The notes under the pieces: model-generated
Told to the model about the DNA's origin: nothing
Seen by the model: only the letters and a program-made list of their open reading frames with translations
Database searches by the model: none
In this document: positions 1 through 64,000 of the stretch, piece after piece
Numbering within the stretch: position 1 is the stretch's first letter
Layout of the letters: every line of letters begins with the position of its first letter
Assembly: GCF_008065115.1 (NCBI RefSeq)
Contig: NZ_CP042913.1
Location: 5,095,257-5,159,256 of the forward strand
Reading direction: 5' to 3'
DNA: 64,000 nt
Source: Bythopirellula goksoeyrii
GTDB lineage: Bacteria > Planctomycetota > Planctomycetia > Pirellulales > Lacipirellulaceae
Made by a program: the position numbers and the translations under genes

Positions 1-1192
1 CTCGGAGCCTTGTGCCGATGAATTGGCCAACGCTGTCGAGCACCAATTCAGTGACTGCTTCGCCATAGTCACGTTCTAACGCACTGTAGCCAATTACTTT
101 CAAATACAAGACGGACAAATCAGCACCTGTACGATGACTCTCGGAAACTCGCCTTTGGAGTTCTGCCGAGAAGGCTTCCCGGTCTGGCAATTCCGCATGC
201 TTATGGTCCATGGCAGCATTTCGACTGGCTGGCTGCGATGCGATCTGGTCGAAATCAGCAATAGGTAAACACCCTGCCCCATCATGCCAGAAGCTGCAAT
301 TGCGACCGGCACTCTTGGCACCGTAGGTAGCTTCGTCTGAGCGGCGCATCAAGCTAGCAGAATCATCCAGTTCAGTCGTCTCGGCTACTCCAATGCTGGC
401 TGTCACGCTGAGCGACTTACCTTCGAAGCTGATTTTTGTGGCCTCTATAGCCTTTCGGACTCGCTCAGCGGCGATGCACGCGTTTTTGAGTGTTGTATTG
501 GACATGATCAAGGCAAACTCTTCGCCGCCATAGCGGCAAGGGAGATCTGAAGCCTTGGCATTTTTCTTCAGCGTGGCAGCGACTTGCCTCAGCACTTCGT
601 CCCCGGCAAGGTGACCATGCGAATCATTGAACTTCTTGAAATGATCGACATCGAAGAACAACAAGCTCGTTGGACGACCTTGCTGGCGAAACTCTTCGAT
701 TCCCTTTGCCAAGGCTTCGTCGAATGCCCCACGATTGGATAATTGAGTCAAGGAATCCAGCTTAGCTTGCGACTGCGTAGATTTGAGTTCTTCAGCTTGC
801 GACTGGATCTTGCTCTCGGCATCTTCAAGTCGTTCTTGCAGCTTGGTATTTGCAGTCATGATCTGACGCAATGCATCTGCGATGAGAGCATCCTTATCAT
901 CGGCAGTTTTGTCCATCGACCCTAGCTGTTGAGATATTCCGCTGACAAACTGACTGTGAGCTCCGACATCGGAAGCCACATTTGTGGCAACGTCTTTCAG
1001 TTGCTGGACCGCCATGGCATTGCGTTCAGCATCGTACGGATTCATTCCAGCAGCAGCTGGCAGTTGATTTGTTCCCTTTGAACTGCCATGCCCCATGAAG
1101 TAGTAGGCACCCAGGAGACCAACGAGGAACGCCGTAAACGCAAGTGATGCATCTAGCAACACGTAATTGAGCGATACACCGAATAAAAGCAT
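1..1192 (-). CDS. Membrane-anchored diguanylate cyclase with tandem GGDEF domains (partial, 3' end beyond window)
   Basis: The gene starts at the ATG at 1192 and stays open to the window edge, so the C-terminus is missing. It has one N-terminal membrane segment (about residues 8-34), then a helical linker with a coiled-coil stretch, then a GGDEF domain whose signature reads RYGGEEF (bases about 513-537). The downstream part (bases about 1-190 on the plus scale) begins again like a GGDEF domain (LPDREAF...LSVLYLKV), which suggests a second, degenerate copy. The family makes cyclic di-GMP from two GTP at the inner membrane. The intact GGEEF indicates that the first domain is catalytic; the role of the second is inferred. 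No good Shine-Dalgarno is seen. Confidence 0.9.
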   Translation of the reverse strand, partial: MLLFGVSLNYVLLDASLAFTAFLVGLLGAYYFMGHGSSKGTNQLPAAAGMNPYDAERNAMAVQQLKDVATNVASDVGAHSQFVSGISQQLGSMDKTADDKDALIADALRQIMTANTKLQERLEDAESKIQSQAEELKSTQSQAKLDSLTQLSNRGAFDEALAKGIEEFRQQGRPTSLLFFDVDHFKKFNDSHGHLAGDEVLRQVAATLKKNAKASDLPCRYGGEEFALIMSNTTLKNACIAAERVRKAIEATKISFEGKSLSVTASIGVAETTELDDSASLMRRSDEATYGAKSAGRNCSFWHDGAGCLPIADFDQIASQPASRNAAMDHKHAELPDREAFSAELQRRVSESHRTGADLSVLYLKVIGYSALERDYGEAVTELVLDSVGQFIGTRLR

Positions 1193-1459
1193 GGAACCGA
1201 TCCTTCTTGGCAAATAATTCTTGTTGAGTCAGCAATCACGCATTGCAAAAAGCATCGCGCAAGTTCATTTCTGGAATTTATGTTCTCGTCCGATTTCTTG
1301 TGTTTCTGCGTAAAAGTAGGTCGATGGAAGCAGATGTCAATTAGACATTCTGCTGAAAAACGCAGGAAGTCCGCACGCGCATATGGTGTATTCACACCGA
1401 CCTTATCAAGCCGTTGGGATTAAGAGGATCGTGACGATTGTGGCGTACGATGAACCCAA
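1193..1459. other. Intergenic region, no gene recognised
   Basis: This is the leader between the diguanylate cyclase and the end of the metalloprotease-like gene. Short overlapping reading frames occur here but lack ribosome binding sites and family features. I see no strong hairpin. Confidence 0.5.
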
Positions 1460-2623
1460 TCAGAGAGAACGACGAGGCCGATAGCTGGTTGATCGAGATC
1501 CCAGCAGCATCAAGGCTCCAAACCAACCAGAGAGGAACGCGGCAGGTTCGGGAACGGCGGAAAATGGCTCTGTGAGGGAAATTTGGCTGCCAAAACTAGT
1601 TTGCCAGAGCCAAAGGTCGTAGTCATCAACCTCCAGGCTGCCATCGGCTTCACCCAGTAATCCGATTCCTGTGTTTCCTTGCATACGTTGCCAACTCAGA
1701 AAGTCACGGCCATCCACATCGCCGTCGGCATCAATGTCGCCATGCAAGTTAATCAGTTTGGTGGGTACTTCCCAACCGAGGTCAGCCAATGCCGCGTAGT
1801 CCAACGGCGTTAAAAGTCTGCGTCGCCCCAGTACCAGAGAGGGTGTCAAAGCCGACAAAGGCGGAACGTCGTAAGGGGGACTCGTTGTCCCAGTCGCCCA
1901 GTGATGGCCATCGGTAGCCAAAGCCACTGTTGACCCCGTCAAATTGACCGAGGCAGCACCTTGAAACTGACCGCCGGAGTTCAGATTGTCGAAAGATGCT
2001 GCCGTGCCAAATCCGAATGCATGCGCCAATTCATGGTAAGCGATCGTGAGAAAATCTAACTCTCCGGGAGCAGGTAAAGTCGAGATTCCAAAATGCCAGT
2101 TTCGCGGCACACCGTTTCCATGGGTATCGAACGCGATCGAGCCGCCCCAGGAGGCAAAATCTATGGCCGTTACTCCCGTGACCATACCCTGACCTCGGTC
2201 AAGCGGAATGTTCGCTGTTCCAGGACCCGCTGCCCCCACCTGGTTCCCAGCCATGTCGTACCCGCCGGCATAAATGACGAACGTGTCAGCCGGAATCGAC
2301 TGATCTGCAACCAGGTAGCCTAAGGCCCCACTGTCTGGGTTTGTGAAGCTGGCCGTCCAGGTTGGGCTTGAAGAAATTGCGAGCAGATTGTCAGTAAATG
2401 GCTCAAACGCTTTGGTGGCAAATCGCAGTGTATCCAACGCCTGAGGATGATCGTAAAAAAAGTCCCCCGCTTCACAGCCGCCGGTTAATTCACACATCAG
2501 CCGCACATCAACCGTTAGGGCGTTCAGGGGTGTCACGAGCAAACAAACCACGCAACCTATCCAAGCCACAGCGGGAGCGCGGCATGGGCGTAAATCTGCA
2601 AGTTGTGCTGTGGCAAGCGACAT
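1460..2623 (-). CDS. Secreted metalloprotease-like protein with dockerin loop and PEP-CTERM tail
   Basis: This 387-aa protein has an N-terminal signal segment ending near VTPLNA. Mid-protein is the zinc-protease signature HELAHAFGFG (HExxHxxGxG, the metzincin-type pattern). It is followed by a type I dockerin-like calcium loop (DIDADGDVDGRDFLSWQR) and a C-terminal VPEP motif, hydrophobic helix and Arg-rich end, which is the exosortase sorting signal. I infer a cell-surface or exported protein sorted by exosortase (not in this window). The catalytic fold outside the HExxH motif is not recognisable by eye, so protease activity is probable, not certain. The neighbours are unrelated. Confidence 0.8.
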   Translation of the reverse strand: MSLATAQLADLRPCRAPAVAWIGCVVCLLVTPLNALTVDVRLMCELTGGCEAGDFFYDHPQALDTLRFATKAFEPFTDNLLAISSSPTWTASFTNPDSGALGYLVADQSIPADTFVIYAGGYDMAGNQVGAAGPGTANIPLDRGQGMVTGVTAIDFASWGGSIAFDTHGNGVPRNWHFGISTLPAPGELDFLTIAYHELAHAFGFGTAASFDNLNSGGQFQGAASVNLTGSTVALATDGHHWATGTTSPPYDVPPLSALTPSLVLGRRRLLTPLDYAALADLGWEVPTKLINLHGDIDADGDVDGRDFLSWQRMQGNTGIGLLGEADGSLEVDDYDLWLWQTSFGSQISLTEPFSAVPEPAAFLSGWFGALMLLGSRSTSYRPRRSL

Positions 2624-2699
2624 AGTGCAACGAGGGAAATGTTCCGAACTGAGCCTCTATTCTAATCGGAATCTACGGAATGGTCGAATCAAGAAAACT

Positions 2700-2815
2700 G
2701 CTTCTACCGAAAATCCACGAGAGTCGGCCTTAGCCGGAGGACCACGTCCCCCGGGATTACTGGTAAAAGCTACGCAATCGCTTCCCGGACCTCGTGGAGG
2801 TCCGGCTAGGACGAA
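2700..2815. repeat. Imperfect inverted intergenic repeat
   Basis: Two arms, one reading TAGCCGGAGGACCACG and a downstream one reading CGTGGAGGTCCGGCTA, can pair with 13 of 16 positions and enclose about 50 bases. The element sits between two minus-strand genes. It resembles the dispersed GC-rich intergenic repeats of planctomycetes, but this assignment is from memory and untested. Confidence 0.4.
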
Positions 2816-2830
2816 AGAAGAAACGACACG

Positions 2831-4558
2831 TTAGTCTTCGCTGTTTTCTGTGCAACATGCTTCGCCAGCTTGCTTTAGGGCGTCGGGATGGCAGTAGCAA
2901 CTGGCCACGGGAGCGACGTCGGCGTGTTTCCAGGCCTCTGCGACCAAGGAAGCGAGCAACTTGGCTTCCACGGTGTCGCCCTGTTCTTGCAGGGATTGCT
3001 GAAGCCCCAAAAGTGACCAGGAATTATTCGGATGACGCACAAGGTCAGCACGATAGACTTCCTCTGCCTCGGCATGGCGATCATCGGCCAACAGCAATGC
3101 ACCCAACGCATGGCGGACTGGTTGCATCCACCCGGGGGGTTCGTCGTAGCTAAGGTTTTCTTCCATCTCGACCGCTTCTCGAAGCAATGCGAAGGCCTGT
3201 TCGGAATCGCCTTTGCGATAGGCCAATTCTCCAGCGGCCATCTTACGAGCGACGGCAATCACTTCCTTAGCAGAGTTGTTGCCCATCTCCCATTCATCGG
3301 TCAATTGGGAGGCAACCTGGTCAAGCAGTTCGAGTTCCTGCTGGGCTTGTTCCGTTTTCCCCAGAGCCGAGTAGGCCACGCTTCGCGCATAGTGTCGCTC
3401 GGCACGACTAAAGAGCCGCCACTCAGGTGGTTCAGGTTCAGCAAGAATCTCTTCCCACTTCCCGAATCGAATCATCACATGCTGTGGTGTGGTCATAAAC
3501 CCATCTGCTAGGGTCACATACTCTCGGAGGAAGTCTTGGGGAACATCTTGTTCGATCTTACGCGCCGCCTCCATGGCTACCTGATACTTTCCTTCCATCA
3601 TTGCAGCGTAAGCCAGGAAATGAATGTTGTGCAGAAAATAGATGCTGTAGAAATCTGGCGGTGGGGAGAGAGAGAAATACTTCTCGTCGGCATTGATTGC
3701 CCGCTCGTTTGCTGCTGTTGCATCGGCGTATCGACCCGTTCGAATAAAGATGTGCGAGGGCATGTGGACCAGATGTCCCGAGCCGGGGACCATGGCAATG
3801 AGTCGCTCCGCCGAGTCCAGCCCTTTCTCCGGCCAGGGCGAGGCTTCGATCGCATGGATGTAGAAATGATTGGCACCTGGGTGCTGGGGTGTCTTGGCCA
3901 ATGTGCCTTCGAGTACAGCCAGGATTTCCAGCGTGCGCCCCTTGGGCACCTCGTCGGCGGTCCATAAGTCCCAAGGTTGAAGATTCATAAGCGACTCAGC
4001 AAACAAGGCACCGACATCAGGATCCTCCGGAAACTGATGCCAGACTGTCTCCATGGCATCAGCGTATGCCTGGTCGAGCGGTATACGGTCTTCTGGCACC
4101 GGCCAGGCGTACCGTTTTTCGACTGCTCGAACCAAAGCTTGCTCAACTGGAGTTTCGTCATCGAGTGCAGCAACTGCTTTTTGGGCTGCTTCGTAGGCCA
4201 GCTTGCTTTGCTCTTCTTTCATTTCAGGATTATTGATGTGCAGCCCTCGTGCGTAGGCCGACCCCCACCAAGCCATCGCGCAAGCCGGGTCGATCTCGGC
4301 AGCTTTTTCAAACGAGCGAATCGCCTCGTCGTGATTGAAACCATAGAGAAGCTGGATTCCCTGATCGAACCACTGCTGTGCCTCGGCAGAGTTGGTTGTC
4401 ACCTTACGGTTATAACCGGTAAAGCCTTGATAGAGGTTTGTGCCTGCTGGAGTCGTTTGAGTTGACGAAGATTGTTCCGGGAGGTCGCTGGCAGTTTCTG
4501 CAAAAACTCCCGTAGCAAGAGATAACAAGAGGCAATAAGAAAAGTACAACTGACGCAT
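2831..4558 (-). CDS. Secreted tetratricopeptide-repeat protein
   Basis: I chose the ATG at 4558, not the upstream frame extension, because AAAGGACTAG lies just before it and the product then begins with a clean signal peptide (MRQLYFSYCLLLSLATG). The mature part (575 aa in total) contains TPR units, for example QWFDQGIQLLYGFNHDEAIR and later QAFALLREAVEM and HAEAEEVYRADLVRHPNN. The C-terminus is Cys-rich (CYCHPDALKQAGEACC). TPR proteins are scaffolds; the partner is unknown. The Cys-rich end might bind a metal. It resembles the large periplasmic TPR proteins common in planctomycetes. Confidence 0.85.
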   Translation of the reverse strand: MRQLYFSYCLLLSLATGVFAETASDLPEQSSSTQTTPAGTNLYQGFTGYNRKVTTNSAEAQQWFDQGIQLLYGFNHDEAIRSFEKAAEIDPACAMAWWGSAYARGLHINNPEMKEEQSKLAYEAAQKAVAALDDETPVEQALVRAVEKRYAWPVPEDRIPLDQAYADAMETVWHQFPEDPDVGALFAESLMNLQPWDLWTADEVPKGRTLEILAVLEGTLAKTPQHPGANHFYIHAIEASPWPEKGLDSAERLIAMVPGSGHLVHMPSHIFIRTGRYADATAANERAINADEKYFSLSPPPDFYSIYFLHNIHFLAYAAMMEGKYQVAMEAARKIEQDVPQDFLREYVTLADGFMTTPQHVMIRFGKWEEILAEPEPPEWRLFSRAERHYARSVAYSALGKTEQAQQELELLDQVASQLTDEWEMGNNSAKEVIAVARKMAAGELAYRKGDSEQAFALLREAVEMEENLSYDEPPGWMQPVRHALGALLLADDRHAEAEEVYRADLVRHPNNSWSLLGLQQSLQEQGDTVEAKLLASLVAEAWKHADVAPVASCYCHPDALKQAGEACCTENSED

Positions 4559-4647
4559 GGCTAGTCCTTTCTGGATTCCTCCCGATACCAAGTAGGGGGC
4601 TCCCAAGATTTTAGCGAGGAATCTCTCTTCTTGCGAGTCTCCCTGAG

Positions 4648-5028
4648 TCAGCGATTGCCCTGCCCCAACAAGAAATCTCGCAACACAATGGCATGATTGA
4701 CGTTGATATTGCTAGCCGCATAGAGCAGCGTGATACGCTGGCTCTCGGTCGATGTGAGCAGTTCCCGAACTGCATCTTTTTTGCCCGCTAGTTCAGCCAG
4801 ATATTTCTGGCGAAATTCCCTGAATATTGACTCTTCATGGTTGAACCAATTGCGTAGATCCGTCGAGGGAGCCACGTCTTTGGCCCAGAGATCAAGGTGA
4901 ACGGCTTCCTTCTTCATGCCACGTGGCCAAAGGCGATCCACAAGCACGCGGAAACCATCCCCTGAATCCACGGGCTCGTAGACTCGCTTGATCACGATGT
5001 CGTGGGTTTCATGTTTAGAGGTCGCCAT
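4648..5028 (-). CDS. DUF488 family protein (YeaO-like)
   Basis: The protein is 126 aa from the ATG at 5028. The start overlaps the end of the anti-sigma factor gene (stop at 5015) by 14 bases, implying translational coupling. Family hallmarks are the N-terminal IKRVYEP, the RVLVDRLWPRG motif, and LLYAASNINVNHA near the end. DUF488/YeaO proteins have no firmly established reaction. Being third in a sigma/anti-sigma operon suggests it belongs to the same stress response, which is inference. Confidence 0.85.
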   Translation of the reverse strand: MATSKHETHDIVIKRVYEPVDSGDGFRVLVDRLWPRGMKKEAVHLDLWAKDVAPSTDLRNWFNHEESIFREFRQKYLAELAGKKDAVRELLTSTESQRITLLYAASNINVNHAIVLRDFLLGQGNR

Positions 5029-5257
5029 CGATTTCTGCCAACGTCTGCTGCAATGCTTCGTACTCTTCGCGACACTCATCGCAAACGGCCAGATGCTCTT
5101 CGACCGCTTGCAAGCCCGCCCTTATCGACTTGCCGGCCAGGTGCTGCTCGGCAAACTCTGCCACCAATGCCAGGCATTCCTCGCAATTCAGTTCAACGTC
5201 TTTGGTGAGTGTCACCAGACGCAGGAGATTTTCTAATTCATGCCGGGAAAATGCCAT
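5015..5257 (-). CDS. Zinc-finger anti-sigma factor
   Basis: This 80-aa protein begins at the ATG at 5257, preceded by GAGGAAG. It has the HLAVCDEC arrangement (H-x3-C-x2-C) of zinc-finger anti-sigma proteins and an extra NCEEC pair upstream. No membrane segment is present, so it would be a soluble, possibly redox-responsive, anti-sigma factor. It starts 10 bases after the sigma-factor gene ends, as expected for a cognate pair. Binding to the upstream ECF sigma factor is inferred from this linkage. Confidence 0.75.
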   Translation of the reverse strand: MAFSRHELENLLRLVTLTKDVELNCEECLALVAEFAEQHLAGKSIRAGLQAVEEHLAVCDECREEYEALQQTLAEIDGDL

Positions 5258-5267
5258 AGTTACTTCC

Positions 5268-5873
5268 TCAGTGGGTAGATGCCAAATCATCTGCTCGATA
5301 ACCGGCACTCTGCAATGCGGACTTGAGCTTCTTGCGGGCGTCGTGGGTCAGCTTGTAAACGGCGTTGCGGTTGCTTCCCAGGTGCCGGGCGATCTCATCC
5401 TGAGGCATTCCGCGAAGCTCAGCGAGCAGCACGGTACGCTGCCTTTCGGTCAAATTGGTTTCGATTAGCTCGTGCATTTTGTCAAATAGTTCTTGTTGCT
5501 GGGCTTGCGACTCGGGGTCTGGCGATGAGTCAATGGCGCGTGTCGGCACAAAGTCGGCATCGACGAGCACAGCATCAAGCGAGACATCCTTCCAGCGGCT
5601 GCGGCGCAGCTCGCCTAGTGCCACGTTAATCGCAATCGAAGTCGCCCAAGTTACGAATCGACTGCGGCCTTGAAACTGATCCAGGCGACTGAGAATCCGC
5701 ACGAGCGCATCTTGCGCCGCATCCTCGAGAAACGATTCATCACAATGCGCCCGATTGGAGAGCGCTTTGTGCAAGTTTCGCAGCAACACCTCGCGGAGGT
5801 CTGCGAGTGCCAACTCGCGGACCACACCCCCTTGGCTCAGTTCGGCAACCCAAGTGTCGTTTTCTCGATTCAT
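5268..5873 (-). CDS. ECF-type RNA polymerase sigma factor
   Basis: The protein is 201 aa from the ATG at 5873, preceded by TAGGA; the longer frame upstream runs through a repeat element and is not used. Region 2 is seen around ALVRILSRLDQFQGRSRFVT, with the typical F-x-T-W core-binding stretch. Region 4 is seen as LTERQRTVLLAELRGMPQ followed by the DEIARHLGSNRNAVYKL helix-turn-helix. It heads an operon with the anti-sigma factor and the DUF488 gene. Target promoters are unknown. Confidence 0.9.
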   Translation of the reverse strand: MNRENDTWVAELSQGGVVRELALADLREVLLRNLHKALSNRAHCDESFLEDAAQDALVRILSRLDQFQGRSRFVTWATSIAINVALGELRRSRWKDVSLDAVLVDADFVPTRAIDSSPDPESQAQQQELFDKMHELIETNLTERQRTVLLAELRGMPQDEIARHLGSNRNAVYKLTHDARKKLKSALQSAGYRADDLASTH

Positions 5874-5917
5874 GACGATTCCTAGGGATGCAAACCGGAA
5901 CGAGCAACAAACTCTCC

Positions 5918-6028
5918 CCTCGTCCCCACGCTCTGCGTGGGGACGCGAACCTTGCCGCTCCGCGGTGAATTGCGCCATTGACGCGGAGCGTCAGCTTCTG
6001 CGTACCGACGGGGACCGTCGGCACGAGG
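5918..6028. repeat. MITE-like intergenic element with three stem-loops
   Basis: The 111-bp element begins CCTCGTCCCCAC and ends GTCGGCACGAGG, which are inverted copies at 10 of 12 positions. Inside are three hairpins: CGTCCCCACGC/GCGTGGGGACG (perfect 11-bp stem, 3-base loop, 5921-5945), GCTCCGCG/CGCGGAGC, and CCGACGG/CCGTCGG. It lies between the promoter end of the sigma-factor gene and the CMD gene. Similar 'CCCACGCTCTGCGTGGG' repeats are widespread in bacterial genomes; no function is established. Confidence 0.7.
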
Positions 6029-6069
6029 ATGCCGAGAAAGCGTGCTACTCATTCCAGCCCATGATCGCA

Positions 6070-6615
6070 TCAACAGTTTGTCATCACGGGGGCGGCTGGG
6101 AAATCAACTTCCGTTCCCGCGACGTGATTAAAGTAGTTCGTGAAAATGTTGAGCGCTACATTCGCAACGATCTCAGCGATTTCGCCATCAGTGTACCCCG
6201 CTTCACGGACCTGTTGAAGATCGTCGTCGGAAACCACTCCCCTATCGCGGACGACCTTCTGGGCAAATTCCAGGGCAAACCGCTCCGCGTCGTCCTTAGC
6301 CTCTGCCCGGCGGGCGTCGCATGTCTCTGACTCGGAGAGCCCGGCCCCTTTGCCTAGGGCCGTATGGGCCGCGAGGCAATAGTCGCAACTATTCACTTCA
6401 CCCACCGCCAACGCGATCTGCTCACGTAGACGAGGGGATAATGCCCCAGTTGAAAGTTGCTGGCTGAAACCCAGATAGGCGTTGGCCACGGCGGGCGAAT
6501 TAGCCATTGTGGCAATCAGGTTGGGGACCATCCCCATTTTCTTCTTTACGGTGTCAAGGATGTGCTGTTGTGTGGTGTCGGCAGCGTCTTTGTTGACAGG
6601 TTGAATGCGTGCCAT
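6070..6615 (-). CDS. Carboxymuconolactone decarboxylase / AhpD-like peroxidase family protein
   Basis: The protein is 181 aa from the ATG at 6615, preceded by GAAGGACAAG. The core motif EVNSCDYCLAAHT gives the CxxC-x3-H redox site of the AhpD/YciW-like CMD family. Members of this type reduce peroxides through the Cys pair. It is monocistronic here, next to the repeat element. The catalytic partner (a thiol reductant) is not in the window. The peroxidase role is inferred from the intact CxxC and has not been shown. Confidence 0.87.
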   Translation of the reverse strand: MARIQPVNKDAADTTQQHILDTVKKKMGMVPNLIATMANSPAVANAYLGFSQQLSTGALSPRLREQIALAVGEVNSCDYCLAAHTALGKGAGLSESETCDARRAEAKDDAERFALEFAQKVVRDRGVVSDDDLQQVREAGYTDGEIAEIVANVALNIFTNYFNHVAGTEVDFPAAPVMTNC

Positions 6616-6863
6616 GGTTCTTGTCCTTCGCTTATGGTTGGATGAATAATGAGTGGGAATTGCATCCCTTTTCACCTTAGATGTCGCGGCGACACATATT
6701 CTTACCAAAGGTTTTTGAAGATGCATTCGTCACAGTGAATTGAGTTACGCTCGGAAGGCGAAATTAGCCGCAAATAAGTTGTCCTGAGTGGGGCTACAGA
6801 TTATACTAGGGGCCATCCTCGTCGCCTTACTGTTCCATCGAAGCTGAACTAAAGAGGGTCCAC
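6616..6863. promoter_or_regulatory. Divergent intergenic region
   Basis: These 248 bases separate the divergently transcribed CMD gene and the large repeat protein gene, so both promoters must lie here. No strong box is evident by eye. The large gene has a good ribosome binding site (AGAGGG) 8 bases before its ATG. Confidence 0.4.
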
Positions 6864-9800
6864 ATGTCTCGTCTTTCCCGCCGCCAATTCTCGCGATCTC
6901 GGCAGGCGACTTCTTGGATCGCATCTCCCTATGCCCGGCGTTTGCGGGTAGAATCGCTGGAAGACCGACGGTTATTGTCTATCACGGTCGACACACTCGT
7001 AGACGAGGCGGACGGCAGCATTGTCGACGGCGATATTTCCTTGCGCGATGCAATCGCACTGGCCCCGGCTGGAGAAACGATCGACTTCTCAGTTACCGGT
7101 ACGATTGACCTCACGCTGGGGCAACTGACTATTGGCCAGAATCTCACGGTCACCGGTCCCGGCGCAAACAATCTTACCATCAATGCCGGTGGCTCTTCGC
7201 GCGTGATGCGCGTTACCGGTACGACGACCACCAATATCAGTGGGCTCACGCTAACCGGTGGGCAGGCGGACCAGGGTGGCGGACTTCGGAACTACAGTCC
7301 TGCTTCCACCACACTTACGGATGTGGTGGTCACAGGCAATACGGCTACTACCAATGGCACCGACGCAGGTGGGGGCATCTGGAGCAATGGCAACCTGACG
7401 CTCGCAGATAGCACCGTCTCCAATAACATGGCTCCCAACGGAACTAGTTCTGGCGGCGGCATCTGGAACAGCAATCTACTGACCATCACCAATAGCACCC
7501 TCTCGGGCAACTCGGCCAATTCTGGTGGCGGTGGCATTTTCAACAGCGTTCTCGGCACAGTGACCATCACTAATAGTACCCTCTCCGGCAACTCGGCCGG
7601 TTCCAATGGCGGCGGCATTTGGAACAATGGCGGTACCACCACGATCACCAGTAGCACCATCTCGCGCAATTCGGCCAATTCCTGGGGCGCCGGCATTTAC
7701 CACAGTTTCGGCACCACGACCCTCAGTCACACGATCGTGTCGGGCAATTCTTCTGCTACTTTAGGCAATGAAATCCGCCTACAAGGCGGCACGGTCAACC
7801 TCAACAACTTCAACCTGATCGGCGACAGCAGCCAGACGACCGCCCAAGCCTTGTTCGGCGTTGGCGCCGGGGCCACGGACATTCTGGCTACCAGCAATGG
7901 CACGAATCCCACGGCGCTTGGCTCGATTCTCGACGCTACACTGGCCAACAATGGGGGGCCGACGCTGACGCATGCGCTGGTGCCAGCAAGTCCAGCGATC
8001 AATGCCGGCAACCCGGCGATTGCCTCCCCCCCGACCAACGACCAGCGGGGGAGCGGTTTTCCGCGTATCATGTTCGATCGTGTGGACATCGGTGCCTATG
8101 AATTCAACGATGTCACCATCCCCGGCGGTGGTTTGGTAGTAAGCACCCTCGACGACACCTTCGACGGTATCTATACAACGAACAATCTAAGCCTTCGCGA
8201 AGCCACCTTATTGGCTAACGTCAATCCGGGCGCCGACAACATCACCTTGGACGCCAGCCTGTCCGGCGGGACAATCAACCTTTCGCTGGGAATGCTCACC
8301 CTGAGCGATGATGTGACACTGACTGGCCTGGGGGCCGATCAACTCACGATCGACGCGGGGGGCTCGTCGCGCGTGATGCTGGTTGCCGGTACGACTACCG
8401 CCAACATCAGCGGGCTCACCCTGACCGGTGGGCAGTCGGACCGGGGTGGTGGATTGCGAAATACCGCCACGGCCACCACCACGCTTTCCGATGTGGTGAT
8501 CACTGGCAATACTGCCACTGCGACAGCCGTTGACGCCGGAGGTGGCATCTGGAACACCGGCCACTTGACCATTACTGGCAGTACGATTTCTGGTAACACC
8601 GCTTCCGCTGCATCGGGCGATGGGGGAGGAATTTTTACTGGAAATCCCAACTCAAACCTGATCATCACCAACACAACTATCACCGGCAACTCGGCAGGCG
8701 ATGATGGTGGTGGCCTCCGAGCGTGGAATAATCCAGCGGTCACGATTTCCCACAGCACGATTACGGGCAACACGGTCAATGGTAATGGCGGTGGTATCTA
8801 TTCATCAAATAACGCGGTCACTACGGTTGGCCACTCGATCATCTCGGGCAATTCTGCCGGTGGTTTAGGCAATGAAATCCACCTACAGAGCGGCACGCTC
8901 AACCTCAATAACTACAATCTGATCGGCGACAGCAGCCAGACGACCGCCCAGGCCTTGAACGGAGTTGCCGCCGGTGCCACGGACATCCTGGCCACCAGCG
9001 ATGGCACCACACCCACGGCGTTGGGCTCGATCCTCGACACGACACTCACCTACAACGGGGGGCCGACCCCCACCCACGCACTGCTGCCGGGAAGCCCGGC
9101 CATCGATGCGGGGAATCCGGCGATTGCCTTCCCCCCGGCCAACGACCAGCGGGGCGCGCCCTTCGAACGACAGAATGGCACGATCGACATCGGTGCCTAC
9201 GAGGAGCAATCGCTTAACCTGGTGGTCGACACACTGACCGACGAGAGCGACGGCGACTACTCGGCCAGTGATCTCAGTCTGCGCGAAGCGCTCGAGTTAA
9301 CCAATGCAAACCCCGGGGCTGATACAGTCAGCTTCGATGCCAGCCTCTCCGACGGGACAATCAACCTTTCGCTGGGAATGCTCACCCTGAGCGATGACGC
9401 GACACTGACTGGTCTGGGTGCCGATCAACTTACGATCGACGCGGGTGGTTCGTCGCGTGTGATGCGGGTGACCGATACGACGACCGCCAACATCAGCGGG
9501 CTCACGCTGACCGGTGGGCTGACGGACCGGGGTGGCGGACTGCGCAACTTCGGTACCACCACGCTGACGGGTGTGGTCGTTACCGGCAACATGGCTACCA
9601 CCTCCAGCACGGACGCAGGGGGAGGCATCTGGAGCAACGCCAACCTGACGCTGGTCGATAGCACCCTCTCCAATAACAAGGCTCCCAACGGCCTTGGTAC
9701 TGGCGGCGGCATCTGGAACAGCAATCAACTGACCATCACCACTAGCACAATCTCGGGCAATTCGGCCAATTCTGGTGGCGGTGGCATTCTCAACGGCGGC

Positions 9801-11000
9801 TCAGTGACCGTCACCAATAGCAGGCTCTCGGGCAATTCGGCCATTTTCTCTGGCGGCGGCATTTTCAACACCGGCTCAGTGACCATCACCAATAGCACGC
9901 TCTCGGGCAATTCGACCAACAGTAAAGGCGGCGGCATCTGGAGCAGCAATCAACTGACCATCACCAATAGCACCCTCTCGGGCAATTCGACAAGTATTCT
10001 AGGGGGTGGCATCTACAGCTCCGGGGGCACGACGGCGGTCGCCAACAGCACTCTCTCGGGCAATTCGGCATCTCGTGGCGGTGGCATTTACAGCTACGGC
10101 GGCAATCTTGACACGTTGACGGTTACCAACAGCACCCTCTCGGTCAACTCGGCAAGCTCTCAGGGGGGCGGTATTCTAACCTACGGTATGGAGACGACGC
10201 TAAACAACACGATCGTCGCCAATAGCACCTCAGGGGGTGATCTTGCGGCCCTCTCTGGTGGTACTTTTTCTGGTACCGACAATCTGATTGAAGACGGTAG
10301 CGGGGGCGCAGTCGCCACCGTCACCGGAGACCCGATGTTGGGGCCTCTGGCCGACAATGGGGGACCGACGCTGACCCTCGCGCTCCTGCCGGGGAGTCCG
10401 GCCTTGGATGCGGGGAATCTGGGGATCGTGTTTGATGCGAACGCGTTCGATCAGCGGGGGATGCCGTTTGCTCGGGTGGCGCAGGGAGTTTTGACAGGAA
10501 GTCCTCTCCCCCTGCGGATCGACATCGGTGCCTACGAAGCGCAGATTCCGCCTTCGGCTGATTTCGACAGCGATGGTGATGTGGATGGTCGGGATTTCCT
10601 CAGTTGGCAGCGCGGTTTTGGCAAGGCGAATGCCGTGCGCGCCGACGGCAACAGTGATGATGACACCGACGTCGACATTAGTGATCTGGCGGCTTGGCAG
10701 GTGAGTTACGGCGACACTGGATTGCTGCCGCCACCGGTAGTGGCCAATGAAGGTGCAACGGCTGCGGTGGTGGATTTGGCATTGGCTTGGGAATCGGTTT
10801 ACAGTGTGGAAGAGGGGGAAGAATTTGCACTGCTGGAGAGTGGGCCGATCGATTCAGTCATCGAGAGTATTGCCGTTGATGTCGTAGCGAAGCCGACGCG
10901 CTCGGGAGAATTCTGCGAGGGTACTTCGATTAATGAACTTGATCAGCAGCAGCAAGAATTGTGGCTTAGCGACGAGATGCTGGAGCGGGTGTTTGGGTAG
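6864..11000 (+). CDS. Giant secreted beta-helix repeat protein with LEPRxLL N-terminus and dockerin loop
   Basis: This 1378-aa protein opens with a basic N-terminus ending RVESLEDRRLLS, the planctomycete LEPRxLL signal. Three modules follow (about residues 37-410, 411-790 and 790-1290), each starting with a CSLREA-like stretch (LSLREATLLAN, LSLREALELTN). Each is filled with repeats such as TITNSTLSGNSA that form a right-handed parallel beta-helix, and ends with IDIGAYE. A dockerin-like loop (DFDSDGDVDGRDFLSWQR) and an acidic C-terminal tail end the protein. There is no PEP-CTERM helix. It is probably a surface adhesin or matrix protein; the ligand is unknown. Confidence 0.88.
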   Translation: MSRLSRRQFSRSRQATSWIASPYARRLRVESLEDRRLLSITVDTLVDEADGSIVDGDISLRDAIALAPAGETIDFSVTGTIDLTLGQLTIGQNLTVTGPGANNLTINAGGSSRVMRVTGTTTTNISGLTLTGGQADQGGGLRNYSPASTTLTDVVVTGNTATTNGTDAGGGIWSNGNLTLADSTVSNNMAPNGTSSGGGIWNSNLLTITNSTLSGNSANSGGGGIFNSVLGTVTITNSTLSGNSAGSNGGGIWNNGGTTTITSSTISRNSANSWGAGIYHSFGTTTLSHTIVSGNSSATLGNEIRLQGGTVNLNNFNLIGDSSQTTAQALFGVGAGATDILATSNGTNPTALGSILDATLANNGGPTLTHALVPASPAINAGNPAIASPPTNDQRGSGFPRIMFDRVDIGAYEFNDVTIPGGGLVVSTLDDTFDGIYTTNNLSLREATLLANVNPGADNITLDASLSGGTINLSLGMLTLSDDVTLTGLGADQLTIDAGGSSRVMLVAGTTTANISGLTLTGGQSDRGGGLRNTATATTTLSDVVITGNTATATAVDAGGGIWNTGHLTITGSTISGNTASAASGDGGGIFTGNPNSNLIITNTTITGNSAGDDGGGLRAWNNPAVTISHSTITGNTVNGNGGGIYSSNNAVTTVGHSIISGNSAGGLGNEIHLQSGTLNLNNYNLIGDSSQTTAQALNGVAAGATDILATSDGTTPTALGSILDTTLTYNGGPTPTHALLPGSPAIDAGNPAIAFPPANDQRGAPFERQNGTIDIGAYEEQSLNLVVDTLTDESDGDYSASDLSLREALELTNANPGADTVSFDASLSDGTINLSLGMLTLSDDATLTGLGADQLTIDAGGSSRVMRVTDTTTANISGLTLTGGLTDRGGGLRNFGTTTLTGVVVTGNMATTSSTDAGGGIWSNANLTLVDSTLSNNKAPNGLGTGGGIWNSNQLTITTSTISGNSANSGGGGILNGGSVTVTNSRLSGNSAIFSGGGIFNTGSVTITNSTLSGNSTNSKGGGIWSSNQLTITNSTLSGNSTSILGGGIYSSGGTTAVANSTLSGNSASRGGGIYSYGGNLDTLTVTNSTLSVNSASSQGGGILTYGMETTLNNTIVANSTSGGDLAALSGGTFSGTDNLIEDGSGGAVATVTGDPMLGPLADNGGPTLTLALLPGSPALDAGNLGIVFDANAFDQRGMPFARVAQGVLTGSPLPLRIDIGAYEAQIPPSADFDSDGDVDGRDFLSWQRGFGKANAVRADGNSDDDTDVDISDLAAWQVSYGDTGLLPPPVVANEGATAAVVDLALAWESVYSVEEGEEFALLESGPIDSVIESIAVDVVAKPTRSGEFCEGTSINELDQQQQELWLSDEMLERVFG

Positions 11001-11117
11001 TGTGGAAGCAGTTTTGAGGAATCGTTCAGCGTCACCTCGATGCAGCGCCGATTGAGATTCGATGTCGGAACAGTGCTACCGCTCGTTACGGCCTACGGGT
11101 ACTCACCCAAACGAAAA

Positions 11118-11145
11118 ACGGGCCCGGGATTGCTCCCGGGCCCGT
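11118..11145 (-). terminator. Duplicated clpX terminator
   Basis: An 11-bp perfect GC stem (ACGGGCCCGGG and its complement) with a 6-base loop is followed on the minus strand by a run of five T. It now lies downstream of the SulP gene and the clpX remnant, so it would end the carbon-uptake operon. Confidence 0.85.
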
Positions 11146-11207
11146 TAATGGTTGGTACGCAACTTAACCCCCGCGGCGGACCGAAGTCCAAACCTCGGGC
11201 TTGAACG

Positions 11208-11354
11208 TTACGCACTCTTTGTCTGGGGTTCGCTGAACAGCTTTTCGCGGCCATCGACCACGTCGTCGGTCAACATATAACGATTGCCACGCGGTTGGTC
11301 AGGAAGGTCGTACATAATGTCGAGCATGACATTCTCGATGATCGATCGCAGACC
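11208..11354 (-). pseudogene. clpX 3' remnant (48 codons)
   Basis: The remnant encodes residues 377-424 of the ClpX at 19805..21079 (from [14 protein letters not shown] to the stop) without change and has no start. It directly follows the SulP stop. It is a scar of the event that placed the carbon-uptake operon here. It should not be translated as a protein on its own, although the frame is open. Confidence 0.93.
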
Positions 11355-11370
11355 CCAAACCACCCTGATG

Positions 11371-13074
11371 CTATAAAACAGGCTTTACTATTCGCTTACG
11401 GGCAGCCAGTTCATGCGTTGAAAGGGGTTTGTGATTGTCCAAACCTTGCAATTCAAGCCTCACTCCTGCATTTTCAAAATCATGTTGCAAATCGTGTAGT
11501 TTCTCCATGACGGTATGGTCAACAAACTTGGTCTCGGAAAGGTCAAGTGTGACATTCTTTTTTTCTGTGATGCCAAGTCTGACTAGTTGTCGCCGAAAAA
11601 TAATCCAGTTGCTAAAAACTGCTGAGTAACGCGCACGAACTACAGCCTGGTTGTCCGACTCAAGTTCAATGTCCAGATACGGTTTCATCAAAGAGTGAAT
11701 TGGCACTCCATTGAAGAGGTGAATAACGAGCTTCACACCGATGCCAATGAGGATACCAATCAGTAGATCCGTCGCAAGGACGCCCACCAGGGTAGAAACG
11801 AATATCAGGAGTTGTTCTTTGCCAATCGAGTAGATGTGAAAGAATTCCCGGGGATGAGTAAGGCGGAATCCGGTGTAGATTAGCATCGCCGCCAAGGCGG
11901 CCAGGGGAATGCGGTGCAACCACATGGGAATCAATGCTACACACAGAAGCAGGAACACACCGTGCCACATGTCGGCAAAGCGAGTGCGAGCACCATTGTC
12001 GATATTCGCTTTGCTGCGCACGATTTCTGAAATCATCGGTAAGCCTCCGACAAGAGAGGAACAGAGATTGCCCACCCCGACCGCGAGAATATCGCAATTC
12101 ATATTAGTCTTGCGTTTCCATGGATCGATGATGTCCACGGCTTTTGCGCTCAAAATAGATTCTAGGCTACCGATGACAAAAAACATAAGTACCCACTTTA
12201 TAGCTTCCCCACGGTGTTCACTATCGAAGGCAGAGAAGTCGGGAGTTGCGATATAGTCAAACATACCAAAAACGCGATCAGGCATATTGACAAGGAAAGA
12301 CTCACCGAGCTCGTAGGTATGCCCGTGGAAGGAATAAGTATGGGCATGCATTAGGTCAAAATACATACCTAGTGGAACGGTCGCGAGAATGACCACCAGC
12401 GCGGCCGGTACGGACTTGAGCCAGGCAATCGCCTTCTGTCCAAGTGGCCAGAGAAACATGATCAGCACACCACATACCCCCACGAGAGCAATTTCTGGAT
12501 TCATGTCCTGAAAATATTGTGGGATGTTCTCAATCATTTCCAGCGGTTCCCCGCGCGCCTGCACACCCAGAGCCACGGGTAATTGCTTGACGATAATAAT
12601 GACGCCGATCGCGGCCAACATGCCATGAACCGCTGAGAGGGGGAAAAACTCACCCAGTACACCAGCCTTGAGCAATCCAAAGATGATTTGCAGAATGGCA
12701 GCCACGACCCCTACCGCCAACGCCATTTTGTAGGCTGTCATGTCGGTTTGGCTAAAGCCACCGATGGCACCGTCACCGCCAAATCCTTCGACGCAGCCAA
12801 TGGCAATGACGATCAAACCTGCTGCCGGACCCTTGATCGTTAGTTCTGAGTTGCTGATGAAAGTCGTTAAGATAGATCCTACGATCGCCGTAAAAATGCC
12901 GGCAATCGCCGGATACCCACAAGCCAAAGAGATGCCCAGGCACAGTGGCAACGCAATCAGAAAAACCAGAAAGCCTGAGAGCATGTCATACTTAATGTAC
13001 TTGGCAAACCCGTCAGCGTTGCCGACGGGCTTTTCAAGAGGGATCGGAGACGAAGCGGTTTCATTTGTAGCCAT
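11371..13074 (-). CDS. SulP-family anion (bicarbonate/sulfate) transporter with STAS domain
   Basis: This 567-aa protein has about 10-12 membrane segments. The SulP signature region near the N-terminus reads [20 protein letters not shown], and a C-terminal STAS domain carries [20 protein letters not shown]. SulP carriers move sulfate or bicarbonate; BicA of cyanobacteria is a bicarbonate member. The gene lies 26 bases after a DabB-like gene in a DabA-DabB operon, which favours bicarbonate as substrate (inference). It reads into the duplicated clpX terminator. Sulfate transport remains possible. Confidence 0.9.
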
Positions 13075-13100
13075 GTAATTACTCTTCCATGCAAATGTGG

Positions 13101-14552
13101 TTAATGAGAAGTCGCTCTAACCGCAACTTCATGGATATTTACAGATGGGGGAGTCTGTTCTGGAATGGATTCTCGAAACTTTAGACGGGCTATGATTTCC
13201 GTAGCAGCATGATAGCGCGATGCAACCCCCGGCTGGGGTATGAGACCCCCTCCGAGTATCAATGCTGAAAGTATCAACATCGCGAAACGCTCTCTCCAGC
13301 GCGCTTTGATTGAAATTGATGTCGTATGTTGAGTTCCCGTGAACAATTTGAAGTATGCCTGTAGCACGGCGATGCTGTTCAAGGCGGCCGCCAAGACTAC
13401 CAAAACACCCACCAGAGGACTGACTGCGACGGCACTTTCCAAGAGCAACTCTGCTCCAATGAAACCGACCGTGCCAGGAAAGCCAATACTTGCCAGCCCC
13501 GTCAGCAAAAAGAATACAGCAAGCGATGGCATGTGTTCGTAGAGACCGTGGTAGTCTGCTAAAGAGAGACGTCCCGACCTCGCTTCGAGTGCCCTAAGGG
13601 TGAGTCCGAGTCCCGCCAGTGACATCCCCACCGAGAGCCACACACACAGCCCACCGGTCAAACCAATTGGCGTGGCGACTTCCAAACCGACCAACACCAA
13701 CGAAGCGTGGCTCAGAAACAAGTAACAGAAAAACCGCCGAGCCTCATACTGCACCAATGCCATGCCAGCGGCATAGACAGCAGTAGTAAGGGAAAGCAAG
13801 GCAATGCATTGCAAAGCCCACTCAGGAGAAACGGGCAGCACTAATCTCACCGCGGCATAGGCACCCGACATCGGTGCTACGAACAGGAGAGCCGTGCCTA
13901 GGCTTGCGTTCTCAAACAAGTCCGTCATCCAGCAATGTAGCGGAGCAACCCCGCTACGAATCAATACCGCCAGGGACAACATGCCGATTGCCAAATTCTT
14001 CATCATAGGGCTAGCAGCGGGGAGAATGAGCCACCCGGCGATCAGCAACCCCGAGCAGAGCAGCATATGCGATGTAAAGACACGAGTCGATCGGCCACGC
14101 GCACGCAATTCGAACCAAGGTGGTATTACTTGAGCACTCAGCAGTGCGATGATACCCCATGGCTCGCGACAACTCAAAAGAGCCAGTAAGAGTGAAAGGG
14201 AGACCAGATTCCAAGCAAAAGGGAACCGCCGACTCTTGGTCTTCATGGTAGTAAGTGTGACTAGAAAAAACAAAAGAGCCGCAAGCGGAATCAATGGCGC
14301 ACTTAGTTCATCCACGACGATCGCATCGGGCCCCATAATCGGAGTCACGAAGTCCCAATGATCATGAGCCTCAAAAGTGTGGAGTGAATTAAAATCCTGC
14401 CACTCTCCCACGGTGAAACACAACGCCGTGAACGTGAATACGATCGCTCGGCGCCAGGCCAGTTCAGGATCGCGAACGCGACACACGAACACTGCACCAA
14501 TGAATGGCGTCAGAATGGCTAATTCCAACCAGGGCAAGTGAAGTTCAAACAT
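13101..14552 (-). CDS. DabB-like NuoL/Mrp-type membrane subunit (second copy)
   Basis: The protein is 483 aa from the ATG at 14552 (GAAAGAAG upstream), with about 13 hydrophobic segments of the proton-conducting NuoL/M/N family. It includes the conserved [20 protein letters not shown] stretch. In DAB systems the NuoL-like DabB is the cation-coupling partner of DabA. This operon has two such genes; this one is more divergent and may be an auxiliary half. It could otherwise be a stray Mrp/Nuo-like subunit, but its position between dabB and sulP argues against that. Confidence 0.82.
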
Positions 14553-14658
14553 TAATTGGCTTCTTTCGTGATACCCGCGTTGTGGAATCCATTCTTTGAC
14601 TGCCTTAAATTCAATTCCCAAATTAAAGGAACCAACGATCCGATGTCCTTATTCAGTG

Positions 14659-16053
14659 TTACAACCGCAACTCTTCAACAATTTCGCTGTGGACTTGAAC
14701 ATCGTCAGAAGCTCGCGAACGCCCCCTCGAAAGAAAATCAGTCCACCTTCTTTCTGCCGCATCACACCACTTAAACAAGCGCTGAAATGGGTGGACGACA
14801 AACTCATCGAGAATGCCATCGAGATAACCTCGATGGGAAGCAAAGCGATAGACCCAGTATTGCAGGCTGAGGGGGAGCCACCGGCCCCATACACTTTTAT
14901 CTCCTGCCGAGCGCCCGCCAAGGGCATTCTCAATTGTGTGATAATCATGCAGCAATGTTGGCGCTCGCAGGAGTTGTAGAGTCCGCATGCAGGCATGCCC
15001 CAACATGTGGATCAAGGCGATATATCTCAATCCCAAGCCGATTTCAGCGACGATGATTCCCACCTGGATCAGCGATGCATAGGCCAGCGCGCTCTTAATG
15101 TCGGTTTGTACTCGAGCCAGCAGCGTAGCCATCAGCGAAGTAACGATCCCGATCGTAATCACAGCAACTGCCAATGGAACGGAGACTTCCAGTAGTGGGC
15201 TCACTCGCAATAAAAGATACGCGCCCAGGTGTACCGACAGGGCACCATAAAAAATCGCACTTGACGGAGTGGGGCCCTCCATCGCCCGCGGCAACCAACC
15301 CGAAAACGGCACCAACGCCGACTTGCCTGCTGCGGCAATTAACAGCAATAAACCAACTGTAAGCGCTTGATCACTCGTCAAAACGGCTATCCCGTCAGGC
15401 CAGGAACCTGTCCCGACCAACCGATCAAAGTCTCCAGCGCCCGTCAAATGGTGCATCGCCACAGCAGCCATCAAGAAAGCGGCATCCGCTATACGATAGA
15501 CACTCCAGACGCGGAGGCCATTGATCACTGGCGTCGGGCGTTCATGAAAATAAGCCACCAACAGTGCCGACGACAGACCAACCAGTTCCCATCCCAAGAA
15601 CAAAACTTCGATAGTTCCCGCGAGACTACTGATGATCATTCCCAACAAGAAGAAGGAATAACATACATAGAACCTTCCGTAACCTGATTCGCGATGCAAA
15701 TAGTGACTCGTAAAGGCACTCACTGTTCCACATAAGAGAAACGAGAGAATAACAAAGGGAATTGAAAGTCGATCAAAGACGAACTTAAGATGAAAATGAA
15801 AGTGTTGTTGAGGAATGACGACCCAGTTGCCCAGTTCAATGGGCACATGCCTAGTCCCAACTGTCAGCATCATCACGAGCATCAAAAGAGAAACTAACAA
15901 GCCAATGACCGTCGCAGCGTAGGCATATCGATTGATTGTTTTCTCACTGAGAGGTCGGCCTACGAGTGGCGGAATTCCAAGGATTGCTACTAAGGCTGCT
16001 GGGCAAACCAACACAGCAATTCCTAATACAAAAAACATGTTATTGGTGCTCAT
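14659..16053 (-). CDS. dabB: DabB, NuoL-like subunit of the DAB inorganic carbon transporter
   Basis: The protein is 464 aa from the ATG at 16053, only 11 bases after the DabA stop. It is a polytopic member of the NuoL family with the conserved stretches [20 protein letters not shown] and [20 protein letters not shown]. Its C-terminus carries the DabB-like segment [13 protein letters not shown]. DabB partners DabA at the membrane and probably energises CO2 capture with a cation gradient (family knowledge). The pairing with an adjacent dabA carrying an intact zinc site makes the call firm. Confidence 0.87.
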
Positions 16054-16064
16054 CGTTAGCGCGC

Positions 16065-19000
16065 CTATTTTTGGGATGGTGTAATACTCGCAAAGCCCAG
16101 ATGATCGCGCCAGCCGCGGTACCAATCGCCTGAGGAAGCGACTTCTGGCAGCTCGTCTGTCTCTGGAGAATAGGATTCAAATTCGCCTTGGACATAACAA
16201 TGAACTTGCGATGTCTTGGGATCAATAGTGGCCAACTGGACCCATTCTCCGCGCACCAGCCGAGCGATTTCTTCATTCTTCTCCATGATGTTCAACATCG
16301 CCTCTGGCGTCGTTTCGATGACGAACAAAATGCGAAGGGGTTCGTGGATTTCTACCATTTGGGCCGAGAGACCAGGCCTCAAATCGCTAGCGGCTCCCGT
16401 CATGACACCCAACAACGAAGTGATGTTATGTGGCAATTTGTTTCCGCACCCGTACCCTTCCGAATCGACGGTCGAAAAAAAGTATTCGAGACTGATGCCT
16501 GCACATACCGGCATCGCGGCTTGCAGGATGCGAGTGAGAATCGAGCGGTCCTCATCGTCTTGGCTTGGGTCATAAGATGTAAGAAAGGCACGTCGATCGA
16601 GAAACAGCCCACGATTCCACTCGCGTCTCCCAACGATGCATAGGGAGTTCGTTGCATGGTTGTACTCGGGCCTCGCCTGAGAAAGGTCTTCAGAACGCGA
16701 TTCGACATGCTTGAGAGCCGCTTCAGGAGATTCTTTAAGGCTCACAGCGCGAAATCTGCGACACCGCTCATGGGCATTGCGACGGCGCGCCTCAACCAGG
16801 ATTTCCTGCGTCTTGCCGAATAATTCGCGATGAGAAAGCGGAAGGCGATCCAGGTCGTAGAACGCAACACTGTCATCGCACGTATCATGGTAACAGCCGA
16901 CGAAGACAGTTTCGGCGGGAATTTTCAGACCACGATCTTCCAGGAGAACCCGCACGCGCGGATCATTTGCCATACGTGAGATTGTCCGTGCATTTGGTCC
17001 TCCTCTAGCTCCTGCACAAGCGCCGCAATTGTATGCCGATTCGTGGGGGTTGTTCAGACTTGAGGAACCATGGCCGCAAAACATTACTAACCGAGAGAAG
17101 TTGCTCGTGAGACCAATGTCTTCCAAAATGCGTGTGACGATGCCTGTCATTTCCTCGATGCTGTAACCAATGTGACCATTGGTTTGGCCAGGTGAATCTT
17201 CGGTCCGTTCTAACTGCAGTTCTGTAGCCGAAGGAGCTTTTACAAATCCGCCGATTGCGTTTCGTAACCGAGCCGTCGCTCGGGGAAAGAGAATTCGCAT
17301 CACCAAAGGCAGCGAGGCAAACGAGCCAAACAAGGCAGCAAACCAGCCGCCGGCAAAGGTACGGCTCCCTAGGTGAACCCGCTGTGTGACAGTTCCGATA
17401 GTCCGCCGACGATTTCTATGGAGATGTTCTTTTTGCTGTTGAGAGTACACCACCTGCTCTACGACATAGTGGGAAGGTTTGATTATCACCGGACAGAGCG
17501 GCGTGAAGTAGGCATCAGCAGCACCTCGATAGTACATGGCCACGGCAAAGAAACCCGCAGCGCCAAGCGTCTCACATTCCGGGGCTACTTCCTCCAAATG
17601 CCTGCGAAACGACTCCTCGCGATCGTCGATACAGGTTACAAACTGAAATGCAGGTGTGGCTGAATCAATAAAGAATGGTTTCTTTGCCCGCACGGCTAAT
17701 CGGCGGGTGTGAACCAACATCGCATCCAAGGCCTGCAAGCGATAGCGGCGCTCAAACGCCCGTTGATAGATCCGCCGACGGTGGATGCTGGAAAAGTTTT
17801 CAACCTCACGTAGCACCTTTAACCAGTTGCCTTCGTGAAGCTTGTAGAGCACTTCCGGCGTCCAACCCAATAGCTGAGCAAGCTGAAAGATGGTGAACGC
17901 CCGCTGATCGATATTCGGAACGTTGTTGGTCTGAATGTGATTGGCTAAGGCTGTGCGAACTCCTCTAAGATCTCCTCGATAGCCAATCTTGTCGTCCGCT
18001 AAGTACGCTATAGCCAATCGATCCAGAATCAGCCTGACTGCCAGAAACTCGATCAAAGTTTGGGGGGGTACGGGTCTTGCTACTCGGTCGCCACGGCATT
18101 CCAATTGCCATAACATGCCAGCAAATCCCTTCAGAGCTAGAATTGATTGCTGAAGAAAGTCTGCCTCCTCATGCTGCCCTACTCCCAGCATTTCAAGCGA
18201 CTGGGCGATTGATTCCAACGGAGTGATCCCTTCTTGCTGGATACGTTTCAATTCCGCTCGAAGTCGTCGCATCCAATGATCCGGCGGACCATAAGGCGAT
18301 TGATACAAAGCTGAAAACGATGCAAAGAAACCATTTGCTTGAGGAAGTGGCCAACTTCCAAATCCTTGATCCATAAACGCAGCACAAAAACGAATCAACA
18401 CCTCATGAACTAATCGGTCACTGTCGCCCCCAGTCGCTTCTAGCAACACATCTCGGTGCCGGGACGCGAGCGGATGAGTCGCCTCTGGTGATGGGGTACA
18501 AGCAACGCCATCCCTACACACGAACCAAAGCAAATGCAGTGTAAATGCTTCCCAGGTCGAGAGGTCCCAGTGCTCGATGTCAGGCTTGTCAAAGTACTCG
18601 AATATTTTGTCGACAAGTTCCCGAGCACGCACTTCTTCATGAGTTGGAGGGTGACCATTTCGCAGGTCACGCATCACCCAGCGTCGAGTGGATTCGATCA
18701 AATGATCTTTAAAAGCGGGCATCGTTTCTTTTCTAAACTTGCTCAACGCATCCGTTTCGGCCACAACCCAGCGCAATTCGGCAATAGGTCCACTTTGCAG
18801 CGGGTATGCCAACATGTTCAGGTTCAAGCTGAAGCGAGTACCCAAGAATCCGAGAAACTCGTCCCCTCGGTCACCAAGATCATCACGGAGAACGGCTTCG
18901 ATGTCCTCGGGAAGGATCCTGCCCTGCTCGAGCTTTTTGCGATAGCGCTGCTCGGGCAAATAGGGATGACAATTAAATAATTTGCCACCCAAGACCACGG

Positions 19001-19220
19001 CCTCGTCAAATGGAAGGTGTTCAAATGCGTGCAACGTGTTGTGATGCACGAAGGCCGTAATCGGTCCCTGTGCCGGCAGCAGATGCGTTGCTTCCTCAAT
19101 GATGTTCCTCAAATGCCCTAGCCTGGCTAATTGAGCAGCCTTGAGTGATTCTTCCGGAACCCGAGGACTCGACCCGGAGGTCGCATTTCTGTTAGTAGAA
19201 TGCAAAGTGGAAACGTCCAT
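16065..19220 (-). CDS. dabA: DabA, carbonic-anhydrase-like subunit of the DAB inorganic carbon transporter (DUF2309)
   Basis: I chose the ATG at 19220 (AAGG upstream) over a GTG 39 bases earlier; the product is 1051 aa. The zinc site is clear: C530 and D532 in [10 protein letters not shown]717 in CGHGSSS, and C732 in YNCGACAG. The spacings (2 and 15) equal those of the characterised DabA of Halothiobacillus. DabA with DabB hydrates CO2 vectorially to bicarbonate. Here the operon also has a second DabB-like gene and a SulP carrier. In a presumed heterotroph the likely use is supplying bicarbonate for anaplerotic carboxylation. Confidence 0.93.
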
Positions 19221-19327
19221 TGTGTACTGCCTTGTAGTACTGCCACAGACTGACACCACTTAGACAGAGTCCGAAGTGCGCATGGTGAAATCGGCAAGAG
19301 CTAGAGAAAACTCACAGGCTAAAGAGG

Positions 19328-19618
19328 TTAGCTCAGTGGAGGGCCGCGCAGGAAAAGAGTGGGACCTGTGCAGAAGTCTTCCGGTAGAATCACCGGACTC
19401 AATGGCCTGCCGAATGAGGCTAATTTCTCAGCAAGAGCGGCATCAAGAACTGCAACTAAATCAGTCTCGCCATCACTCACGACAACATTCTCAGCAGCTT
19501 CGGCTGAGAAAGCATCGGAAGCATGAAGACGCTCATGGCCGCGGAATTGACCTGATGCGACTGCTAGCAAGCAGGCAAGCGACAAAAGCAGCGTATTTGG
19601 GATGGCACGATGATACAT
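19328..19618 (-). CDS. Small secreted protein of unknown function
   Basis: This 96-aa frame starts MYHRAIPNTLLLSLACLLAVASG, a plausible signal peptide, followed by a short acidic mature part and a Pro/Gly-rich end. It lies 107 bases upstream of dabA in the same direction, so it could be the first gene of the carbon-uptake operon. I do not recognise a family. It has no strong ribosome binding site, so it may be spurious. Confidence 0.45.
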   Translation of the reverse strand: MYHRAIPNTLLLSLACLLAVASGQFRGHERLHASDAFSAEAAENVVVSDGETDLVAVLDAALAEKLASFGRPLSPVILPEDFCTGPTLFLRGPPLS

Positions 19619-19707
19619 GATTCGGAGTATGGCAATATATGTTGCACTAGCTGCGGTGTCAAATCCTGCCTAGTCTGCCCTCAAATAAGGCATCATGTGG
19701 GTTGCCC

Positions 19708-19951
19708 ACGAAAAACGGGCCCGGGTTTTCACCCGGGCCCGTTAATGGTTGGTACGCAACTTAACCCCCGCGGCGGACCGAAGTCCAAACCTCGGGCTTG
19801 AACGTTACGCACTCTTTGTCTGGGGTTCGCTGAACAGCTTTTCGCGGCCATCGACCACGTCGTCGGTCAACATATAACGATTGCCACGCGGTTGGTCAGG
19901 AAGGTCGTACATAATGTCGAGCATGACATTCTCGATGATCGATCGCAGACC
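19708..19951. repeat. Right 244-bp direct repeat (native clpX 3' end and terminator)
   Basis: This is the resident copy of the sequence duplicated at 11111..11354. It covers the last 48 codons of clpX, its stop, the short 3' untranslated region and the terminator. Confidence 0.95.
19715..19742 (-). terminator. clpX terminator
   Basis: The same 11-bp GC stem as at 11118..11145 is present, with loop TTTTCA in place of ATTGCT. A run of five T follows on the minus strand. It separates clpX from the inserted operon. Confidence 0.88.
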
Positions 19952-21079
19952 GCGGGCACCTGTCCTTCGTTCGGCAGCGCGGCGGGCGATTGCTTGAAGT
20001 GCCTTGTCGGTGAACTGCAAGTCGGCTTCTTCCATCGCAAACAAGTGTTGATACTGTTTGGTCAAGGCGTTCTTTGGTTCGGTTAGAATGCGGACCAGCG
20101 ATGACTCGTTCAAAGGTTCGAGCGCAGTTACCACTGGCAGGCGTCCTACGAGTTCCGGAATCAAGCCATACTCAATCAAGTCATCGGGCGTGATGTTGGC
20201 AAGGGTTTCGCCGAGGTCCATTTCCGAGGCGATGTCCCCCTGCTGCCCAAAGCCCATCGTGCGGCGACCCATCCGCTTGCGGATGACTTCTTCAATACCG
20301 TCAAAGGTACCGCCGACGACGAACAGGATATTCGTGGTGTCAATCTGGATGTATTGCTGCTCGGGATGCTTGCGTCCTCCCTGGGGCGGCACGTTGGCCG
20401 TGGTCCCTTCAAGCATCTTTAGCAGCGCCTGCTGGACTCCCTCTCCAGACACGTCGCGGGTGATCGACACGTTTTGGCTCGTTTTGCCAATCTTGTCGAT
20501 CTCGTCGATATAAAGAACTCCACGTTGGGCGGCTTCGATATCAAAGTCGGCAGCGTGCAGAAGTTTCAACAACAGGTTTTCCACGTCCTCACCGACGTAG
20601 CCGGCTTCGGTCAACGTGGTCGCATCGCCGATTGCAAATGGCACGTTCAGTTTGCGGGCCAAGGTGCGAGCCAAGAGCGTCTTACCACAGCCTGTGGGGC
20701 CAACGAGTAGGATATTGGACTTGTCGATTTCGATGTCCGACTCTTCTTCAGCCACCATCAGCCGCTTGTAGTGGCTATGGACGGCGACAGCAAGAACTCG
20801 CTTGGCCGCTTCCTGGCCAATGACGTATTCGTCCAGTTCGAGGGCGATTTCACGAGGGCTGGGAACCTTAGCAAACGATTGCTTGCTGGAGCCGCGCCGC
20901 TTGCGCTCTTGATCGAGAATGGATTGGCACAGTTCAATACACTCGCCACAGATGTAAACGTCGCCCGGTCCTTCGACCAGGGGACCTACGTCGCGGTAGC
21001 TCTTTCGGCAGAACGAACAGAAAGCATTCTTTTTCGAAGTGCTTCCGCGTCGTCCACCGATGTCTTTACCCGTAGGCAT
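19805..21079 (-). CDS. clpX: ATP-dependent Clp protease ATP-binding subunit ClpX
   Basis: This 424-aa full-length ClpX begins with the four-Cys zinc-binding domain ([10 protein letters not shown] ... CGECIELC). It contains Walker A GPTGCGKT, Walker [10 protein letters not shown], the [13 protein letters not shown] region, and the C-terminal subdomain with [11 protein letters not shown]. ClpX unfolds tagged substrates and feeds them to ClpP in the cytoplasm; clpP is not in the window. The 3' end is duplicated at 11208..11354. Confidence 0.98.
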
Positions 21080-21496
21080 GAAAATCTCCTTCCGAGGGAT
21101 GCTAAACCACTCAGGCCATCACCGTCCTGAGAGGTCGCTTAGTTCATCAAGGTGTCGCTCGTGGGAGTCAACTTACCAATCGAATTCCGATCTATCGAAA
21201 ACCGATCAGCAAGCCAAACTTTTCATGCCTCGCGGGGCTTCCATGTCCGCTCAGTCCGAGCACCAATTCTGTGGTACCATACGTAGCTCCAACGAGAGTC
21301 GTTCATCGGTCTATCACTACTGGGGGGTTTACTAGCACCCGCCAGCACCGAACAACCGCGACAGCCGGAGTGTTTCTCGACATTTGTGGCGACCGGTGCT
21401 ATCGGTGCCAACCCGCACTTTCGACAAACTCTCCGTTCTCGACAAACAGCCCTCAAATGCTTGTAGGCAATTTAAGGAATGGGTCTGTCGAGTTTC
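21080..21496. other. Intergenic region upstream of clpX, no gene recognised
   Basis: These 417 bases hold the clpX promoter region. Short frames on both strands lack ribosome binding sites and recognisable features. No hairpin stood out. Confidence 0.5.
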
Positions 21497-21793
21497 TCAA
21501 CTCTCCGTCGACGGGGCTCTCGCAGTTTGCGAACCGCTCGACCGAGAAGTCTCGCTGAGCTCTGCTTTAAGTTTGGTTGCTAGCTTAGTTTTAATATGTC
21601 GGAATTCTTCGTCGCTGAGGCCACCCTGGTCGTGCAAGTCTCGGAACTTTGACATCATCACGCTGCTCTCTTGCACGTCGTCAGCCTCACCACCGCGAAA
21701 CTTTCGCACAATGGCAATGCCAATCGCAACGACCGCGAAGATTGCCGCGAGTAGTAGGGCGGCTTCCGTCAGCGACTGCCATCTCTCGTCCAT
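21497..21793 (-). CDS. Small single-pass membrane protein
   Basis: This 98-aa protein has one N-terminal membrane helix (AALLLAAIFAVVAIGIAIV) and a cytoplasmic tail with LHDQGGLSDEEFRHIKTKLA, a SHOCT-like motif. SHOCT-type segments often mediate oligomerisation; no function is known for this one. AAGG lies before the ATG. It is followed, some 400 bases on, by clpX in the same direction. Confidence 0.65.
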   Translation of the reverse strand: MDERWQSLTEAALLLAAIFAVVAIGIAIVRKFRGGEADDVQESSVMMSKFRDLHDQGGLSDEEFRHIKTKLATKLKAELSETSRSSGSQTARAPSTES

Positions 21794-22131
21794 ACGCCTT
21801 CAACCGACCATTCGAGCCGCTTTGCCTATCCCCTGGTTCCCTTTCTAGCCACGCTCTTATTTCTTATTATGTGCCGACTGCTAGCTTCCGTCCAGAATGA
21901 TCTGTGGCGACACAAGCCCCCTAGCCAAAAAACTTGGCCAAATTGGCACACTTTGCCCTGTTTCAGCAGGGTGAACAGCTTTTGCAAGCGTTTCAAGCTT
22001 CGCTGGCAGCACCTCCGATACTTCCTCTGAGGGACACATTTTTTCGATGTGGGTCATGCCGTGCGCTGGCCTGCAAGTTACCGTCATTGCTGCCCGCCAG
22101 GGAATGGCTTGAAGCTGATCCGATTGGGACT

Positions 22132-23907
22132 ATGAATTGCTCTCAGATACTCTGGGGAAACTTAGCACTGGGCATATGCTCCCGGATATGGGCCTGCATG
22201 GCATTCGTCACCATGCTAGTACCTCAACCTAGCCTCCTGGCACAGCCCACGCCGTCGCATCCGACTGTTCAACCCCTCTTCTGGCAACAACCCCTCCTAT
22301 TCATTCCCTATCAACTCAACAAACAAGCTACCGGCGCAGACAAGATTGACCAAGTGCAACTGCTGGTTTCTCGAACGGGCCACAACGATTGGCAAGCGTT
22401 GCAATCCGCCAAATCGAATGTACTTGGATTTAGCTACCATGCCCCCGAGGAAGGGACCTATTGGTTTGCACTCCGCCATTTGGATGCCCAAGGGAACTCG
22501 CTCGATGCACCAACGGCAGCACCTCAACTTCAGATCGTCATCGATACGACCCAGCCAACTTTAGACCTCACTGCCGCACAGGGAACTAATGGCGAAGTCA
22601 TAATTCGCTATGAAGCTGTCGATACCAATCTCGTTTCAAGTTCGCTCATTGTTGAAGCTCGCACTTCCGACGGGCTGTGGACCAATGTACCTCTCGCGGC
22701 TCCGGATCTTGCGCAACCTGATCGTCTTGTAGGGCGAGTGCGATGGACGGCACCCAGCGACAACGACATTGAAGTACGCGGCGCGATAGCCGACCGCGCA
22801 GGCCACCGTCGTCAGGCAACCACGATGCTGTCACTCTCGGGACCATCTCTTTCGATGCCGGATCGCACGCCCGATCTACCACCTAATGTGGCACAACAAC
22901 AGATCAACTTGCCGCAAACCAGCCAGCGACAAGTTGCACAAGACTGGCCAACGTCGAATCAGCTGCCCACCAAGTCCCCAGCACAAACAGCCATCAACTC
23001 GGTCAGCAAACCCGACAACAGCTTGTTTGCGCCACCGCAACTCAATCCTTACGCCAACACATCTCAGCAACATGGCCAGAGGCGTACGCCTGCTACATTC
23101 GCAGTCGATGGTGCTGCCGACTCCGATCAACCAGCCGATCGTACGATCGACAGTGGGCTTGCTCCCTCTCTCAATAGCGAGGGACAAGTTCCCACCGGAG
23201 GATTGCCCCGGGAGGGAGAACCGGAGTGGACTTCCTCAGGTCGGCAACCGGGTGAGCCAATATTGATGAACTCTCGCACCTTCGATGTGGAATACGACTT
23301 GCAATCGGTGGGTCCTTGGGGAGTTGCCAAAGTAGAATTGTGGGGCACCCAAGATGGGGGCTCGACATGGCAAAGCTACGGTAACGATCCAGACAACCGC
23401 AGCCCTGTGCGGGCTCGGGTTCCCGGTGCTGGCGTATATGGCTTCCGAATTGTAGTCGATGGTGCCAATGGGGCGGCCTCACCACCTCCGCGGTCAGGCG
23501 ATGAGCCGGAATTGGTTATCACCGTCGATTTGGAGCCACCCTCGGCCGAATTACTTTCTGCCAAGATGGGCACCGGCAATCTAAATGACCATCTCCAGAT
23601 CCGTTGGAATGCCGAAGACGACAACCTTGAGCAGCGACCGATTGGACTTTACTTCAGTTCCCAGCCCAGCGGCCCCTGGTCGGCGATCGCAGCCGGATTG
23701 GAAAACACGGGCTCCTATACCTGGCGGGTCGAACGCCACATCCCCATCCGGTTCTATATCCGCCTGGAAGTGCGCGACACCGCCGGCAACGTCGCCACCT
23801 TCCAAACCCCCGAGCCACTGGAACTCAATCGACCCCAACCCACTGGCCACCTCCGCGACGTGCGTCCCATCACGGGTGTACCGAGAGTTTCACCATCGTC
23901 TGAATGA
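22132..23907 (+). CDS. Secreted protein with Ig-like domains, unknown function
   Basis: I chose the ATG at 22132 (591 aa) because it gives an N-terminal hydrophobic signal stretch ending MLVPQPSLLAQ; the open frame begins about 200 bases earlier. Two pairs of beta-sandwich-like segments are visible, each with an aromatic-rich pattern (YWFALRHLDAQGN, FYIRLEVRDTAGNV) typical of Ig/fibronectin-like folds. They flank a Pro/Gln/Ser-rich low-complexity middle (about residues 250-400). Similar secreted proteins are common in planctomycetes and have no known role. Confidence 0.75.
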   Translation: MNCSQILWGNLALGICSRIWACMAFVTMLVPQPSLLAQPTPSHPTVQPLFWQQPLLFIPYQLNKQATGADKIDQVQLLVSRTGHNDWQALQSAKSNVLGFSYHAPEEGTYWFALRHLDAQGNSLDAPTAAPQLQIVIDTTQPTLDLTAAQGTNGEVIIRYEAVDTNLVSSSLIVEARTSDGLWTNVPLAAPDLAQPDRLVGRVRWTAPSDNDIEVRGAIADRAGHRRQATTMLSLSGPSLSMPDRTPDLPPNVAQQQINLPQTSQRQVAQDWPTSNQLPTKSPAQTAINSVSKPDNSLFAPPQLNPYANTSQQHGQRRTPATFAVDGAADSDQPADRTIDSGLAPSLNSEGQVPTGGLPREGEPEWTSSGRQPGEPILMNSRTFDVEYDLQSVGPWGVAKVELWGTQDGGSTWQSYGNDPDNRSPVRARVPGAGVYGFRIVVDGANGAASPPPRSGDEPELVITVDLEPPSAELLSAKMGTGNLNDHLQIRWNAEDDNLEQRPIGLYFSSQPSGPWSAIAAGLENTGSYTWRVERHIPIRFYIRLEVRDTAGNVATFQTPEPLELNRPQPTGHLRDVRPITGVPRVSPSSE

Positions 23908-23994
23908 TCCTGCTTCTCATCTAGGTCAATCGACTCTCTCCTCTACGTGACCAACTGTCGTCTCAATGATGAGATTGCAACGAATTAACAGGTT

Positions 23995-24013
23995 TCGCGA
24001 CATTTTGTCGCGA
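23995..24013. promoter_or_regulatory. Perfect inverted repeat, candidate enhancer site
   Basis: TCGCGACA-TTT-TGTCGCGA is an 8-bp perfect palindrome with a 3-base spacer. Its centre is about 67 bases upstream of the sigma-54 -24 GG at 24071. The core GACA-TTY-TGTC recurs at 54087..54099 upstream of another sigma-54 element. It may bind the NtrC-type activator. It has no T run, so a terminator role is less likely. Confidence 0.5.
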
Positions 24014-24069
24014 CCTAAGTCTCACCGCTTACTACACAACCTCGTCATGCACTGAATGACTGGAGAAAG

Positions 24070-24085
24070 TGGCGCGCAGTTTGCT
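24070..24085 (+). promoter_or_regulatory. Sigma-54 -24/-12 promoter
   Basis: TGGCGCGCAGTTTGCT matches the TGGCACG-N4-TTGCW consensus with GG-N10-GC spacing. It lies 71 bases before the epimerase ATG. Confidence 0.75.
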
Positions 24086-24155
24086 CATTAACCTGAAACG
24101 AATCGTCATGATAGTATGACGAGCGTACTGTAGAGAATGGAAGGAGTGATACGAA

Positions 24156-25286
24156 ATGACTCAATCACAACATCAGCCAGTCGTCCTCGTAACGGGTAAC
24201 AGCGGACTAATCGGAAGTCGCATTTGTCAGCGATTACTAGATCGCTATATGCTGGTGGGGTTAGATCTCAATCCGCCAGAACAGCGGCAGACCGTACAAG
24301 AATGGATTCAGTGTGATTTAACTAAGGATTCGAGCGTAAGCTCAACACTGCAGGAAGTCCTTGAGCGATTCGGAAGTAAGATCGCCAGTGTGATCCATCT
24401 AGCAGCGTATTACGATTTTTCTGGCGAGTCGAGTCCTTTGTATGACGATCTGACCGTCGAGGGGACTCGTCGCTTGTTGCGAGGCCTAAATAGATTTAAG
24501 CATGTTGGGCAATTTGTTTTTTCCAGCAGTTTGCTGGTAATGAAGCCCTGTGATCTCGGACGACAACTCAACGAAGATGCTCCAACGCAAGCTGAATGGG
24601 CCTATCCCCAATCCAAATTGGATGCGGAGCAGGTGATCCAAGAGGAACACGGTGAGATACCTACAGTGATCTTGCGACTGGCTGGGGCCTATGATGAATT
24701 GGGCCATTCGCCTCCGATTACGCAGAACATTCGTCGAATTGCCGAAAAAGAACTGGAGAGTTACCTATTTCCTGGCGACGCAGATCGCGGCCAAGCGTTT
24801 ATTCACCTGGACGACATAGCAAGCTGCGTGGACCTAGTCGTAGAACGACGCAAGCAATTAGACGACTATCTCCTATTACTCATTGCAGAAGATGAATGCC
24901 TGAGTTACGAGAAGCTCCAAGACAGAATTGGAGAACTGATCTACGGAGAAGAAGATTGGCCGACGATTCGTATTCCAAAAATCGTGGCCAAAGCAGGTGC
25001 CTGGGCCAAAGAGCAACTTGCTAGCCGCGAAGAAGAGGAACCATTCATCAAGCCGTGGATGGTCGATTTGGCTGATGCCCATTATCCAGTCGATAATAGC
25101 CGAGCAAGAAGCATCCTGGGATGGACTCCAACACGGTCTCTTTCAACCACGCTTCCTGCCATGATCGCTGGCTTGAAACAGAATCCGCGCAAATGGTATG
25201 AGACGAATCATCTGCCACTTCCCTCTCAAGACGTACTCGATGAGATATCTAGCGTTTCACTGAGCAAGCAAACTGAGAATTGTTAG
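24156..25286 (+). CDS. NAD(P)-dependent epimerase/dehydratase family protein (extended SDR)
   Basis: This 376-aa extended short-chain dehydrogenase has a Rossmann N-terminus (VLVTGNSGLIGSRIC), an active-site Ser run (VFSSSLLVM) and a Y-P-Q-S-K catalytic pair. It has AAGGAG upstream and a sigma-54 promoter at 24070. It forms a unit with the VKOR-like and SPW-repeat genes that follow 17 bases later. The substrate (a nucleotide sugar or other) cannot be told from sequence. Confidence 0.88.
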   Translation: MTQSQHQPVVLVTGNSGLIGSRICQRLLDRYMLVGLDLNPPEQRQTVQEWIQCDLTKDSSVSSTLQEVLERFGSKIASVIHLAAYYDFSGESSPLYDDLTVEGTRRLLRGLNRFKHVGQFVFSSSLLVMKPCDLGRQLNEDAPTQAEWAYPQSKLDAEQVIQEEHGEIPTVILRLAGAYDELGHSPPITQNIRRIAEKELESYLFPGDADRGQAFIHLDDIASCVDLVVERRKQLDDYLLLLIAEDECLSYEKLQDRIGELIYGEEDWPTIRIPKIVAKAGAWAKEQLASREEEEPFIKPWMVDLADAHYPVDNSRARSILGWTPTRSLSTTLPAMIAGLKQNPRKWYETNHLPLPSQDVLDEISSVSLSKQTENC

Positions 25287-25303
25287 TTGGGGGGGGGTGA
25301 ATC

Positions 25304-25936
25304 ATGTCTAACCAAGCGAACAACACGGCGCGCGCTAGTCGTATTGAAGTTGCACCCTGGGCCTACAATCCCTCGGCTTGGAGTCAGCGGATTCCCATCT
25401 GCATTCTAGCCGCAGTGGCAACGCTGATGGCTACCTACATGGCTCTCTACCAGTGGGGCTTAATCAACGCGGTATGGGATCCCTTCTTTGATGAAGGTTC
25501 GCAGAATGTGTTAGATTCCAAAGTAGCACAGACAATGGACCGCTGGATCGGAATCCCAGACGCTGCTTTGGGCGCATTCGCCTATTTAGGAGATGCTGTC
25601 CTGGGGTTGGCAGGCTCGACGCGACGCTGGCAATATCGACCCTGGTTGGTAATCCTCTTCGGCATTGACGTCATTCCGCTCGGTATTGTCAGCAGCGTTC
25701 TTGTCATTCTGCAGGGCGCTGTCGTCGGCTCGTGGTGTTTTCTCTGCCTCGTGACGGCAGTGATCTCCTTGATTCTTGCCTACTGGGCCTATGACGAAGT
25801 CTATTCCTCTTTGAAATACCTTCTGCTCGTCTGGAAAAAATCGCATCGCATTTCGGTCGTATGGAACGCATTTTTCGGAATACCTACTACAATCTCGCGA
25901 CAAGCGGGTGACGAATTGATGCGGGAGGTGAACTGA
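25304..25936 (+). CDS. Vitamin K epoxide reductase (VKOR)-like membrane protein
   Basis: This 210-aa protein has about five membrane segments. It carries the VKOR-type redox motif GSWCFLCL (CxxC) and the upstream [14 protein letters not shown] and [15 protein letters not shown] stretches of this bacterial subfamily. VKOR homologues recycle quinone-linked disulfide exchange at the membrane. The usual outer Cys pair is not obvious, so it may differ from disulfide-forming VKORs. Its stop overlaps the SPW-repeat start (TGATG). Confidence 0.8.
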
Positions 25937-26280
25937 TGTGGGCCCGAGTCGTCGAGTGCATGTTGGGATGTTGGTTGTTGATGAGTCCGTTTATTTTCGG
26001 CCATGCCAGCGATACTTTTGTTTTGTGGTCAAACGACCTGCTAATTGGCGGTCTGGTTATTGTGTTAGCTTTAGCTTCGTACTGGTCCCCCACAGCCTGG
26101 GCTCACTGGATGTTGATATTCGTAGGGATATGGCTCATCGGTTTTGGACGGCTAGGTTCGACACCACCCCTACCCGGAGCACAGCAGAATCAAATCATTC
26201 TCGGACTGCTTCTTACTATGTTTGCAATTATCCCGAACCATGCCTCGCATCCCCCGCGAGGATGGCAAACATCAGATTAG
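25936..26280 (+). CDS. SPW repeat membrane protein
   Basis: This 114-aa protein has three to four membrane helices with the SPW-repeat pattern (LLMSPFIFG ... SYWSPTAWAHW). It is translationally coupled to the VKOR-like gene (TGATG overlap, GGAGGTG ribosome site inside the upstream gene). SPW-repeat proteins are of unknown function. The epimerase-VKOR-SPW order suggests a joint envelope or redox stress role. Confidence 0.82.
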   Translation: MWARVVECMLGCWLLMSPFIFGHASDTFVLWSNDLLIGGLVIVLALASYWSPTAWAHWMLIFVGIWLIGFGRLGSTPPLPGAQQNQIILGLLLTMFAIIPNHASHPPRGWQTSD

Positions 26281-26333
26281 AAAGTTGAACCACAAGTATT
26301 ACCTTTGCTAACTAGAACATAAGAAAGGAAAAT

Positions 26334-27458
26334 ATGTTTCAAACAAGTGATTTAAGAGAGCTCGTCCAGGAGCGACAAACCCCTTTCCTCTCGTTCTACA
26401 TGCCAACTCATGCGGCAGGACGTGAGCAACAGCAAGACGATATTCGCCACAAGAATCTCATACGCGAAGCGGAAACTCAATTGAAAGCTCAATCTGATAT
26501 CGATGAGAGCTCCAATGAAAAACTAATCAAGCAACTGAAATCGATTCCTCAAGACAAGAATATATGGGGCCACCGTAGTGCGGGGCTGGCAGCCTTCGCG
26601 GCACCCGATTTTTTCCGCGTTTATGTGTGTCCCCTAGTGATGCCGGAACAAGTGAGCGTAGGGAAGTGTTTTCATCTCAGTCCGTTGCTTCCGCTCTTGC
26701 ATGCGAACGGACGATACTACTTACTCGCACTTACGAAGGATTCTGCCGAGCTATTCGAAGCTACTCGCTATCACCGGACATGTAGTGATCTGGAAATAGG
26801 CGGTCCTATTGAAATCGATGGTGCGGAAGAAGCCCTCCAGTTGCACTCACATCTAGCACCCACACAAGGAAAAGGAGGTGTTGGCGAAGCCCTATTCCAT
26901 GGTCAAGGAGCACCTGATGACCGGGAGAAGACAACCGTTGTGAACTACTTCAAACGGCAGGTTGACCCCCAGGTTTCTCATTTTTTACATGGGAATAATA
27001 CCCCACTCGTGCTGGCCTGCGTTGACTACCTGGCTCCTATCTATCAGGAGGCAAATACCTATCCGCACCTGCTCGATAAACATGTCTCAGGAAATCCCCA
27101 AGAACGAGAGGAAAAAGAATTATTGCATGAAGCATGGGAGTGCCTGGAACCACGATTTCAGAAACTCGAATCCTTGGCATTGAAAAGATTTGGAGATCTG
27201 TCGAGCAGTGAACGCACTCTAGATGATGAGAAAGCAATAATGGAAGCGTCTCAAAATGGTCAGGTCGAGACGATCTTTGTTCCAATACAACCCAATCGCC
27301 TTTCTGCAACCTCTTCAGACATGGCAGAAGTAAGTCATGTGATTGAGAATTCTGTTTATCAAACTCTCAACCATGGAGGGGAGGTTATGTCTGTCAAGCA
27401 GGTTCCGACTAAGGAAGATGGCAATCCCTCGGCGCTGGCAGCAATACTGCGTTATTAG
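26334..27458 (+). CDS. Bacterial archaeo-eukaryotic release factor (baeRF) family protein, Balon-like
   Basis: This 374-aa protein begins MFQTSDLRELVQERQTPFLS, a start typical of baeRF proteins, followed by the SFYMPTHAAGREQQQD stretch and a C-terminal Pelota/eRF1-like part ending near VETIFVPIQPNRL. Related proteins (Balon of Psychrobacter) bind stalled or resting ribosomes and are called hibernation factors. AAAGG lies before the ATG. It follows the SPW gene by 53 bases, so it may share the sigma-54 transcript. Ribosome hibernation is inferred from the family. Confidence 0.72.
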   Translation: MFQTSDLRELVQERQTPFLSFYMPTHAAGREQQQDDIRHKNLIREAETQLKAQSDIDESSNEKLIKQLKSIPQDKNIWGHRSAGLAAFAAPDFFRVYVCPLVMPEQVSVGKCFHLSPLLPLLHANGRYYLLALTKDSAELFEATRYHRTCSDLEIGGPIEIDGAEEALQLHSHLAPTQGKGGVGEALFHGQGAPDDREKTTVVNYFKRQVDPQVSHFLHGNNTPLVLACVDYLAPIYQEANTYPHLLDKHVSGNPQEREEKELLHEAWECLEPRFQKLESLALKRFGDLSSSERTLDDEKAIMEASQNGQVETIFVPIQPNRLSATSSDMAEVSHVIENSVYQTLNHGGEVMSVKQVPTKEDGNPSALAAILRY

Positions 27459-27663
27459 GGATAACTTACGTCGATCCCTCGCCCGAGCCCCATTATCTGG
27501 CAATCACCATGCAAGATCCTGCCTGAGAAGCCCGCGCTTTATGAATGATTTACGGCACCACCAAGGACATGTATCTCAAAGGGATTCGTTCCCGGCCCGA
27601 GGGCTCCCTCTGAGGGCGTTGACGAATTACTAAATCATCGTAAATTGTACCTTGAGCAACCGA

Positions 27664-27747
27664 GCCGGAGTGGCGGAATTGGCAGACGCGCTGGATTCAA
27701 AATCCAGTGAGGGCAACCTCGTGGGGGTTCAAGTCCCCCCTCCGGTA
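27664..27747 (+). tRNA. tRNA-Leu (anticodon CAA)
   Basis: The 84-nt gene folds as a class II tRNA. Acceptor GCCGGAG pairs with CTCCGGT, the anticodon stem is CTGGA/TCCAG with loop TTCAAAA (CAA anticodon), and a long variable arm and the GGTTCAAGTC T arm follow. The CCA is not encoded. The first acceptor pair would be G-U. Confidence 0.95.
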
Positions 27748-27901
27748 CTTATCTTTGCACCGTGGCTAGTACGGCAATTCGCTGCTGCATCTGCCGCTAA
27801 GCAAGTGAGAACTGTCGCGACCATGTCGACTTGACCACTATTGGCTGCCTACTTCAGGTACTTCGCTCTCATGGGCGTTATGCACGATAAATGCTAGCCC
27901 A

Positions 27902-29071
27902 TCAACGATTGGGCGTATTTGGTGCCGGCATAGCACGGAAAAGCAGCGTTGCGAAAGCCAGCGTTAGTAGCATTAACAGGGGCGAAGGCTCTGGAACCGC
28001 TGTCGCGGCGACTGACGTGCCCACCCCTGATCCATAATTGGTCTGCCAATCATTTAGTGACCCGACACTCGTGTTGCGCTGCCAAACAAGAAAGTCATTA
28101 CCATCAACGTCGCTATCGTTGTCAAAGTCGCCTGCTAGACCCTCCGGAACAAGCGGAACCAACCCATCCAGCACCTGAACGTTATCAAAGATTCCGAAGG
28201 CGAAAGCGGGGTTGAGGGTCACGGAACTGAAGAAGTCAAACATCACTAGCGAGATCACCCCCTCCAAGGGAGCCGCCGTGAAGTCGCCGTTGCTGTTGTC
28301 GATCGTACCAATGATGATCGCATTTCCAGAATTGGCACTTTGCATAGAAACTCTAACGTATCCGGGGTCCGTAGTAGTGCCCGAGGGGCCGATTGCCACG
28401 GTGTCAACTTCGAAGTTGAGCGTCATCCATTGAAAACCTCCTGCTCCGGCGGGTTGGGTCCCTGTGGTCCCTTGCGTGGGCACTGCCGTAGCGATGTCGA
28501 ATGAGGGGAAGGCATTCGTGTAGTACGGATCGCTACTGTCACGAGATCCAGCTACGTTGCCCGCGGCATATTGACCACTCTCGGATTGAAGCTGTTCGCC
28601 CTCCTTATAGAGTCGATAGTCCGTAGCAGCCGCATCGCCTTCGCTTGAGTAAACAAAAGACCCACCGAGTGGCAATGCCAAAGGACCATCATGTCCGACT
28701 CCAGCGCCTAGAAATTCCGTTGTGCCCGTACCGATTGTGCCTCCGCTGGGCGCCCAGTTCAACCAGGCATCGACGCGAAAAGTATACTGCCCCGTGTACG
28801 TCGCGTTGGAATTGATGGCAACGATTCCATTGGCATCAGCGGGAGCGTTGTTGTTGACTTCAAACTTCAAACCGATCGTGTCGCTACCGTTTGGCGCTGG
28901 TGGTAGGCCCTTGGTTGAATAGTCAAAACCGAACACTGCAGATGCATCGGGGTCTTGGTAAATCGTCCAATTAGTTCCCGTGCTAAGATCGTCAGTAAAT
29001 AACTGACCGACTACAGTGGCAGGAGAAAGAACAGAAGCCGCTAAAACAAACACTCTCAGATGACACAACAT
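27902..29071 (-). CDS. Secreted PEP-CTERM protein with dockerin loop
   Basis: This 389-aa protein has a signal peptide ending near ATVVGQ and a long beta-rich body (choice-of-anchor/lectin-like). A dockerin-like loop (GDFDNDSDVDGNDFLVWQR) follows, then a C-terminal AVPEPSPLLMLLTLAF helix and an Arg-containing end, the exosortase sorting signal. The body resembles concanavalin-like PEP-CTERM proteins of planctomycetes. The ligand is unknown. Confidence 0.82.
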   Translation of the reverse strand: MLCHLRVFVLAASVLSPATVVGQLFTDDLSTGTNWTIYQDPDASAVFGFDYSTKGLPPAPNGSDTIGLKFEVNNNAPADANGIVAINSNATYTGQYTFRVDAWLNWAPSGGTIGTGTTEFLGAGVGHDGPLALPLGGSFVYSSEGDAAATDYRLYKEGEQLQSESGQYAAGNVAGSRDSSDPYYTNAFPSFDIATAVPTQGTTGTQPAGAGGFQWMTLNFEVDTVAIGPSGTTTDPGYVRVSMQSANSGNAIIIGTIDNSNGDFTAAPLEGVISLVMFDFFSSVTLNPAFAFGIFDNVQVLDGLVPLVPEGLAGDFDNDSDVDGNDFLVWQRNTSVGSLNDWQTNYGSGVGTSVAATAVPEPSPLLMLLTLAFATLLFRAMPAPNTPNR

Positions 29072-29371
29072 GACGTTTAACTCCCGGTGAAAGATTGATA
29101 CTACAGAAGACCCTGAGTAACTTATTGGAAGATCTTCGCTTCACATCGTCCTGCTACTTGCCTCTTTACCGCTGCCAACTAGAGAATACCTATGATAGGG
29201 AGTAAAGTCAATTAAAATTTGATATTCCTGTCACCTGTTATTACGCGTTTCGCGACAGCGACCTGAACTACTTTTCACTCCTCGGCAAACATAAACAGAG
29301 CATCTGGCATTGGGATATTTCCAAATAGTTATCTTAGCTCTCGGGTTTATAAACAAACCTGGCATCGCGTT
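29072..29371. other. Intergenic region between two PEP-CTERM genes
   Basis: These 300 bases are A/T-rich and contain no frame that I can support. A TTTCGCGACA half-site, similar to the palindrome arm at 23995, is present near 29250, but it has no partner arm. Confidence 0.4.
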
Positions 29372-32300
29372 CTACTTACGTCGGCACAAGTGATTTAAAC
29401 CACCGACTAGAATCATCAATCCCTGAATCAAGGAACTAGGTTCCGGGACCAATCGTGTTGCTGAACCTGGCGTCGCAGTCAAACCGTATTGTGTTTGCCA
29501 TAACGCCAGATCAGTTGAACTCAACGGATCAGGCGAACCGTTCCGCTGCCACTCGAGAAAATCTCTGCCATCGACGTCGCCGTCCATGTCGAAGTCGCCA
29601 CCGAGTTCGTCAGGCACAGTGAGTGTCACCGTCAGAAGCGTGTCGGCAGAGAAGGCGTCGAAAATTCGACCGGACGATTCTAGAAGGCGAAAATCAAAGG
29701 GAGAACCATCCGAAAGGTAGCCTGTCAGCGAGGCACCATTCCGGTCGAATATGGGAAAGGCTTCGTCCTGCGCAAGACCTACGATTGGAACCCCATTGAT
29801 CGCAAACCCATACCCAAAGAGGTTCACTTCGGCCTCATCGGCAGCGATTAACGCAGGCTCCACAGCGCCACCCCTCAGATTGAGCGTGCCACCAAAAACG
29901 TTGACAGATTCTGCGCTATTCGATCCGGCACCTAGTACTCCGCTGGTCATTGTGAGAGTTGCCCCAGCTAGGATGTCCAGCCTGCTGCCTATTGTGCCGC
30001 CGTAGACCAACACTTCGGAACCGATTGCCTCGAAGTTTGCGCCAATGACTCCGCCTGAGTGGACCACGATCTGGCTTCCGACAGCCGCAGTGAAATTTTC
30101 TCCCACCACACCACCTGATTCAACAATCAAGGTCTGCCCGTTGCGGACACCGAGGGGGACCGGGTCCGTTGGCAAGGTGATAATAGTGGGACCAGCTGGT
30201 GGCGGTTCTACGAACTCAAGTGTGAGCGAACCATCAGCAAAAGAATCAGATGTACGGAAGCCCTTGCCGAAGGCAAAAGTGGTTCCGTCAGAAAGTGTTC
30301 CACTGACGACTGACCCCAGGGGTATGTTGACCGCCAACAAATCACCAGGCGCAGCTACTCCTGCAAGTGGGATACCATCGAGATGGAACTCGGCGCCTTG
30401 GACTAGAACGGAACTCGAAGCGGACGAGGAGATGCCATCGCCGAAGCGGCCACCCCGGAGCGTTACCATACTTCCCACGCCAGCAGTGAATGACCCAACT
30501 TCGCCCCCAGCAACATCGACCACGGAATTCGCCGCCGTAATACCAACCACGGTTCCTCCCACCAAAGTGATCGTCGCGTTGTCACGAACAGCCGCGGTTC
30601 CGAATATTTCTCCTCCCGATACGTTGATCGTCGTGCCGTGGGTAGCAGTGAGTCCGCGAATCACTCCGCCACTGAGATTGAGAACACTGCCGTTATCGAT
30701 TTGCCCACCGTAACCAAGCTCACCGCCGGTCATTGTAACGACGGAGCCGTCGAAAGCGTCGAAGTAGTCTCCGACATCTCCCGAAGAAATGCTTACCTCT
30801 GCGGAGACGGCTTCCAGATTGGTTCCGATCGTACCCCCGGTCACGTCGATATGTGAGCCACGTCCCGCATTGAATGCGGCAGGAACATTGGCACCAACGC
30901 CGACGGTTAGGGTCTGGCCAGTTCGGATGCCGAGGGGAAGTGGGTCGGATTCGGCGTCGATGCTTGTCGGACCAATTGGGGTGACAGCTGCCGCCTGGAG
31001 TGTCAACACACCATCCGCAATGAGATCACCATCCAACCGAGAGAACGCGAACGGCGTGCCGTCAGCCAATGTGCCGCTCAGGACCGCAGAAGTCGGTAAG
31101 CTTATGGCTACGGTGTCGTCGATCTGGTCGAGCCCTGCTACAGGAACTCCGTCGATGCGGAAGTCGGCACCTTGAAAGGTGGTCGAGCTTCCGTCATTCA
31201 AATTGAGCCGATTTTCGAACGTCCCGCCGGAGAAGTTCGCCGTACTTCCATCGCCGACGAATAGATTGTCGCCCATCCTTCCCCCTGTGACGACCAAGTC
31301 CGCCCCAAGAAAGTGTGCACCGCCACCAACTACGCCACCTGCAATTGCGACACTGCTCCCGTGAAATGCATCAAACCCGCTTCCGAGTACTCCCTCGCTC
31401 ATCTCAACGATGGCGCCTGTAGATTCGAAGTTTGCCCACACCTCACCTCCTGAGATGTTGACGTGGCTCCCCGGTCCAGCGTTGAAGTTGGATGGCACGA
31501 TGCCACCTGCCGACACATTGAGAGTTTGGCCCATACGGATGCCCAATGGCAGGACACCGCCAGGCATCTCGATCGTGATCGGATCAGGTGTAGGGATTGC
31601 GACCGTGTTGAGTACTATTGTGCCGTCTGCAATGTCGTCGCCTTCGAGTGACGAGAATGCGAAAGGTGTACCATCTGCAAAGGTCCCGCTGAGCACGGCT
31701 CCAGCAGGTAGGTCATATTGCAAAGAAGAACCAACTTCAACAAGATCCTGAATAGGTACCCCATCAACAGAGTAGTCTGCGCCTTCGATTGTGAGCAACG
31801 AACCGGCACTTTTCTCAAAACCATCTGCTATTGAGCCCCCAGAAAAATGAGCGGGGCTCAAACTGCTGACGTAGAATCCCGATTCGATCACTCCGCCTGA
31901 CACATTTACTGTACTGGAATTGACAACAGAGAAGTTTCTTTTCACCAGTCCGCCGGAGATATTGAATGTGGAAAGGTAGAAGGCGTAAGAGCTCTCGCCA
32001 AGTTCGCCGCCGCTGATGTTGACGACCGAGCCTTCCCCGCCGAGAAACTGATAACCAACGGTTCCACCGCTAATGTTCAAGGTGCCGCCAGGCGCCTCAC
32101 TTCGATCACCAATCGATCCTCCCATCAGGTTGACGGTCCCGCCGCCGTAGACCAGCAGTCGCCGTCCGACGGAACCTCCAGTGATGTTCACTTCACTTTC
32201 ATACAAAGCTCGAAAGTCTTGGCCTACATTGCCACCAGAAATGTTGACCACACTGTTTCTGTGCGCGTCGAAGTCTTCCCCGACGGAACCGCCGGAGATG

Positions 32301-32578
32301 TTGACTGTGGAACCTCCGTAGGCATCAAACCCATCGCCAACCACGCCTCCAATGACGTTAACCTCGATGTTTGTACTCGTTCCATTTGTTTTCCCTGCGT
32401 CGAAAAGATTGCCAACGATGCCCCCGTTTGCGACGTTCAGCGTCGTGTTCGAACCGATCGACTCGCTGTTGCCGATCACCAGTGGAGGTACATCGAGCAC
32501 GCCAGAGGGGAGGGTTTGACCCTGCAGAGATCCTGAACAACAGAGGGCGATGGCATAGACAACAAGGAGTCGCTTCAT
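29372..32578 (-). CDS. Large secreted repeat protein with dockerin loop and PEP-CTERM tail
   Basis: I chose the ATG at 32578 (1068 aa) since it starts a signal peptide (MKRLLVVYAIALCCSGSLQG) after AGGGAAC. Three or four modules each open with a P-L-G-[IV]-R-x-G-Q-T-L-x-V motif and carry a run of VNISGG-type repeats that should form a solenoid. Each ends with a SGTLADGTPFAF-type segment. A dockerin-like loop (GDFDMDGDVDGRDFLEWQR) and VPEPSSLIQGLMILVGGL with a basic end close the protein. It is a likely surface polymer or adhesin. Confidence 0.85.
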   Translation of the reverse strand: MKRLLVVYAIALCCSGSLQGQTLPSGVLDVPPLVIGNSESIGSNTTLNVANGGIVGNLFDAGKTNGTSTNIEVNVIGGVVGDGFDAYGGSTVNISGGSVGEDFDAHRNSVVNISGGNVGQDFRALYESEVNITGGSVGRRLLVYGGGTVNLMGGSIGDRSEAPGGTLNISGGTVGYQFLGGEGSVVNISGGELGESSYAFYLSTFNISGGLVKRNFSVVNSSTVNVSGGVIESGFYVSSLSPAHFSGGSIADGFEKSAGSLLTIEGADYSVDGVPIQDLVEVGSSLQYDLPAGAVLSGTFADGTPFAFSSLEGDDIADGTIVLNTVAIPTPDPITIEMPGGVLPLGIRMGQTLNVSAGGIVPSNFNAGPGSHVNISGGEVWANFESTGAIVEMSEGVLGSGFDAFHGSSVAIAGGVVGGGAHFLGADLVVTGGRMGDNLFVGDGSTANFSGGTFENRLNLNDGSSTTFQGADFRIDGVPVAGLDQIDDTVAISLPTSAVLSGTLADGTPFAFSRLDGDLIADGVLTLQAAAVTPIGPTSIDAESDPLPLGIRTGQTLTVGVGANVPAAFNAGRGSHIDVTGGTIGTNLEAVSAEVSISSGDVGDYFDAFDGSVVTMTGGELGYGGQIDNGSVLNLSGGVIRGLTATHGTTINVSGGEIFGTAAVRDNATITLVGGTVVGITAANSVVDVAGGEVGSFTAGVGSMVTLRGGRFGDGISSSASSSVLVQGAEFHLDGIPLAGVAAPGDLLAVNIPLGSVVSGTLSDGTTFAFGKGFRTSDSFADGSLTLEFVEPPPAGPTIITLPTDPVPLGVRNGQTLIVESGGVVGENFTAAVGSQIVVHSGGVIGANFEAIGSEVLVYGGTIGSRLDILAGATLTMTSGVLGAGSNSAESVNVFGGTLNLRGGAVEPALIAADEAEVNLFGYGFAINGVPIVGLAQDEAFPIFDRNGASLTGYLSDGSPFDFRLLESSGRIFDAFSADTLLTVTLTVPDELGGDFDMDGDVDGRDFLEWQRNGSPDPLSSTDLALWQTQYGLTATPGSATRLVPEPSSLIQGLMILVGGLNHLCRRK

Positions 32579-33008
32579 CGTGTTCCCTAGATTGCCGGGC
32601 CTATCTGGTAGGGGATAGGAGAAGACTCCTGAGTGAAGGCGGAATTGTAGCATCAGATGGTTTCTCGATCAAATCAGTCCGTGCATGTGACAGGAGAACT
32701 GCAAAGTACGTCGGCATTGGTAGGAAAATGACCAATGTACAATTTTCAATGACCAATTTCGGCAGGAATCTCAAATGTCTTGGGCATTGGTCCTTGGTAA
32801 TTGGGCATTCCGTGTATTTTGACTTTGTGGTTCTCCTGGTGCATGTGACTATTGCATTTGTTATTGGATAGTATTGTCGAACTATGTCACAATAGTGCCA
32901 CTTAGCTAAACAGAACCGTTTCCCGAACCAGGGAAGCACATAGCATAGGCGAGTCTTGTTATATTTCACTGACTCGCAATCAGATTATCTATCGTAGGAT
33001 CCCCTAAA
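32579..33008. other. Intergenic region
   Basis: These 430 bases lie between divergent genes and contain the ACCAAT/ATTGG repeat noted separately. No further feature is supported. Confidence 0.4.
32727..32812. repeat. Noncoding repeat of ACCAAT/ATTGG units
   Basis: Direct copies of ATGACCAAT at about 32728 and 32749 are followed by inverted copies ATTGGTCCT and ATTGGGCAT at about 32787 and 32801, so the element can fold back on itself. Such repeats occur in planctomycete intergenic regions. No coding frame lies across it. Confidence 0.55.
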
Positions 33009-33473
33009 ATGATTCGCTGTACACCACTGGGAATCTGTTCTTGGAATTTTGATCTTAGTGCGGACGGACATTCAGCACGGTCTGAGTTCAATTGGTGCAG
33101 TGAGCAAGGAGCCCTCACGATTGATGGAAATGTTCATGAGGTTCACAAACACGGCTTCTTAAGTGGATGCTGGACGTTGGATGAACATGCGACGGTTGTT
33201 GTAACGGCCCAGAAATCGAGTGCCTTCACTCGAACCTTCGAATTGAGTGCCACTGAAGATACTATTTTCCTTCGTGCAGCGTCTCTCTTTGGTCGCACGA
33301 TGGTTCTGGAAGGCTCCGGTTTCGACGCAGTAATTGCTCCGGTCCACTCATTCACGCGGAGAGCCACGATAGAGGGCACGATCGCCGACTTCCGCATCGC
33401 CTGTTTCGCATTCTGGCTCACGGCACTACTTTGGCGCCGAGCCGCGAATGATAACAATACAGCTGGCAGCTGA
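33009..33473 (+). CDS. Hypothetical protein
   Basis: This 154-aa protein is of unrecognised family. A GTAGGA ribosome site lies 9-10 bases before the ATG. The sequence is soluble-looking with a C-terminal hydrophobic stretch (IACFAFWLTALLWRR). The gene is followed by the mscS-like gene, whose sigma-54 promoter starts 35 bases after its stop. No function can be proposed. Confidence 0.55.
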   Translation: MIRCTPLGICSWNFDLSADGHSARSEFNWCSEQGALTIDGNVHEVHKHGFLSGCWTLDEHATVVVTAQKSSAFTRTFELSATEDTIFLRAASLFGRTMVLEGSGFDAVIAPVHSFTRRATIEGTIADFRIACFAFWLTALLWRRAANDNNTAGS

Positions 33474-33507
33474 ATCGTGGATTCCCTACTGAATATCTAC
33501 CACGGCC

Positions 33508-33523
33508 TGGTATGCTAGTTGCT
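33508..33523 (+). promoter_or_regulatory. Sigma-54 -24/-12 promoter
   Basis: TGGTATGCTAGTTGCT has GG-N10-GC spacing and lies 42 bases before the ATG at 33565. It makes transcription start near 33534, which argues against the earlier in-frame start at 33532. Confidence 0.72.
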
Positions 33524-33564
33524 CCAGTCTCTTGAGTGATTTTAGTCACTACTCTAGATCCGTG

Positions 33565-35010
33565 ATGAGAAAAATCGTGAATTGCAAACAAAGTAATTGT
33601 TCCCAAAAGACAAACGCACTTCGAATAATCTCGACTGCCCTTGCAATACTTTTGTCTATCTCGCCTACCGATTTTGCCGGTGCCCAGACCGAAGCTCCTC
33701 CCTCAGAAGAATCTGCTGGAGAATCTGATGAGCAGAAACCGCCCGAGAGAATTGATATTCAGCCCTTGGCTGAGGATGAAGAGATAGGTTCGCGTCTCAA
33801 GAAAATACTCGTCGCCACGGAATGGTTCGTCGATCCGCAAGTGCGAGTTGAAGAAGGAGTCGTTTTTTTGACCGGCGAAGCCAAAAGCCCTGAACACAAG
33901 GAATGGGCCACCAAACTCTCTGGCAACACTCAGGACGTGGTTGCCGTGGCCAATCGCATGAAGGTCACAAAGCCCTCGACTTGGGACTTCACTCCCGCCT
34001 GGCAGGAAATCGATAACCTACGCCGTAATTCGATTCAGACCCTGCCAGTTTTGCTTGTTGCACTTGTGGTGCTGCTCCTATTTTGGTTTGCGACGAAGTT
34101 TGTCGCCGCGCTGAGTCGCCGCATCGCCGCGCGCCGCACGTCCAACTCCTTGTTGCGCGAAGTTGTAGCAAAGGCGGTTTCGATTCCTGTTCTGCTCTTA
34201 GGAATCTACTTGGCGCTCCGCGTTTCAGGACTCACTCGCCTGGCAGCTACTGTGTTGGGGGGCACGGGACTCTTAGGTATTGTGCTGGGCATTGCATTTC
34301 GCGATATCGCCGAGAATTTTCTCGCCAGCATCCTGCTGAGTATTCAGCGACCGTTTAGAACCGGTGATTTAATCATCGTAGAGGGCCGCAAGGGGTTTGT
34401 CCAAAGTGTTACCACGCGAGGCACTACGATTATGACTCTCGATGGAAATCATGTTCAGATTCCCAACTCCACCATTTACAAGAGTGTCATCGAAAACATC
34501 ACAGCGAACCCCAATCAGCGACAAACTTTTGTTGTTGGGGTCGACTACGAGGATTCTCTAGAGGACGTCCAGGCCACGATTCTCTCGGTGTTGAAAGAAC
34601 ATCCAACGGTACTTGCCAAGCCTGAACCGCTAGTACTGGTCGATGAGTTGGCAGCATCTACCGTCAACCTGCGAATCTATTTCTGGCTGGATATCTCGAA
34701 GCACGATGGGCTGAAAGTACGCTCATCGTTGATTCGGCTGGTTAAGAAGGCACTGGTTGATGGAGGCTTCACACTTCCCGACGAAGCTCGGGAAGTGATA
34801 TTCCCCAAGGGGATCCCAATTCGCATGCTTGAAGAAAGGGAGACTGAAAATAGAGATCGCAAGGTTTCTCCCTCAACTGACGAGCGAGATCAACCAGAGA
34901 GAACTACTACACAGTCAGAAGGTTCGCTAACTAGCGAAGCAGAGGAAATCGAGCAACAAGCCAAGAACTCTCGTCTACCCGAATCGGGGGAAAATCTCCT
35001 TGCCGACTAA
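33565..35010 (+). CDS. Mechanosensitive channel of the MscS family with periplasmic BON-like domain
   Basis: This 481-aa protein (start at 33565 chosen from the promoter position) has a signal-like N-terminus and then a BON-like domain (about residues 75-140, ending VAVANRMKV). Four membrane segments follow, including a pore-lining LGGTGLLGIVLGIAFRD, and the MscS beta domain with FRTGDLIIVEGRKGFVQSV. MscS channels release solutes under hypo-osmotic stress. The C-terminal 100 residues are charged and low-complexity. It is controlled by a putative sigma-54 promoter. Confidence 0.9.
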   Translation: MRKIVNCKQSNCSQKTNALRIISTALAILLSISPTDFAGAQTEAPPSEESAGESDEQKPPERIDIQPLAEDEEIGSRLKKILVATEWFVDPQVRVEEGVVFLTGEAKSPEHKEWATKLSGNTQDVVAVANRMKVTKPSTWDFTPAWQEIDNLRRNSIQTLPVLLVALVVLLLFWFATKFVAALSRRIAARRTSNSLLREVVAKAVSIPVLLLGIYLALRVSGLTRLAATVLGGTGLLGIVLGIAFRDIAENFLASILLSIQRPFRTGDLIIVEGRKGFVQSVTTRGTTIMTLDGNHVQIPNSTIYKSVIENITANPNQRQTFVVGVDYEDSLEDVQATILSVLKEHPTVLAKPEPLVLVDELAASTVNLRIYFWLDISKHDGLKVRSSLIRLVKKALVDGGFTLPDEAREVIFPKGIPIRMLEERETENRDRKVSPSTDERDQPERTTTQSEGSLTSEAEEIEQQAKNSRLPESGENLLAD

Positions 35011-35129
35011 AAACTGACCAGAACTTGTTCTCCCTTAAGGAGTCAAACTTCTGGCAGTCCGACACGCAAGTGGGAGAAGTAATAATTTTCAACTTCTTTC
35101 TCAAATGCGTGCCGGTTTTGCACTTCGCT

Positions 35130-35303
35130 TTACCGGACGGGTTCACGTGCTAGCGCCGCTGCCACGAGTCTTCGTTGAGCCATTTGAGCCCACAATTTAC
35201 GAACAGCTCGTTCTGAGTCGGTCCAACTATCGCGTACCTGATCGCAACGAGTTTGGATGCTGTTCTTGAGTTTGTTCGCAGTATTTTTGCTTGTTTTTCG
35301 CAT
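35130..35303 (-). CDS. Small basic protein, 57 aa
   Basis: The ATG at 35303 is preceded by a perfect GGAGG at 7-bp spacing. The product (MRKTSKNTANKLKNSIQTR at the start, ending RLVAAALAREPVR) is basic and mostly helical. I do not recognise a family. It is supported mainly by the strong ribosome binding site and position in the stress island. Confidence 0.55.
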   Translation of the reverse strand: MRKTSKNTANKLKNSIQTRCDQVRDSWTDSERAVRKLWAQMAQRRLVAAALAREPVR

Positions 35304-35517
35304 GGTCTATTCCTCCGATAGCGTCAAGGGACGATTCTTTCGTTTCTTAGTACGCTAATGCCATACCAATGGTTCGGTTGAGAAAACAGCCGCAATCTGG
35401 GCTGCGCGAATAGAGAATTTTGCCGTGCCTGGCTCAATGACGGTCGCATTGGATGCCACCGAGTCAGCCCTATTCGCATAGAATGGGTTTTCTGCCAGGA
35501 TGACATCCTATAAAAAA

Positions 35518-35551
35518 AGCCACCAGTCGCTCTTGCAAGCAACTGATGGCT
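35518..35551 (-). terminator. Rho-independent terminator for the gene at 35595..36563
   Basis: An imperfect 13-bp stem (AGCCATCAGTTGC and its partner) is followed on the minus strand by a run of seven T. It lies 44 bases after the stop of the upstream gene. Confidence 0.82.
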
Positions 35552-35594
35552 GTCGAGTTATGCGAGACTCCTAATCCTTAGGGGAATAGCAAGC

Positions 35595-36563
35595 CTATTT
35601 CTCAGAATTACTCAAATCGCTCGCATCAGTGTTTCTCGCATCAGTGTTGAGCGCCGCATCTGCCTCCGAGTTGGCCTTGGCGTCGACACTACTGCTGGTG
35701 TCTAGCGATGTGTCCGGCTCGGTGCGGGTCTGCGCATTTGCATCCACACTATTGCTGTTCGAGGAATCAAGATTATTCTCGGCAGCATTGCGGGAAGCAT
35801 TCTGATCCGAATTCTGCTGATTCAGATCTTGGTTCTGACTGCGCTGTTGAGAAGCGGCAGCCGTCTCAGAACTACTTGTCGCAGGCTGTGGATTCGGAGG
35901 AACATCACTGTTATGCTCACGGTTCTGGTTATTGGCCTCTTGATTGTTCATGTTTCGGCTCTCTTCCGAACCATACATGGCCGTCTGAGGAGTCGGTTGT
36001 AAACTAGAACTGGCCTGATTGTCGAAATAAACCCGACGACCATTCATACAAATAAACTCGCGACCTGAAGAATCATGACGCAATTGATAGACTTGTCCTG
36101 AATTCGCAAAATTCTGATTTCCTTGCGAATTCCACTGACCTTGATTTTGGGCATTGTCATAAGCATCACCCTGACCTTGCTCGGTGCCTCGATACCCAGA
36201 CTGATACTCGCCCTGATATTGGCCATCTGTCTGGGCATTCAGATTCGGGTTCTGATTAAGATCTTGATTGGCGTCGAAATTCTGGTTTGCATCACCACGA
36301 TATTCGCCCCGAATGCGATCGCGCGTGTTTTCGCCTAAATTCCTGGCAGCCTCTCCGGTACGACGAGCTGCTTCCGCAGTCCCTTCGGCTGCACCTCGCA
36401 CGATGTTGCGAGTCGCTTCTCCAGTACGTTGAACTGCTCGAGCTGTCCCCTCAGCGACGCCGCGGACACCCTGACGTACCGGCCCATCTTGAGCTTCTGC
36501 CGTAGGCATTGCCAACAGAGCGGCCAATACGGTACATCCCATTGATAGTAGTCGATTTCTCAT
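35595..36563 (-). CDS. Secreted Asn/Gln/Asp-rich protein
   Basis: This 322-aa protein has a signal peptide (MRNRLLSMGCTVLAALLAMPTAEA). Near-repeats of TARAVQRTGEATRNI follow, then a low-complexity half rich in N, Q, D and S. A central YQLRHDSSGREFICMNGRRV segment is the only globular-looking part. A ribosome site AAGGAG precedes the ATG, and a sigma-54 element lies at 36642. No family is recognised; it might be an unstructured desiccation- or envelope-protective protein, which is speculative. Confidence 0.75.
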   Translation of the reverse strand: MRNRLLSMGCTVLAALLAMPTAEAQDGPVRQGVRGVAEGTARAVQRTGEATRNIVRGAAEGTAEAARRTGEAARNLGENTRDRIRGEYRGDANQNFDANQDLNQNPNLNAQTDGQYQGEYQSGYRGTEQGQGDAYDNAQNQGQWNSQGNQNFANSGQVYQLRHDSSGREFICMNGRRVYFDNQASSSLQPTPQTAMYGSEESRNMNNQEANNQNREHNSDVPPNPQPATSSSETAAASQQRSQNQDLNQQNSDQNASRNAAENNLDSSNSNSVDANAQTRTEPDTSLDTSSSVDAKANSEADAALNTDARNTDASDLSNSEK

Positions 36564-36641
36564 TTTTTTCTCCTTGCTTCTGATAGTTTCCCCTGCTGAA
36601 CCATTCAGCTATGAGGTTAGTTCCTCTCAAAGTAAATTAAA

Positions 36642-36657
36642 TGCAAATCACATGCCT
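36642..36657 (-). promoter_or_regulatory. Sigma-54 -24/-12 promoter
   Basis: Reading on the minus strand, AGGCATGTGATTTGCA has GG-N10-GC spacing. It lies 79 bases before the ATG of the 35595..36563 gene. A perfect palindrome AGTGGT-TAAT-ACCACT sits upstream at 36690..36705. Confidence 0.68.
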
Positions 36658-36689
36658 TTGATCACTTGAGATACTTCTGAAATAGGTTG

Positions 36690-36705
36690 AGTGGTTAATA
36701 CCACT
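36690..36705. promoter_or_regulatory. Perfect inverted repeat upstream of a sigma-54 promoter
   Basis: AGTGGT-TAAT-ACCACT is a 6+4+6 perfect palindrome centred about 43 bases upstream of the -24 element at 36655. It may be a regulator site. It is also found downstream of the terminator of the neighbouring gene, so another role is possible. Confidence 0.4.
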
Positions 36706-36730
36706 AAGTTTCTCTTGATAGGAATACAAA

Positions 36731-36756
36731 GACAGCGACGGGTTACCGTCGCTGTC
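36731..36756 (-). terminator. Terminator-like hairpin after the DUF2383 gene
   Basis: A perfect 11-bp stem (GACAGCGACGG/CCGTCGCTGTC) with a GTTA loop follows the stop of the minus-strand DUF2383 gene. The T run after it is weak (TTTGTATT). Confidence 0.75.
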
Positions 36757-36791
36757 CTGGCTCACTACTCTGTTAAACTGCTTAAATTGGA

Positions 36792-37271
36792 TTAACAACT
36801 CTTACAAGCATCTCGCAATTCAAGAACCCGATCGTGGATCTTCTTGACATTGGCGTACTGATGCTGCAAGGTGTTGTTGACCGCCGTGCCAGGGCACTGC
36901 TCTAGCACTTCCTCGTAGGCCCCTTTGATATGGTCTTCACCCCGCTCGGCCTCTGCTAAAACAGCATGTTCATCATCTGATGTAATCGCTGCTTTGAGCG
37001 AGATGTATGAGCGATGCAAATCTCCAAGCCAGCTTCCCTCGCGATCCACTTCACCTTCGTTGATCTCGATTAGGCTAGCTAGCTCTTGTGCTTGTTTGCT
37101 TCGCTCCTCAGACCAGGACCGAAAGTCAGCAGCTAGTTTTGCATTCTCCACATCTTTAGCAGCCTCTTCAAATCCTTTGGCACTATCTATATTTGCCTGA
37201 TGCAACATCTGCAATTTGCTGACTGTCTCAGGCTTAAGATTCGATGCCGTGCTTTCACGTAGAATACTCAT
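36792..37271 (-). CDS. PA2169-type four-helix-bundle protein (DUF2383)
   Basis: This 159-aa protein is all-helical with ferritin-like spacing of the DUF2383 family (LQMLHQANIDSAKGFEEAAK ... EVLEQCPGTAVNNTL). It lies 62 bases after the DUF1328 gene in the same direction, so both may be transcribed from the sigma-54 element at 37591. DUF2383 proteins are stress-linked with unproven function. The C-terminal pair CKSC is unusual and may be a redox or metal site. Confidence 0.85.
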   Translation of the reverse strand: MSILRESTASNLKPETVSKLQMLHQANIDSAKGFEEAAKDVENAKLAADFRSWSEERSKQAQELASLIEINEGEVDREGSWLGDLHRSYISLKAAITSDDEHAVLAEAERGEDHIKGAYEEVLEQCPGTAVNNTLQHQYANVKKIHDRVLELRDACKSC

Positions 37272-37333
37272 TGTTTGATCCTCCTAATCAGCGGGTAAGC
37301 TCGCTCAGGTCTGAAGGGTAAGCTTGGTTATCG

Positions 37334-37501
37334 TCAGACACCGCCCCGCATGCGCGGTACGATAAGGCTCACAACAAACAACACCAAGAAAACTATGAAG
37401 CAAATCTTTGCAATACCGGCCGAAGCTCCAGCGATTCCACCAAAACCTAATACGGCGGCAATTAAAGCGATTACAAAAAATGTGAGGGCCCAACTTAACA
37501 T
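37334..37501 (-). CDS. DUF1328 family small membrane protein (YtjA-like)
   Basis: This 55-aa two-helix membrane protein begins [19 protein letters not shown] and contains the family stretch [16 protein letters not shown]. The ATG is at 37501. The family is widespread in stress islands and of unknown function. A sigma-54 element lies 90 bases upstream at 37591. Confidence 0.88.
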
Positions 37502-37590
37502 GGTTCACCCAGCCTTTCGTTTAAAATGCGACTTGATCCGTCGAATAGTTTCGCAGTCGGACCAATTCCGCTGCATTGAGAATAATAGAA

Positions 37591-37606
37591 CGCAAGTCGC
37601 ATACCA
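37591..37606 (-). promoter_or_regulatory. Sigma-54 -24/-12 promoter
   Basis: On the minus strand TGGTATGCGACTTGCG has GG-N10-GC spacing. It lies 90 bases before the DUF1328 ATG. The rest of the 411-base stretch 37502..37912 holds no gene that I support, apart from a CAACC-N5-GGTTG palindrome. Confidence 0.65.
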
Positions 37607-37912
37607 AAGTTGTGGCAGTACTATCGAACCGCTCTTAATGAGCAAACCGTGAAAAACTAGGGTTCGGTTGAACTGTAGGCAACCACGGCGGTTGATTTAC
37701 GACCAATCCTTCCAACTACAACTAGGCAGCTAGTACCAAGTCACATGGAAGTCCATTTAGCAAGAAGTGTTAGGAAAAGCGGTTAAATGTCCCGCAATTC
37801 TGCTATCCGACGGGACAAAGTCTTTCTTGTCGAACTTCGAATGGGTATCATTGACGACTATGCATAAGCGGTGTGCCCCTCTCCCCTTCCATTCTGGTTT
37901 GCGAAATAACCG

Positions 37913-39412
37913 ATGCCTAAACTCCTGTCGATTGACGATGATCGCTCAATCCATCACTTAATCCGGCGTGCTCTCGAAGAGCTTGATCTCGATATTTCCT
38001 CGGCATCCACGGCGGAGGAAGCACTTGCAAGCGCCGAGCAGTCGCCTCCCGATGTGGCAGTGTTGGACGTCGTGCTTCCCGACATGTCGGGGATGGACCT
38101 TTTTGCGAAGCTTAAAGAGCTCGATCCACGCATGCCGGTCATTATTGTTACGGCTGTCGATACCAGTGAGATTGCCATCGAAGCGATGAAGTTGGGGGCG
38201 TTCGACTACCTTCCCAAACCGATCGATGTCGAGCGGCTACTCTGCATGGTCGAGCAAGCATTGGAATCGCGGCGGATGATGACCGTGCCGGTTGCTATTG
38301 ACCAATTGCTCACCCCTGCCGAGAAACACGATGCTTTCGTCGGCCGCAGTGAATCCATGCAGCATGTATTCAAGGCCATTGGGCGCGTGGCAGCCCAGAA
38401 TGTCACGGTCCTCATCCGTGGCGAAAGTGGTACGGGGAAAGAATTGGTTGCTCGAGCCATCTATCAACATGGCTCCCGTTCAGATGGCCCGTTTCTAGCC
38501 GTGAATTGTGCGGCACTGTCTGAGACTTTGCTCGAAAGTGAACTCTTTGGTCACGAGAAGGGAGCTTTTACAGGAGCCCACAGCCGACGCATCGGGAAAT
38601 TTGAACAATGCAGTGGTGGCACCATCTTTCTCGATGAAGTAGGCGACATGACTCCTGCGGTACAGGGTAAGGTACTTCGTCTGCTCCAGGAACAGAAATT
38701 CGAACGCGTCGGCGGAAATGAAACGATTGAAACAGACGTGCGGCTGATCTCAGCCACGAACCGCGACTTGGAAGAAATGTGCCGTCACGGCGAGTTCCGC
38801 GAAGACCTTTATTATCGACTCAACGGTTACACAATTGAATTGCCCCCACTTAAAGACAGGGGCGAAGATCGAATTCTCTTGATTGAGCACTTCCTGGCGC
38901 GACTTGCCAAGGAATTGGACAAGGAAGTCAGTGGCATAGCTCCTGATGCCCAAGCCGCACTGCTTGAATACGACTGGCCAGGAAATGTACGTGAACTTGA
39001 AAGCGTGCTACGTCGGGCATTGCTCTATTGCTCGGGGACGGTATTGCTCGAATCAGCACTCAACAAGGAGTTGCTAAAAGCCAGTACTTCGCCTGCGACC
39101 GACTCGAAGGAAGCCCCTACCCCTAACGACGACGGCTTGGCGAGGTTTATTGAAAGTCGCATTGAAGAGGAGAGCTCGGATCTCTACGCCGAAACATTGG
39201 CAGAGATGGAAACTCAATTGCTGACGATTCTCCTACGCCACACCGAGGGCAATCAATCAGAAGCTGCACGTATTTTGGGAATAACGCGCGGCAGTTTACG
39301 CAATAAAATACGCTCGCTAGGGATTTCTATTGACCAGGTAGTCACCGTCGCCGAAGAAGATCGGGAAGTGCCCGATAACAAACCTGATACAGTGCCTGCT
39401 GGACAGTGTTGA
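37913..39412 (+). CDS. NtrC-family sigma-54-dependent response regulator
   Basis: This 499-aa protein has a receiver domain (residues 1-120, phospho-acceptor D52 in AVLDVVLPD). An AAA+ domain follows (Walker A GESGTGKE about 170-177, GAFTGA about 217-222, Walker B IFLDEVGD), then a Fis-type helix-turn-helix near the C-terminus (QSEAARILGITRGSLRNKIR). The intact GAFTGA motif means that it can activate sigma-54 polymerase. No cognate kinase gene adjoins it. Ten sigma-54 elements within about 17 kb on either side make it the prime candidate regulator of the island. Confidence 0.96.
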   Translation: MPKLLSIDDDRSIHHLIRRALEELDLDISSASTAEEALASAEQSPPDVAVLDVVLPDMSGMDLFAKLKELDPRMPVIIVTAVDTSEIAIEAMKLGAFDYLPKPIDVERLLCMVEQALESRRMMTVPVAIDQLLTPAEKHDAFVGRSESMQHVFKAIGRVAAQNVTVLIRGESGTGKELVARAIYQHGSRSDGPFLAVNCAALSETLLESELFGHEKGAFTGAHSRRIGKFEQCSGGTIFLDEVGDMTPAVQGKVLRLLQEQKFERVGGNETIETDVRLISATNRDLEEMCRHGEFREDLYYRLNGYTIELPPLKDRGEDRILLIEHFLARLAKELDKEVSGIAPDAQAALLEYDWPGNVRELESVLRRALLYCSGTVLLESALNKELLKASTSPATDSKEAPTPNDDGLARFIESRIEEESSDLYAETLAEMETQLLTILLRHTEGNQSEAARILGITRGSLRNKIRSLGISIDQVVTVAEEDREVPDNKPDTVPAGQC

Positions 39413-39478
39413 TCGGTCCAAAGAGGGGACAGCGCCCATCGAGTCGTGCGGACCAAATTCTTATCTGCGGTGCCCACC

Positions 39479-39883
39479 CTACTCAGAGATTTCACCGTCG
39501 TCCAATTCAGCCTGCAAGTGCTCAGCAAGCTCAGAGGCTGCATGCGAAAGGGCAGCAATCTCCTTCTCGGGCATCAAGCCCACACTTTTGCGCGCAGCCA
39601 AGGTGGTCGCATCGGAAGCCTCGATCACTTCCGTTGCATCAAAGTTTGACGCCAATCCCTTCAGGCTGTGGGCGGATCGAGCCAGCGAGATGGGATCCCC
39701 CGCCTCAGCAGCATCCTCAATGCGATCAAGGAGAATAGTATAGTCCTCCAAATAGAAGCCGATCATATCTCGCAATAATTCGCGGCTTCCTCCAAGGCGT
39801 TCAAGAGCGGCATTCAAATCATAATCTGGCATATCGGTTCGGTGTTGTTGCTTCACGCTGCTGGCCTCATACGTGGATTTCAT
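39479..39883 (-). CDS. Histidine phosphotransfer (HPt) domain protein
   Basis: This 134-aa protein (ATG at 39883; AAAGGAAAAG upstream; a GTG start nine codons earlier is possible) has the HPt core with the phosphorylatable His in ARSAHSLKGLASNF. HPt proteins relay phosphate between hybrid kinases and response regulators. It lies just after csrA and converges on the NtrC-type gene. It could relay phosphate from a hybrid kinase such as the one at the end of the window, which is inference. Confidence 0.88.
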   Translation of the reverse strand: MKSTYEASSVKQQHRTDMPDYDLNAALERLGGSRELLRDMIGFYLEDYTILLDRIEDAAEAGDPISLARSAHSLKGLASNFDATEVIEASDATTLAARKSVGLMPEKEIAALSHAASELAEHLQAELDDGEISE

Positions 39884-39926
39884 GTCCGACTTTTCCTTTC
39901 CTCCGCTCACCCCATATGGCTACGAG

Positions 39927-40136
39927 TCATACGGTATAACGGATTGCAGGATTTCGGTACCATGAACTAGATTCTACATTCTCCGCTTCAAGCAATTCTC
40001 CACGGAGAACTCGTATCTTTCGCGGAGCTTCAATCCCTACGGAGACATTTTTTCCTCGCACATGCAAAATCCGTATCTCAATTCCCAACTCTGGTAAATT
40101 AATCGATTCTTCTGACTTTCTGGAAAGAACGAGCAT
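39927..40136 (-). CDS. csrA: Carbon storage regulator CsrA
   Basis: This 69-aa RNA-binding protein begins MLVLSRKSEESINL and contains the GIEAPRKIRVLRGEL segment. A GGAGG ribosome site precedes the ATG. CsrA binds GGA motifs in leader RNAs and represses translation or alters stability. It is followed by the HPt gene. The small RNA antagonist is not seen in the window. Confidence 0.95.
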   Translation of the reverse strand: MLVLSRKSEESINLPELGIEIRILHVRGKNVSVGIEAPRKIRVLRGELLEAENVESSSWYRNPAIRYTV

Positions 40137-40253
40137 ACTGAGTCCTCCGTAACTTATGTGTCGATAGTTCCTCTGTAAATAGACGACTTACTGGGCGAAT
40201 CTCATACCTAATTGCCGTATTTAGTATTGTGCGTGCGGCCTCTGTTTATCATT

Positions 40254-41435
40254 TTACCTCTCCAAAAAAGTGCCAAGGGGCGCTAATACTTGCGATTGAT
40301 CGAAAAATATCTTGAGTGCAACTAAAAGTGGAACGGCCAATAATACCCCCCCGATTCCCCAGAGCCATCCCCAAAAAAAGATGGCCAACACAACCATGAC
40401 GGGATTGAGGCTGATGGTTCTACCAAGCATCGCCGGTGTGACGAAGTTGGCTTCTAAGGCGTTAAGACTGACGTAGACCAATGGAGCCAACGCAGCTTGT
40501 CCAAGATTGTTGAACGCGGTGATTCCTTCTAGAAACACGATAAATGCTCCTAAGGCTGATCCAGCAAACGGAATGAAGTTCAACAGAGCCCCCATCACAC
40601 CCCAAAGAACTGGATTTGGCAAATCGATCGCCCACATGCCGATGCCAATAGCGACACCCAAGCCCACATTGATCGCAGAAATAGTGAACAGGTAGTTTGC
40701 CATGCGTTGCTGAACTTCCCGTGAAAGCTCCACGACCCGCCGTTTATCCCTAAATGTCGGCATCAATTCGACAAGCTTTTCTAGGAATCGATCTCCTCCG
40801 GCCAGCAGGAAAAAGAGAAGGACGAACATAATCACTGAACTGGCGACAAACCCTCCCGTTAGGTTTAGCATATTGCCGAGTTGGGGTTGCACTTCTTGGA
40901 CCTTAATCGGTTTATCGCCTGAACCACTCGTAATTTCGTCGATCTTCTTACTTGCTTTGTTGAGGTCGCCTAACGGCTTTTGCAGCGGCTTGAGATTTTC
41001 CGTTAATCGGGCATAGTAGCTCGGCGAATTGAATTGAGCGATTCGCTCATTGGCCGGTTCCCACAGCAACCACACACCTAGGGCAACCGTCGTCGCGAAG
41101 GTTACTAGTATGAGTGTCGCACTGGCGACCGCCGGAATGTGGAAGTGTTGTAAGCGTAAAACAATGGGCTTGAATACCAGATTGAGCAACACGGCCAGCG
41201 TTATTGGGAACAGAATCGAGCGAGTAAAGTAAATCGTATAAAAAACAGCCAGAACGGCTAAAGTGGCGAGCAACGCATCTTTGATGTCCCAGCTCCGAAC
41301 AGCGCTAGCTAACTCTTCTTTGGTATCGGAAGAATCGCCGGAATTCGGTGCCGCAGAAGCGTGTAATTCTACTGTTCCATTCACGCCATTTTCGCAACGC
41401 TCTTGAGGCGGGTTCGTGGTTGAAATAACAGGCAT
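40254..41435 (-). CDS. AI-2E family transporter
   Basis: This 393-aa protein has a charged N-terminal extension and about eight membrane segments, with the family pattern in the C-terminal part (WGVMGALLNFIPFAGSALGA). The family includes TqsA and sodium/proton antiporters; the substrate here is unknown. A sigma-54 element lies 58 bases upstream. It shares no close identity with the second AI-2E gene at 49837. Confidence 0.88.
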   Translation of the reverse strand: MPVISTTNPPQERCENGVNGTVELHASAAPNSGDSSDTKEELASAVRSWDIKDALLATLAVLAVFYTIYFTRSILFPITLAVLLNLVFKPIVLRLQHFHIPAVASATLILVTFATTVALGVWLLWEPANERIAQFNSPSYYARLTENLKPLQKPLGDLNKASKKIDEITSGSGDKPIKVQEVQPQLGNMLNLTGGFVASSVIMFVLLFFLLAGGDRFLEKLVELMPTFRDKRRVVELSREVQQRMANYLFTISAINVGLGVAIGIGMWAIDLPNPVLWGVMGALLNFIPFAGSALGAFIVFLEGITAFNNLGQAALAPLVYVSLNALEANFVTPAMLGRTISLNPVMVVLAIFFWGWLWGIGGVLLAVPLLVALKIFFDQSQVLAPLGTFLER

Positions 41436-41492
41436 TAAAGCACCTGAGGACGATCCGGGAGCTAGGGAGGTGTCAGCGACTGATCAAGTAGG

Positions 41493-41508
41493 TGCAAAGA
41501 TAGGGCCA
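41493..41508 (-). promoter_or_regulatory. Sigma-54 -24/-12 promoter
   Basis: On the minus strand TGGCCCTATCTTTGCA has GG-N10-GC spacing. It lies 58 bases before the AI-2E start. It faces away from the element at 41785. Confidence 0.65.
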
Positions 41509-41684
41509 GAATCGATCATCCCAACACGAGTTTGGCCAGTTTTTCCACTCCGTTTAGGAATTCGTCCCTAGCTTAGCGGTGAATGCGGATTGGAAACCGA
41601 CAAGATTTTCTCCATAGAGTGCGGGTCCTACCTAGATAAGTCCTTCCAGCAATTCATTTTACGACCGAAAAGTGGTCTGATTTT

Positions 41685-41697
41685 GCCCACCGTGGGC
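41685..41697. promoter_or_regulatory. Palindrome in the divergent sigma-54 region
   Basis: GCCCAC-C-GTGGGC is a perfect 6+1+6 palindrome about midway between the divergent sigma-54 elements at 41493 and 41785. A GACC-N7-GGTC pair lies close by at 41663..41677. Either could be a shared activator site. Confidence 0.4.
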
Positions 41698-41784
41698 GTC
41701 GCGAAACCACTCCGATTATGAGTATGAATCGTCATGAAATGAATGTAAGAGCTGGAAAGCCTATGTAATAAGATGCCGATCAGG

Positions 41785-41800
41785 CGGCGCGCAAATTGCA
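41785..41800 (+). promoter_or_regulatory. Sigma-54 -24/-12 promoter
   Basis: CGGCGCGCAAATTGCA has GG-N10-GC spacing and nearly repeats the element before the epimerase (GGCGCGCA, then TTGC). It lies 110 bases before the GTG of the CsbD gene. Confidence 0.72.
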
Positions 41801-41909
41801 CCTGTTATGTTTATGATAGGAAATCCGGGGCGTGCTATTTGGCCCGGCAGGGGGTGAAAATGCTAAATTGCATTACCTTTCCAACGACATTAACCAAAAG
41901 GAGTCTGCA

Positions 41910-42329
41910 GTGGCAACTCAAGAACAACTAACCGGCAACTGGAAGCAACTCAAAGGGCTCATCAAGGAGCATTGGGGACAGTTGACCGACGATGAATTAC
42001 AGGAAGTCCAAGGCGACCTTGATCAACTCGTAGGATTGATTCAACAAAAGACAGGTCTAGCCAAAGCAAAGATACAGAGCGTTGTTGAAGATCTAAGCGA
42101 GCAATGCACCGGTGTGTTTGGTCATGCGAAAGAAGTGGCGCGAGAATATATGGGACAAGCGAATGAGTCCGTAAGCGACGCCGCTGAACAGATGCGCGAG
42201 CGAGTTCGCGAAGGCTATTCCGGCGCTGAGCAGTTAGTACAGCGTCGTCCTGCTGAATCGGTGGCGGTTGCCTTTGGTACCGGTTTGATTGCGGGAGTTA
42301 TCGTTGGCCTAGTGCTTCGGTCACGCTAA
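41910..42329 (+). CDS. CsbD-like protein with C-terminal membrane anchor
   Basis: I chose the GTG at 41910 because AAAGGAG lies just before it; the product is 139 aa. The N-terminal half has the CsbD pattern (GNWKQLKGLIKEHWGQLTDDE), an amphipathic stress protein. The C-terminal half carries RRPAESVAVAFGTG followed by a glycine-rich single membrane helix like those of the YqjD/ElaB family. The combination implies a tail-anchored CsbD fusion. It is the first of five or more small genes transcribed together. Confidence 0.85.
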   Translation: MATQEQLTGNWKQLKGLIKEHWGQLTDDELQEVQGDLDQLVGLIQQKTGLAKAKIQSVVEDLSEQCTGVFGHAKEVAREYMGQANESVSDAAEQMRERVREGYSGAEQLVQRRPAESVAVAFGTGLIAGVIVGLVLRSR

Positions 42330-42385
42330 AGAATTGAAATTGCCGCTATCACTTCCCGCCAACATTTATGGAGATAGGAGTAATC

Positions 42386-42700
42386 ATGCCTCCCCAAGCA
42401 ACAAAGAATAAAACAAGTACTCGACAGGAATTCAGTTCCCATCAGGATGAATGGCAGCATTATGCTGCGCAAGGTGCGGACCGAATGCAGGAGATTGTCC
42501 AAGACAACGCCGGCAAGTCGATGCTGATCGCCTTAGCCTCAGGCTTGGGTGTTGGTATTCTGATTGGAACAGCGATCGGTGGTTCGAGACACTCCTCTCG
42601 CTGGTGGGATCGGTCGACCGCCGAGGGACTGGGACAGAGAATCCTGGAGAAATTCGAAGGCATTGTGCCTGCTGCGATTAGCGAGCGAATTCATCGATAG
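42386..42700 (+). CDS. Tail-anchored small protein (YqjD/ElaB-like)
   Basis: This 104-aa protein (start at 42386, AGGAG at 5 bases) has a helical N-terminus with HQDEWQHYAAQGADRMQEIV, then a glycine-zipper membrane helix (LIALASGLGVGILIGTAIGG) followed by an amphipathic C-terminus. It lies 56 bases after the CsbD gene. It resembles proteins that tether ribosomes to the membrane in stationary phase; this link is inferred only from architecture. Confidence 0.72.
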   Translation: MPPQATKNKTSTRQEFSSHQDEWQHYAAQGADRMQEIVQDNAGKSMLIALASGLGVGILIGTAIGGSRHSSRWWDRSTAEGLGQRILEKFEGIVPAAISERIHR

Positions 42701-42729
42701 TCTTTGTGAACCCAGTTCGAGATTTGAAT

Positions 42730-43185
42730 ATGTCGTCTGATCCCCATCAGGAAGATATCCAGCAACGCATGGAAGCTGTGCGTACCTCGCTCGATCTCGA
42801 TGTTGAGCGGGTGGCTTTGAGCGTGCGCGAGAAGACCGATTGGCGATATTACATCCGCAGTTATCCCTGGCTGTCTCTTGCAGCGGCAACAACAGTGGGG
42901 TATTTGCTCGTGCCTCGCAAGGAAAAGAGAGTGGTAGCTGATGCTGATGCCCTGGCCCAGTTGGCGAAACAAGAAAAACTTTACGTAACTCAACAATCGC
43001 ATGTGAAGCCCGACAAGAACTCCTGGGGAAATCAGTTAATAGCACTCGCATTAGCGGCAGGTTCGCGAACTGCCGTCAACTATGTATCCAATCTTGTGAA
43101 CCAATCCATGGAGAAGCGAGCTAAGGAAAACGATTTATCGAGCGAATCCGGCGATCGAGTCTATGCAGGATCACGACCAAAATAG
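42730..43185 (+). CDS. YqjD/DUF883-like membrane protein
   Basis: This 151-aa protein (ATG at 42730; a GTG at 42706 is possible) has an amphipathic helix with DIQQRMEAVRTSLDLDVERV and one membrane helix after YYIRSYPWLSLAAATTVGYL. The tail (KRVVADADALAQLAKQEK) is charged. The gene is 30 bases after the preceding tail-anchored gene. It fits a general membrane-anchoring stress role. No enzymatic motif is seen. Confidence 0.65.
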   Translation: MSSDPHQEDIQQRMEAVRTSLDLDVERVALSVREKTDWRYYIRSYPWLSLAAATTVGYLLVPRKEKRVVADADALAQLAKQEKLYVTQQSHVKPDKNSWGNQLIALALAAGSRTAVNYVSNLVNQSMEKRAKENDLSSESGDRVYAGSRPK

Positions 43186-43219
43186 GGCTTTAGAAATACT
43201 CCTGACGTTAGGCTGATCA

Positions 43220-43441
43220 ATGAATACCAACCGACTACATGGTGATCGAACTGAGAGTTCCTGGGCAGTGGCACTCCCCGAGGCAAAGGGCGAGTCCAAT
43301 GACTACAGGAGTTCGGAATCATCCTCGATGCACCCTTGGGCTCAACGTATTGAAAGTTTTTTGGCGGATCATCCTCAATCCGCAGTTGCAGTAGCAGTGG
43401 CAGTAGGAGTCGTACTAGGTTGGCTAGGGAAACGAAAATGA
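43220..43441 (+). CDS. Tail-anchored small protein
   Basis: This 73-aa protein has a polar N-terminus and a C-terminal membrane helix preceded by the DHPQSAVAVAVAVG sequence and ended by GWLGKRK, the pattern shared with the other tail-anchored proteins in this cluster. Its stop overlaps the start of the next gene (ATGA). The family is unassigned. Confidence 0.7.
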   Translation: MNTNRLHGDRTESSWAVALPEAKGESNDYRSSESSSMHPWAQRIESFLADHPQSAVAVAVAVGVVLGWLGKRK

Positions 43442-43902
43442 ATAATAGCAATGGAGCTTCAGGAAAAGCGTCACAGCCTCATGTGACTAAGAGCTTTTCT
43501 AAATTGGCGCACGATGCCATCGAACTGGCTGAACTTCAGGTCAAGTTGTTTAAGCTTGACTCCCGCGACGCTGGGCGCGACATGCGTGCCACCATGATTT
43601 TGTCTGCCATAGGACTTGTGCTGTTACTCGCCTGCCTACCTGTAGTTCTTCTTGCTGGTGCGGAGGCCTTGGTTGAATACTCCCAGTGGTCACATTTTGA
43701 AGCCTTAAGCATAGTGGCTGCGGGCAGTCTCGTGTTGTGTGTCATTTTAGGGGCTATTAGTTGGTGGAAGCTCAAAAAAGGACTCACCTCCTGGCAACGC
43801 TCGAATGAAGAGCTGAGTAGAAATGTCGCCTGGCTAAAGTCAACACTTTCGAACAACAGTCAAGCGACGTCAAAGACTCAAGCTGCGACGTCTCGAATTT
43901 GA
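43438..43902 (+). CDS. Phage holin / YqjE-like (DUF1469) membrane protein
   Basis: This 154-aa protein has two closely spaced membrane helices (ILSAIGLVLLLACLPVVLL and LSIVAAGSLVLCVILGAI), preceded by the basic helical LAHDAIELAELQVKLFKLD. The order of DUF883-like and DUF1469-like genes matches the enterobacterial yqjC-yqjD-yqjE-yqjK operon. Although the family is named for holins, there is no phage context here. Its start is coupled to the previous gene by ATGA. Confidence 0.8.
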   Translation: MNNSNGASGKASQPHVTKSFSKLAHDAIELAELQVKLFKLDSRDAGRDMRATMILSAIGLVLLLACLPVVLLAGAEALVEYSQWSHFEALSIVAAGSLVLCVILGAISWWKLKKGLTSWQRSNEELSRNVAWLKSTLSNNSQATSKTQAATSRI

Positions 43903-43994
43903 GCTGCAGTCCAATTACTTCGATCCTATTTTACATTCCATCATTATTTGATTAACACCTAACTATCCAACAAGCAAGAATAAGAGAGGATACC

Positions 43995-44201
43995 ATGCCT
44001 ACGGCAACATCTCGCACAAAGTCACAGACCAAGAGTTCCGCTGCTTCCCAGCGGTCTGGGACGCAACACACAAGTGAATTGCAACCCACGGTCGACTTGG
44101 TTGAATACGCCAAGACCTACGCCCGAGAGAAGCCTGAAGTGGCGGCACTCTGGTGCCTTGGCATCGGCTTCGTCCTTGGATGGAAACTGAAACCCTGGTA
44201 A
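43995..44201 (+). CDS. Tail-anchored small protein
   Basis: This 68-aa protein has a basic, Ser/Thr-rich N-terminus and a C-terminal membrane helix preceded by YAREKPEVAALWCLGIG and ended by GWKLKPW. It resembles the last part of the 73-aa and CsbD-like proteins upstream. AGAGAGGA precedes the ATG. Confidence 0.7.
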   Translation: MPTATSRTKSQTKSSAASQRSGTQHTSELQPTVDLVEYAKTYAREKPEVAALWCLGIGFVLGWKLKPW

Positions 44202-44212
44202 GTCGTCCTAGC

Positions 44213-44737
44213 TCAGCCTTCCAGCAGCGACAGAGGTTCAGCACCAGCGTCGCGCAATAACTTTGCAGCGGTTTCTAGTCGGTTTGGTTTGGCATCGCTG
44301 GGTTCGACTGCTATCAAGATCTTGCCTTCGGTGACCGCTTGATCGTAATAATCAGCCGCTTCTTTGTCGAAGCCGCGATCGACCATCATTCCTGTTAAAC
44401 CGCCGACGGTGCCTCCGGTTAATGCACTTGCCAGTGAGCCGGCGATGACAACTGGTATCCCGGCGACGGTTGCCAATCCAGCGGCTGCTGTTAACCCACC
44501 CAAGATACCTCCCAGTAAGCTTCCAGTTGCTGCCGCGTTGGCTGAGGTGGGATCTCCTTCTTTCGAAACTGGCGATGGAAAGTGTTTCTGCTGCAGTTCG
44601 TTGCTGCAAATAACGGTTAGCTCTTCTTGAGTGAAGCCAGCATCGGTTAGCGAATTGAAGGCTTGCTCTGCTTTCGCGAGCGTCTCGAATACTCCGGCAC
44701 GAACCGGACGTTCTTTCTCTTGAGATGTTTTATTCAT
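44213..44737 (-). CDS. YflT-like general stress protein with glycine-rich membrane region
   Basis: This 174-aa protein has the YflT-type start (RPVRAGVFETLAKAEQAFN) and a glycine-zipper membrane-associated stretch (LLGGILGGLTAAAGLATVAG). The C-terminal part (KILIAVEPSD) returns to a ferredoxin-like pattern. The family is a general stress protein (17M-like) of unknown function. It converges on the tail-anchored gene cluster (11-base gap). Confidence 0.82.
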   Translation of the reverse strand: MNKTSQEKERPVRAGVFETLAKAEQAFNSLTDAGFTQEELTVICSNELQQKHFPSPVSKEGDPTSANAAATGSLLGGILGGLTAAAGLATVAGIPVVIAGSLASALTGGTVGGLTGMMVDRGFDKEAADYYDQAVTEGKILIAVEPSDAKPNRLETAAKLLRDAGAEPLSLLEG

Positions 44738-45073
44738 AGTAAGTCTCCTGGTTTAGAAGGTCTGCTCATTGCTAAAAGCCAAATGCCAATAGCTTAACTT
44801 CTATAATGTAGCAAGATCGACAATTCGTAAACCTGCTCCACGATACGATTTGTACTTCACCTTGCTTTCCAAGTCACGGATGGGCATGGATCGACCCATC
44901 AAGTGTGTAAACAAAGTCTTAGACGCCTAATAGAAAGATGTCATGGCCCAAGTTCACAGCAGACATCGCGAGTCAGGTATTAGTAAACGCAGCCTGTTCT
45001 TGCATGACCTCTTTAACGAAAAGGCCAAGTTTCATAGGTTTGCTTTCCATACTGGTGACTATCATAGTTCGCC
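44738..45073. other. Intergenic region
   Basis: These 336 bases lie between the YflT-like gene and the 39-aa gene. I see only a weak GG-N10-GC match near 44881 on the minus strand, which I do not count as a promoter. Confidence 0.4.
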
Positions 45074-45193
45074 CTAGAAATCGCAACCACGCACAAACAA
45101 TAAAATGAGGATTATTGGCAACGGCAGGCCAATTAACCAACCAAGCAATGCATACTTCACTTTTCCAGATGGGTTGTTCGATTTCCTAAGCAT
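45074..45193 (-). CDS. 39-aa single-pass membrane protein
   Basis: The ATG at 45193 is preceded by AAGGAAAAAAG. The product begins MLRKSNNPSGKVKYALLGW and continues into a single hydrophobic helix ending RGCDF. A sigma-54 element with near-consensus sequence lies 64 bases upstream at 45257. The combination of ribosome site, promoter and membrane helix argues that the gene is real. The family is unknown to me, though K-V-K-Y-x-L-L-x-W small proteins occur in similar stress islands. Confidence 0.72.
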   Translation of the reverse strand: MLRKSNNPSGKVKYALLGWLIGLPLPIILILLFVRGCDF

Positions 45194-45256
45194 CTTTTTT
45201 CCTTCCTAACAGTAGTAGAAACATATCATTCTCAAGCTTACCCCTATCCCTATGTA

Positions 45257-45272
45257 AGCATTACGCGTGCCG
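45257..45272 (-). promoter_or_regulatory. Sigma-54 -24/-12 promoter
   Basis: On the minus strand CGGCACGCGTAATGCT has GG-N10-GC spacing. It is 64 bases before the 39-aa gene start. It is nearly identical in the -24 half to the element at 54152. Confidence 0.72.
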
Positions 45273-45516
45273 GGCTGACATTTTTTGACACAAACACTAC
45301 TTTATTAGGTCATCTGCTCTATTTGGCCATGTATCTCACAAGCCATTCCTACTGCGGGGGTCCCTAGAACTCTTGGCCCCAATACGACCAAATTGGTAGT
45401 CGGACCGCCAGGCTACAGGTGGATATAGTGAAAGCGACAAAGTTGCGCTATGGGGATCGCTGTCTTTGTCAAGTTAAATCATCTCACAGGTAAAGTGTGG
45501 GCACCCCCCTCTTGAA

Positions 45517-45532
45517 CGGCGCAGCTTTTGCA
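45517..45532 (+). promoter_or_regulatory. Sigma-54 -24/-12 promoter
   Basis: CGGCGCAGCTTTTGCA has GG-N10-GC spacing and lies 105 bases before the DUF3309 start. A GACAAAG ... CTTTGTC inverted pair lies upstream at about 45434-45474. Confidence 0.68.
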
Positions 45533-45636
45533 GAATGAGTTTGTATGGAGACTGGGGCCCGAGATTGAGATGAGTCAACGCCAAATCACAGGCGGTCGGT
45601 ATGACCGCACTTCAAAACTATCAACCTGGAGACGAC

Positions 45637-45792
45637 ATGATCGGCACTATTCTCTTGATAATTCTGGTACTGCTCTTACTCGGTGCCATGCCGGCGTGGC
45701 CTCACAGCCGCAATTGGGGATACGGGCCATCTGGAGGCCTCGGATTAGTATTGGTCATACTTCTCGTGCTTGTATTGATGGGAAGGATATAA
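45637..45792 (+). CDS. DUF3309 family small membrane protein
   Basis: This 51-aa protein begins MIGTILLIILVLLLLGAMP and contains the family signature WPHSRNWGYGPSGG followed by a second helix (LGLVLVILLVLVLMGRI). The start is chosen at 45637 with GGAG upstream. DUF3309 proteins are small stress-associated membrane proteins of unknown function. The gene lies next to the lipoprotein. Confidence 0.9.
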   Translation: MIGTILLIILVLLLLGAMPAWPHSRNWGYGPSGGLGLVLVILLVLVLMGRI

Positions 45793-45863
45793 CGCTCCCC
45801 GACGTTTCCGCTTGCTGCTTGTAGTCGATTTGTTAATCACTTCACCAATTATTGGAGAATACT

Positions 45864-46073
45864 ATGAAAGTCATTCGTAGCTTTGCCCTGAGAATCTCTG
45901 CCGCATGTTTGTTTGCTGCCACCATGGTAGCGATCAGCGGATGCGAGCGCAAAGAGAAAGTTCTGGATATCGAAACCCCTGGTGGCGAAATCGAGGTAGA
46001 ACGTGACCCAGAAACAGGTGACACCGATGTTGAGGTCAACACGGATGACGATCCGAATCAGATCACTCCGTAG
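45864..46073 (+). CDS. Small lipoprotein
   Basis: This 69-aa protein has a signal peptide ending at lipobox ISGC, so C27-type lipidation is predicted. The rest is acidic and rich in D, E and T (TPGGEIEVERDPETGDTDV). TTGGAG lies before the ATG at 45864. The function is unknown. A strong terminator follows. Confidence 0.8.
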   Translation: MKVIRSFALRISAACLFAATMVAISGCERKEKVLDIETPGGEIEVERDPETGDTDVEVNTDDDPNQITP

Positions 46074-46111
46074 GGGCATCTGTCTACCTTTGAAGTCATT
46101 AAGTTTCAGTC

Positions 46112-46140
46112 GAAGGGCGAACCGGTAAGGTTCGCCCTTC
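46112..46140. terminator. Rho-independent terminator
   Basis: A 12-bp perfect stem (GAAGGGCGAACC/GGTTCGCCCTTC) with a 5-base loop is followed by a short T-rich tail (TTCGTT). It ends the DUF3309-lipoprotein transcript. Confidence 0.85.
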
Positions 46141-46356
46141 TTCGTTGTGCCTATTTTAGTATTTGTCACACCACAAAATCACAGCGACGAATTGGCACTC
46201 TGTCACTTCTTGTGCAAGCATTCTAGATTCATTCGAACTTCCCCTTCCTCTTTGTATTGGCCGTCTCAAGACCAGACTGACTTCAATGGGGACAGACATA
46301 CTTCTTTGTTCAGTTTGTCTGCGGCACATATAGCCGAGTACTAATAAAGAATTATT

Positions 46357-46372
46357 TGGCATGTGATATGCA
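46357..46372 (+). promoter_or_regulatory. Sigma-54 -24/-12 promoter
   Basis: TGGCATGTGATATGCA has GG-N10-GC spacing. It lies 57 bases before the YciF ATG at 46429, and it excludes the longer in-frame start at 46363, which would fall within the promoter. Confidence 0.72.
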
Positions 46373-46428
46373 GTTACTCATCTTGCGAACTTCTTCGCTT
46401 AAAAGACACCGGATCGAGGGAACAAACC

Positions 46429-46923
46429 ATGAAGTTAGATAATCTTCAAAAACTATACGTGCAAGAATTGAAAGACCTCCATAGTGCTGAAATGCAGTTG
46501 GTAGAGGCTCTACCTAAGATGGAATCAGCGGCAACAGATTCGAATTTGAAGGAAGCTTTTCGCAATCATTTGCAAGAGACAAAACAACACGTCTCTCGAC
46601 TAGAAGAGATCTTCAAAGAACTTGATTTTGAGCCGGGTGGTCACAAGTGCGCCGCTATGGAAGGTTTAATCAAAGAAGGCGCAGAACTTCTCAACGGAGA
46701 TATTCCTCCTAAAGTTCGGGATGCCGCCCTGGTTGGTGCAGCTCAGCGGGTGGAGCACTATGAAATGGCCGGCTATGGAACAGCACGAGCTTATGCTGAG
46801 AAGCTTGGCGAACACAAGGCGGCGGATGTGCTGCAGAAGACGCTCAACGAAGAAGGTCATGCCAACCAGCATCTGACGCGGCTAGCTGAGCGGAGTCTCA
46901 ATTTCCTCGCAATGACGAAGTGA
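46429..46923 (+). CDS. YciF-like ferritin-fold protein (DUF892)
   Basis: This 164-aa all-helical protein has the DUF892 pattern LYVQELKDLHSAEMQLVEALPK near the start and a second helix with AAQRVEHYEMAGYG. The four-helix bundle carries conserved Glu/His residues that can bind di-iron. Members are bacterial stress proteins of unproven function. GAGGGAAC precedes the ATG. It is likely the first gene of a run that includes the BON and CsbD genes. Confidence 0.9.
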   Translation: MKLDNLQKLYVQELKDLHSAEMQLVEALPKMESAATDSNLKEAFRNHLQETKQHVSRLEEIFKELDFEPGGHKCAAMEGLIKEGAELLNGDIPPKVRDAALVGAAQRVEHYEMAGYGTARAYAEKLGEHKAADVLQKTLNEEGHANQHLTRLAERSLNFLAMTK

Positions 46924-47005
46924 GCTGTAAACAGCCTTACGGCGATGCTGTTGGTGCTCGTGTTGAGTTCATTACACTCACCGAACGATGCGAAGGGATT
47001 CTGAG

Positions 47006-47272
47006 ATGACTACCGATATCCGTGTGACTTATGAACCAACAGTGTTAGCCGAGAAAGTTAAGAATTCCATCGACAAACTTGGGTATCCAGAATTGAAGAA
47101 CATTCGATGTCGAGCACATCAGTCTGATATTCATCTGCAGGGACATCTCGCTTCTTACTATCTCAAACAAGTCGTACAAACCATCGCTATAAAAGTACCG
47201 GGAGTTCACAAAGTAATCAATGACATCGAAGTGAGTTTCCCGAAACCAGAATCAACGTCCCATCAGCGTTGA
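47006..47272 (+). CDS. BON-domain protein
   Basis: This 88-aa protein consists almost wholly of one BON domain (about residues 15-80, DIHLQGHLASYYLKQVVQTI ... KVINDIEV). It has no signal peptide, so it is probably cytoplasmic. The start at 47006 follows AAGGGATT. BON domains bind phospholipid or other ligands in osmotic-stress proteins. Gene order suggests cotranscription with yciF. Confidence 0.85.
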   Translation: MTTDIRVTYEPTVLAEKVKNSIDKLGYPELKNIRCRAHQSDIHLQGHLASYYLKQVVQTIAIKVPGVHKVINDIEVSFPKPESTSHQR

Positions 47273-47338
47273 GGGGACATACGTTGAAGACCGTAGTTGC
47301 CATTGAGGCCATCTACATACTCGTGAAAGGAGCAAGAC

Positions 47339-47542
47339 ATGAATTGGGATCAGATTAAAGGACAATGGAAAGAAACGAAAGGCCAAGTCCAACAGAAGTG
47401 GGGCAAGCTTACCGACGATGACCTTGATGTCATCGACGGAAATCGCGAGGAATTGGCCGGCAAGATTCAGCAGCGATACGGTATCGCCAAAGAAGAAGCT
47501 GAGAAACAAGTGGAGGAATTCCAGAACTCCTGTAGTTGCTAG
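47339..47542 (+). CDS. CsbD family protein
   Basis: This 67-aa protein is a stand-alone CsbD with the typical WDQIKGQWKETKGQVQQKWG start and LTDDDLDVIDGNREELAGKI segment. It ends with an unusual NSCSC. It is a likely stress protein without known activity. A GAAAGGAGCAAG ribosome site precedes the ATG. It follows the BON gene by 66 bases. Confidence 0.92.
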   Translation: MNWDQIKGQWKETKGQVQQKWGKLTDDDLDVIDGNREELAGKIQQRYGIAKEEAEKQVEEFQNSCSC

Positions 47543-47610
47543 AACGCACAACAACGAATAATCGTTGTTGGAATCTATTCACACAAAACTTGGTTATGGA
47601 GATAGGAAAC

Positions 47611-48234
47611 ATGAGATATCGATCTATTACTGCCGCTCTAGCGGCAATGGCGCTACTTGTTGCAAGCACCTCTGTCGTTGATGCACAATCTACGACAACA
47701 ACCCGCGATGCCCGCCAATCAAACCGAGCAAACGATATGCAAGGTAAGACTGTGAGAGCGAGCGAGATCATTGGCATGAATGTCTACAACCCGCAGGGTG
47801 AAGATTTGGCCGAGATCAATGATGTTGTTCTCGATCCCAACACAGGCAAGGTCCGCTATGCCGCAGTAACCTACGGTGGTGTCCTGGGTATCGGTGACGA
47901 AATGTTTGCCGTTCCTTGGGAGGCCTTCGAATGCACCGTGGATCCTGATGATCCGGATGATCATCGCCTGACACTCGATGTGTCTAAGCAACAACTTGAA
48001 GGAGCGCAAGGGTTCAATCAGGATAACTGGCCTAATTTTGCTGACCCCAACTTTACTAACGATCTCGATAGGCGATATCGAGTGAGTCGCAATCCCGATC
48101 GAAATAGGGGAAGCAACAATGGGCTCAACCGCAACGGTCTGAATACCGACCGAGATCGCAATGTGGACGTCAATGTCGATCGGAATGGTGTGGACGTGGA
48201 TGTCGATGGCAATCGACAAAACCGGGCGCAGTAA
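47611..48234 (+). CDS. Secreted PRC-barrel protein with Asn/Asp-rich tail
   Basis: This 207-aa protein has a signal peptide (RSITAALAAMALLVASTS) and a PRC-barrel (MNVYNPQGEDLAEINDVVLD ... YAAVTYGGVLGIGDEMFAVPW). A low-complexity tail rich in N, R and D follows. I chose the ATG at 47611 after TAGGAAAC. PRC barrels occur in stress and photosynthetic proteins; this one is probably periplasmic. A terminator follows. Confidence 0.87.
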   Translation: MRYRSITAALAAMALLVASTSVVDAQSTTTTRDARQSNRANDMQGKTVRASEIIGMNVYNPQGEDLAEINDVVLDPNTGKVRYAAVTYGGVLGIGDEMFAVPWEAFECTVDPDDPDDHRLTLDVSKQQLEGAQGFNQDNWPNFADPNFTNDLDRRYRVSRNPDRNRGSNNGLNRNGLNTDRDRNVDVNVDRNGVDVDVDGNRQNRAQ

Positions 48235-48279
48235 ACCACCCATAGGATGGTGAAGAGGAGTTTGTGTAAGGAAACCAAG

Positions 48280-48317
48280 CCGTCGCGGATTATGAATCCT
48301 TCATAGTTCGCGGCGGT
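48280..48317. terminator. Rho-independent terminator
   Basis: An 8-bp outer stem (CCGTCGCG/CGCGGCGG, one G-U) and an inner ATGA/TCAT pair are followed by TTATTTACT. It ends the secreted PRC-barrel transcript. Confidence 0.65.
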
Positions 48318-48399
48318 TATTTACTATTCTGGACACCTCTTTGGTTGGCTGGTAGCTCAGCGAAGCACTCGCACTAATTCAAGAACAGGAGCCTATTCC

Positions 48400-49806
48400 A
48401 TGTCACAAGTTCACTGCTCGGCAATTCTACTCTTAGGACTTTGTGGAATGCTCTATTCTCCTACTCTGATGGCGGAACAGAGCGGTGAGCAAAAGCAATC
48501 TGTTCCGCAAACCTACATGCCAGTCATAGATCAAGATTTTGACGCAACCCGTCAGAAAGACTCAGAGAATAAACCGTCGGTCATGGAACGTCAGCAGAAC
48601 CTGCTCGATAGTCGTTATGATTTGAGCGATAAACCTAGCGAAGAGAAAATGTCCGGCGGGCGAAAATCTGTACAAGAAGGTGTGCGTGTCAAGCTGAAAG
48701 AGGGAACGAGTTGGACAGATCTTGGAAAAATGGCCCCCCAGCAAATTCGCGAGCGAGGGCTTTTTCCGATGGGATTTCGTCCCCTGCCCCACGCAAAGCA
48801 CTCAACTGGCGGAATGGTTTTCCCCAAGAATCAAATAGACAAGATTCAAGAGGCCGAACATCGCGACTTGCAACGATTTGACGTCGATTTCGATCTTCCG
48901 GATCACTTAACTCCTGAATATCCACCCCCCATGTTTCTCAGCAGCCGTCCTGACTTAGGAGATGTGTCGGAGGGGGAGGTTCTCACGATCAAGAACTATT
49001 ACCGCTTGCTAAAGGGCAAGGTCACTCCTGTACAAATGGAAGGAATGAGACTGCTCTTGACCCCGTTTCCGCAGCAACAGTTCAATCAAACAGATGATCG
49101 CAAAGTTGCTACCGCCCAGCTTGGAGTAACCTGCCTCGATTGTCATGTAAATGGACATACCAATGCGACTTTTCACCTGAACCCCGATACCCGTCCTCAA
49201 CAGAATCGATTTCGCATCGATACGGTCAGCCTCCGTGGGATGTTCAATCAATTGATTCATGGATCCAAGCGATCGCTCCGATCGGTGGAGGACTTTACCG
49301 AGTTCGAGCAGCGTACGGCCTACTTTGATGGTGATCATGTGACCGCTGCTAAGAAGGGCGTACATTTACCAGATCGCTCGGACCAGGTCGCTATGATGGC
49401 TCAAATGCAGAACATGCTTGACTTCCCTCCCGCTCCAAAAATGGATCGACTTGGTCGGTTAATTCCTGAAAAGGCAACGCAGCAAGAGCTAAGAGGTGAA
49501 GAACTCTTCTTCGGTAAAGCAAATTGTTCCCAATGTCATCCGGCACCTTTTTATCTCGACAACAAGATGCATGACCTGCAGGTTGGTCGATTCTACGAAC
49601 CGGAGATGATAAGCGATCACTACGATGTTGCAGCTGGGCCAATCAAGACTTTTACTCTTCGCGGAATCAAAGATTCCCCGCCGTATCTCCATGATGGCAG
49701 ATTGATGACGCTCGATGACACAGTGGCTTTTTTCAATATAATATTCTCGTTGCAACTTGACCAAGATGAGCAGCAGGCGTTAGCAGCTTTTATGCGTTGC
49801 TTGTAG
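48400..49806 (+). CDS. Secreted di-heme cytochrome c-type protein (cytochrome c peroxidase-like)
   Basis: This 468-aa protein has a signal peptide (MSQVHCSAILLLGLCG ...). It contains two CxxCH heme-binding motifs, CLDCH and CSQCH, and the peroxidase-like C-terminus FTLRGIKDSPPYLHDGRLMT. It resembles di-heme peroxidase or MauG-like proteins. The N-terminal 200 residues are unlike the standard family. AGGAG lies before the ATG. The second AI-2E gene follows 30 bases later. Electron donor and peroxidase activity are not shown. Confidence 0.87.
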   Translation: MSQVHCSAILLLGLCGMLYSPTLMAEQSGEQKQSVPQTYMPVIDQDFDATRQKDSENKPSVMERQQNLLDSRYDLSDKPSEEKMSGGRKSVQEGVRVKLKEGTSWTDLGKMAPQQIRERGLFPMGFRPLPHAKHSTGGMVFPKNQIDKIQEAEHRDLQRFDVDFDLPDHLTPEYPPPMFLSSRPDLGDVSEGEVLTIKNYYRLLKGKVTPVQMEGMRLLLTPFPQQQFNQTDDRKVATAQLGVTCLDCHVNGHTNATFHLNPDTRPQQNRFRIDTVSLRGMFNQLIHGSKRSLRSVEDFTEFEQRTAYFDGDHVTAAKKGVHLPDRSDQVAMMAQMQNMLDFPPAPKMDRLGRLIPEKATQQELRGEELFFGKANCSQCHPAPFYLDNKMHDLQVGRFYEPEMISDHYDVAAGPIKTFTLRGIKDSPPYLHDGRLMTLDDTVAFFNIIFSLQLDQDEQQALAAFMRCL

Positions 49807-49836
49807 CAGCTAAAGTCGTTCCCTGGGGAATTCGGT

Positions 49837-51021
49837 TTGGTAAATGAAAACGAGAGTGAATTGCGAAACTCGGCGATTATAGTTGCGCTCGTGGCGGTTA
49901 CTATTGTCATACTTGGTGCCTTCGCTTCGGCACTTGTTTTGGCCTCTGAAATCTGTCTTATTCTCTTCCTGGGCGTTTTGTTTGGTGTTTTCCTGACGCG
50001 ATTGAGTCGTCTGTTGGCGCGATACACACCACTTGCTTATGCTTGGAGCTTGGCGGCGGTGACCATTGGGTTAGTCCTCGGAGCCTTTGGACTCGTCACG
50101 CTGTTCGGTGTTCAGGTCAATTCACAGATTATGGAAGCTATAGATTATGCTGACGAAGGGATAAAGGAACTCCGTGACTTGGCCGATCGATATCCCACGA
50201 TCAAATCTGTTTTACATTCGACACCTTTTGCGCGCCAATTGATAGACGACGAGTCTGCAGAGCAATCTCGTGAAGAAACTGAGAAAGATGAAGATTCGAC
50301 TTCCGACGAGCAACGCGAGTCTGATTCGGCAAAGAATTCGTCGAAGGCAAAAGAGATGGAGCAGAATGCAATCCGAAACACTGCACAGAGAGGCATAAAG
50401 GCGGTCGCAGGTATCTTTCGATCGAGCTTCGGGCTGTTGGTCAATGGTTTACTGATTTTCTTTACAGGCGTGTTTCTAGCCATCGATCCTGCCATGTATC
50501 GCGATGGCTGTGTCAAACTATTCCCCAAGCAACGCAGGGAACGAGCTCGCGAAATCATGGATCAGATGGGAGAAACCCTCTGGCAGTGGCTTCTTGGTCG
50601 ATTCGCTACGATGGCGATCACTGGGGGAGGGGCAGGATTGTTGCTTTGGGCTCTTGGCATTCCGATGGCCTTTACCTTGGGAATCATAACCGCTCTGCTA
50701 TCGTTCGTTCCCAATATCGGACCTGCCGTGGCCTTAGTTCTAGCAGTCTTGTTTGCGCTCCCTCAAGGAGGAACGACTGTCTTGTATGTCGTTGTAGGCT
50801 ACATTGCATTGCAACTGATCGAAAGCTATGTCATCACCCCCGTAATACAACAGAAACAAGCTGCCCTCCCACCGGCATTGTTACTCTCTGTTCAGGCACT
50901 GATGGGAGTCGTTTTCGGATTTCTGGGTACCGCGGTGGCATCTCCCTTATTGGCAGTGGCAAAAGTAGGGATTGAGGAGGTCTACATCAAGGATTTCCTT
51001 GAATCCTCTGAGAACAGCTAA
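49837..51021 (+). CDS. AI-2E family transporter (second copy)
   Basis: This 394-aa protein is assigned a TTG start at 49837 because no upstream ATG is in frame and the next internal Met is beyond the first membrane helices. It has about eight membrane segments and a long charged loop (residues about 140-180, rich in E, S and D). The C-terminal part has ALLSFVPNIGPAVALVLAVL. It lies 30 bases after the di-heme gene. Substrate unknown. Confidence 0.85.
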   Translation: MVNENESELRNSAIIVALVAVTIVILGAFASALVLASEICLILFLGVLFGVFLTRLSRLLARYTPLAYAWSLAAVTIGLVLGAFGLVTLFGVQVNSQIMEAIDYADEGIKELRDLADRYPTIKSVLHSTPFARQLIDDESAEQSREETEKDEDSTSDEQRESDSAKNSSKAKEMEQNAIRNTAQRGIKAVAGIFRSSFGLLVNGLLIFFTGVFLAIDPAMYRDGCVKLFPKQRRERAREIMDQMGETLWQWLLGRFATMAITGGGAGLLLWALGIPMAFTLGIITALLSFVPNIGPAVALVLAVLFALPQGGTTVLYVVVGYIALQLIESYVITPVIQQKQAALPPALLLSVQALMGVVFGFLGTAVASPLLAVAKVGIEEVYIKDFLESSENS

Positions 51022-51104
51022 GTTCGCGTGGAGGGTCCAGTCTCTTTTTCGGATTTTGTTACAATGCTTTCCAAAGCGTCATCAACTCTCTCATGGTGAG
51101 TTTT

Positions 51105-52646
51105 ATGAAAAAAGTATTGCTGATTATCATTGACGCACTGGCGACGCGAGTCTTGGAACCACAACTACAAGCCGGCCGCCTGCCAAATTTCTCTCGCCTA
51201 ATAGAGGTAGGACAACTGCACCGCGAGTGTATTGCCGTCTTCCCCTCGATTACCCCAGCAGCCACGTGTGCACTCGCCACAGGCTGCTACCCACATGAAC
51301 ATGGCATTGCAGGGGCTTATTGGTATGACGAAGACCAGGACGACGTGGCCTATTTTGGCACAGATATTTGGGCAATTCTCAATGAAGGTATCGACCACTA
51401 TCTTACTGACTTTCAGCACGAATTGAACTGTCGTCGGCTGAGAGTCCCCACAATTTTTGAACAGATCGAAAAACACGGTCATCTGCGCGATGCGGTCATC
51501 AACCTCTTATGGTTTCGAGGGACGGTTGACCACGAAATCTCCTGGCCGCCTCTGTTCAAACTCATTCCAGGTGACCCTGCAGAAAAGTTGCCCGGCCCAC
51601 ACCTGATGTTTATGGGGGATTTTGTGAATACCCCGCTTCCCCGAGGGGAAAGGCTCAAGGTTCGTGGCGGCATAACACGTCGATACGGATTTCATGACGA
51701 AACCACGGCCGACTATCTTCTCCAGTTGGCAGAACTCGATTCCCTACCAGAGTTTACTCTGGCCTATTTTCCGAACAACGATTTTGATAGCCACAAAGAA
51801 GGGCCAATGAAGGCCGCAAAGAGCCTGGAACAAATCGATATTCAGTTGGGCCGTCTCTTCGAGATTCACGGTGAGCTTGCTAGTTTGCTTGAAGAGTATG
51901 CGATTGTCATAACGGGGGACCATAGCCAGAGCGATCTTTCATCAGCCAAAGAAGCCGCAGTCGATCTCAATGAGGTATTGGAGCAATTTCAAGTTGTTAA
52001 GGCTGGATCAGCTTGGGAGAGCGGCGAGGACGTGATGGTCTGTCCAAACATGCGTGCTGCACAAATCTACTTGCAAGAGGATTCTTGGCGAAATCGCGCT
52101 GCCATCATCGACTGCCTGCTAAAATGCAAACAGGTCGATCAAGTTGTTTGGTGCGACTCCGAGAATGGCCTGAGTGAGTCAAGACAGGTTCAGTTCCATG
52201 TTGCAACATTTGATCGAGGTCACCTGACGTTCTCGTTGGAGAGACAACATGATCCCATGGGCAGGGACGACTACGGTGCCGGCTGGACTTGGACTGGCGA
52301 CTTGAGAGCGCTTGATGCAATGGTAGATTCCGAAGGTCGAATCCGCTTTGGAGACTATCCAAATGCTTTTGAAAGAATTGCCACAGCATTCTTTCGCAAG
52401 AGTGGGAGTTTATGGGTCACGGCTCGGTTAGGACATGAGTTCTGTCTTCCAAACACAGCCTGCAACGAGAAAGGTTCCCATGGATCGCTGCACTCTCTGG
52501 ATTCTACTTCGCCAGTGATCGCAGCAGGTTTACCTGCTTCCATCACGTTGCCTGAAAAGCTACGGAGCGTCGACGTCACGCCCCTCTGTCTAATGTTGCT
52601 CGATTTAGACCCACCGCGAAGGCTGGGAGAAAGTCACGTAACATAA
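51105..52646 (+). CDS. Type I phosphodiesterase/nucleotide pyrophosphatase (alkaline phosphatase superfamily)
   Basis: This 513-aa soluble protein starts MKKVLLIIIDALATRVLEP. The metal-binding residues are seen as D in IIIDAL, the nucleophile T in SITPAATCALATG, the H pair in YPHEHGIAG, D/H in FPNNDFDSHKEGP, and ITGDHSQSD, matching the alkaline-phosphatase fold. The substrate could be a phosphodiester such as a nucleotide pyrophosphate or lipid. No signal peptide is seen. I chose the ATG at 51105, but 51093 is possible. Confidence 0.85.
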   Translation: MKKVLLIIIDALATRVLEPQLQAGRLPNFSRLIEVGQLHRECIAVFPSITPAATCALATGCYPHEHGIAGAYWYDEDQDDVAYFGTDIWAILNEGIDHYLTDFQHELNCRRLRVPTIFEQIEKHGHLRDAVINLLWFRGTVDHEISWPPLFKLIPGDPAEKLPGPHLMFMGDFVNTPLPRGERLKVRGGITRRYGFHDETTADYLLQLAELDSLPEFTLAYFPNNDFDSHKEGPMKAAKSLEQIDIQLGRLFEIHGELASLLEEYAIVITGDHSQSDLSSAKEAAVDLNEVLEQFQVVKAGSAWESGEDVMVCPNMRAAQIYLQEDSWRNRAAIIDCLLKCKQVDQVVWCDSENGLSESRQVQFHVATFDRGHLTFSLERQHDPMGRDDYGAGWTWTGDLRALDAMVDSEGRIRFGDYPNAFERIATAFFRKSGSLWVTARLGHEFCLPNTACNEKGSHGSLHSLDSTSPVIAAGLPASITLPEKLRSVDVTPLCLMLLDLDPPRRLGESHVT

Positions 52647-52663
52647 GCATATCGCATTCTGCG

Positions 52664-54016
52664 TTACACGATTCCATAAGAGAGCATCGCGTCTGCTACT
52701 TTCTTGAATCCGGCAATATTCGCTCCATCGGCATAATTTACTTTGCCTCCAGAAGTGCCATGTTCGACACACCTCCGGTGAATTGCACCCATAATCTTTT
52801 GCAGTCGCTCATCGACTTCTTCACGCGACCAACTGATGCGCATCGCATTTTGGCTTTGCTCTAATCCGCTCACTGCCACGCCTCCTGCATTCGATGCCTT
52901 GCCGGGAGCATGGGGAATCGAATGTTCGCGAAACACATCGCTCGCTTCAGGAGTGGTGGGCATGTTGGCCCCTTCGCACACGGCCATCACTCCGTTGGCT
53001 ACTAACGTCGAGGCATCCTTTGCATCTAATTCATTCTGTGTTGCACAAGGCATTGCGATGTCGCAAGGAATGTTCCAGGGAGCTGCGTCCTTGTGAAACT
53101 TGACGCCTTTGTAAGTGGTTGCAAATTCAGAAATCCGGCCACGCCTTTTCTCTTTCAAATCTTTGATAAACTGCAATTGATCCTGATCGAGCCCTTCGGT
53201 GATCTCCACCGTTCCATCGGAATCACTTAGCGTGATGACTTTGGCGCCTTTCTCGAGCGCTTTTTCTGCCGCGTAGATGGCAACATTGCCCGCCCCGGAA
53301 ATAGCAATACGCTTATTGGCCAACTCATCGCTTCTTTGATGAAGCATTTGCTCCAAGAAATAGACGCATCCCCACCCCGTGGCTTCAGTTCGTACCGCGC
53401 TCCCGCCATAGTCTTTCCCCTTGCCCGTCATTGCTCCAGACCACAGGTTTTCCAAACGCATGTATTGCCCAAATAGATAACTAATCTCACGTGATCCCAC
53501 GCCAATATCTCCTGCTGGGACATCGGTATTCTCGCCAATGTGGCGATGCAACTCGGTCATCATACTCTGACAAAATCGCATTACTTCGCGATCGGATTTC
53601 CCTTTGGGATTAAAATTTGCTCCTCCTTTGGCTCCGCCCATGGGTAGACCGGTGAGACTATTCTTGAAGATTTGCTCGAATCCTAGAAACTTCAGAACGC
53701 TTTGTGTTACAGTCGGCGCAAAGCGGAGTCCGCCTTTGTACGGTCCCAAGGCGTGATTGAACTGGACTCGCCAGGCTCGATTCGCGCGCACCAATCCATC
53801 GTCTGTTTCCCAAGTGACTCGAAAGATGATAATGCGATCCGGTTCGGTCACCCGCTCCAGGATCTCGGCCTTCCGATAGGCATCGTGCTCGAGATACCAT
53901 GGCATCACAGAGGTGGCAACCTCCTCAACTGCTTGATGAAACTCCTTTTCGTGGGGGTTCCGCTTCTTGAGCCCGGCCATGAATCGCTTGAGTTGTTTAT
54001 CGACTGTTTGACTCAT
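52664..54016 (-). CDS. gdhA: NADP-specific glutamate dehydrogenase
   Basis: This 450-aa protein starts MSQTVDKQLKRF at 54016. It contains the active-site region PMGGAKGGANF (catalytic Lys), the dinucleotide-binding site RIAISGAGNVAIYAAEKALE and the C-terminal NADGANIAGF-like stretch (VNYADGANIAGFKKVADAM). It converts 2-oxoglutarate and ammonium to glutamate with NADPH. It is divergent from the sigma-54-driven Cys-rich gene. The intergenic palindrome at 54087 could also be its operator. Confidence 0.95.
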   Translation of the reverse strand: MSQTVDKQLKRFMAGLKKRNPHEKEFHQAVEEVATSVMPWYLEHDAYRKAEILERVTEPDRIIIFRVTWETDDGLVRANRAWRVQFNHALGPYKGGLRFAPTVTQSVLKFLGFEQIFKNSLTGLPMGGAKGGANFNPKGKSDREVMRFCQSMMTELHRHIGENTDVPAGDIGVGSREISYLFGQYMRLENLWSGAMTGKGKDYGGSAVRTEATGWGCVYFLEQMLHQRSDELANKRIAISGAGNVAIYAAEKALEKGAKVITLSDSDGTVEITEGLDQDQLQFIKDLKEKRRGRISEFATTYKGVKFHKDAAPWNIPCDIAMPCATQNELDAKDASTLVANGVMAVCEGANMPTTPEASDVFREHSIPHAPGKASNAGGVAVSGLEQSQNAMRISWSREEVDERLQKIMGAIHRRCVEHGTSGGKVNYADGANIAGFKKVADAMLSYGIV

Positions 54017-54086
54017 GTAATAAGACCTCAAAAGGATGGTGGTTGCTAAGCCATCAGAAAGAATGCACCGAAACCATTCGCTAGGC

Positions 54087-54099
54087 GGACATTCTGTCC
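54087..54099. promoter_or_regulatory. Inverted repeat, candidate enhancer or operator
   Basis: GGACA-TTC-TGTCC is a perfect 5+3+5 palindrome whose core GACA-TTY-TGTC equals that at 23995. Its centre lies about 60 bases upstream of the sigma-54 element at 54152 and 77 bases upstream of gdhA. Confidence 0.5.
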
Positions 54100-54151
54100 A
54101 CTTCTTCTGCAAACATAAATGAAGAACTTGTGTTTAGGTAGTCCTGTTATA

Positions 54152-54167
54152 CGGCACGCGAATTGCT
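54152..54167 (+). promoter_or_regulatory. Sigma-54 -24/-12 promoter
   Basis: CGGCACGCGAATTGCT is the best match to the TGGCACG-N4-TTGCW consensus in the window. It lies 68 bases before the Cys-rich gene. It likely drives the operon 54220-55529. Confidence 0.8.
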
Positions 54168-54219
54168 TTAAGTTCCTTTAAGTTGACTTTTCATATCACA
54201 AATGAAGGAGGCATCAAAA

Positions 54220-54369
54220 ATGGCTACTCAAACAGAGAACGTACCTAAGCAAGGCGAGACCTACAAGTGTGAGAAATGTGGAATGGAGATGAAAGTGACC
54301 GCCGACTGCAATTGCAAAGAAGGCTGTCCTGAGCTCTCGTGTTGTGGCGAACCCTTGAAGAAGGTTTAG
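54220..54369 (+). CDS. Small Cys-rich protein (49 aa), probable metal binder
   Basis: The ATG at 54220 is preceded by GAAGGAGGC. The product has eight Cys: C-x-x-C, C-N-C, C-P-E-L-S-C-C and one between. This pattern could form a zinc or iron-binding fold, similar to rubredoxin- or desulfoferrodoxin-N-like domains, or serve as a metallothionein-like chelator. It heads an operon that includes a PfpI protein. No family name can be assigned with certainty. Confidence 0.82.
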   Translation: MATQTENVPKQGETYKCEKCGMEMKVTADCNCKEGCPELSCCGEPLKKV

Positions 54370-54402
54370 CCTGTTCGCTCAAAGAAACTGAGGAGTCAAA
54401 AG

Positions 54403-54660
54403 ATGGCATGTGTTCGCCAACCCAAATACCGCACTAGAGATTCTCGGCGAACTTGGTTCAACCGAGCACGTTCGACTCTCGCTTCCATACCACGGAAGAA
54501 ACCGGGGAATCTGCCGACAGATCCACTTCCCCCGGAGCCACCAGAGCCAAAAGATGTGCCGGCCCCGTCGCCGACCGATGTACCGGCACCTTCGCCATTC
54601 GACGATCCCGTTCCCGAGCCAACGGATGTCCCACCGCCTGAGCCGACTCCGCCACTCTGA
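54403..54660 (+). CDS. Small Pro-rich protein
   Basis: This 85-aa protein has a basic N-terminus (KYRTRDSRRTWFNR) and a Pro-rich tail of PEP, PSPT and DVP repeats. A GAGGAG ribosome site precedes the ATG. The Pro-rich tail may be extended and surface exposed, but there is no signal peptide. It lies between the Cys-rich and PfpI genes in the same direction. Function unknown. Confidence 0.6.
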   Translation: MACVRQPKYRTRDSRRTWFNRARSTLASIPRKKPGNLPTDPLPPEPPEPKDVPAPSPTDVPAPSPFDDPVPEPTDVPPPEPTPPL

Positions 54661-54701
54661 GTCGCCTGCAAATAATCTAACTTAACAAGGAGAAGTTAAT
54701 C

Positions 54702-55268
54702 ATGCCTGACAAGCAACTTACAGGAAAAACAATTGCTTTTCTTGCCACTGATGGATTTGAACAAGTTGAATTGACCAAGCCGTGGGAGGCCATTAAGGAG
54801 GCAGGAGCTGATGTCGTGTTGGTTTCGCCCAAATCAGGCACCATCCAAGGCATGAATCACGATGAAAAGGCAGACAAATTCACAGTTGATAAGTCGATCG
54901 ACGCTGTGAGCGCTGAGAACTACGATGGCCTCGTGCTTCCTGGCGGGGTTGCCAACCCGGATGCCCTGCGGATGAACGACACGTGCGTCGATTTTGTACG
55001 CGACTTTTTCAAACAAGGTAAACCTGTTGCCGCAATATGCCATGGTCCCTGGACCTTAATCGAAGCAGATGTCGTCAAAGGCCGGAAAGTGACTTCCTGG
55101 CCTAGCCTAAAAACAGATCTCACCAATGCTGGTGCCGACTGGGTGGACGAAGAATACGTATGCGACCAAGGACTCGTGACAAGCCGAAATCCTGACGACC
55201 TACCCGCATTCTGCAAGAAAGCGATTGAAGAGTTTGCCGAAGGGGTCCATGCAGAACAGTCCGCTTGA
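54702..55268 (+). CDS. DJ-1/PfpI family protein (type 1 glutamine amidotransferase fold)
   Basis: This 188-aa protein has the PfpI nucleophile elbow AAICHGPWTL (Cys-His) and a conserved Glu in DGFEQVEL. The fold supports glyoxalase/deglycase or protease activity in the family. AAGGAG precedes the ATG. It shares the sigma-54 operon with the Cys-rich protein. Substrate not predictable; members are often induced by oxidative or carbonyl stress. Confidence 0.9.
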   Translation: MPDKQLTGKTIAFLATDGFEQVELTKPWEAIKEAGADVVLVSPKSGTIQGMNHDEKADKFTVDKSIDAVSAENYDGLVLPGGVANPDALRMNDTCVDFVRDFFKQGKPVAAICHGPWTLIEADVVKGRKVTSWPSLKTDLTNAGADWVDEEYVCDQGLVTSRNPDDLPAFCKKAIEEFAEGVHAEQSA

Positions 55269-55292
55269 CGACCAGGAGAAGGGAGAACCTCT

Positions 55293-55529
55293 ATGCTTGC
55301 TCAATTCAGCATCTGGGCCCTTGATGATCCGCATTTGCGGAATGAAATGGCCACCATACGTCAACTCTTGGAAGATGAAGGTTTTGATTTTGATATGAAA
55401 CGGATGTCTACAACAATTGAAGGGAGTTTTGAACAAATCACTAGTGTTATTGGGCAATGCCATGAGCGGCTTAGCGAATCGCACAAACGACTTCTAGTAA
55501 ACATCACGATCGATGATGATCGTGCATAG
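55293..55529 (+). CDS. MTH1187/YkoF-like thiamine-binding protein
   Basis: This 78-aa protein matches the MTH1187 family: start MLAQFSIWALDDPHLRNEM, mid MSTTIEGSFEQI, and a C-terminal NITIDDDRA. The family binds thiamine or its precursors and is usually about 95-105 aa, so this copy is short. It follows the PfpI gene by 24 bases after GGAGAA. It probably has a ferredoxin-like fold. The biological role is unclear. Confidence 0.75.
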   Translation: MLAQFSIWALDDPHLRNEMATIRQLLEDEGFDFDMKRMSTTIEGSFEQITSVIGQCHERLSESHKRLLVNITIDDDRA

Positions 55530-55569
55530 CTCCAAGAATTCACGTAATTCTTAAATAGGGAAACAGTCT

Positions 55570-55932
55570 ATGACTACTAATTTCGCCACAAATGTTCTTT
55601 CTGCTAGCACGATTTCAGGAGATATTGTGAAGAATCCCAAGGGAGAAGAATTGGGAACGATCAAGGACCTGATGATTGATACTGCCTCGGGACGCGTAGC
55701 CTACGCAGTCCTTTCCTTCGGGGGGTTTCTAGGCATGGGCGACAAGCTCTTTGCCGTGCCATTCAAGGCGCTCGACCTCGACGCTGACGATCAATGCTTC
55801 AGGCTAGCCGTCGAGAAGGAACGGTTGGAGAAAGCTCATGGCTTCGATCCAAACCATTGGCCCGACATGGCCGATCAAACGTGGCAGTCGGAAGTACACG
55901 GGGTTTATGGTGTCGATCCCTATTGGGATTAG
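55570..55932 (+). CDS. PRC-barrel protein
   Basis: This 120-aa soluble protein carries a single PRC barrel (GDIVKNPKGEELGTIKDLMI ... YAVLSFGGFLGMGDKLFAVP). Without a signal peptide it is probably cytoplasmic, unlike the related gene at 47611. It lies 40 bases after the thiamine-binding gene and may be in the same operon. No activity is known. Confidence 0.9.
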   Translation: MTTNFATNVLSASTISGDIVKNPKGEELGTIKDLMIDTASGRVAYAVLSFGGFLGMGDKLFAVPFKALDLDADDQCFRLAVEKERLEKAHGFDPNHWPDMADQTWQSEVHGVYGVDPYWD

Positions 55933-55991
55933 CCTTCAACTAGAACTAGGAACTCTCGTAACATCACGCAAAAAAGAAAGGATACCTTCTC

Positions 55992-56696
55992 ATGAGACTT
56001 TTTCATTATGCACATTTCACTCACTTGGCCGTAATCGTCGGGCAACTATTTTATTCTGTAGCAACGGGCCAGGAGGTGCACACTCAGCAACTTGACAACA
56101 GTGCTTCCACCCAGAATGGTCAGCATTCCCAATTGGAAGTTACTGACTTCTACGCTGGCTCACTGATTCTCATGAACAACGGGATCATCGAGATGAGTGA
56201 GATAGCGGAGAAAGACTCCGATACAGAAGAAGTAGTTCAATTTGCCGAGAACCTTGCCGAAGCTCATCGACAGCTAAATGAGAAAATCAAAGAGTTTGCC
56301 CCTCAAGTGGCACAGATGCTACCAGCTACAGGGAGTGCCACTGGCCCCCACAATACTGGCAACGTGAACCAATCTCAGCCAGCAGCTTTTCCGCTTAAGC
56401 AACTACTGACGATTCAAAAAAAGGCTGCCGACAACTACCAAGTCTCAAGCATCATGATGCTCAACAATTATCAAGGACAGGATTTTGACATGGCATTCCT
56501 GGGGATGCAAATCGGGGCTCACACCTGGAGCCTGGCCGAGTTGAAAGCCTTGGATTCCGTTGGTAACGAACAGTTTCAACAAATAGTCGCCGAGGCAAGA
56601 TCCAAGGTTGAACAACACCTCGCGGAGGCAAAGCGACTATCCAAGAAATTTGAAGACGATCAAAAATTTGCTGGCAAACAGGCACGCCAACAATAA
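55992..56696 (+). CDS. DUF4142-like secreted helical protein
   Basis: This 234-aa protein has a signal-like start (MRLFHYAHFTHLAVIVGQLF). The mature part is helical and ferritin-like, with LILMNNGIIEMSEIAEKDSD and IMMLNNYQGQDFDMAFLGMQ segments of DUF4142. The family is envelope-associated and of unknown function. A ribosome site AAAGGA precedes the ATG and a strong terminator follows. The C-terminus is Lys/Gln rich. Confidence 0.8.
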   Translation: MRLFHYAHFTHLAVIVGQLFYSVATGQEVHTQQLDNSASTQNGQHSQLEVTDFYAGSLILMNNGIIEMSEIAEKDSDTEEVVQFAENLAEAHRQLNEKIKEFAPQVAQMLPATGSATGPHNTGNVNQSQPAAFPLKQLLTIQKKAADNYQVSSIMMLNNYQGQDFDMAFLGMQIGAHTWSLAELKALDSVGNEQFQQIVAEARSKVEQHLAEAKRLSKKFEDDQKFAGKQARQQ

Positions 56697-56740
56697 TCTA
56701 TGCATTCTTGATAGTATTCGAGTAGGTTCGCGAGCATGAG

Positions 56741-56771
56741 GCAACTCCGGCTCTTCAAAAGCCGGAGTTGC
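56741..56771 (+). terminator. Rho-independent terminator after the DUF4142 gene
   Basis: A 12-bp perfect stem (GCAACTCCGGCT/AGCCGGAGTTGC) with a 7-base loop is followed by TTGTGCTACTTT, a weak T tail. Confidence 0.75.
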
Positions 56772-56868
56772 TTGTGCTACTTTAATATCTCTTGCTCTTA
56801 AACTGAATCTTACAATCGAGTTTATTTCTCTTCTTGTGTCCGAGGGAAGAGTTTACATCGCTTACCAG

Positions 56869-57153
56869 CTACTTTGCTTCACGATTTGTATACTCATCAA
56901 GAGCCGCAGCCGAAGAACTAACCAACATTAAACAGGAACCGAGAATAAACATCCACGTAGCAAGTATTTTGAACGAGGGAAAGAGAAACCCCACACTGCC
57001 TACGAAAAACAACATATTCCCGACCAGTCCTACCACTACAAAGAGCCAGGAATACCGTTCAACGAATCTAGAATCTGGAGCATGTCCCTCAATTTTGCTA
57101 CGTGCGGCACGAGACTTCTCTCGTAAGACTTGCTTCGCGTCGGGATTGAGCAT
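56869..57153 (-). CDS. YrhK-like membrane protein
   Basis: I chose the ATG at 57153 (GAAGG upstream), giving a 94-aa protein. It has the YrhK pattern: YSWLFVVVGLVGNMLFFVGSV and ILATWMFILGSCLML, i.e. two helices. A preceding basic stretch (KQVLREKSRAARSKIEG) is cytoplasmic. The family is small and uncharacterised. A longer open frame upstream may include extra N-terminal residues (ATG at 57216). Confidence 0.72.
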   Translation of the reverse strand: MLNPDAKQVLREKSRAARSKIEGHAPDSRFVERYSWLFVVVGLVGNMLFFVGSVGFLFPSFKILATWMFILGSCLMLVSSSAAALDEYTNREAK

Positions 57154-57358
57154 CTTGAGCCTTCGCTTTCGCTCAGAAAGTAAGAATGACGAAGACAACC
57201 GCGTTTGTTGCGTCATCGACCCAAGGCATTGCTCGGGCGTCCCTTCCGATCCTAGAAGATGCGAAAATAGGACCATCAATAGGTTACGACAATCCACAAC
57301 AACCTGACGCACCTGATCTTCGTGCGGTCGTCTTCGTCATAGTATTGATTTCGCAAAG
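57154..57358. other. Intergenic region
   Basis: These 205 bases hold only the leader of the YrhK gene and overlapping frames without support. Confidence 0.4.
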
Positions 57359-57517
57359 TCACTGTTTGTCTCTCGTGCGACCTTCTTTGCTCCGCTGCTT
57401 GTTTACGGTGCGTGCTGCAATTTCTTCGGCCCGGTCTTCTGAACGGCCCCGTTCCTTCTCACTTTCCTTGACATGTTTGTACTGCCTCTCGTCTTTGTCA
57501 CTCCAGGCTTTTGGCAT
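57359..57517 (-). CDS. Small charged protein (plasmid-stabilisation-annotated type)
   Basis: This 52-aa protein (ATG at 57517, GGAGGACA upstream) is almost all charged residues: KDERQYKHVKESEKERG followed by an Arg/Lys-rich end. Highly similar small proteins are often annotated as plasmid stabilisation proteins, but a toxin or antitoxin role is not established. It lies upstream of the hybrid kinase on the opposite strand. Confidence 0.72.
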   Translation of the reverse strand: MPKAWSDKDERQYKHVKESEKERGRSEDRAEEIAARTVNKQRSKEGRTRDKQ

Positions 57518-57749
57518 GATTTGTCCTCCAGGATCCGATTCTTTGGTTTCGTACGAACCGCATTGGTTACTCAATGGTCAACTTGGAACAACTCGACGAA
57601 ATGAGAGACATGTAACACCCAGATGGCAGAAACTTCTTGAAAACAGTCTCTCCTTAGAGTTGAGTGGGTCTACCACTTCGATATTGCTTGTCTGCCAGCT
57701 TAGAATTCGTCACAATATACTCACAGTTACTTTTTTGTGAGCAATCGTC
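57518..57749. promoter_or_regulatory. Divergent region between small charged protein and hybrid kinase
   Basis: These 232 bases must hold the promoters of both genes. I see no sigma-54 element. Confidence 0.35.
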
Positions 57750-60700
57750 ATGCCGAAATATTCTGCCTCCAAGACAACTCCGAATTCGCCTCCACCACTA
57801 GCTCTGGTCGGCATGGGTTCGGCGGCGGGAGGTTTAGAAGCACTTGAGCAATTCTTTGCTGCCATGCCTGGCGATTTGGGTCTTGCAATAGTCATCATTC
57901 AGCATCTGGCCACTGATGGCAGCATCGATCTAGCTGAATTGGTTGGCAGGATCTCTCCACTTCCAGTTCGCCAACTCAACGCAAAGCCGGTGTTGCCTGA
58001 GCCTGATCACGTCTACGTGGCCGGTGAGCAATGCCAGGTTGAACTTGGTAAGGATGGGCTTACTGCGACTGAAATCGAAGATGCCGTCAGCCGTGCCGCA
58101 GTGGTCGATAGTATGTTCCAATCTCTTGCCGACGGCTCTAAAACACCGGTCGTTGGAATTGTACTTTCGGGCGAGGGTAGTGACGGAACGCTGGGACTCA
58201 AAGCTATCAGCGATGCAGGTGGCATGACGATTGCGCAAGATCCGGATACCGCAGCGCATGATGAGATGCCACGCAGTGCTGCACTTACCGCCCATGCGGA
58301 TCATGTTGTACAGCCAAGGCAAATGCCTGCATTGCTGGAAGAGTATGTAAGTCACCTTGTGAAGATGCGACGTGCTGCCGGCGAGCAGACTCAGCGCGAG
58401 GAAATAGAATCCGAACTGCCTCGTATTTGCGACGCGTTGCTTGAAGTGACAGAACATGATTTCCGGCACTACAAAACCAATACTCTGGTGCGTCGTGTTG
58501 CACGAAGAATGCGAGTACTTCGGTTGACAGACGCTACGGGTTACCTCAATCGGTTGCGGGAAGATCGCGAAGAGGTTCGCTCACTTTTTTTTGACCTGCT
58601 TATCAGCGTGACAGCTTTTTTCCGCGACCCTGATACATTCGCCACATTGGCCAATCAAGTTATTCCCAATTTGGTCGAACATTCGAAAAACGATCAATCG
58701 ATTCGCATCTGGGTGCCAGCCTGTGCTACGGGTGAGGAAGCGTACACCCTGGCCATCTTGCTTCGTGAAGCTCTCGACAGCCATGAATCTGAAGTGGAAG
58801 TTCAGATATTCGCCACGGATATCGACCCCCGGGCACTCAATGTTGCCCGCTCGGGAACCTATCCCCTTTCCATTGCTGAACAACTATCAGAACGACGTCT
58901 CAAACGCTTTTTCACTCGAAAGGGCGAACATTTTATACTCACCAAAGAAATCCGGGATATGTGTGTATTCTCGGTGCACAACCTGATCAGTGACCCTCCA
59001 TTCTCTCAAATGGATCTTATCTCCTGCAGAAATCTTTTGATCTACTTGGGGCAACCTTTGCAATTGAAACTGATTCCACTCCTTCACTATTCCTTGCGAC
59101 CGGGAGGCTATCTGCTGCTAGGCTCCTCTGAAAGCCTGAACGAACATACGGAGATTTTTCACCCGATTGACCAACAGCATCGTATTTCGCAACGCAGACC
59201 GGGGCCTGCAAAACCAGGACTTTTCTTTTCATCCAGAGACAACGTCCGTAGATTTTCGACTCGTCCAAGTACATCCAATGACACCGACCTCCATCAAATA
59301 GCACAGCGGATTGTTCTGGACGAATTCGCTCCAAGATATGCAGTAGTCAATGAAGAGGCTCAAATAGTTTCTTCTTCTCCCGGCTTAGAACGCTTTCTCG
59401 AATTCCCTGAGGGATCTTATCAAAACAACATTATTCGTTTAGCGAAACCTGGACTTCGCAGCGGCTTAAGGGCTACTCTGCGAGAAGCTCAAGAATCGCT
59501 GCGCACAATTTCTCGTAGCAATTTGACGCTTCAAGCGGGAGACTCTATCCAGAGGGCGAAAATTGTTGTGCAGCCCATGCCTGAGATAGGAGAACAAACA
59601 GGGCTGTTTATGGTCGTATTTCACGACAATGGTACATTCAGCAGCCCAACGTCATCCGATACCTCGCCCAAAGAAGCGGACTCTGAGCACACCATTACCG
59701 AATTGGAACGCGAACTTGACCAGACCCGCCACGACTTGGAAACTTCTATTCGGGAACTGGTCAACTCCAACGAGGAACTTAAGTCATCGAATGAGGAATT
59801 GATTTCATTCAATGAAGAGCTACACTCGGCGAACGAGGAACTAAAAACCTCAAAAGAAGAAGTGCAAGCCGGAATAGAGGCTTTGGCTCGCTCTCGAAAC
59901 GATCAGGAGAATCTACTTCATGGCACCAAGATAGCTACCATTTTCTTGGATTCGCAGGGGCACGTTCGAAGTTTTACACCATCAATCCAGGATATTTACA
60001 ACCTCAAGGAAGGCGATATTGGTCGCCCCTTGAGTGATATCACCCACACTGCCGTTCAAATGCCCCCCCTACCCTCGGGTGAATCACCTCACGAGAGTGA
60101 ACAGTCACAACGAGATGAGTTTCAAACTAAGAACGATCATTGGTACTTGCGGCGAGTCTTGCCTTATAAGCAAGAGGACCGTCCTGCAGGTCATATCCTT
60201 ACTTTTGTTGACATCTCTGAGCAGAAACGTGCGGAGATTCGGCTGGCTCTCGCGCACGGCATCACGCAGTTGTTGGCAGTCGCAGAATCCATCGAGGATG
60301 TGATACCTGATATTCTCGAAGCGATCCGAAACAATCTGGACTCGGACTTGTGTGCTCTTTGGTTGATCGATACAGATACGGGGTCATTGTTCTGCACCGA
60401 ATTGGCAAGTCGGGACAATACGCCGCGACTCGAGAACTTTATTCAGTCCACACTCAATCTTCGTTTGAAACGTGGTGAGGGTTTGGCTGGACGTGTCTGG
60501 GAGAGCAAAGAAGCTCTTTGGTTCGACATTAATAGTGAAGACCAATGGTTCCACCGTTGTCTTGAAGCGCGCGAGAGTGGCATCTTATCTGGATTGGCCA
60601 TTCCAATACTGTCCGGTAGGCGCTTTCAGGGTGCCATCGAGATTTTTGCCAACCGCGTACTACGTCACGAGCAATCGAAGCTTGACATGCTGCGGGAAAT

Positions 60701-63700
60701 TGGTCATGAGATTGGTCAGTTTATCCTGCGAAACCGAATCGAGGCTCAGTTCCGCGACCAGGAAGCTCGCAAGTCAGCGATTCTGGAAGCTTCTTTGGAC
60801 GCGATTATCACGATGGATTTCCAAGGAAAGATTATCGATTTCAACGTTGCGGCAGAAACCATCTTCGACATCGCCCGTGAGAAGGTCATCGGTCAGCCAC
60901 TAGCAACCGTAGTTATCCCGCCCGAACTGCGGGAGGCCTACCATCAAGGACTTAAACGATATTTAGAAACTGGCGAAACTGCTGTACTTGGAAAACGCAT
61001 CGAGCTCACAGCGCTGCGCAGTGATGACACGCAATTTCCAGTGGAATTGTCGATAAGTGTTTCGCACACTCCGGATGGTGTGCCATTCTTTACGGGGTAC
61101 CTGAGAGACATAACCAAACGCAAACAAGCAGAAGACGCTCTACGAGATTCTGAAGGACGCGCTAGTGCGCTTGTCGCTGCTTCATCGCAAATGGTTTGGA
61201 CTACTAACGCTGAAGGCAAAGTAGTAGAAGACTCCCCAACCTGGCGTGCTTTTACTGGACAGACCTTTGAAGAGTTTCGTGAAGACGGTTGGACTAACAT
61301 ATTGCATCCCGACGAACGCGAACAGGTATTTGCCGCCTGGAAAGCCTGCGCCGAATCCTTGGAGCCTTGGAATTATGAATATCGTGTACGGCATGTTAGT
61401 GGTGAATGGCGTTGGACGGCGGTACGCGGTGTGCCCCAACTGCGGCCCGATGGGAGTGTTCTGCGTTGGGTAGGGATGAATACAGACATCACTGAACAAA
61501 AGCAATTGCAGCTCTCATTAGCTGAGAATGAGCAGCGGCTACTCGAGAACCAGGAAAAATTAGTTTCGATTCTTCAAGAAACGGCAGCTTCCAATGCGAA
61601 ACTTCAGGTCTTATTCGATCAGAGTTTTTACTTCGCAGCCATCCTTGATCTCGAAGGTAACCTTACAGAAATCAATGACACGGCACTCACACTGTGTGGT
61701 TACAAACGTGAAGAAGTCTTAGGGCGTCCGTTTTGGCAAACTCCCTGGTGGTCTGGATCTAGTCATGTGCAAGAAACCATCAAGCGAGCGGTCGAAAGAG
61801 CCATCAAAGGCAACTTTTTTCGCTCGGAACTTCCCTATTGGCTAAGCGATGGTACACAAAGGATTGCCGACTTTGTGCTAACACCTGCTTTGAATGAAGA
61901 CGGTGAAGTGATCTTTATTGTGCCAACGGGCCAGGATATCACGGAGCGTAAACAGGCTGAGCGAGTCGAAAAGCAAAGGACGGAAGTTGAACATTTTCTC
62001 AGTGAAGCATCGACGGTCCTGAGTTCTTCCTTGGACCTCGATGAGACGCTAGCCAAGGTTACGCAGTTGTGTGTTCCTGCGCTATCTGACTGGGCATTCC
62101 TCGACCTGCTTGATGAGACCGGCGAAGTCCGCCGCGTCAAGGTTTCCCACGCTGATCCGACTCTAGACGAGCTGGCAGAGCGAGTTGCCAAATTTCCTGC
62201 GAAGCCTGATGCCTTAGAGCATCCTCCCGCCAAAGGCTTATTTGCTGGAGACGCTTTCGTGATTCCTGATTTCACTGAAGAAATGCTCGAAAAGGCTGCC
62301 CACAATGAGGAGCATAAAAACGTAATTCGCACGGTTGCTCCCAGGTCCTTTCTTGTGGTACCGCTAGTTACCCGAGGGAAGCCCTCCGGAGCGTTGACTC
62401 TGCTAATGACGGATCACTCGGGACGTAGATACGGCGAGAAAGATCTCAAGGTTGCTAAGGAATTGGCACGCCGTGCGGCAACCGCAATTGATAATTCGAA
62501 GCTCTATGAAGCAGGACGCCAAGCAAATATCGCGAAGAGCGAGTTTCTGGCCAACATGAGCCATGAAATCCGCACACCAATGACCGCGATTTTGGGTTAT
62601 GCCGATCTATTGGCTGCTCGGGAGGACGATCGGGAAAAATCAAACTTCCTTCAGGTAATAAAAAGGAACGGGATATTCCTATTGGATATTATCAACGACA
62701 TTCTAGATCTCTCAAAGATTGAAGCAGGCAAACTGGAAGTATCTCGTGAGAAGTTTGCTCCCCAGCAAGTGGTTGCCGATGTACGTTCTACGATGGACGT
62801 CCGAGCTAGAGAAAAGCGACTAGAATTCAAAGTTGAGTACGTCGGAAAATTGCCTGCAAAAATCGAAAGCGATCCCAAGCGGCTCAGGCAAATACTCATT
62901 AATTTGGTTGGGAACGCGATCAAGTTCACTGAGAAAGGAAGCGTGAGGTTGGCCGTTCGGTATTTGGACGACTTGCCAGATCCTCACTTGCGGTTTGACG
63001 TTACTGACACTGGAGTGGGTATCGCGAAAGAGCAGCTTGACTCTCTATTTGAATCCTTCTCACAGGGTGATGCATCCGTAACACGGCGTTTTGGTGGAAC
63101 CGGACTGGGATTAGCGATCAGCCAGCGTCTTGCCCATATGATGGGTGGTGAAATCAATGTCACTAGCACGCTAGGCGAAGGAAGTACCTTTACTTGTACG
63201 ATCCAGACGGGAAATATCCAAACAGAGAGTTTCCACGATACCCCAGCCGAACACAAGGAACTAGAAGAGGTATCACCTCTCGCCAGCCCTCAGCGATTGT
63301 CATGCCGAGTTCTTGTGGTGGATGATCGAAGGGATGTTCGGTTCTTAACTAGGCGTATTTTGACCGATGCGGGTGCTGAAATCGCTCAAGCCGAAGATGG
63401 GCTTCATGCCCTCGAAATGCTTGAGCAATCGACAAGCCAGGGAAAGCCTTGGGACCTGATCCTCTTGGACATGCAAATGCCACGGATGGATGGCTATCAG
63501 GCCGCGGCTCGAATGCGAGAAATTGGATTTGAAGGGCCGATCATTGCTTTGACAGCCGATGCAATGCACGGAGACATGCAGCAGTGCCTCGAAAGTGGAT
63601 GCAACGCTTATTTGAGCAAACCAATCGATACTCAGCAGTTGCTCAATGTAGTCACCCATTTTACAAATCAACAGAATGAGCAAGATGTCGTTTCACCACG

Positions 63701-64000
63701 CGTACTTATTGTGGACGACTCAAAGGATGCTTGCACAGCAACGCAGGAACTCCTCATGATGCGCGGATTTGATGTTGAGACGGCATTCGACGGGGCTTCG
63801 GCACTTAGCGTTGCCGAAAGTTTCGTTCCCCAGGCAATTGTCCTGGATATTTCGCTGCCCGACATGTCAGGCTTCGAAATATTGAGCCGCCTGAAAGAAA
63901 TGCCCCAACTCAGCACGACGAGGTTCTACGCACTAACCGGCGATGGTCGTAGCGATGACCCTCGCCACTGGCAGCAAGCCGGATTTCACCATCATATGAC
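57750..64000 (+). CDS. Giant CheB-CheR-PAS-GAF hybrid histidine kinase with two receivers (partial, runs off window)
   Basis: The frame from the ATG at 57750 is open to the window end (at least 2083 aa). Order: CheB methylesterase domain (S24 in GSAAGG, H52 in IIQHL, D145 in GEGSDGTLG); CheR methyltransferase (VPACATGEEAYTLAILL, about residue 320); a helical coiled-coil with repeated SNEEL units (about 650-725); PAS and GAF domains (about 725-1580); histidine kinase with H1605 in NMSHEIRTPM and an HATPase with DTGVGIAKEQL; REC1 (LDMQMPRMDGYQA); and a REC2 cut off by the edge. Such proteins integrate chemosensory methylation chemistry with a phosphorelay. The HPt at 39479 is a possible partner. 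Confidence 0.95.
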   Translation, partial: MPKYSASKTTPNSPPPLALVGMGSAAGGLEALEQFFAAMPGDLGLAIVIIQHLATDGSIDLAELVGRISPLPVRQLNAKPVLPEPDHVYVAGEQCQVELGKDGLTATEIEDAVSRAAVVDSMFQSLADGSKTPVVGIVLSGEGSDGTLGLKAISDAGGMTIAQDPDTAAHDEMPRSAALTAHADHVVQPRQMPALLEEYVSHLVKMRRAAGEQTQREEIESELPRICDALLEVTEHDFRHYKTNTLVRRVARRMRVLRLTDATGYLNRLREDREEVRSLFFDLLISVTAFFRDPDTFATLANQVIPNLVEHSKNDQSIRIWVPACATGEEAYTLAILLREALDSHESEVEVQIFATDIDPRALNVARSGTYPLSIAEQLSERRLKRFFTRKGEHFILTKEIRDMCVFSVHNLISDPPFSQMDLISCRNLLIYLGQPLQLKLIPLLHYSLRPGGYLLLGSSESLNEHTEIFHPIDQQHRISQRRPGPAKPGLFFSSRDNVRRFSTRPSTSNDTDLHQIAQRIVLDEFAPRYAVVNEEAQIVSSSPGLERFLEFPEGSYQNNIIRLAKPGLRSGLRATLREAQESLRTISRSNLTLQAGDSIQRAKIVVQPMPEIGEQTGLFMVVFHDNGTFSSPTSSDTSPKEADSEHTITELERELDQTRHDLETSIRELVNSNEELKSSNEELISFNEELHSANEELKTSKEEVQAGIEALARSRNDQENLLHGTKIATIFLDSQGHVRSFTPSIQDIYNLKEGDIGRPLSDITHTAVQMPPLPSGESPHESEQSQRDEFQTKNDHWYLRRVLPYKQEDRPAGHILTFVDISEQKRAEIRLALAHGITQLLAVAESIEDVIPDILEAIRNNLDSDLCALWLIDTDTGSLFCTELASRDNTPRLENFIQSTLNLRLKRGEGLAGRVWESKEALWFDINSEDQWFHRCLEARESGILSGLAIPILSGRRFQGAIEIFANRVLRHEQSKLDMLREIGHEIGQFILRNRIEAQFRDQEARKSAILEASLDAIITMDFQGKIIDFNVAAETIFDIAREKVIGQPLATVVIPPELREAYHQGLKRYLETGETAVLGKRIELTALRSDDTQFPVELSISVSHTPDGVPFFTGYLRDITKRKQAEDALRDSEGRASALVAASSQMVWTTNAEGKVVEDSPTWRAFTGQTFEEFREDGWTNILHPDEREQVFAAWKACAESLEPWNYEYRVRHVSGEWRWTAVRGVPQLRPDGSVLRWVGMNTDITEQKQLQLSLAENEQRLLENQEKLVSILQETAASNAKLQVLFDQSFYFAAILDLEGNLTEINDTALTLCGYKREEVLGRPFWQTPWWSGSSHVQETIKRAVERAIKGNFFRSELPYWLSDGTQRIADFVLTPALNEDGEVIFIVPTGQDITERKQAERVEKQRTEVEHFLSEASTVLSSSLDLDETLAKVTQLCVPALSDWAFLDLLDETGEVRRVKVSHADPTLDELAERVAKFPAKPDALEHPPAKGLFAGDAFVIPDFTEEMLEKAAHNEEHKNVIRTVAPRSFLVVPLVTRGKPSGALTLLMTDHSGRRYGEKDLKVAKELARRAATAIDNSKLYEAGRQANIAKSEFLANMSHEIRTPMTAILGYADLLAAREDDREKSNFLQVIKRNGIFLLDIINDILDLSKIEAGKLEVSREKFAPQQVVADVRSTMDVRAREKRLEFKVEYVGKLPAKIESDPKRLRQILINLVGNAIKFTEKGSVRLAVRYLDDLPDPHLRFDVTDTGVGIAKEQLDSLFESFSQGDASVTRRFGGTGLGLAISQRLAHMMGGEINVTSTLGEGSTFTCTIQTGNIQTESFHDTPAEHKELEEVSPLASPQRLSCRVLVVDDRRDVRFLTRRILTDAGAEIAQAEDGLHALEMLEQSTSQGKPWDLILLDMQMPRMDGYQAAARMREIGFEGPIIALTADAMHGDMQQCLESGCNAYLSKPIDTQQLLNVVTHFTNQQNEQDVVSPRVLIVDDSKDACTATQELLMMRGFDVETAFDGASALSVAESFVPQAIVLDISLPDMSGFEILSRLKEMPQLSTTRFYALTGDGRSDDPRHWQQAGFHHHM

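Follow-up and report, generated by a model that had tools for sequence, protein, structure and literature searches.

The window analysed here, the whole stretch of 64,000 nucleotides taken from the Bythopirellula goksoeyrii chromosome, contains an operon encoding a protein of the DabA family, two membrane subunits (one NuoL-like, one NuoM-like) and an anion carrier of the SulP family. With moderate confidence, and judging from sequence comparisons, the first three products are proposed to form a proton-coupled CO2-hydrating complex of three subunits with a Complex-I-like proton path, representing a distinct class (class II) within the DabA family. The system used for comparison is DAB2 from Halothiobacillus neapolitanus (DabA2-DabB2; PDB 9rd0/9rd8/9rd9; PMC13144422), the sequence of which was rebuilt from the PDB alignments, with all cited residues checked. 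The two systems have in common a DabA-family protein with the fold of β-carbonic anhydrases, the same zinc ligands, an Asp-Arg dyad and a finger hairpin, as well as an antiporter-like membrane partner. In contrast to DAB2, however, the DabA described here consists of 1051 instead of 870 residues, has His (Asn in some relatives) in place of Leu658 and lacks the finger residue Glu444; its membrane partner possesses the ion-pair Glu of NuoL, Tyr for H260 and Arg for K347, and is devoid of TM12–15; an extra NuoM-like subunit is present, and dabA is located upstream of the membrane genes. The authors of the DAB2 structure tied its function to the finger Glu444, the lost NuoL ion-pair Glu and the tilted TM12–14 (PMC13144422). 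While the gene order has been known since 2017, the residue signature of the clade with respect to DAB2 looks new, although this is not certain: no description of these changes was found in the accessible literature searched.

Gene order and genomic context

The four main genes are all encoded by the minus strand in the order dabA, NuoL-like, NuoM-like and sulP, with intergenic spacings of 11, 106 and 26 bases. The dabA gene (16065..19220; PF10070 E 1.6e-233) encodes a His/Asn-class DabA of 1051 residues when read from the ATG at 19220, on which the numbering used here is based; an alternative GTG start (open reading frame 16065–19259) would yield 1064 residues. It is followed by the genes for the NuoL-like (truncated DabB-like) subunit of 464 residues (14659..16053, ATG at 16053; PF00361 9.5e-40), the NuoM-like subunit of 483 residues (13101..14552, ATG at 14552) and the SulP carrier of 567 residues with a STAS-like C-terminus (11371..13074; PF00916 2.9e-54). 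Upstream of dabA, on the same strand, a small open reading frame (19328..19618) codes for 96 residues with a signal-peptide-like N-terminus. Over its whole length it shares 50% identity (E 3e-20) with a frame that precedes dabA in Bythopirellula polymerisocia, a species carrying a matching locus (NZ_SJPS01000015.1); a Pfam search with the small frame gave no match. A sigma-70-like promoter, TTGACA-17-TATATT (19634..19662, minus strand), matches the consensus in 11 of 12 positions; it is suggestive only, and the sites in the promoter scan as a whole were no more frequent than in shuffled sequence. At the end of the operon there is an intrinsic-terminator-like hairpin (11117..11146, minus strand) with a stem of 13 pairs, ten of them G-C, and a T-rich tail. 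A single transcript is presumed, running from the promoter-like site at 19662–19634 through the small open reading frame as its first gene and the four main genes to the hairpin at 11146–11117. Beyond the end of the operon, positions 6864–11000 of the window encode, on the plus strand, a large repetitive secreted protein of 1378 residues with a dockerin-like/parallel-repeat appearance. Elsewhere in the window, at 25304–27455 on the plus strand, genes for VKOR, SPW-repeat and baeRF-family (archaeo-eukaryotic release-factor-like) proteins are consecutive, with an epimerase gene alongside.

The first-pass annotation considered this operon unusual, a view not borne out by the comparison of loci. 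Both antiporter genes adjoin dabA in 57 of the 60 named planctomycete or related loci with 3.2 kb or more of sequence after dabA, and the same order, i.e. COG3002 upstream of a NuoL homologue, NuoM (COG1008) and SulP (COG0659), is given for the clade C ybcC operons in the COGNAT survey (PMC5700660). This 2017 survey deals with neighbourhoods only, DabA being then without an assigned function, and its accessible text does not mention the residue changes in the active site, the finger or NuoL/NuoM. The three exceptions (L085, L086 and L103) have a His/Asn-class dabA and a NuoL-like match of 564–735 bits elsewhere in the genome, i.e. the operon is split, as judged from these matches. The best 80 loci are mostly planctomycete, with a few named Verrucomicrobia or other; class II outside the planctomycetes was sampled via plasmids and via MAGs (named Verrucomicrobia and others), the names of which may be wrong.

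The genome of B. goksoeyrii (6.47 Mb, a single contig) harbours three DabA loci, three β-carbonic anhydrases and one full Complex I antiporter set. The two further Dab loci (L004, 3164–8547, and L005, 4667–8966) are canonical in possessing both Leu658 and Glu444; the one in L005 sits upstream of cysD/cysN-like sulfate-activation genes. The sole RuBisCO-family gene (L204, 1432–2727, minus strand) encodes, by its context, a RuBisCO-like protein, and the gene beside it is one that we read as four-carbon acid sugar kinase-like. With this as the only RuBisCO-family gene, the Calvin cycle, and thus a supply of bicarbonate to it, is unlikely, and on this ground autotrophy was rejected as a reading. 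The occurrence of such a system in a heterotroph, which had been thought odd, has ample precedent, because DAB/Mps complexes are found in many heterotrophs (PMC13144422, PMC10880623). MpsAB from Staphylococcus aureus, for example, is a DAB-family complex serving the carbon supply of a heterotroph, but it has a two-gene core and sodium coupling has been proposed for it (PMC6689103).

Zinc site, position 658 and membrane finger of DabA

DabA matches PF10070 over the entire profile (positions 1–747 of 747) with 777.9 bits, the cut-off being 25. The zinc-site spacing noticed in the first pass, C530-x-D532 and H717-N14-C732, indeed equals that of the DabA2 ligands, and the agreement extends to the residues themselves: C530, D532, R534, H717 and C732 align with C351, D353, R355, H524 and C539 of DabA2 (PMC13144422) and are invariant among 57 aligned DabA sequences. 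The match in spacing thus reflects homology and not chance. In a set of 103 long DabA, in which six genomes are present twice, the zinc ligands and the Asp-Arg dyad are unchanged throughout; the codons of the ligands are located on the minus strand at 17631..17633 (C530, Cys in 103/103), 17070..17072 (H717, His in 103/103) and 17025..17027 (C732, Cys in 103/103). The D590/H585 relay of DAB2 is retained in the His/Asn-class DabA as well. The AlphaFold2 model of DabA (pLDDT 84, pTM 0.85) has β-carbonic anhydrases as its top fold matches, CsoSCA (2fgy) being superimposed with a Z of 11.3 and 4.6 Å over 323 residues, and the unrelated entries of the fold library gave a Z of 3.2 or less. A Cys-His-Cys zinc site is common to DabA, CsoSCA and the other β-carbonic anhydrases; DabA, however, is membrane-attached, shares 10–14% identity with them and contains extra N-terminal and finger regions.

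The term canonical, used in the first pass, holds for the zinc ligands, but not for the site equivalent to Leu658 and not for the membrane finger. The assignment of this leucine to H855 (codon 16656..16658, minus strand) follows from an ungapped RPE motif (RPEYNH versus RPEWGL) and from where Leu658 lies in the DAB2 structure. The site is occupied by His in 89 and by Asn in 14 of the 103 DabA, and by Leu in none. In the 2026 cryo-EM study of DAB2, Leu658 was invariant across 150 homologues and was suggested to contribute to the missing free carbonic-anhydrase activity of DAB2, canonical β-carbonic anhydrases having at the equivalent site a Gln or His in the transition-state position (PMC13144422). 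H855 might hydrogen-bond the zinc-bound intermediate like the Gln/His of ordinary β-carbonic anhydrases, and catalysis may then lean less on a proton-driven rearrangement than it does in DAB2. With Leu658 replaced by Gln, Asn, Gly or Ala, DAB2 is still functional in vivo, whereas in vitro no activity was gained with L658Q (PMC13144422). Site 658 can thus accommodate a polar residue, as seen for L658Q and L658N, and His or Asn there may change little.

The membrane finger comprises residues 592–657 (17250..17447, minus strand), which form a hairpin of helices 592–619 and 622–644 in the AlphaFold2 model. At the Glu444 site, B. goksoeyrii DabA has A629; none of the 103 DabA is acidic there, and none contains any acid within residues 619–649 of the finger. 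Basic residues are found at R620, near the tip, in 102/103 and at H616 in 90/103 sequences. When duplicates were removed and shorter and canonical DabA were added (131 sequences), 92 His and 14 Asn sequences were without a finger acid and 24 Leu sequences had one; a single Leu658 sequence (L194) has no acid in the 444 column, which is either an alignment effect or a true exception. On the DabA tree, the exchange between Leu and His/Asn is a single change with 100% support, the Asn sequences forming one clade. Since class II thus stems entirely from one branch, its differences represent one evolutionary event rather than repeated co-variation. The combination of His/Asn and no acid persists down to approximately 33% identity to the B. 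goksoeyrii DabA. Leu658 and Glu444, together with H260 and K347 of DabB, are kept in loci from Nocardia, Haloarcula, Nitrobacter, Paracoccus, Salinivibrio, Ideonella and Rhizobium as well as in the two B. goksoeyrii paralogues; the sampled canonical DabA and DabB hold the DAB2 states at most coupling sites.

The NuoL-like and NuoM-like subunits

The AlphaFold2 model of the NuoL-like protein (pLDDT 81.7) exhibits 11 membrane helices and, after them, a long helix (409–442). Its superposition with E. coli NuoL aligned 408–423 residues spanning approximately 1–575 (Z 38–41), as would be expected if TM12–15 were absent and the last helix corresponded to the lateral helix of NuoL, the latter match being read from the aligned ranges. 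About 100 residues follow the K347 site, compared with 204 in DabB2. In all 88 NuoL-like proteins, Glu, i.e. the NuoL ion-pair residue, is found at the DabB2 I151 site, Tyr replaces H260 and Arg replaces K347, and R182, D185, K235 and K310 are retained; most residues of the NuoL-type cytoplasmic half-channel are kept, too. In class I DabB from the seven genera named above, H260 and K347 are preserved, the Glu is missing and 178–226 residues come after K347; R182, D185 and K235 are variable among them. A separate recruitment of the NuoL-like partner from Complex I was considered, and its HMM scores favour true NuoL over class I DabB. In the partner tree, class II forms a clade of its own (100%) that is joined to NuoL with 74% support, and the AU test did not reject a grouping of classes I and II (p 0.578). 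In Complex I, NuoL and NuoM are homologous neighbours, and the NuoL-like protein keeps two ion pairs and TM1–11; the operon differs from Complex I, however, in being without electron-transfer modules, in a NuoL-like subunit without TM12–15 and in a NuoM-like subunit without most relay residues.

In the first pass, the two antiporter genes were both called NuoL-like and counted as two DabB; their lengths of 464 and 483 residues were right, but the second gene has NuoM as its best family (TIGR01972, 6e-43) and NuoM/NdhD chains as its top structures. Its score of 147.2 bits is under the TIGR01972 cut-off of 263.8, and by sequence the protein is a NuoM-like homologue and not a NuoM. In comparison with E. 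coli NuoM, the TM5 Glu is lost, K234 (TM7) is replaced by Arg in 24/24 sequences, a gap occurs at K265 (TM8 Lys) and H348 (TM11 His) is mostly Val; an acid (E368, nearly invariant) is present one position after E407 (TM12 Glu). With its NuoM-like family match and most proton-relay residues lost, the second gene was ruled out as a DabB; judged by sequence, its product also falls short of a complete pump subunit, and since the relay residues are mostly lost, the subunit may be a scaffold only. An arrangement consisting of an intact NuoL N-half and an intact NuoM C-half antiporter was also considered and is weakened by the C-half being without the TM8 Lys and the TM11 His, so that of its relay residues only an acid close to the TM12 Glu is left.

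Fusions of NuoM-like halves to DabB and to a NuoL-like protein argue for physical association and joint work of these subunits. In the B. goksoeyrii locus L004, a DabB fusion of 862 residues has a NuoM-like C-terminal half (PF00361 match; HMM 1.5e-11; hhalign 94.7%), and one class II NuoL-like protein in L181 bears a NuoM-like segment. A common origin of this C-terminal half of DabB and the NuoM-like subunit was weighed; hhalign gave 94.7%, but the tree supported it with only 67 and a long-branch warning. The L181 locus (2515–12601, genome G147) contains two divergent His-class dabA of 836 and 882 residues with their own NuoL-like partners of 653 and 665 residues; a separate NuoM-like gene is lacking there.

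The mutational data on DAB2 speak against a complex that simply works like DAB2. The exchanges E444A and E444Q abolish DAB2 activity, yet class II is never acidic at that site; K347A and H260A impair its function, yet Arg and Tyr occupy these positions in 88/88 NuoL-like proteins; I151E halves growth, yet Glu is fixed there; and TM12–15 of DabB2, which hold the DabA finger, are absent here (PMC13144422). If it did work like DAB2, the NuoM-like protein would have an accessory or stabilising role, and the substitutions would represent lineage drift compensated by other residues. In line with this possibility, the zinc site and the dyad are intact, the D590/H585 relay is retained together with most residues of the NuoL-type cytoplasmic half-channel, the Leu658 variants of DAB2 are functional, and DAB1 exists in a form of three subunits, one of them a small additional membrane protein (PMC13144422). 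On balance, it appears unlikely, though not remotely so.

Proposed coupling and the SulP carrier

In the preferred three-subunit complex with a Complex-I-like proton path, whose hydration activity, coupling to protons, contacts between subunits and direction we infer from the sequences and models, DabA with its β-carbonic-anhydrase-like zinc site would be cytoplasmic and seated on the NuoL-like and NuoM-like membrane subunits. It would convert CO2 to bicarbonate in a reaction driven or gated by protons flowing inward. In place of the missing finger acid and TM12–15, the NuoM-like neighbour, perhaps through E368, and/or H616 and R620 of the finger may complete the periplasmic half of the proton path. 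The finger would act as a basic instead of an acidic element, with coupling rebuilt around the NuoL-NuoM pair and thus presumably nearer to that of adjacent Complex I subunits than to that of DabA2-DabB2. The SulP carrier, supplied from the same transcript, probably carries bicarbonate or another anion tied to CO2 hydration. CO2 hydration is linked to NuoL/NuoM-type subunits also in the cyanobacterial NDH-1MS, with which the likeness is one of analogy only, the HMM matches to NdhF3/NdhD being general; moreover, NDH-1MS differs in being driven by electron transfer (PMC13144422).

The affiliation of the carrier with the SulP family was confirmed (184.7 bits versus PF00916, cut-off 23.2), but the STAS domain ascribed to it in the first pass was seen only as an alignment to the STAS regions of SLC26Dg and prestin, no match to Pfam STAS reaching 1e-3. 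The protein was also aligned to BicA, and it scored 94.9 bits with the BicA equivalog NF050096 against a cut-off of 880, generic SulP models scoring better. The BicA Asp, which we take to be its sodium site, is replaced by Glu here and in all but one of the aligned SulP, as in SLC26Dg. Besides this carrier, the genome encodes a single further SulP (L208/L209, L203; 2.230–2.233 Mb), the gene of which adjoins a β-carbonic anhydrase gene, a pairing that hints at bicarbonate; from sequence, bicarbonate is a plausible substrate of the carrier, sulfate or another anion being the alternatives. In loci with wide flanks, SulP is found near dabA in 22/37 and is absent near 15/37. In L059 (2731–14978, genome G013), a SulP gene adjoins a dabA of the canonical type, followed by NuoL-like and NuoM-like open reading frames.

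According to the first-pass annotation, bicarbonate would be supplied by two routes at once, hydration of CO2 by DabA-DabB and import by a BicA-type SulP, possibly serving anaplerosis in this heterotroph. Neither the score of the carrier with the BicA equivalog nor the Glu at the BicA Asp position agrees with such an importer, SulP is missing from the 15 loci just mentioned, and three β-carbonic anhydrases already exist in the genome. In its favour are the linkage of SulP in the 22 other loci, the β-carbonic anhydrase beside the second SulP and the unlikely supply of a Calvin cycle, and the two-route arrangement is an unlikely, though not remote, alternative. Still less probable is a distinct class of energy-coupled carbonic anhydrase in which a competent His/Asn DabA would be coupled via NuoL-NuoM, not via the finger acid, and which would possibly be reversible and proton-pumping. 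Very doubtful, finally, is an energy-converting carbonic anhydrase with a competent DabA, in which a pump-like NuoL/NuoM pair would use the CO2-bicarbonate reaction to move protons outward or to set pH and SulP would exchange bicarbonate for another anion. Under usual conditions, the hydration of CO2 releases little energy with which protons could be pumped, and few relay residues are left in the NuoM-like subunit. In favour of this reading, the complete NuoL ion-pair set, used by Complex I for gated pumping, is restored in 88/88 proteins, His/Asn occupies the catalytic-helper site, the operon is linked to SulP and ion export was proposed for these operons generally in the COGNAT survey (PMC5700660).

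The 2026 DAB2 structure left open the lack of carbonic-anhydrase activity in purified DAB2 and how proton flow drives the complex (PMC13144422). As a large natural clade differs from DAB2 at Leu658, Glu444, the ion-pair Glu and TM12–14, each of these elements can be tested by comparison and by swaps. The operon of B. goksoeyrii and its relatives points to a third way of building an energy-coupled CO2 hydrator, beside DAB2 and the cyanobacterial NDH-1MS, in Planctomycetota, a phylum not usually associated with CO2 capture. Differing from DAB2 at nearly every proposed coupling site, the clade represents a natural test of how CO2 chemistry is coupled to proton flow.
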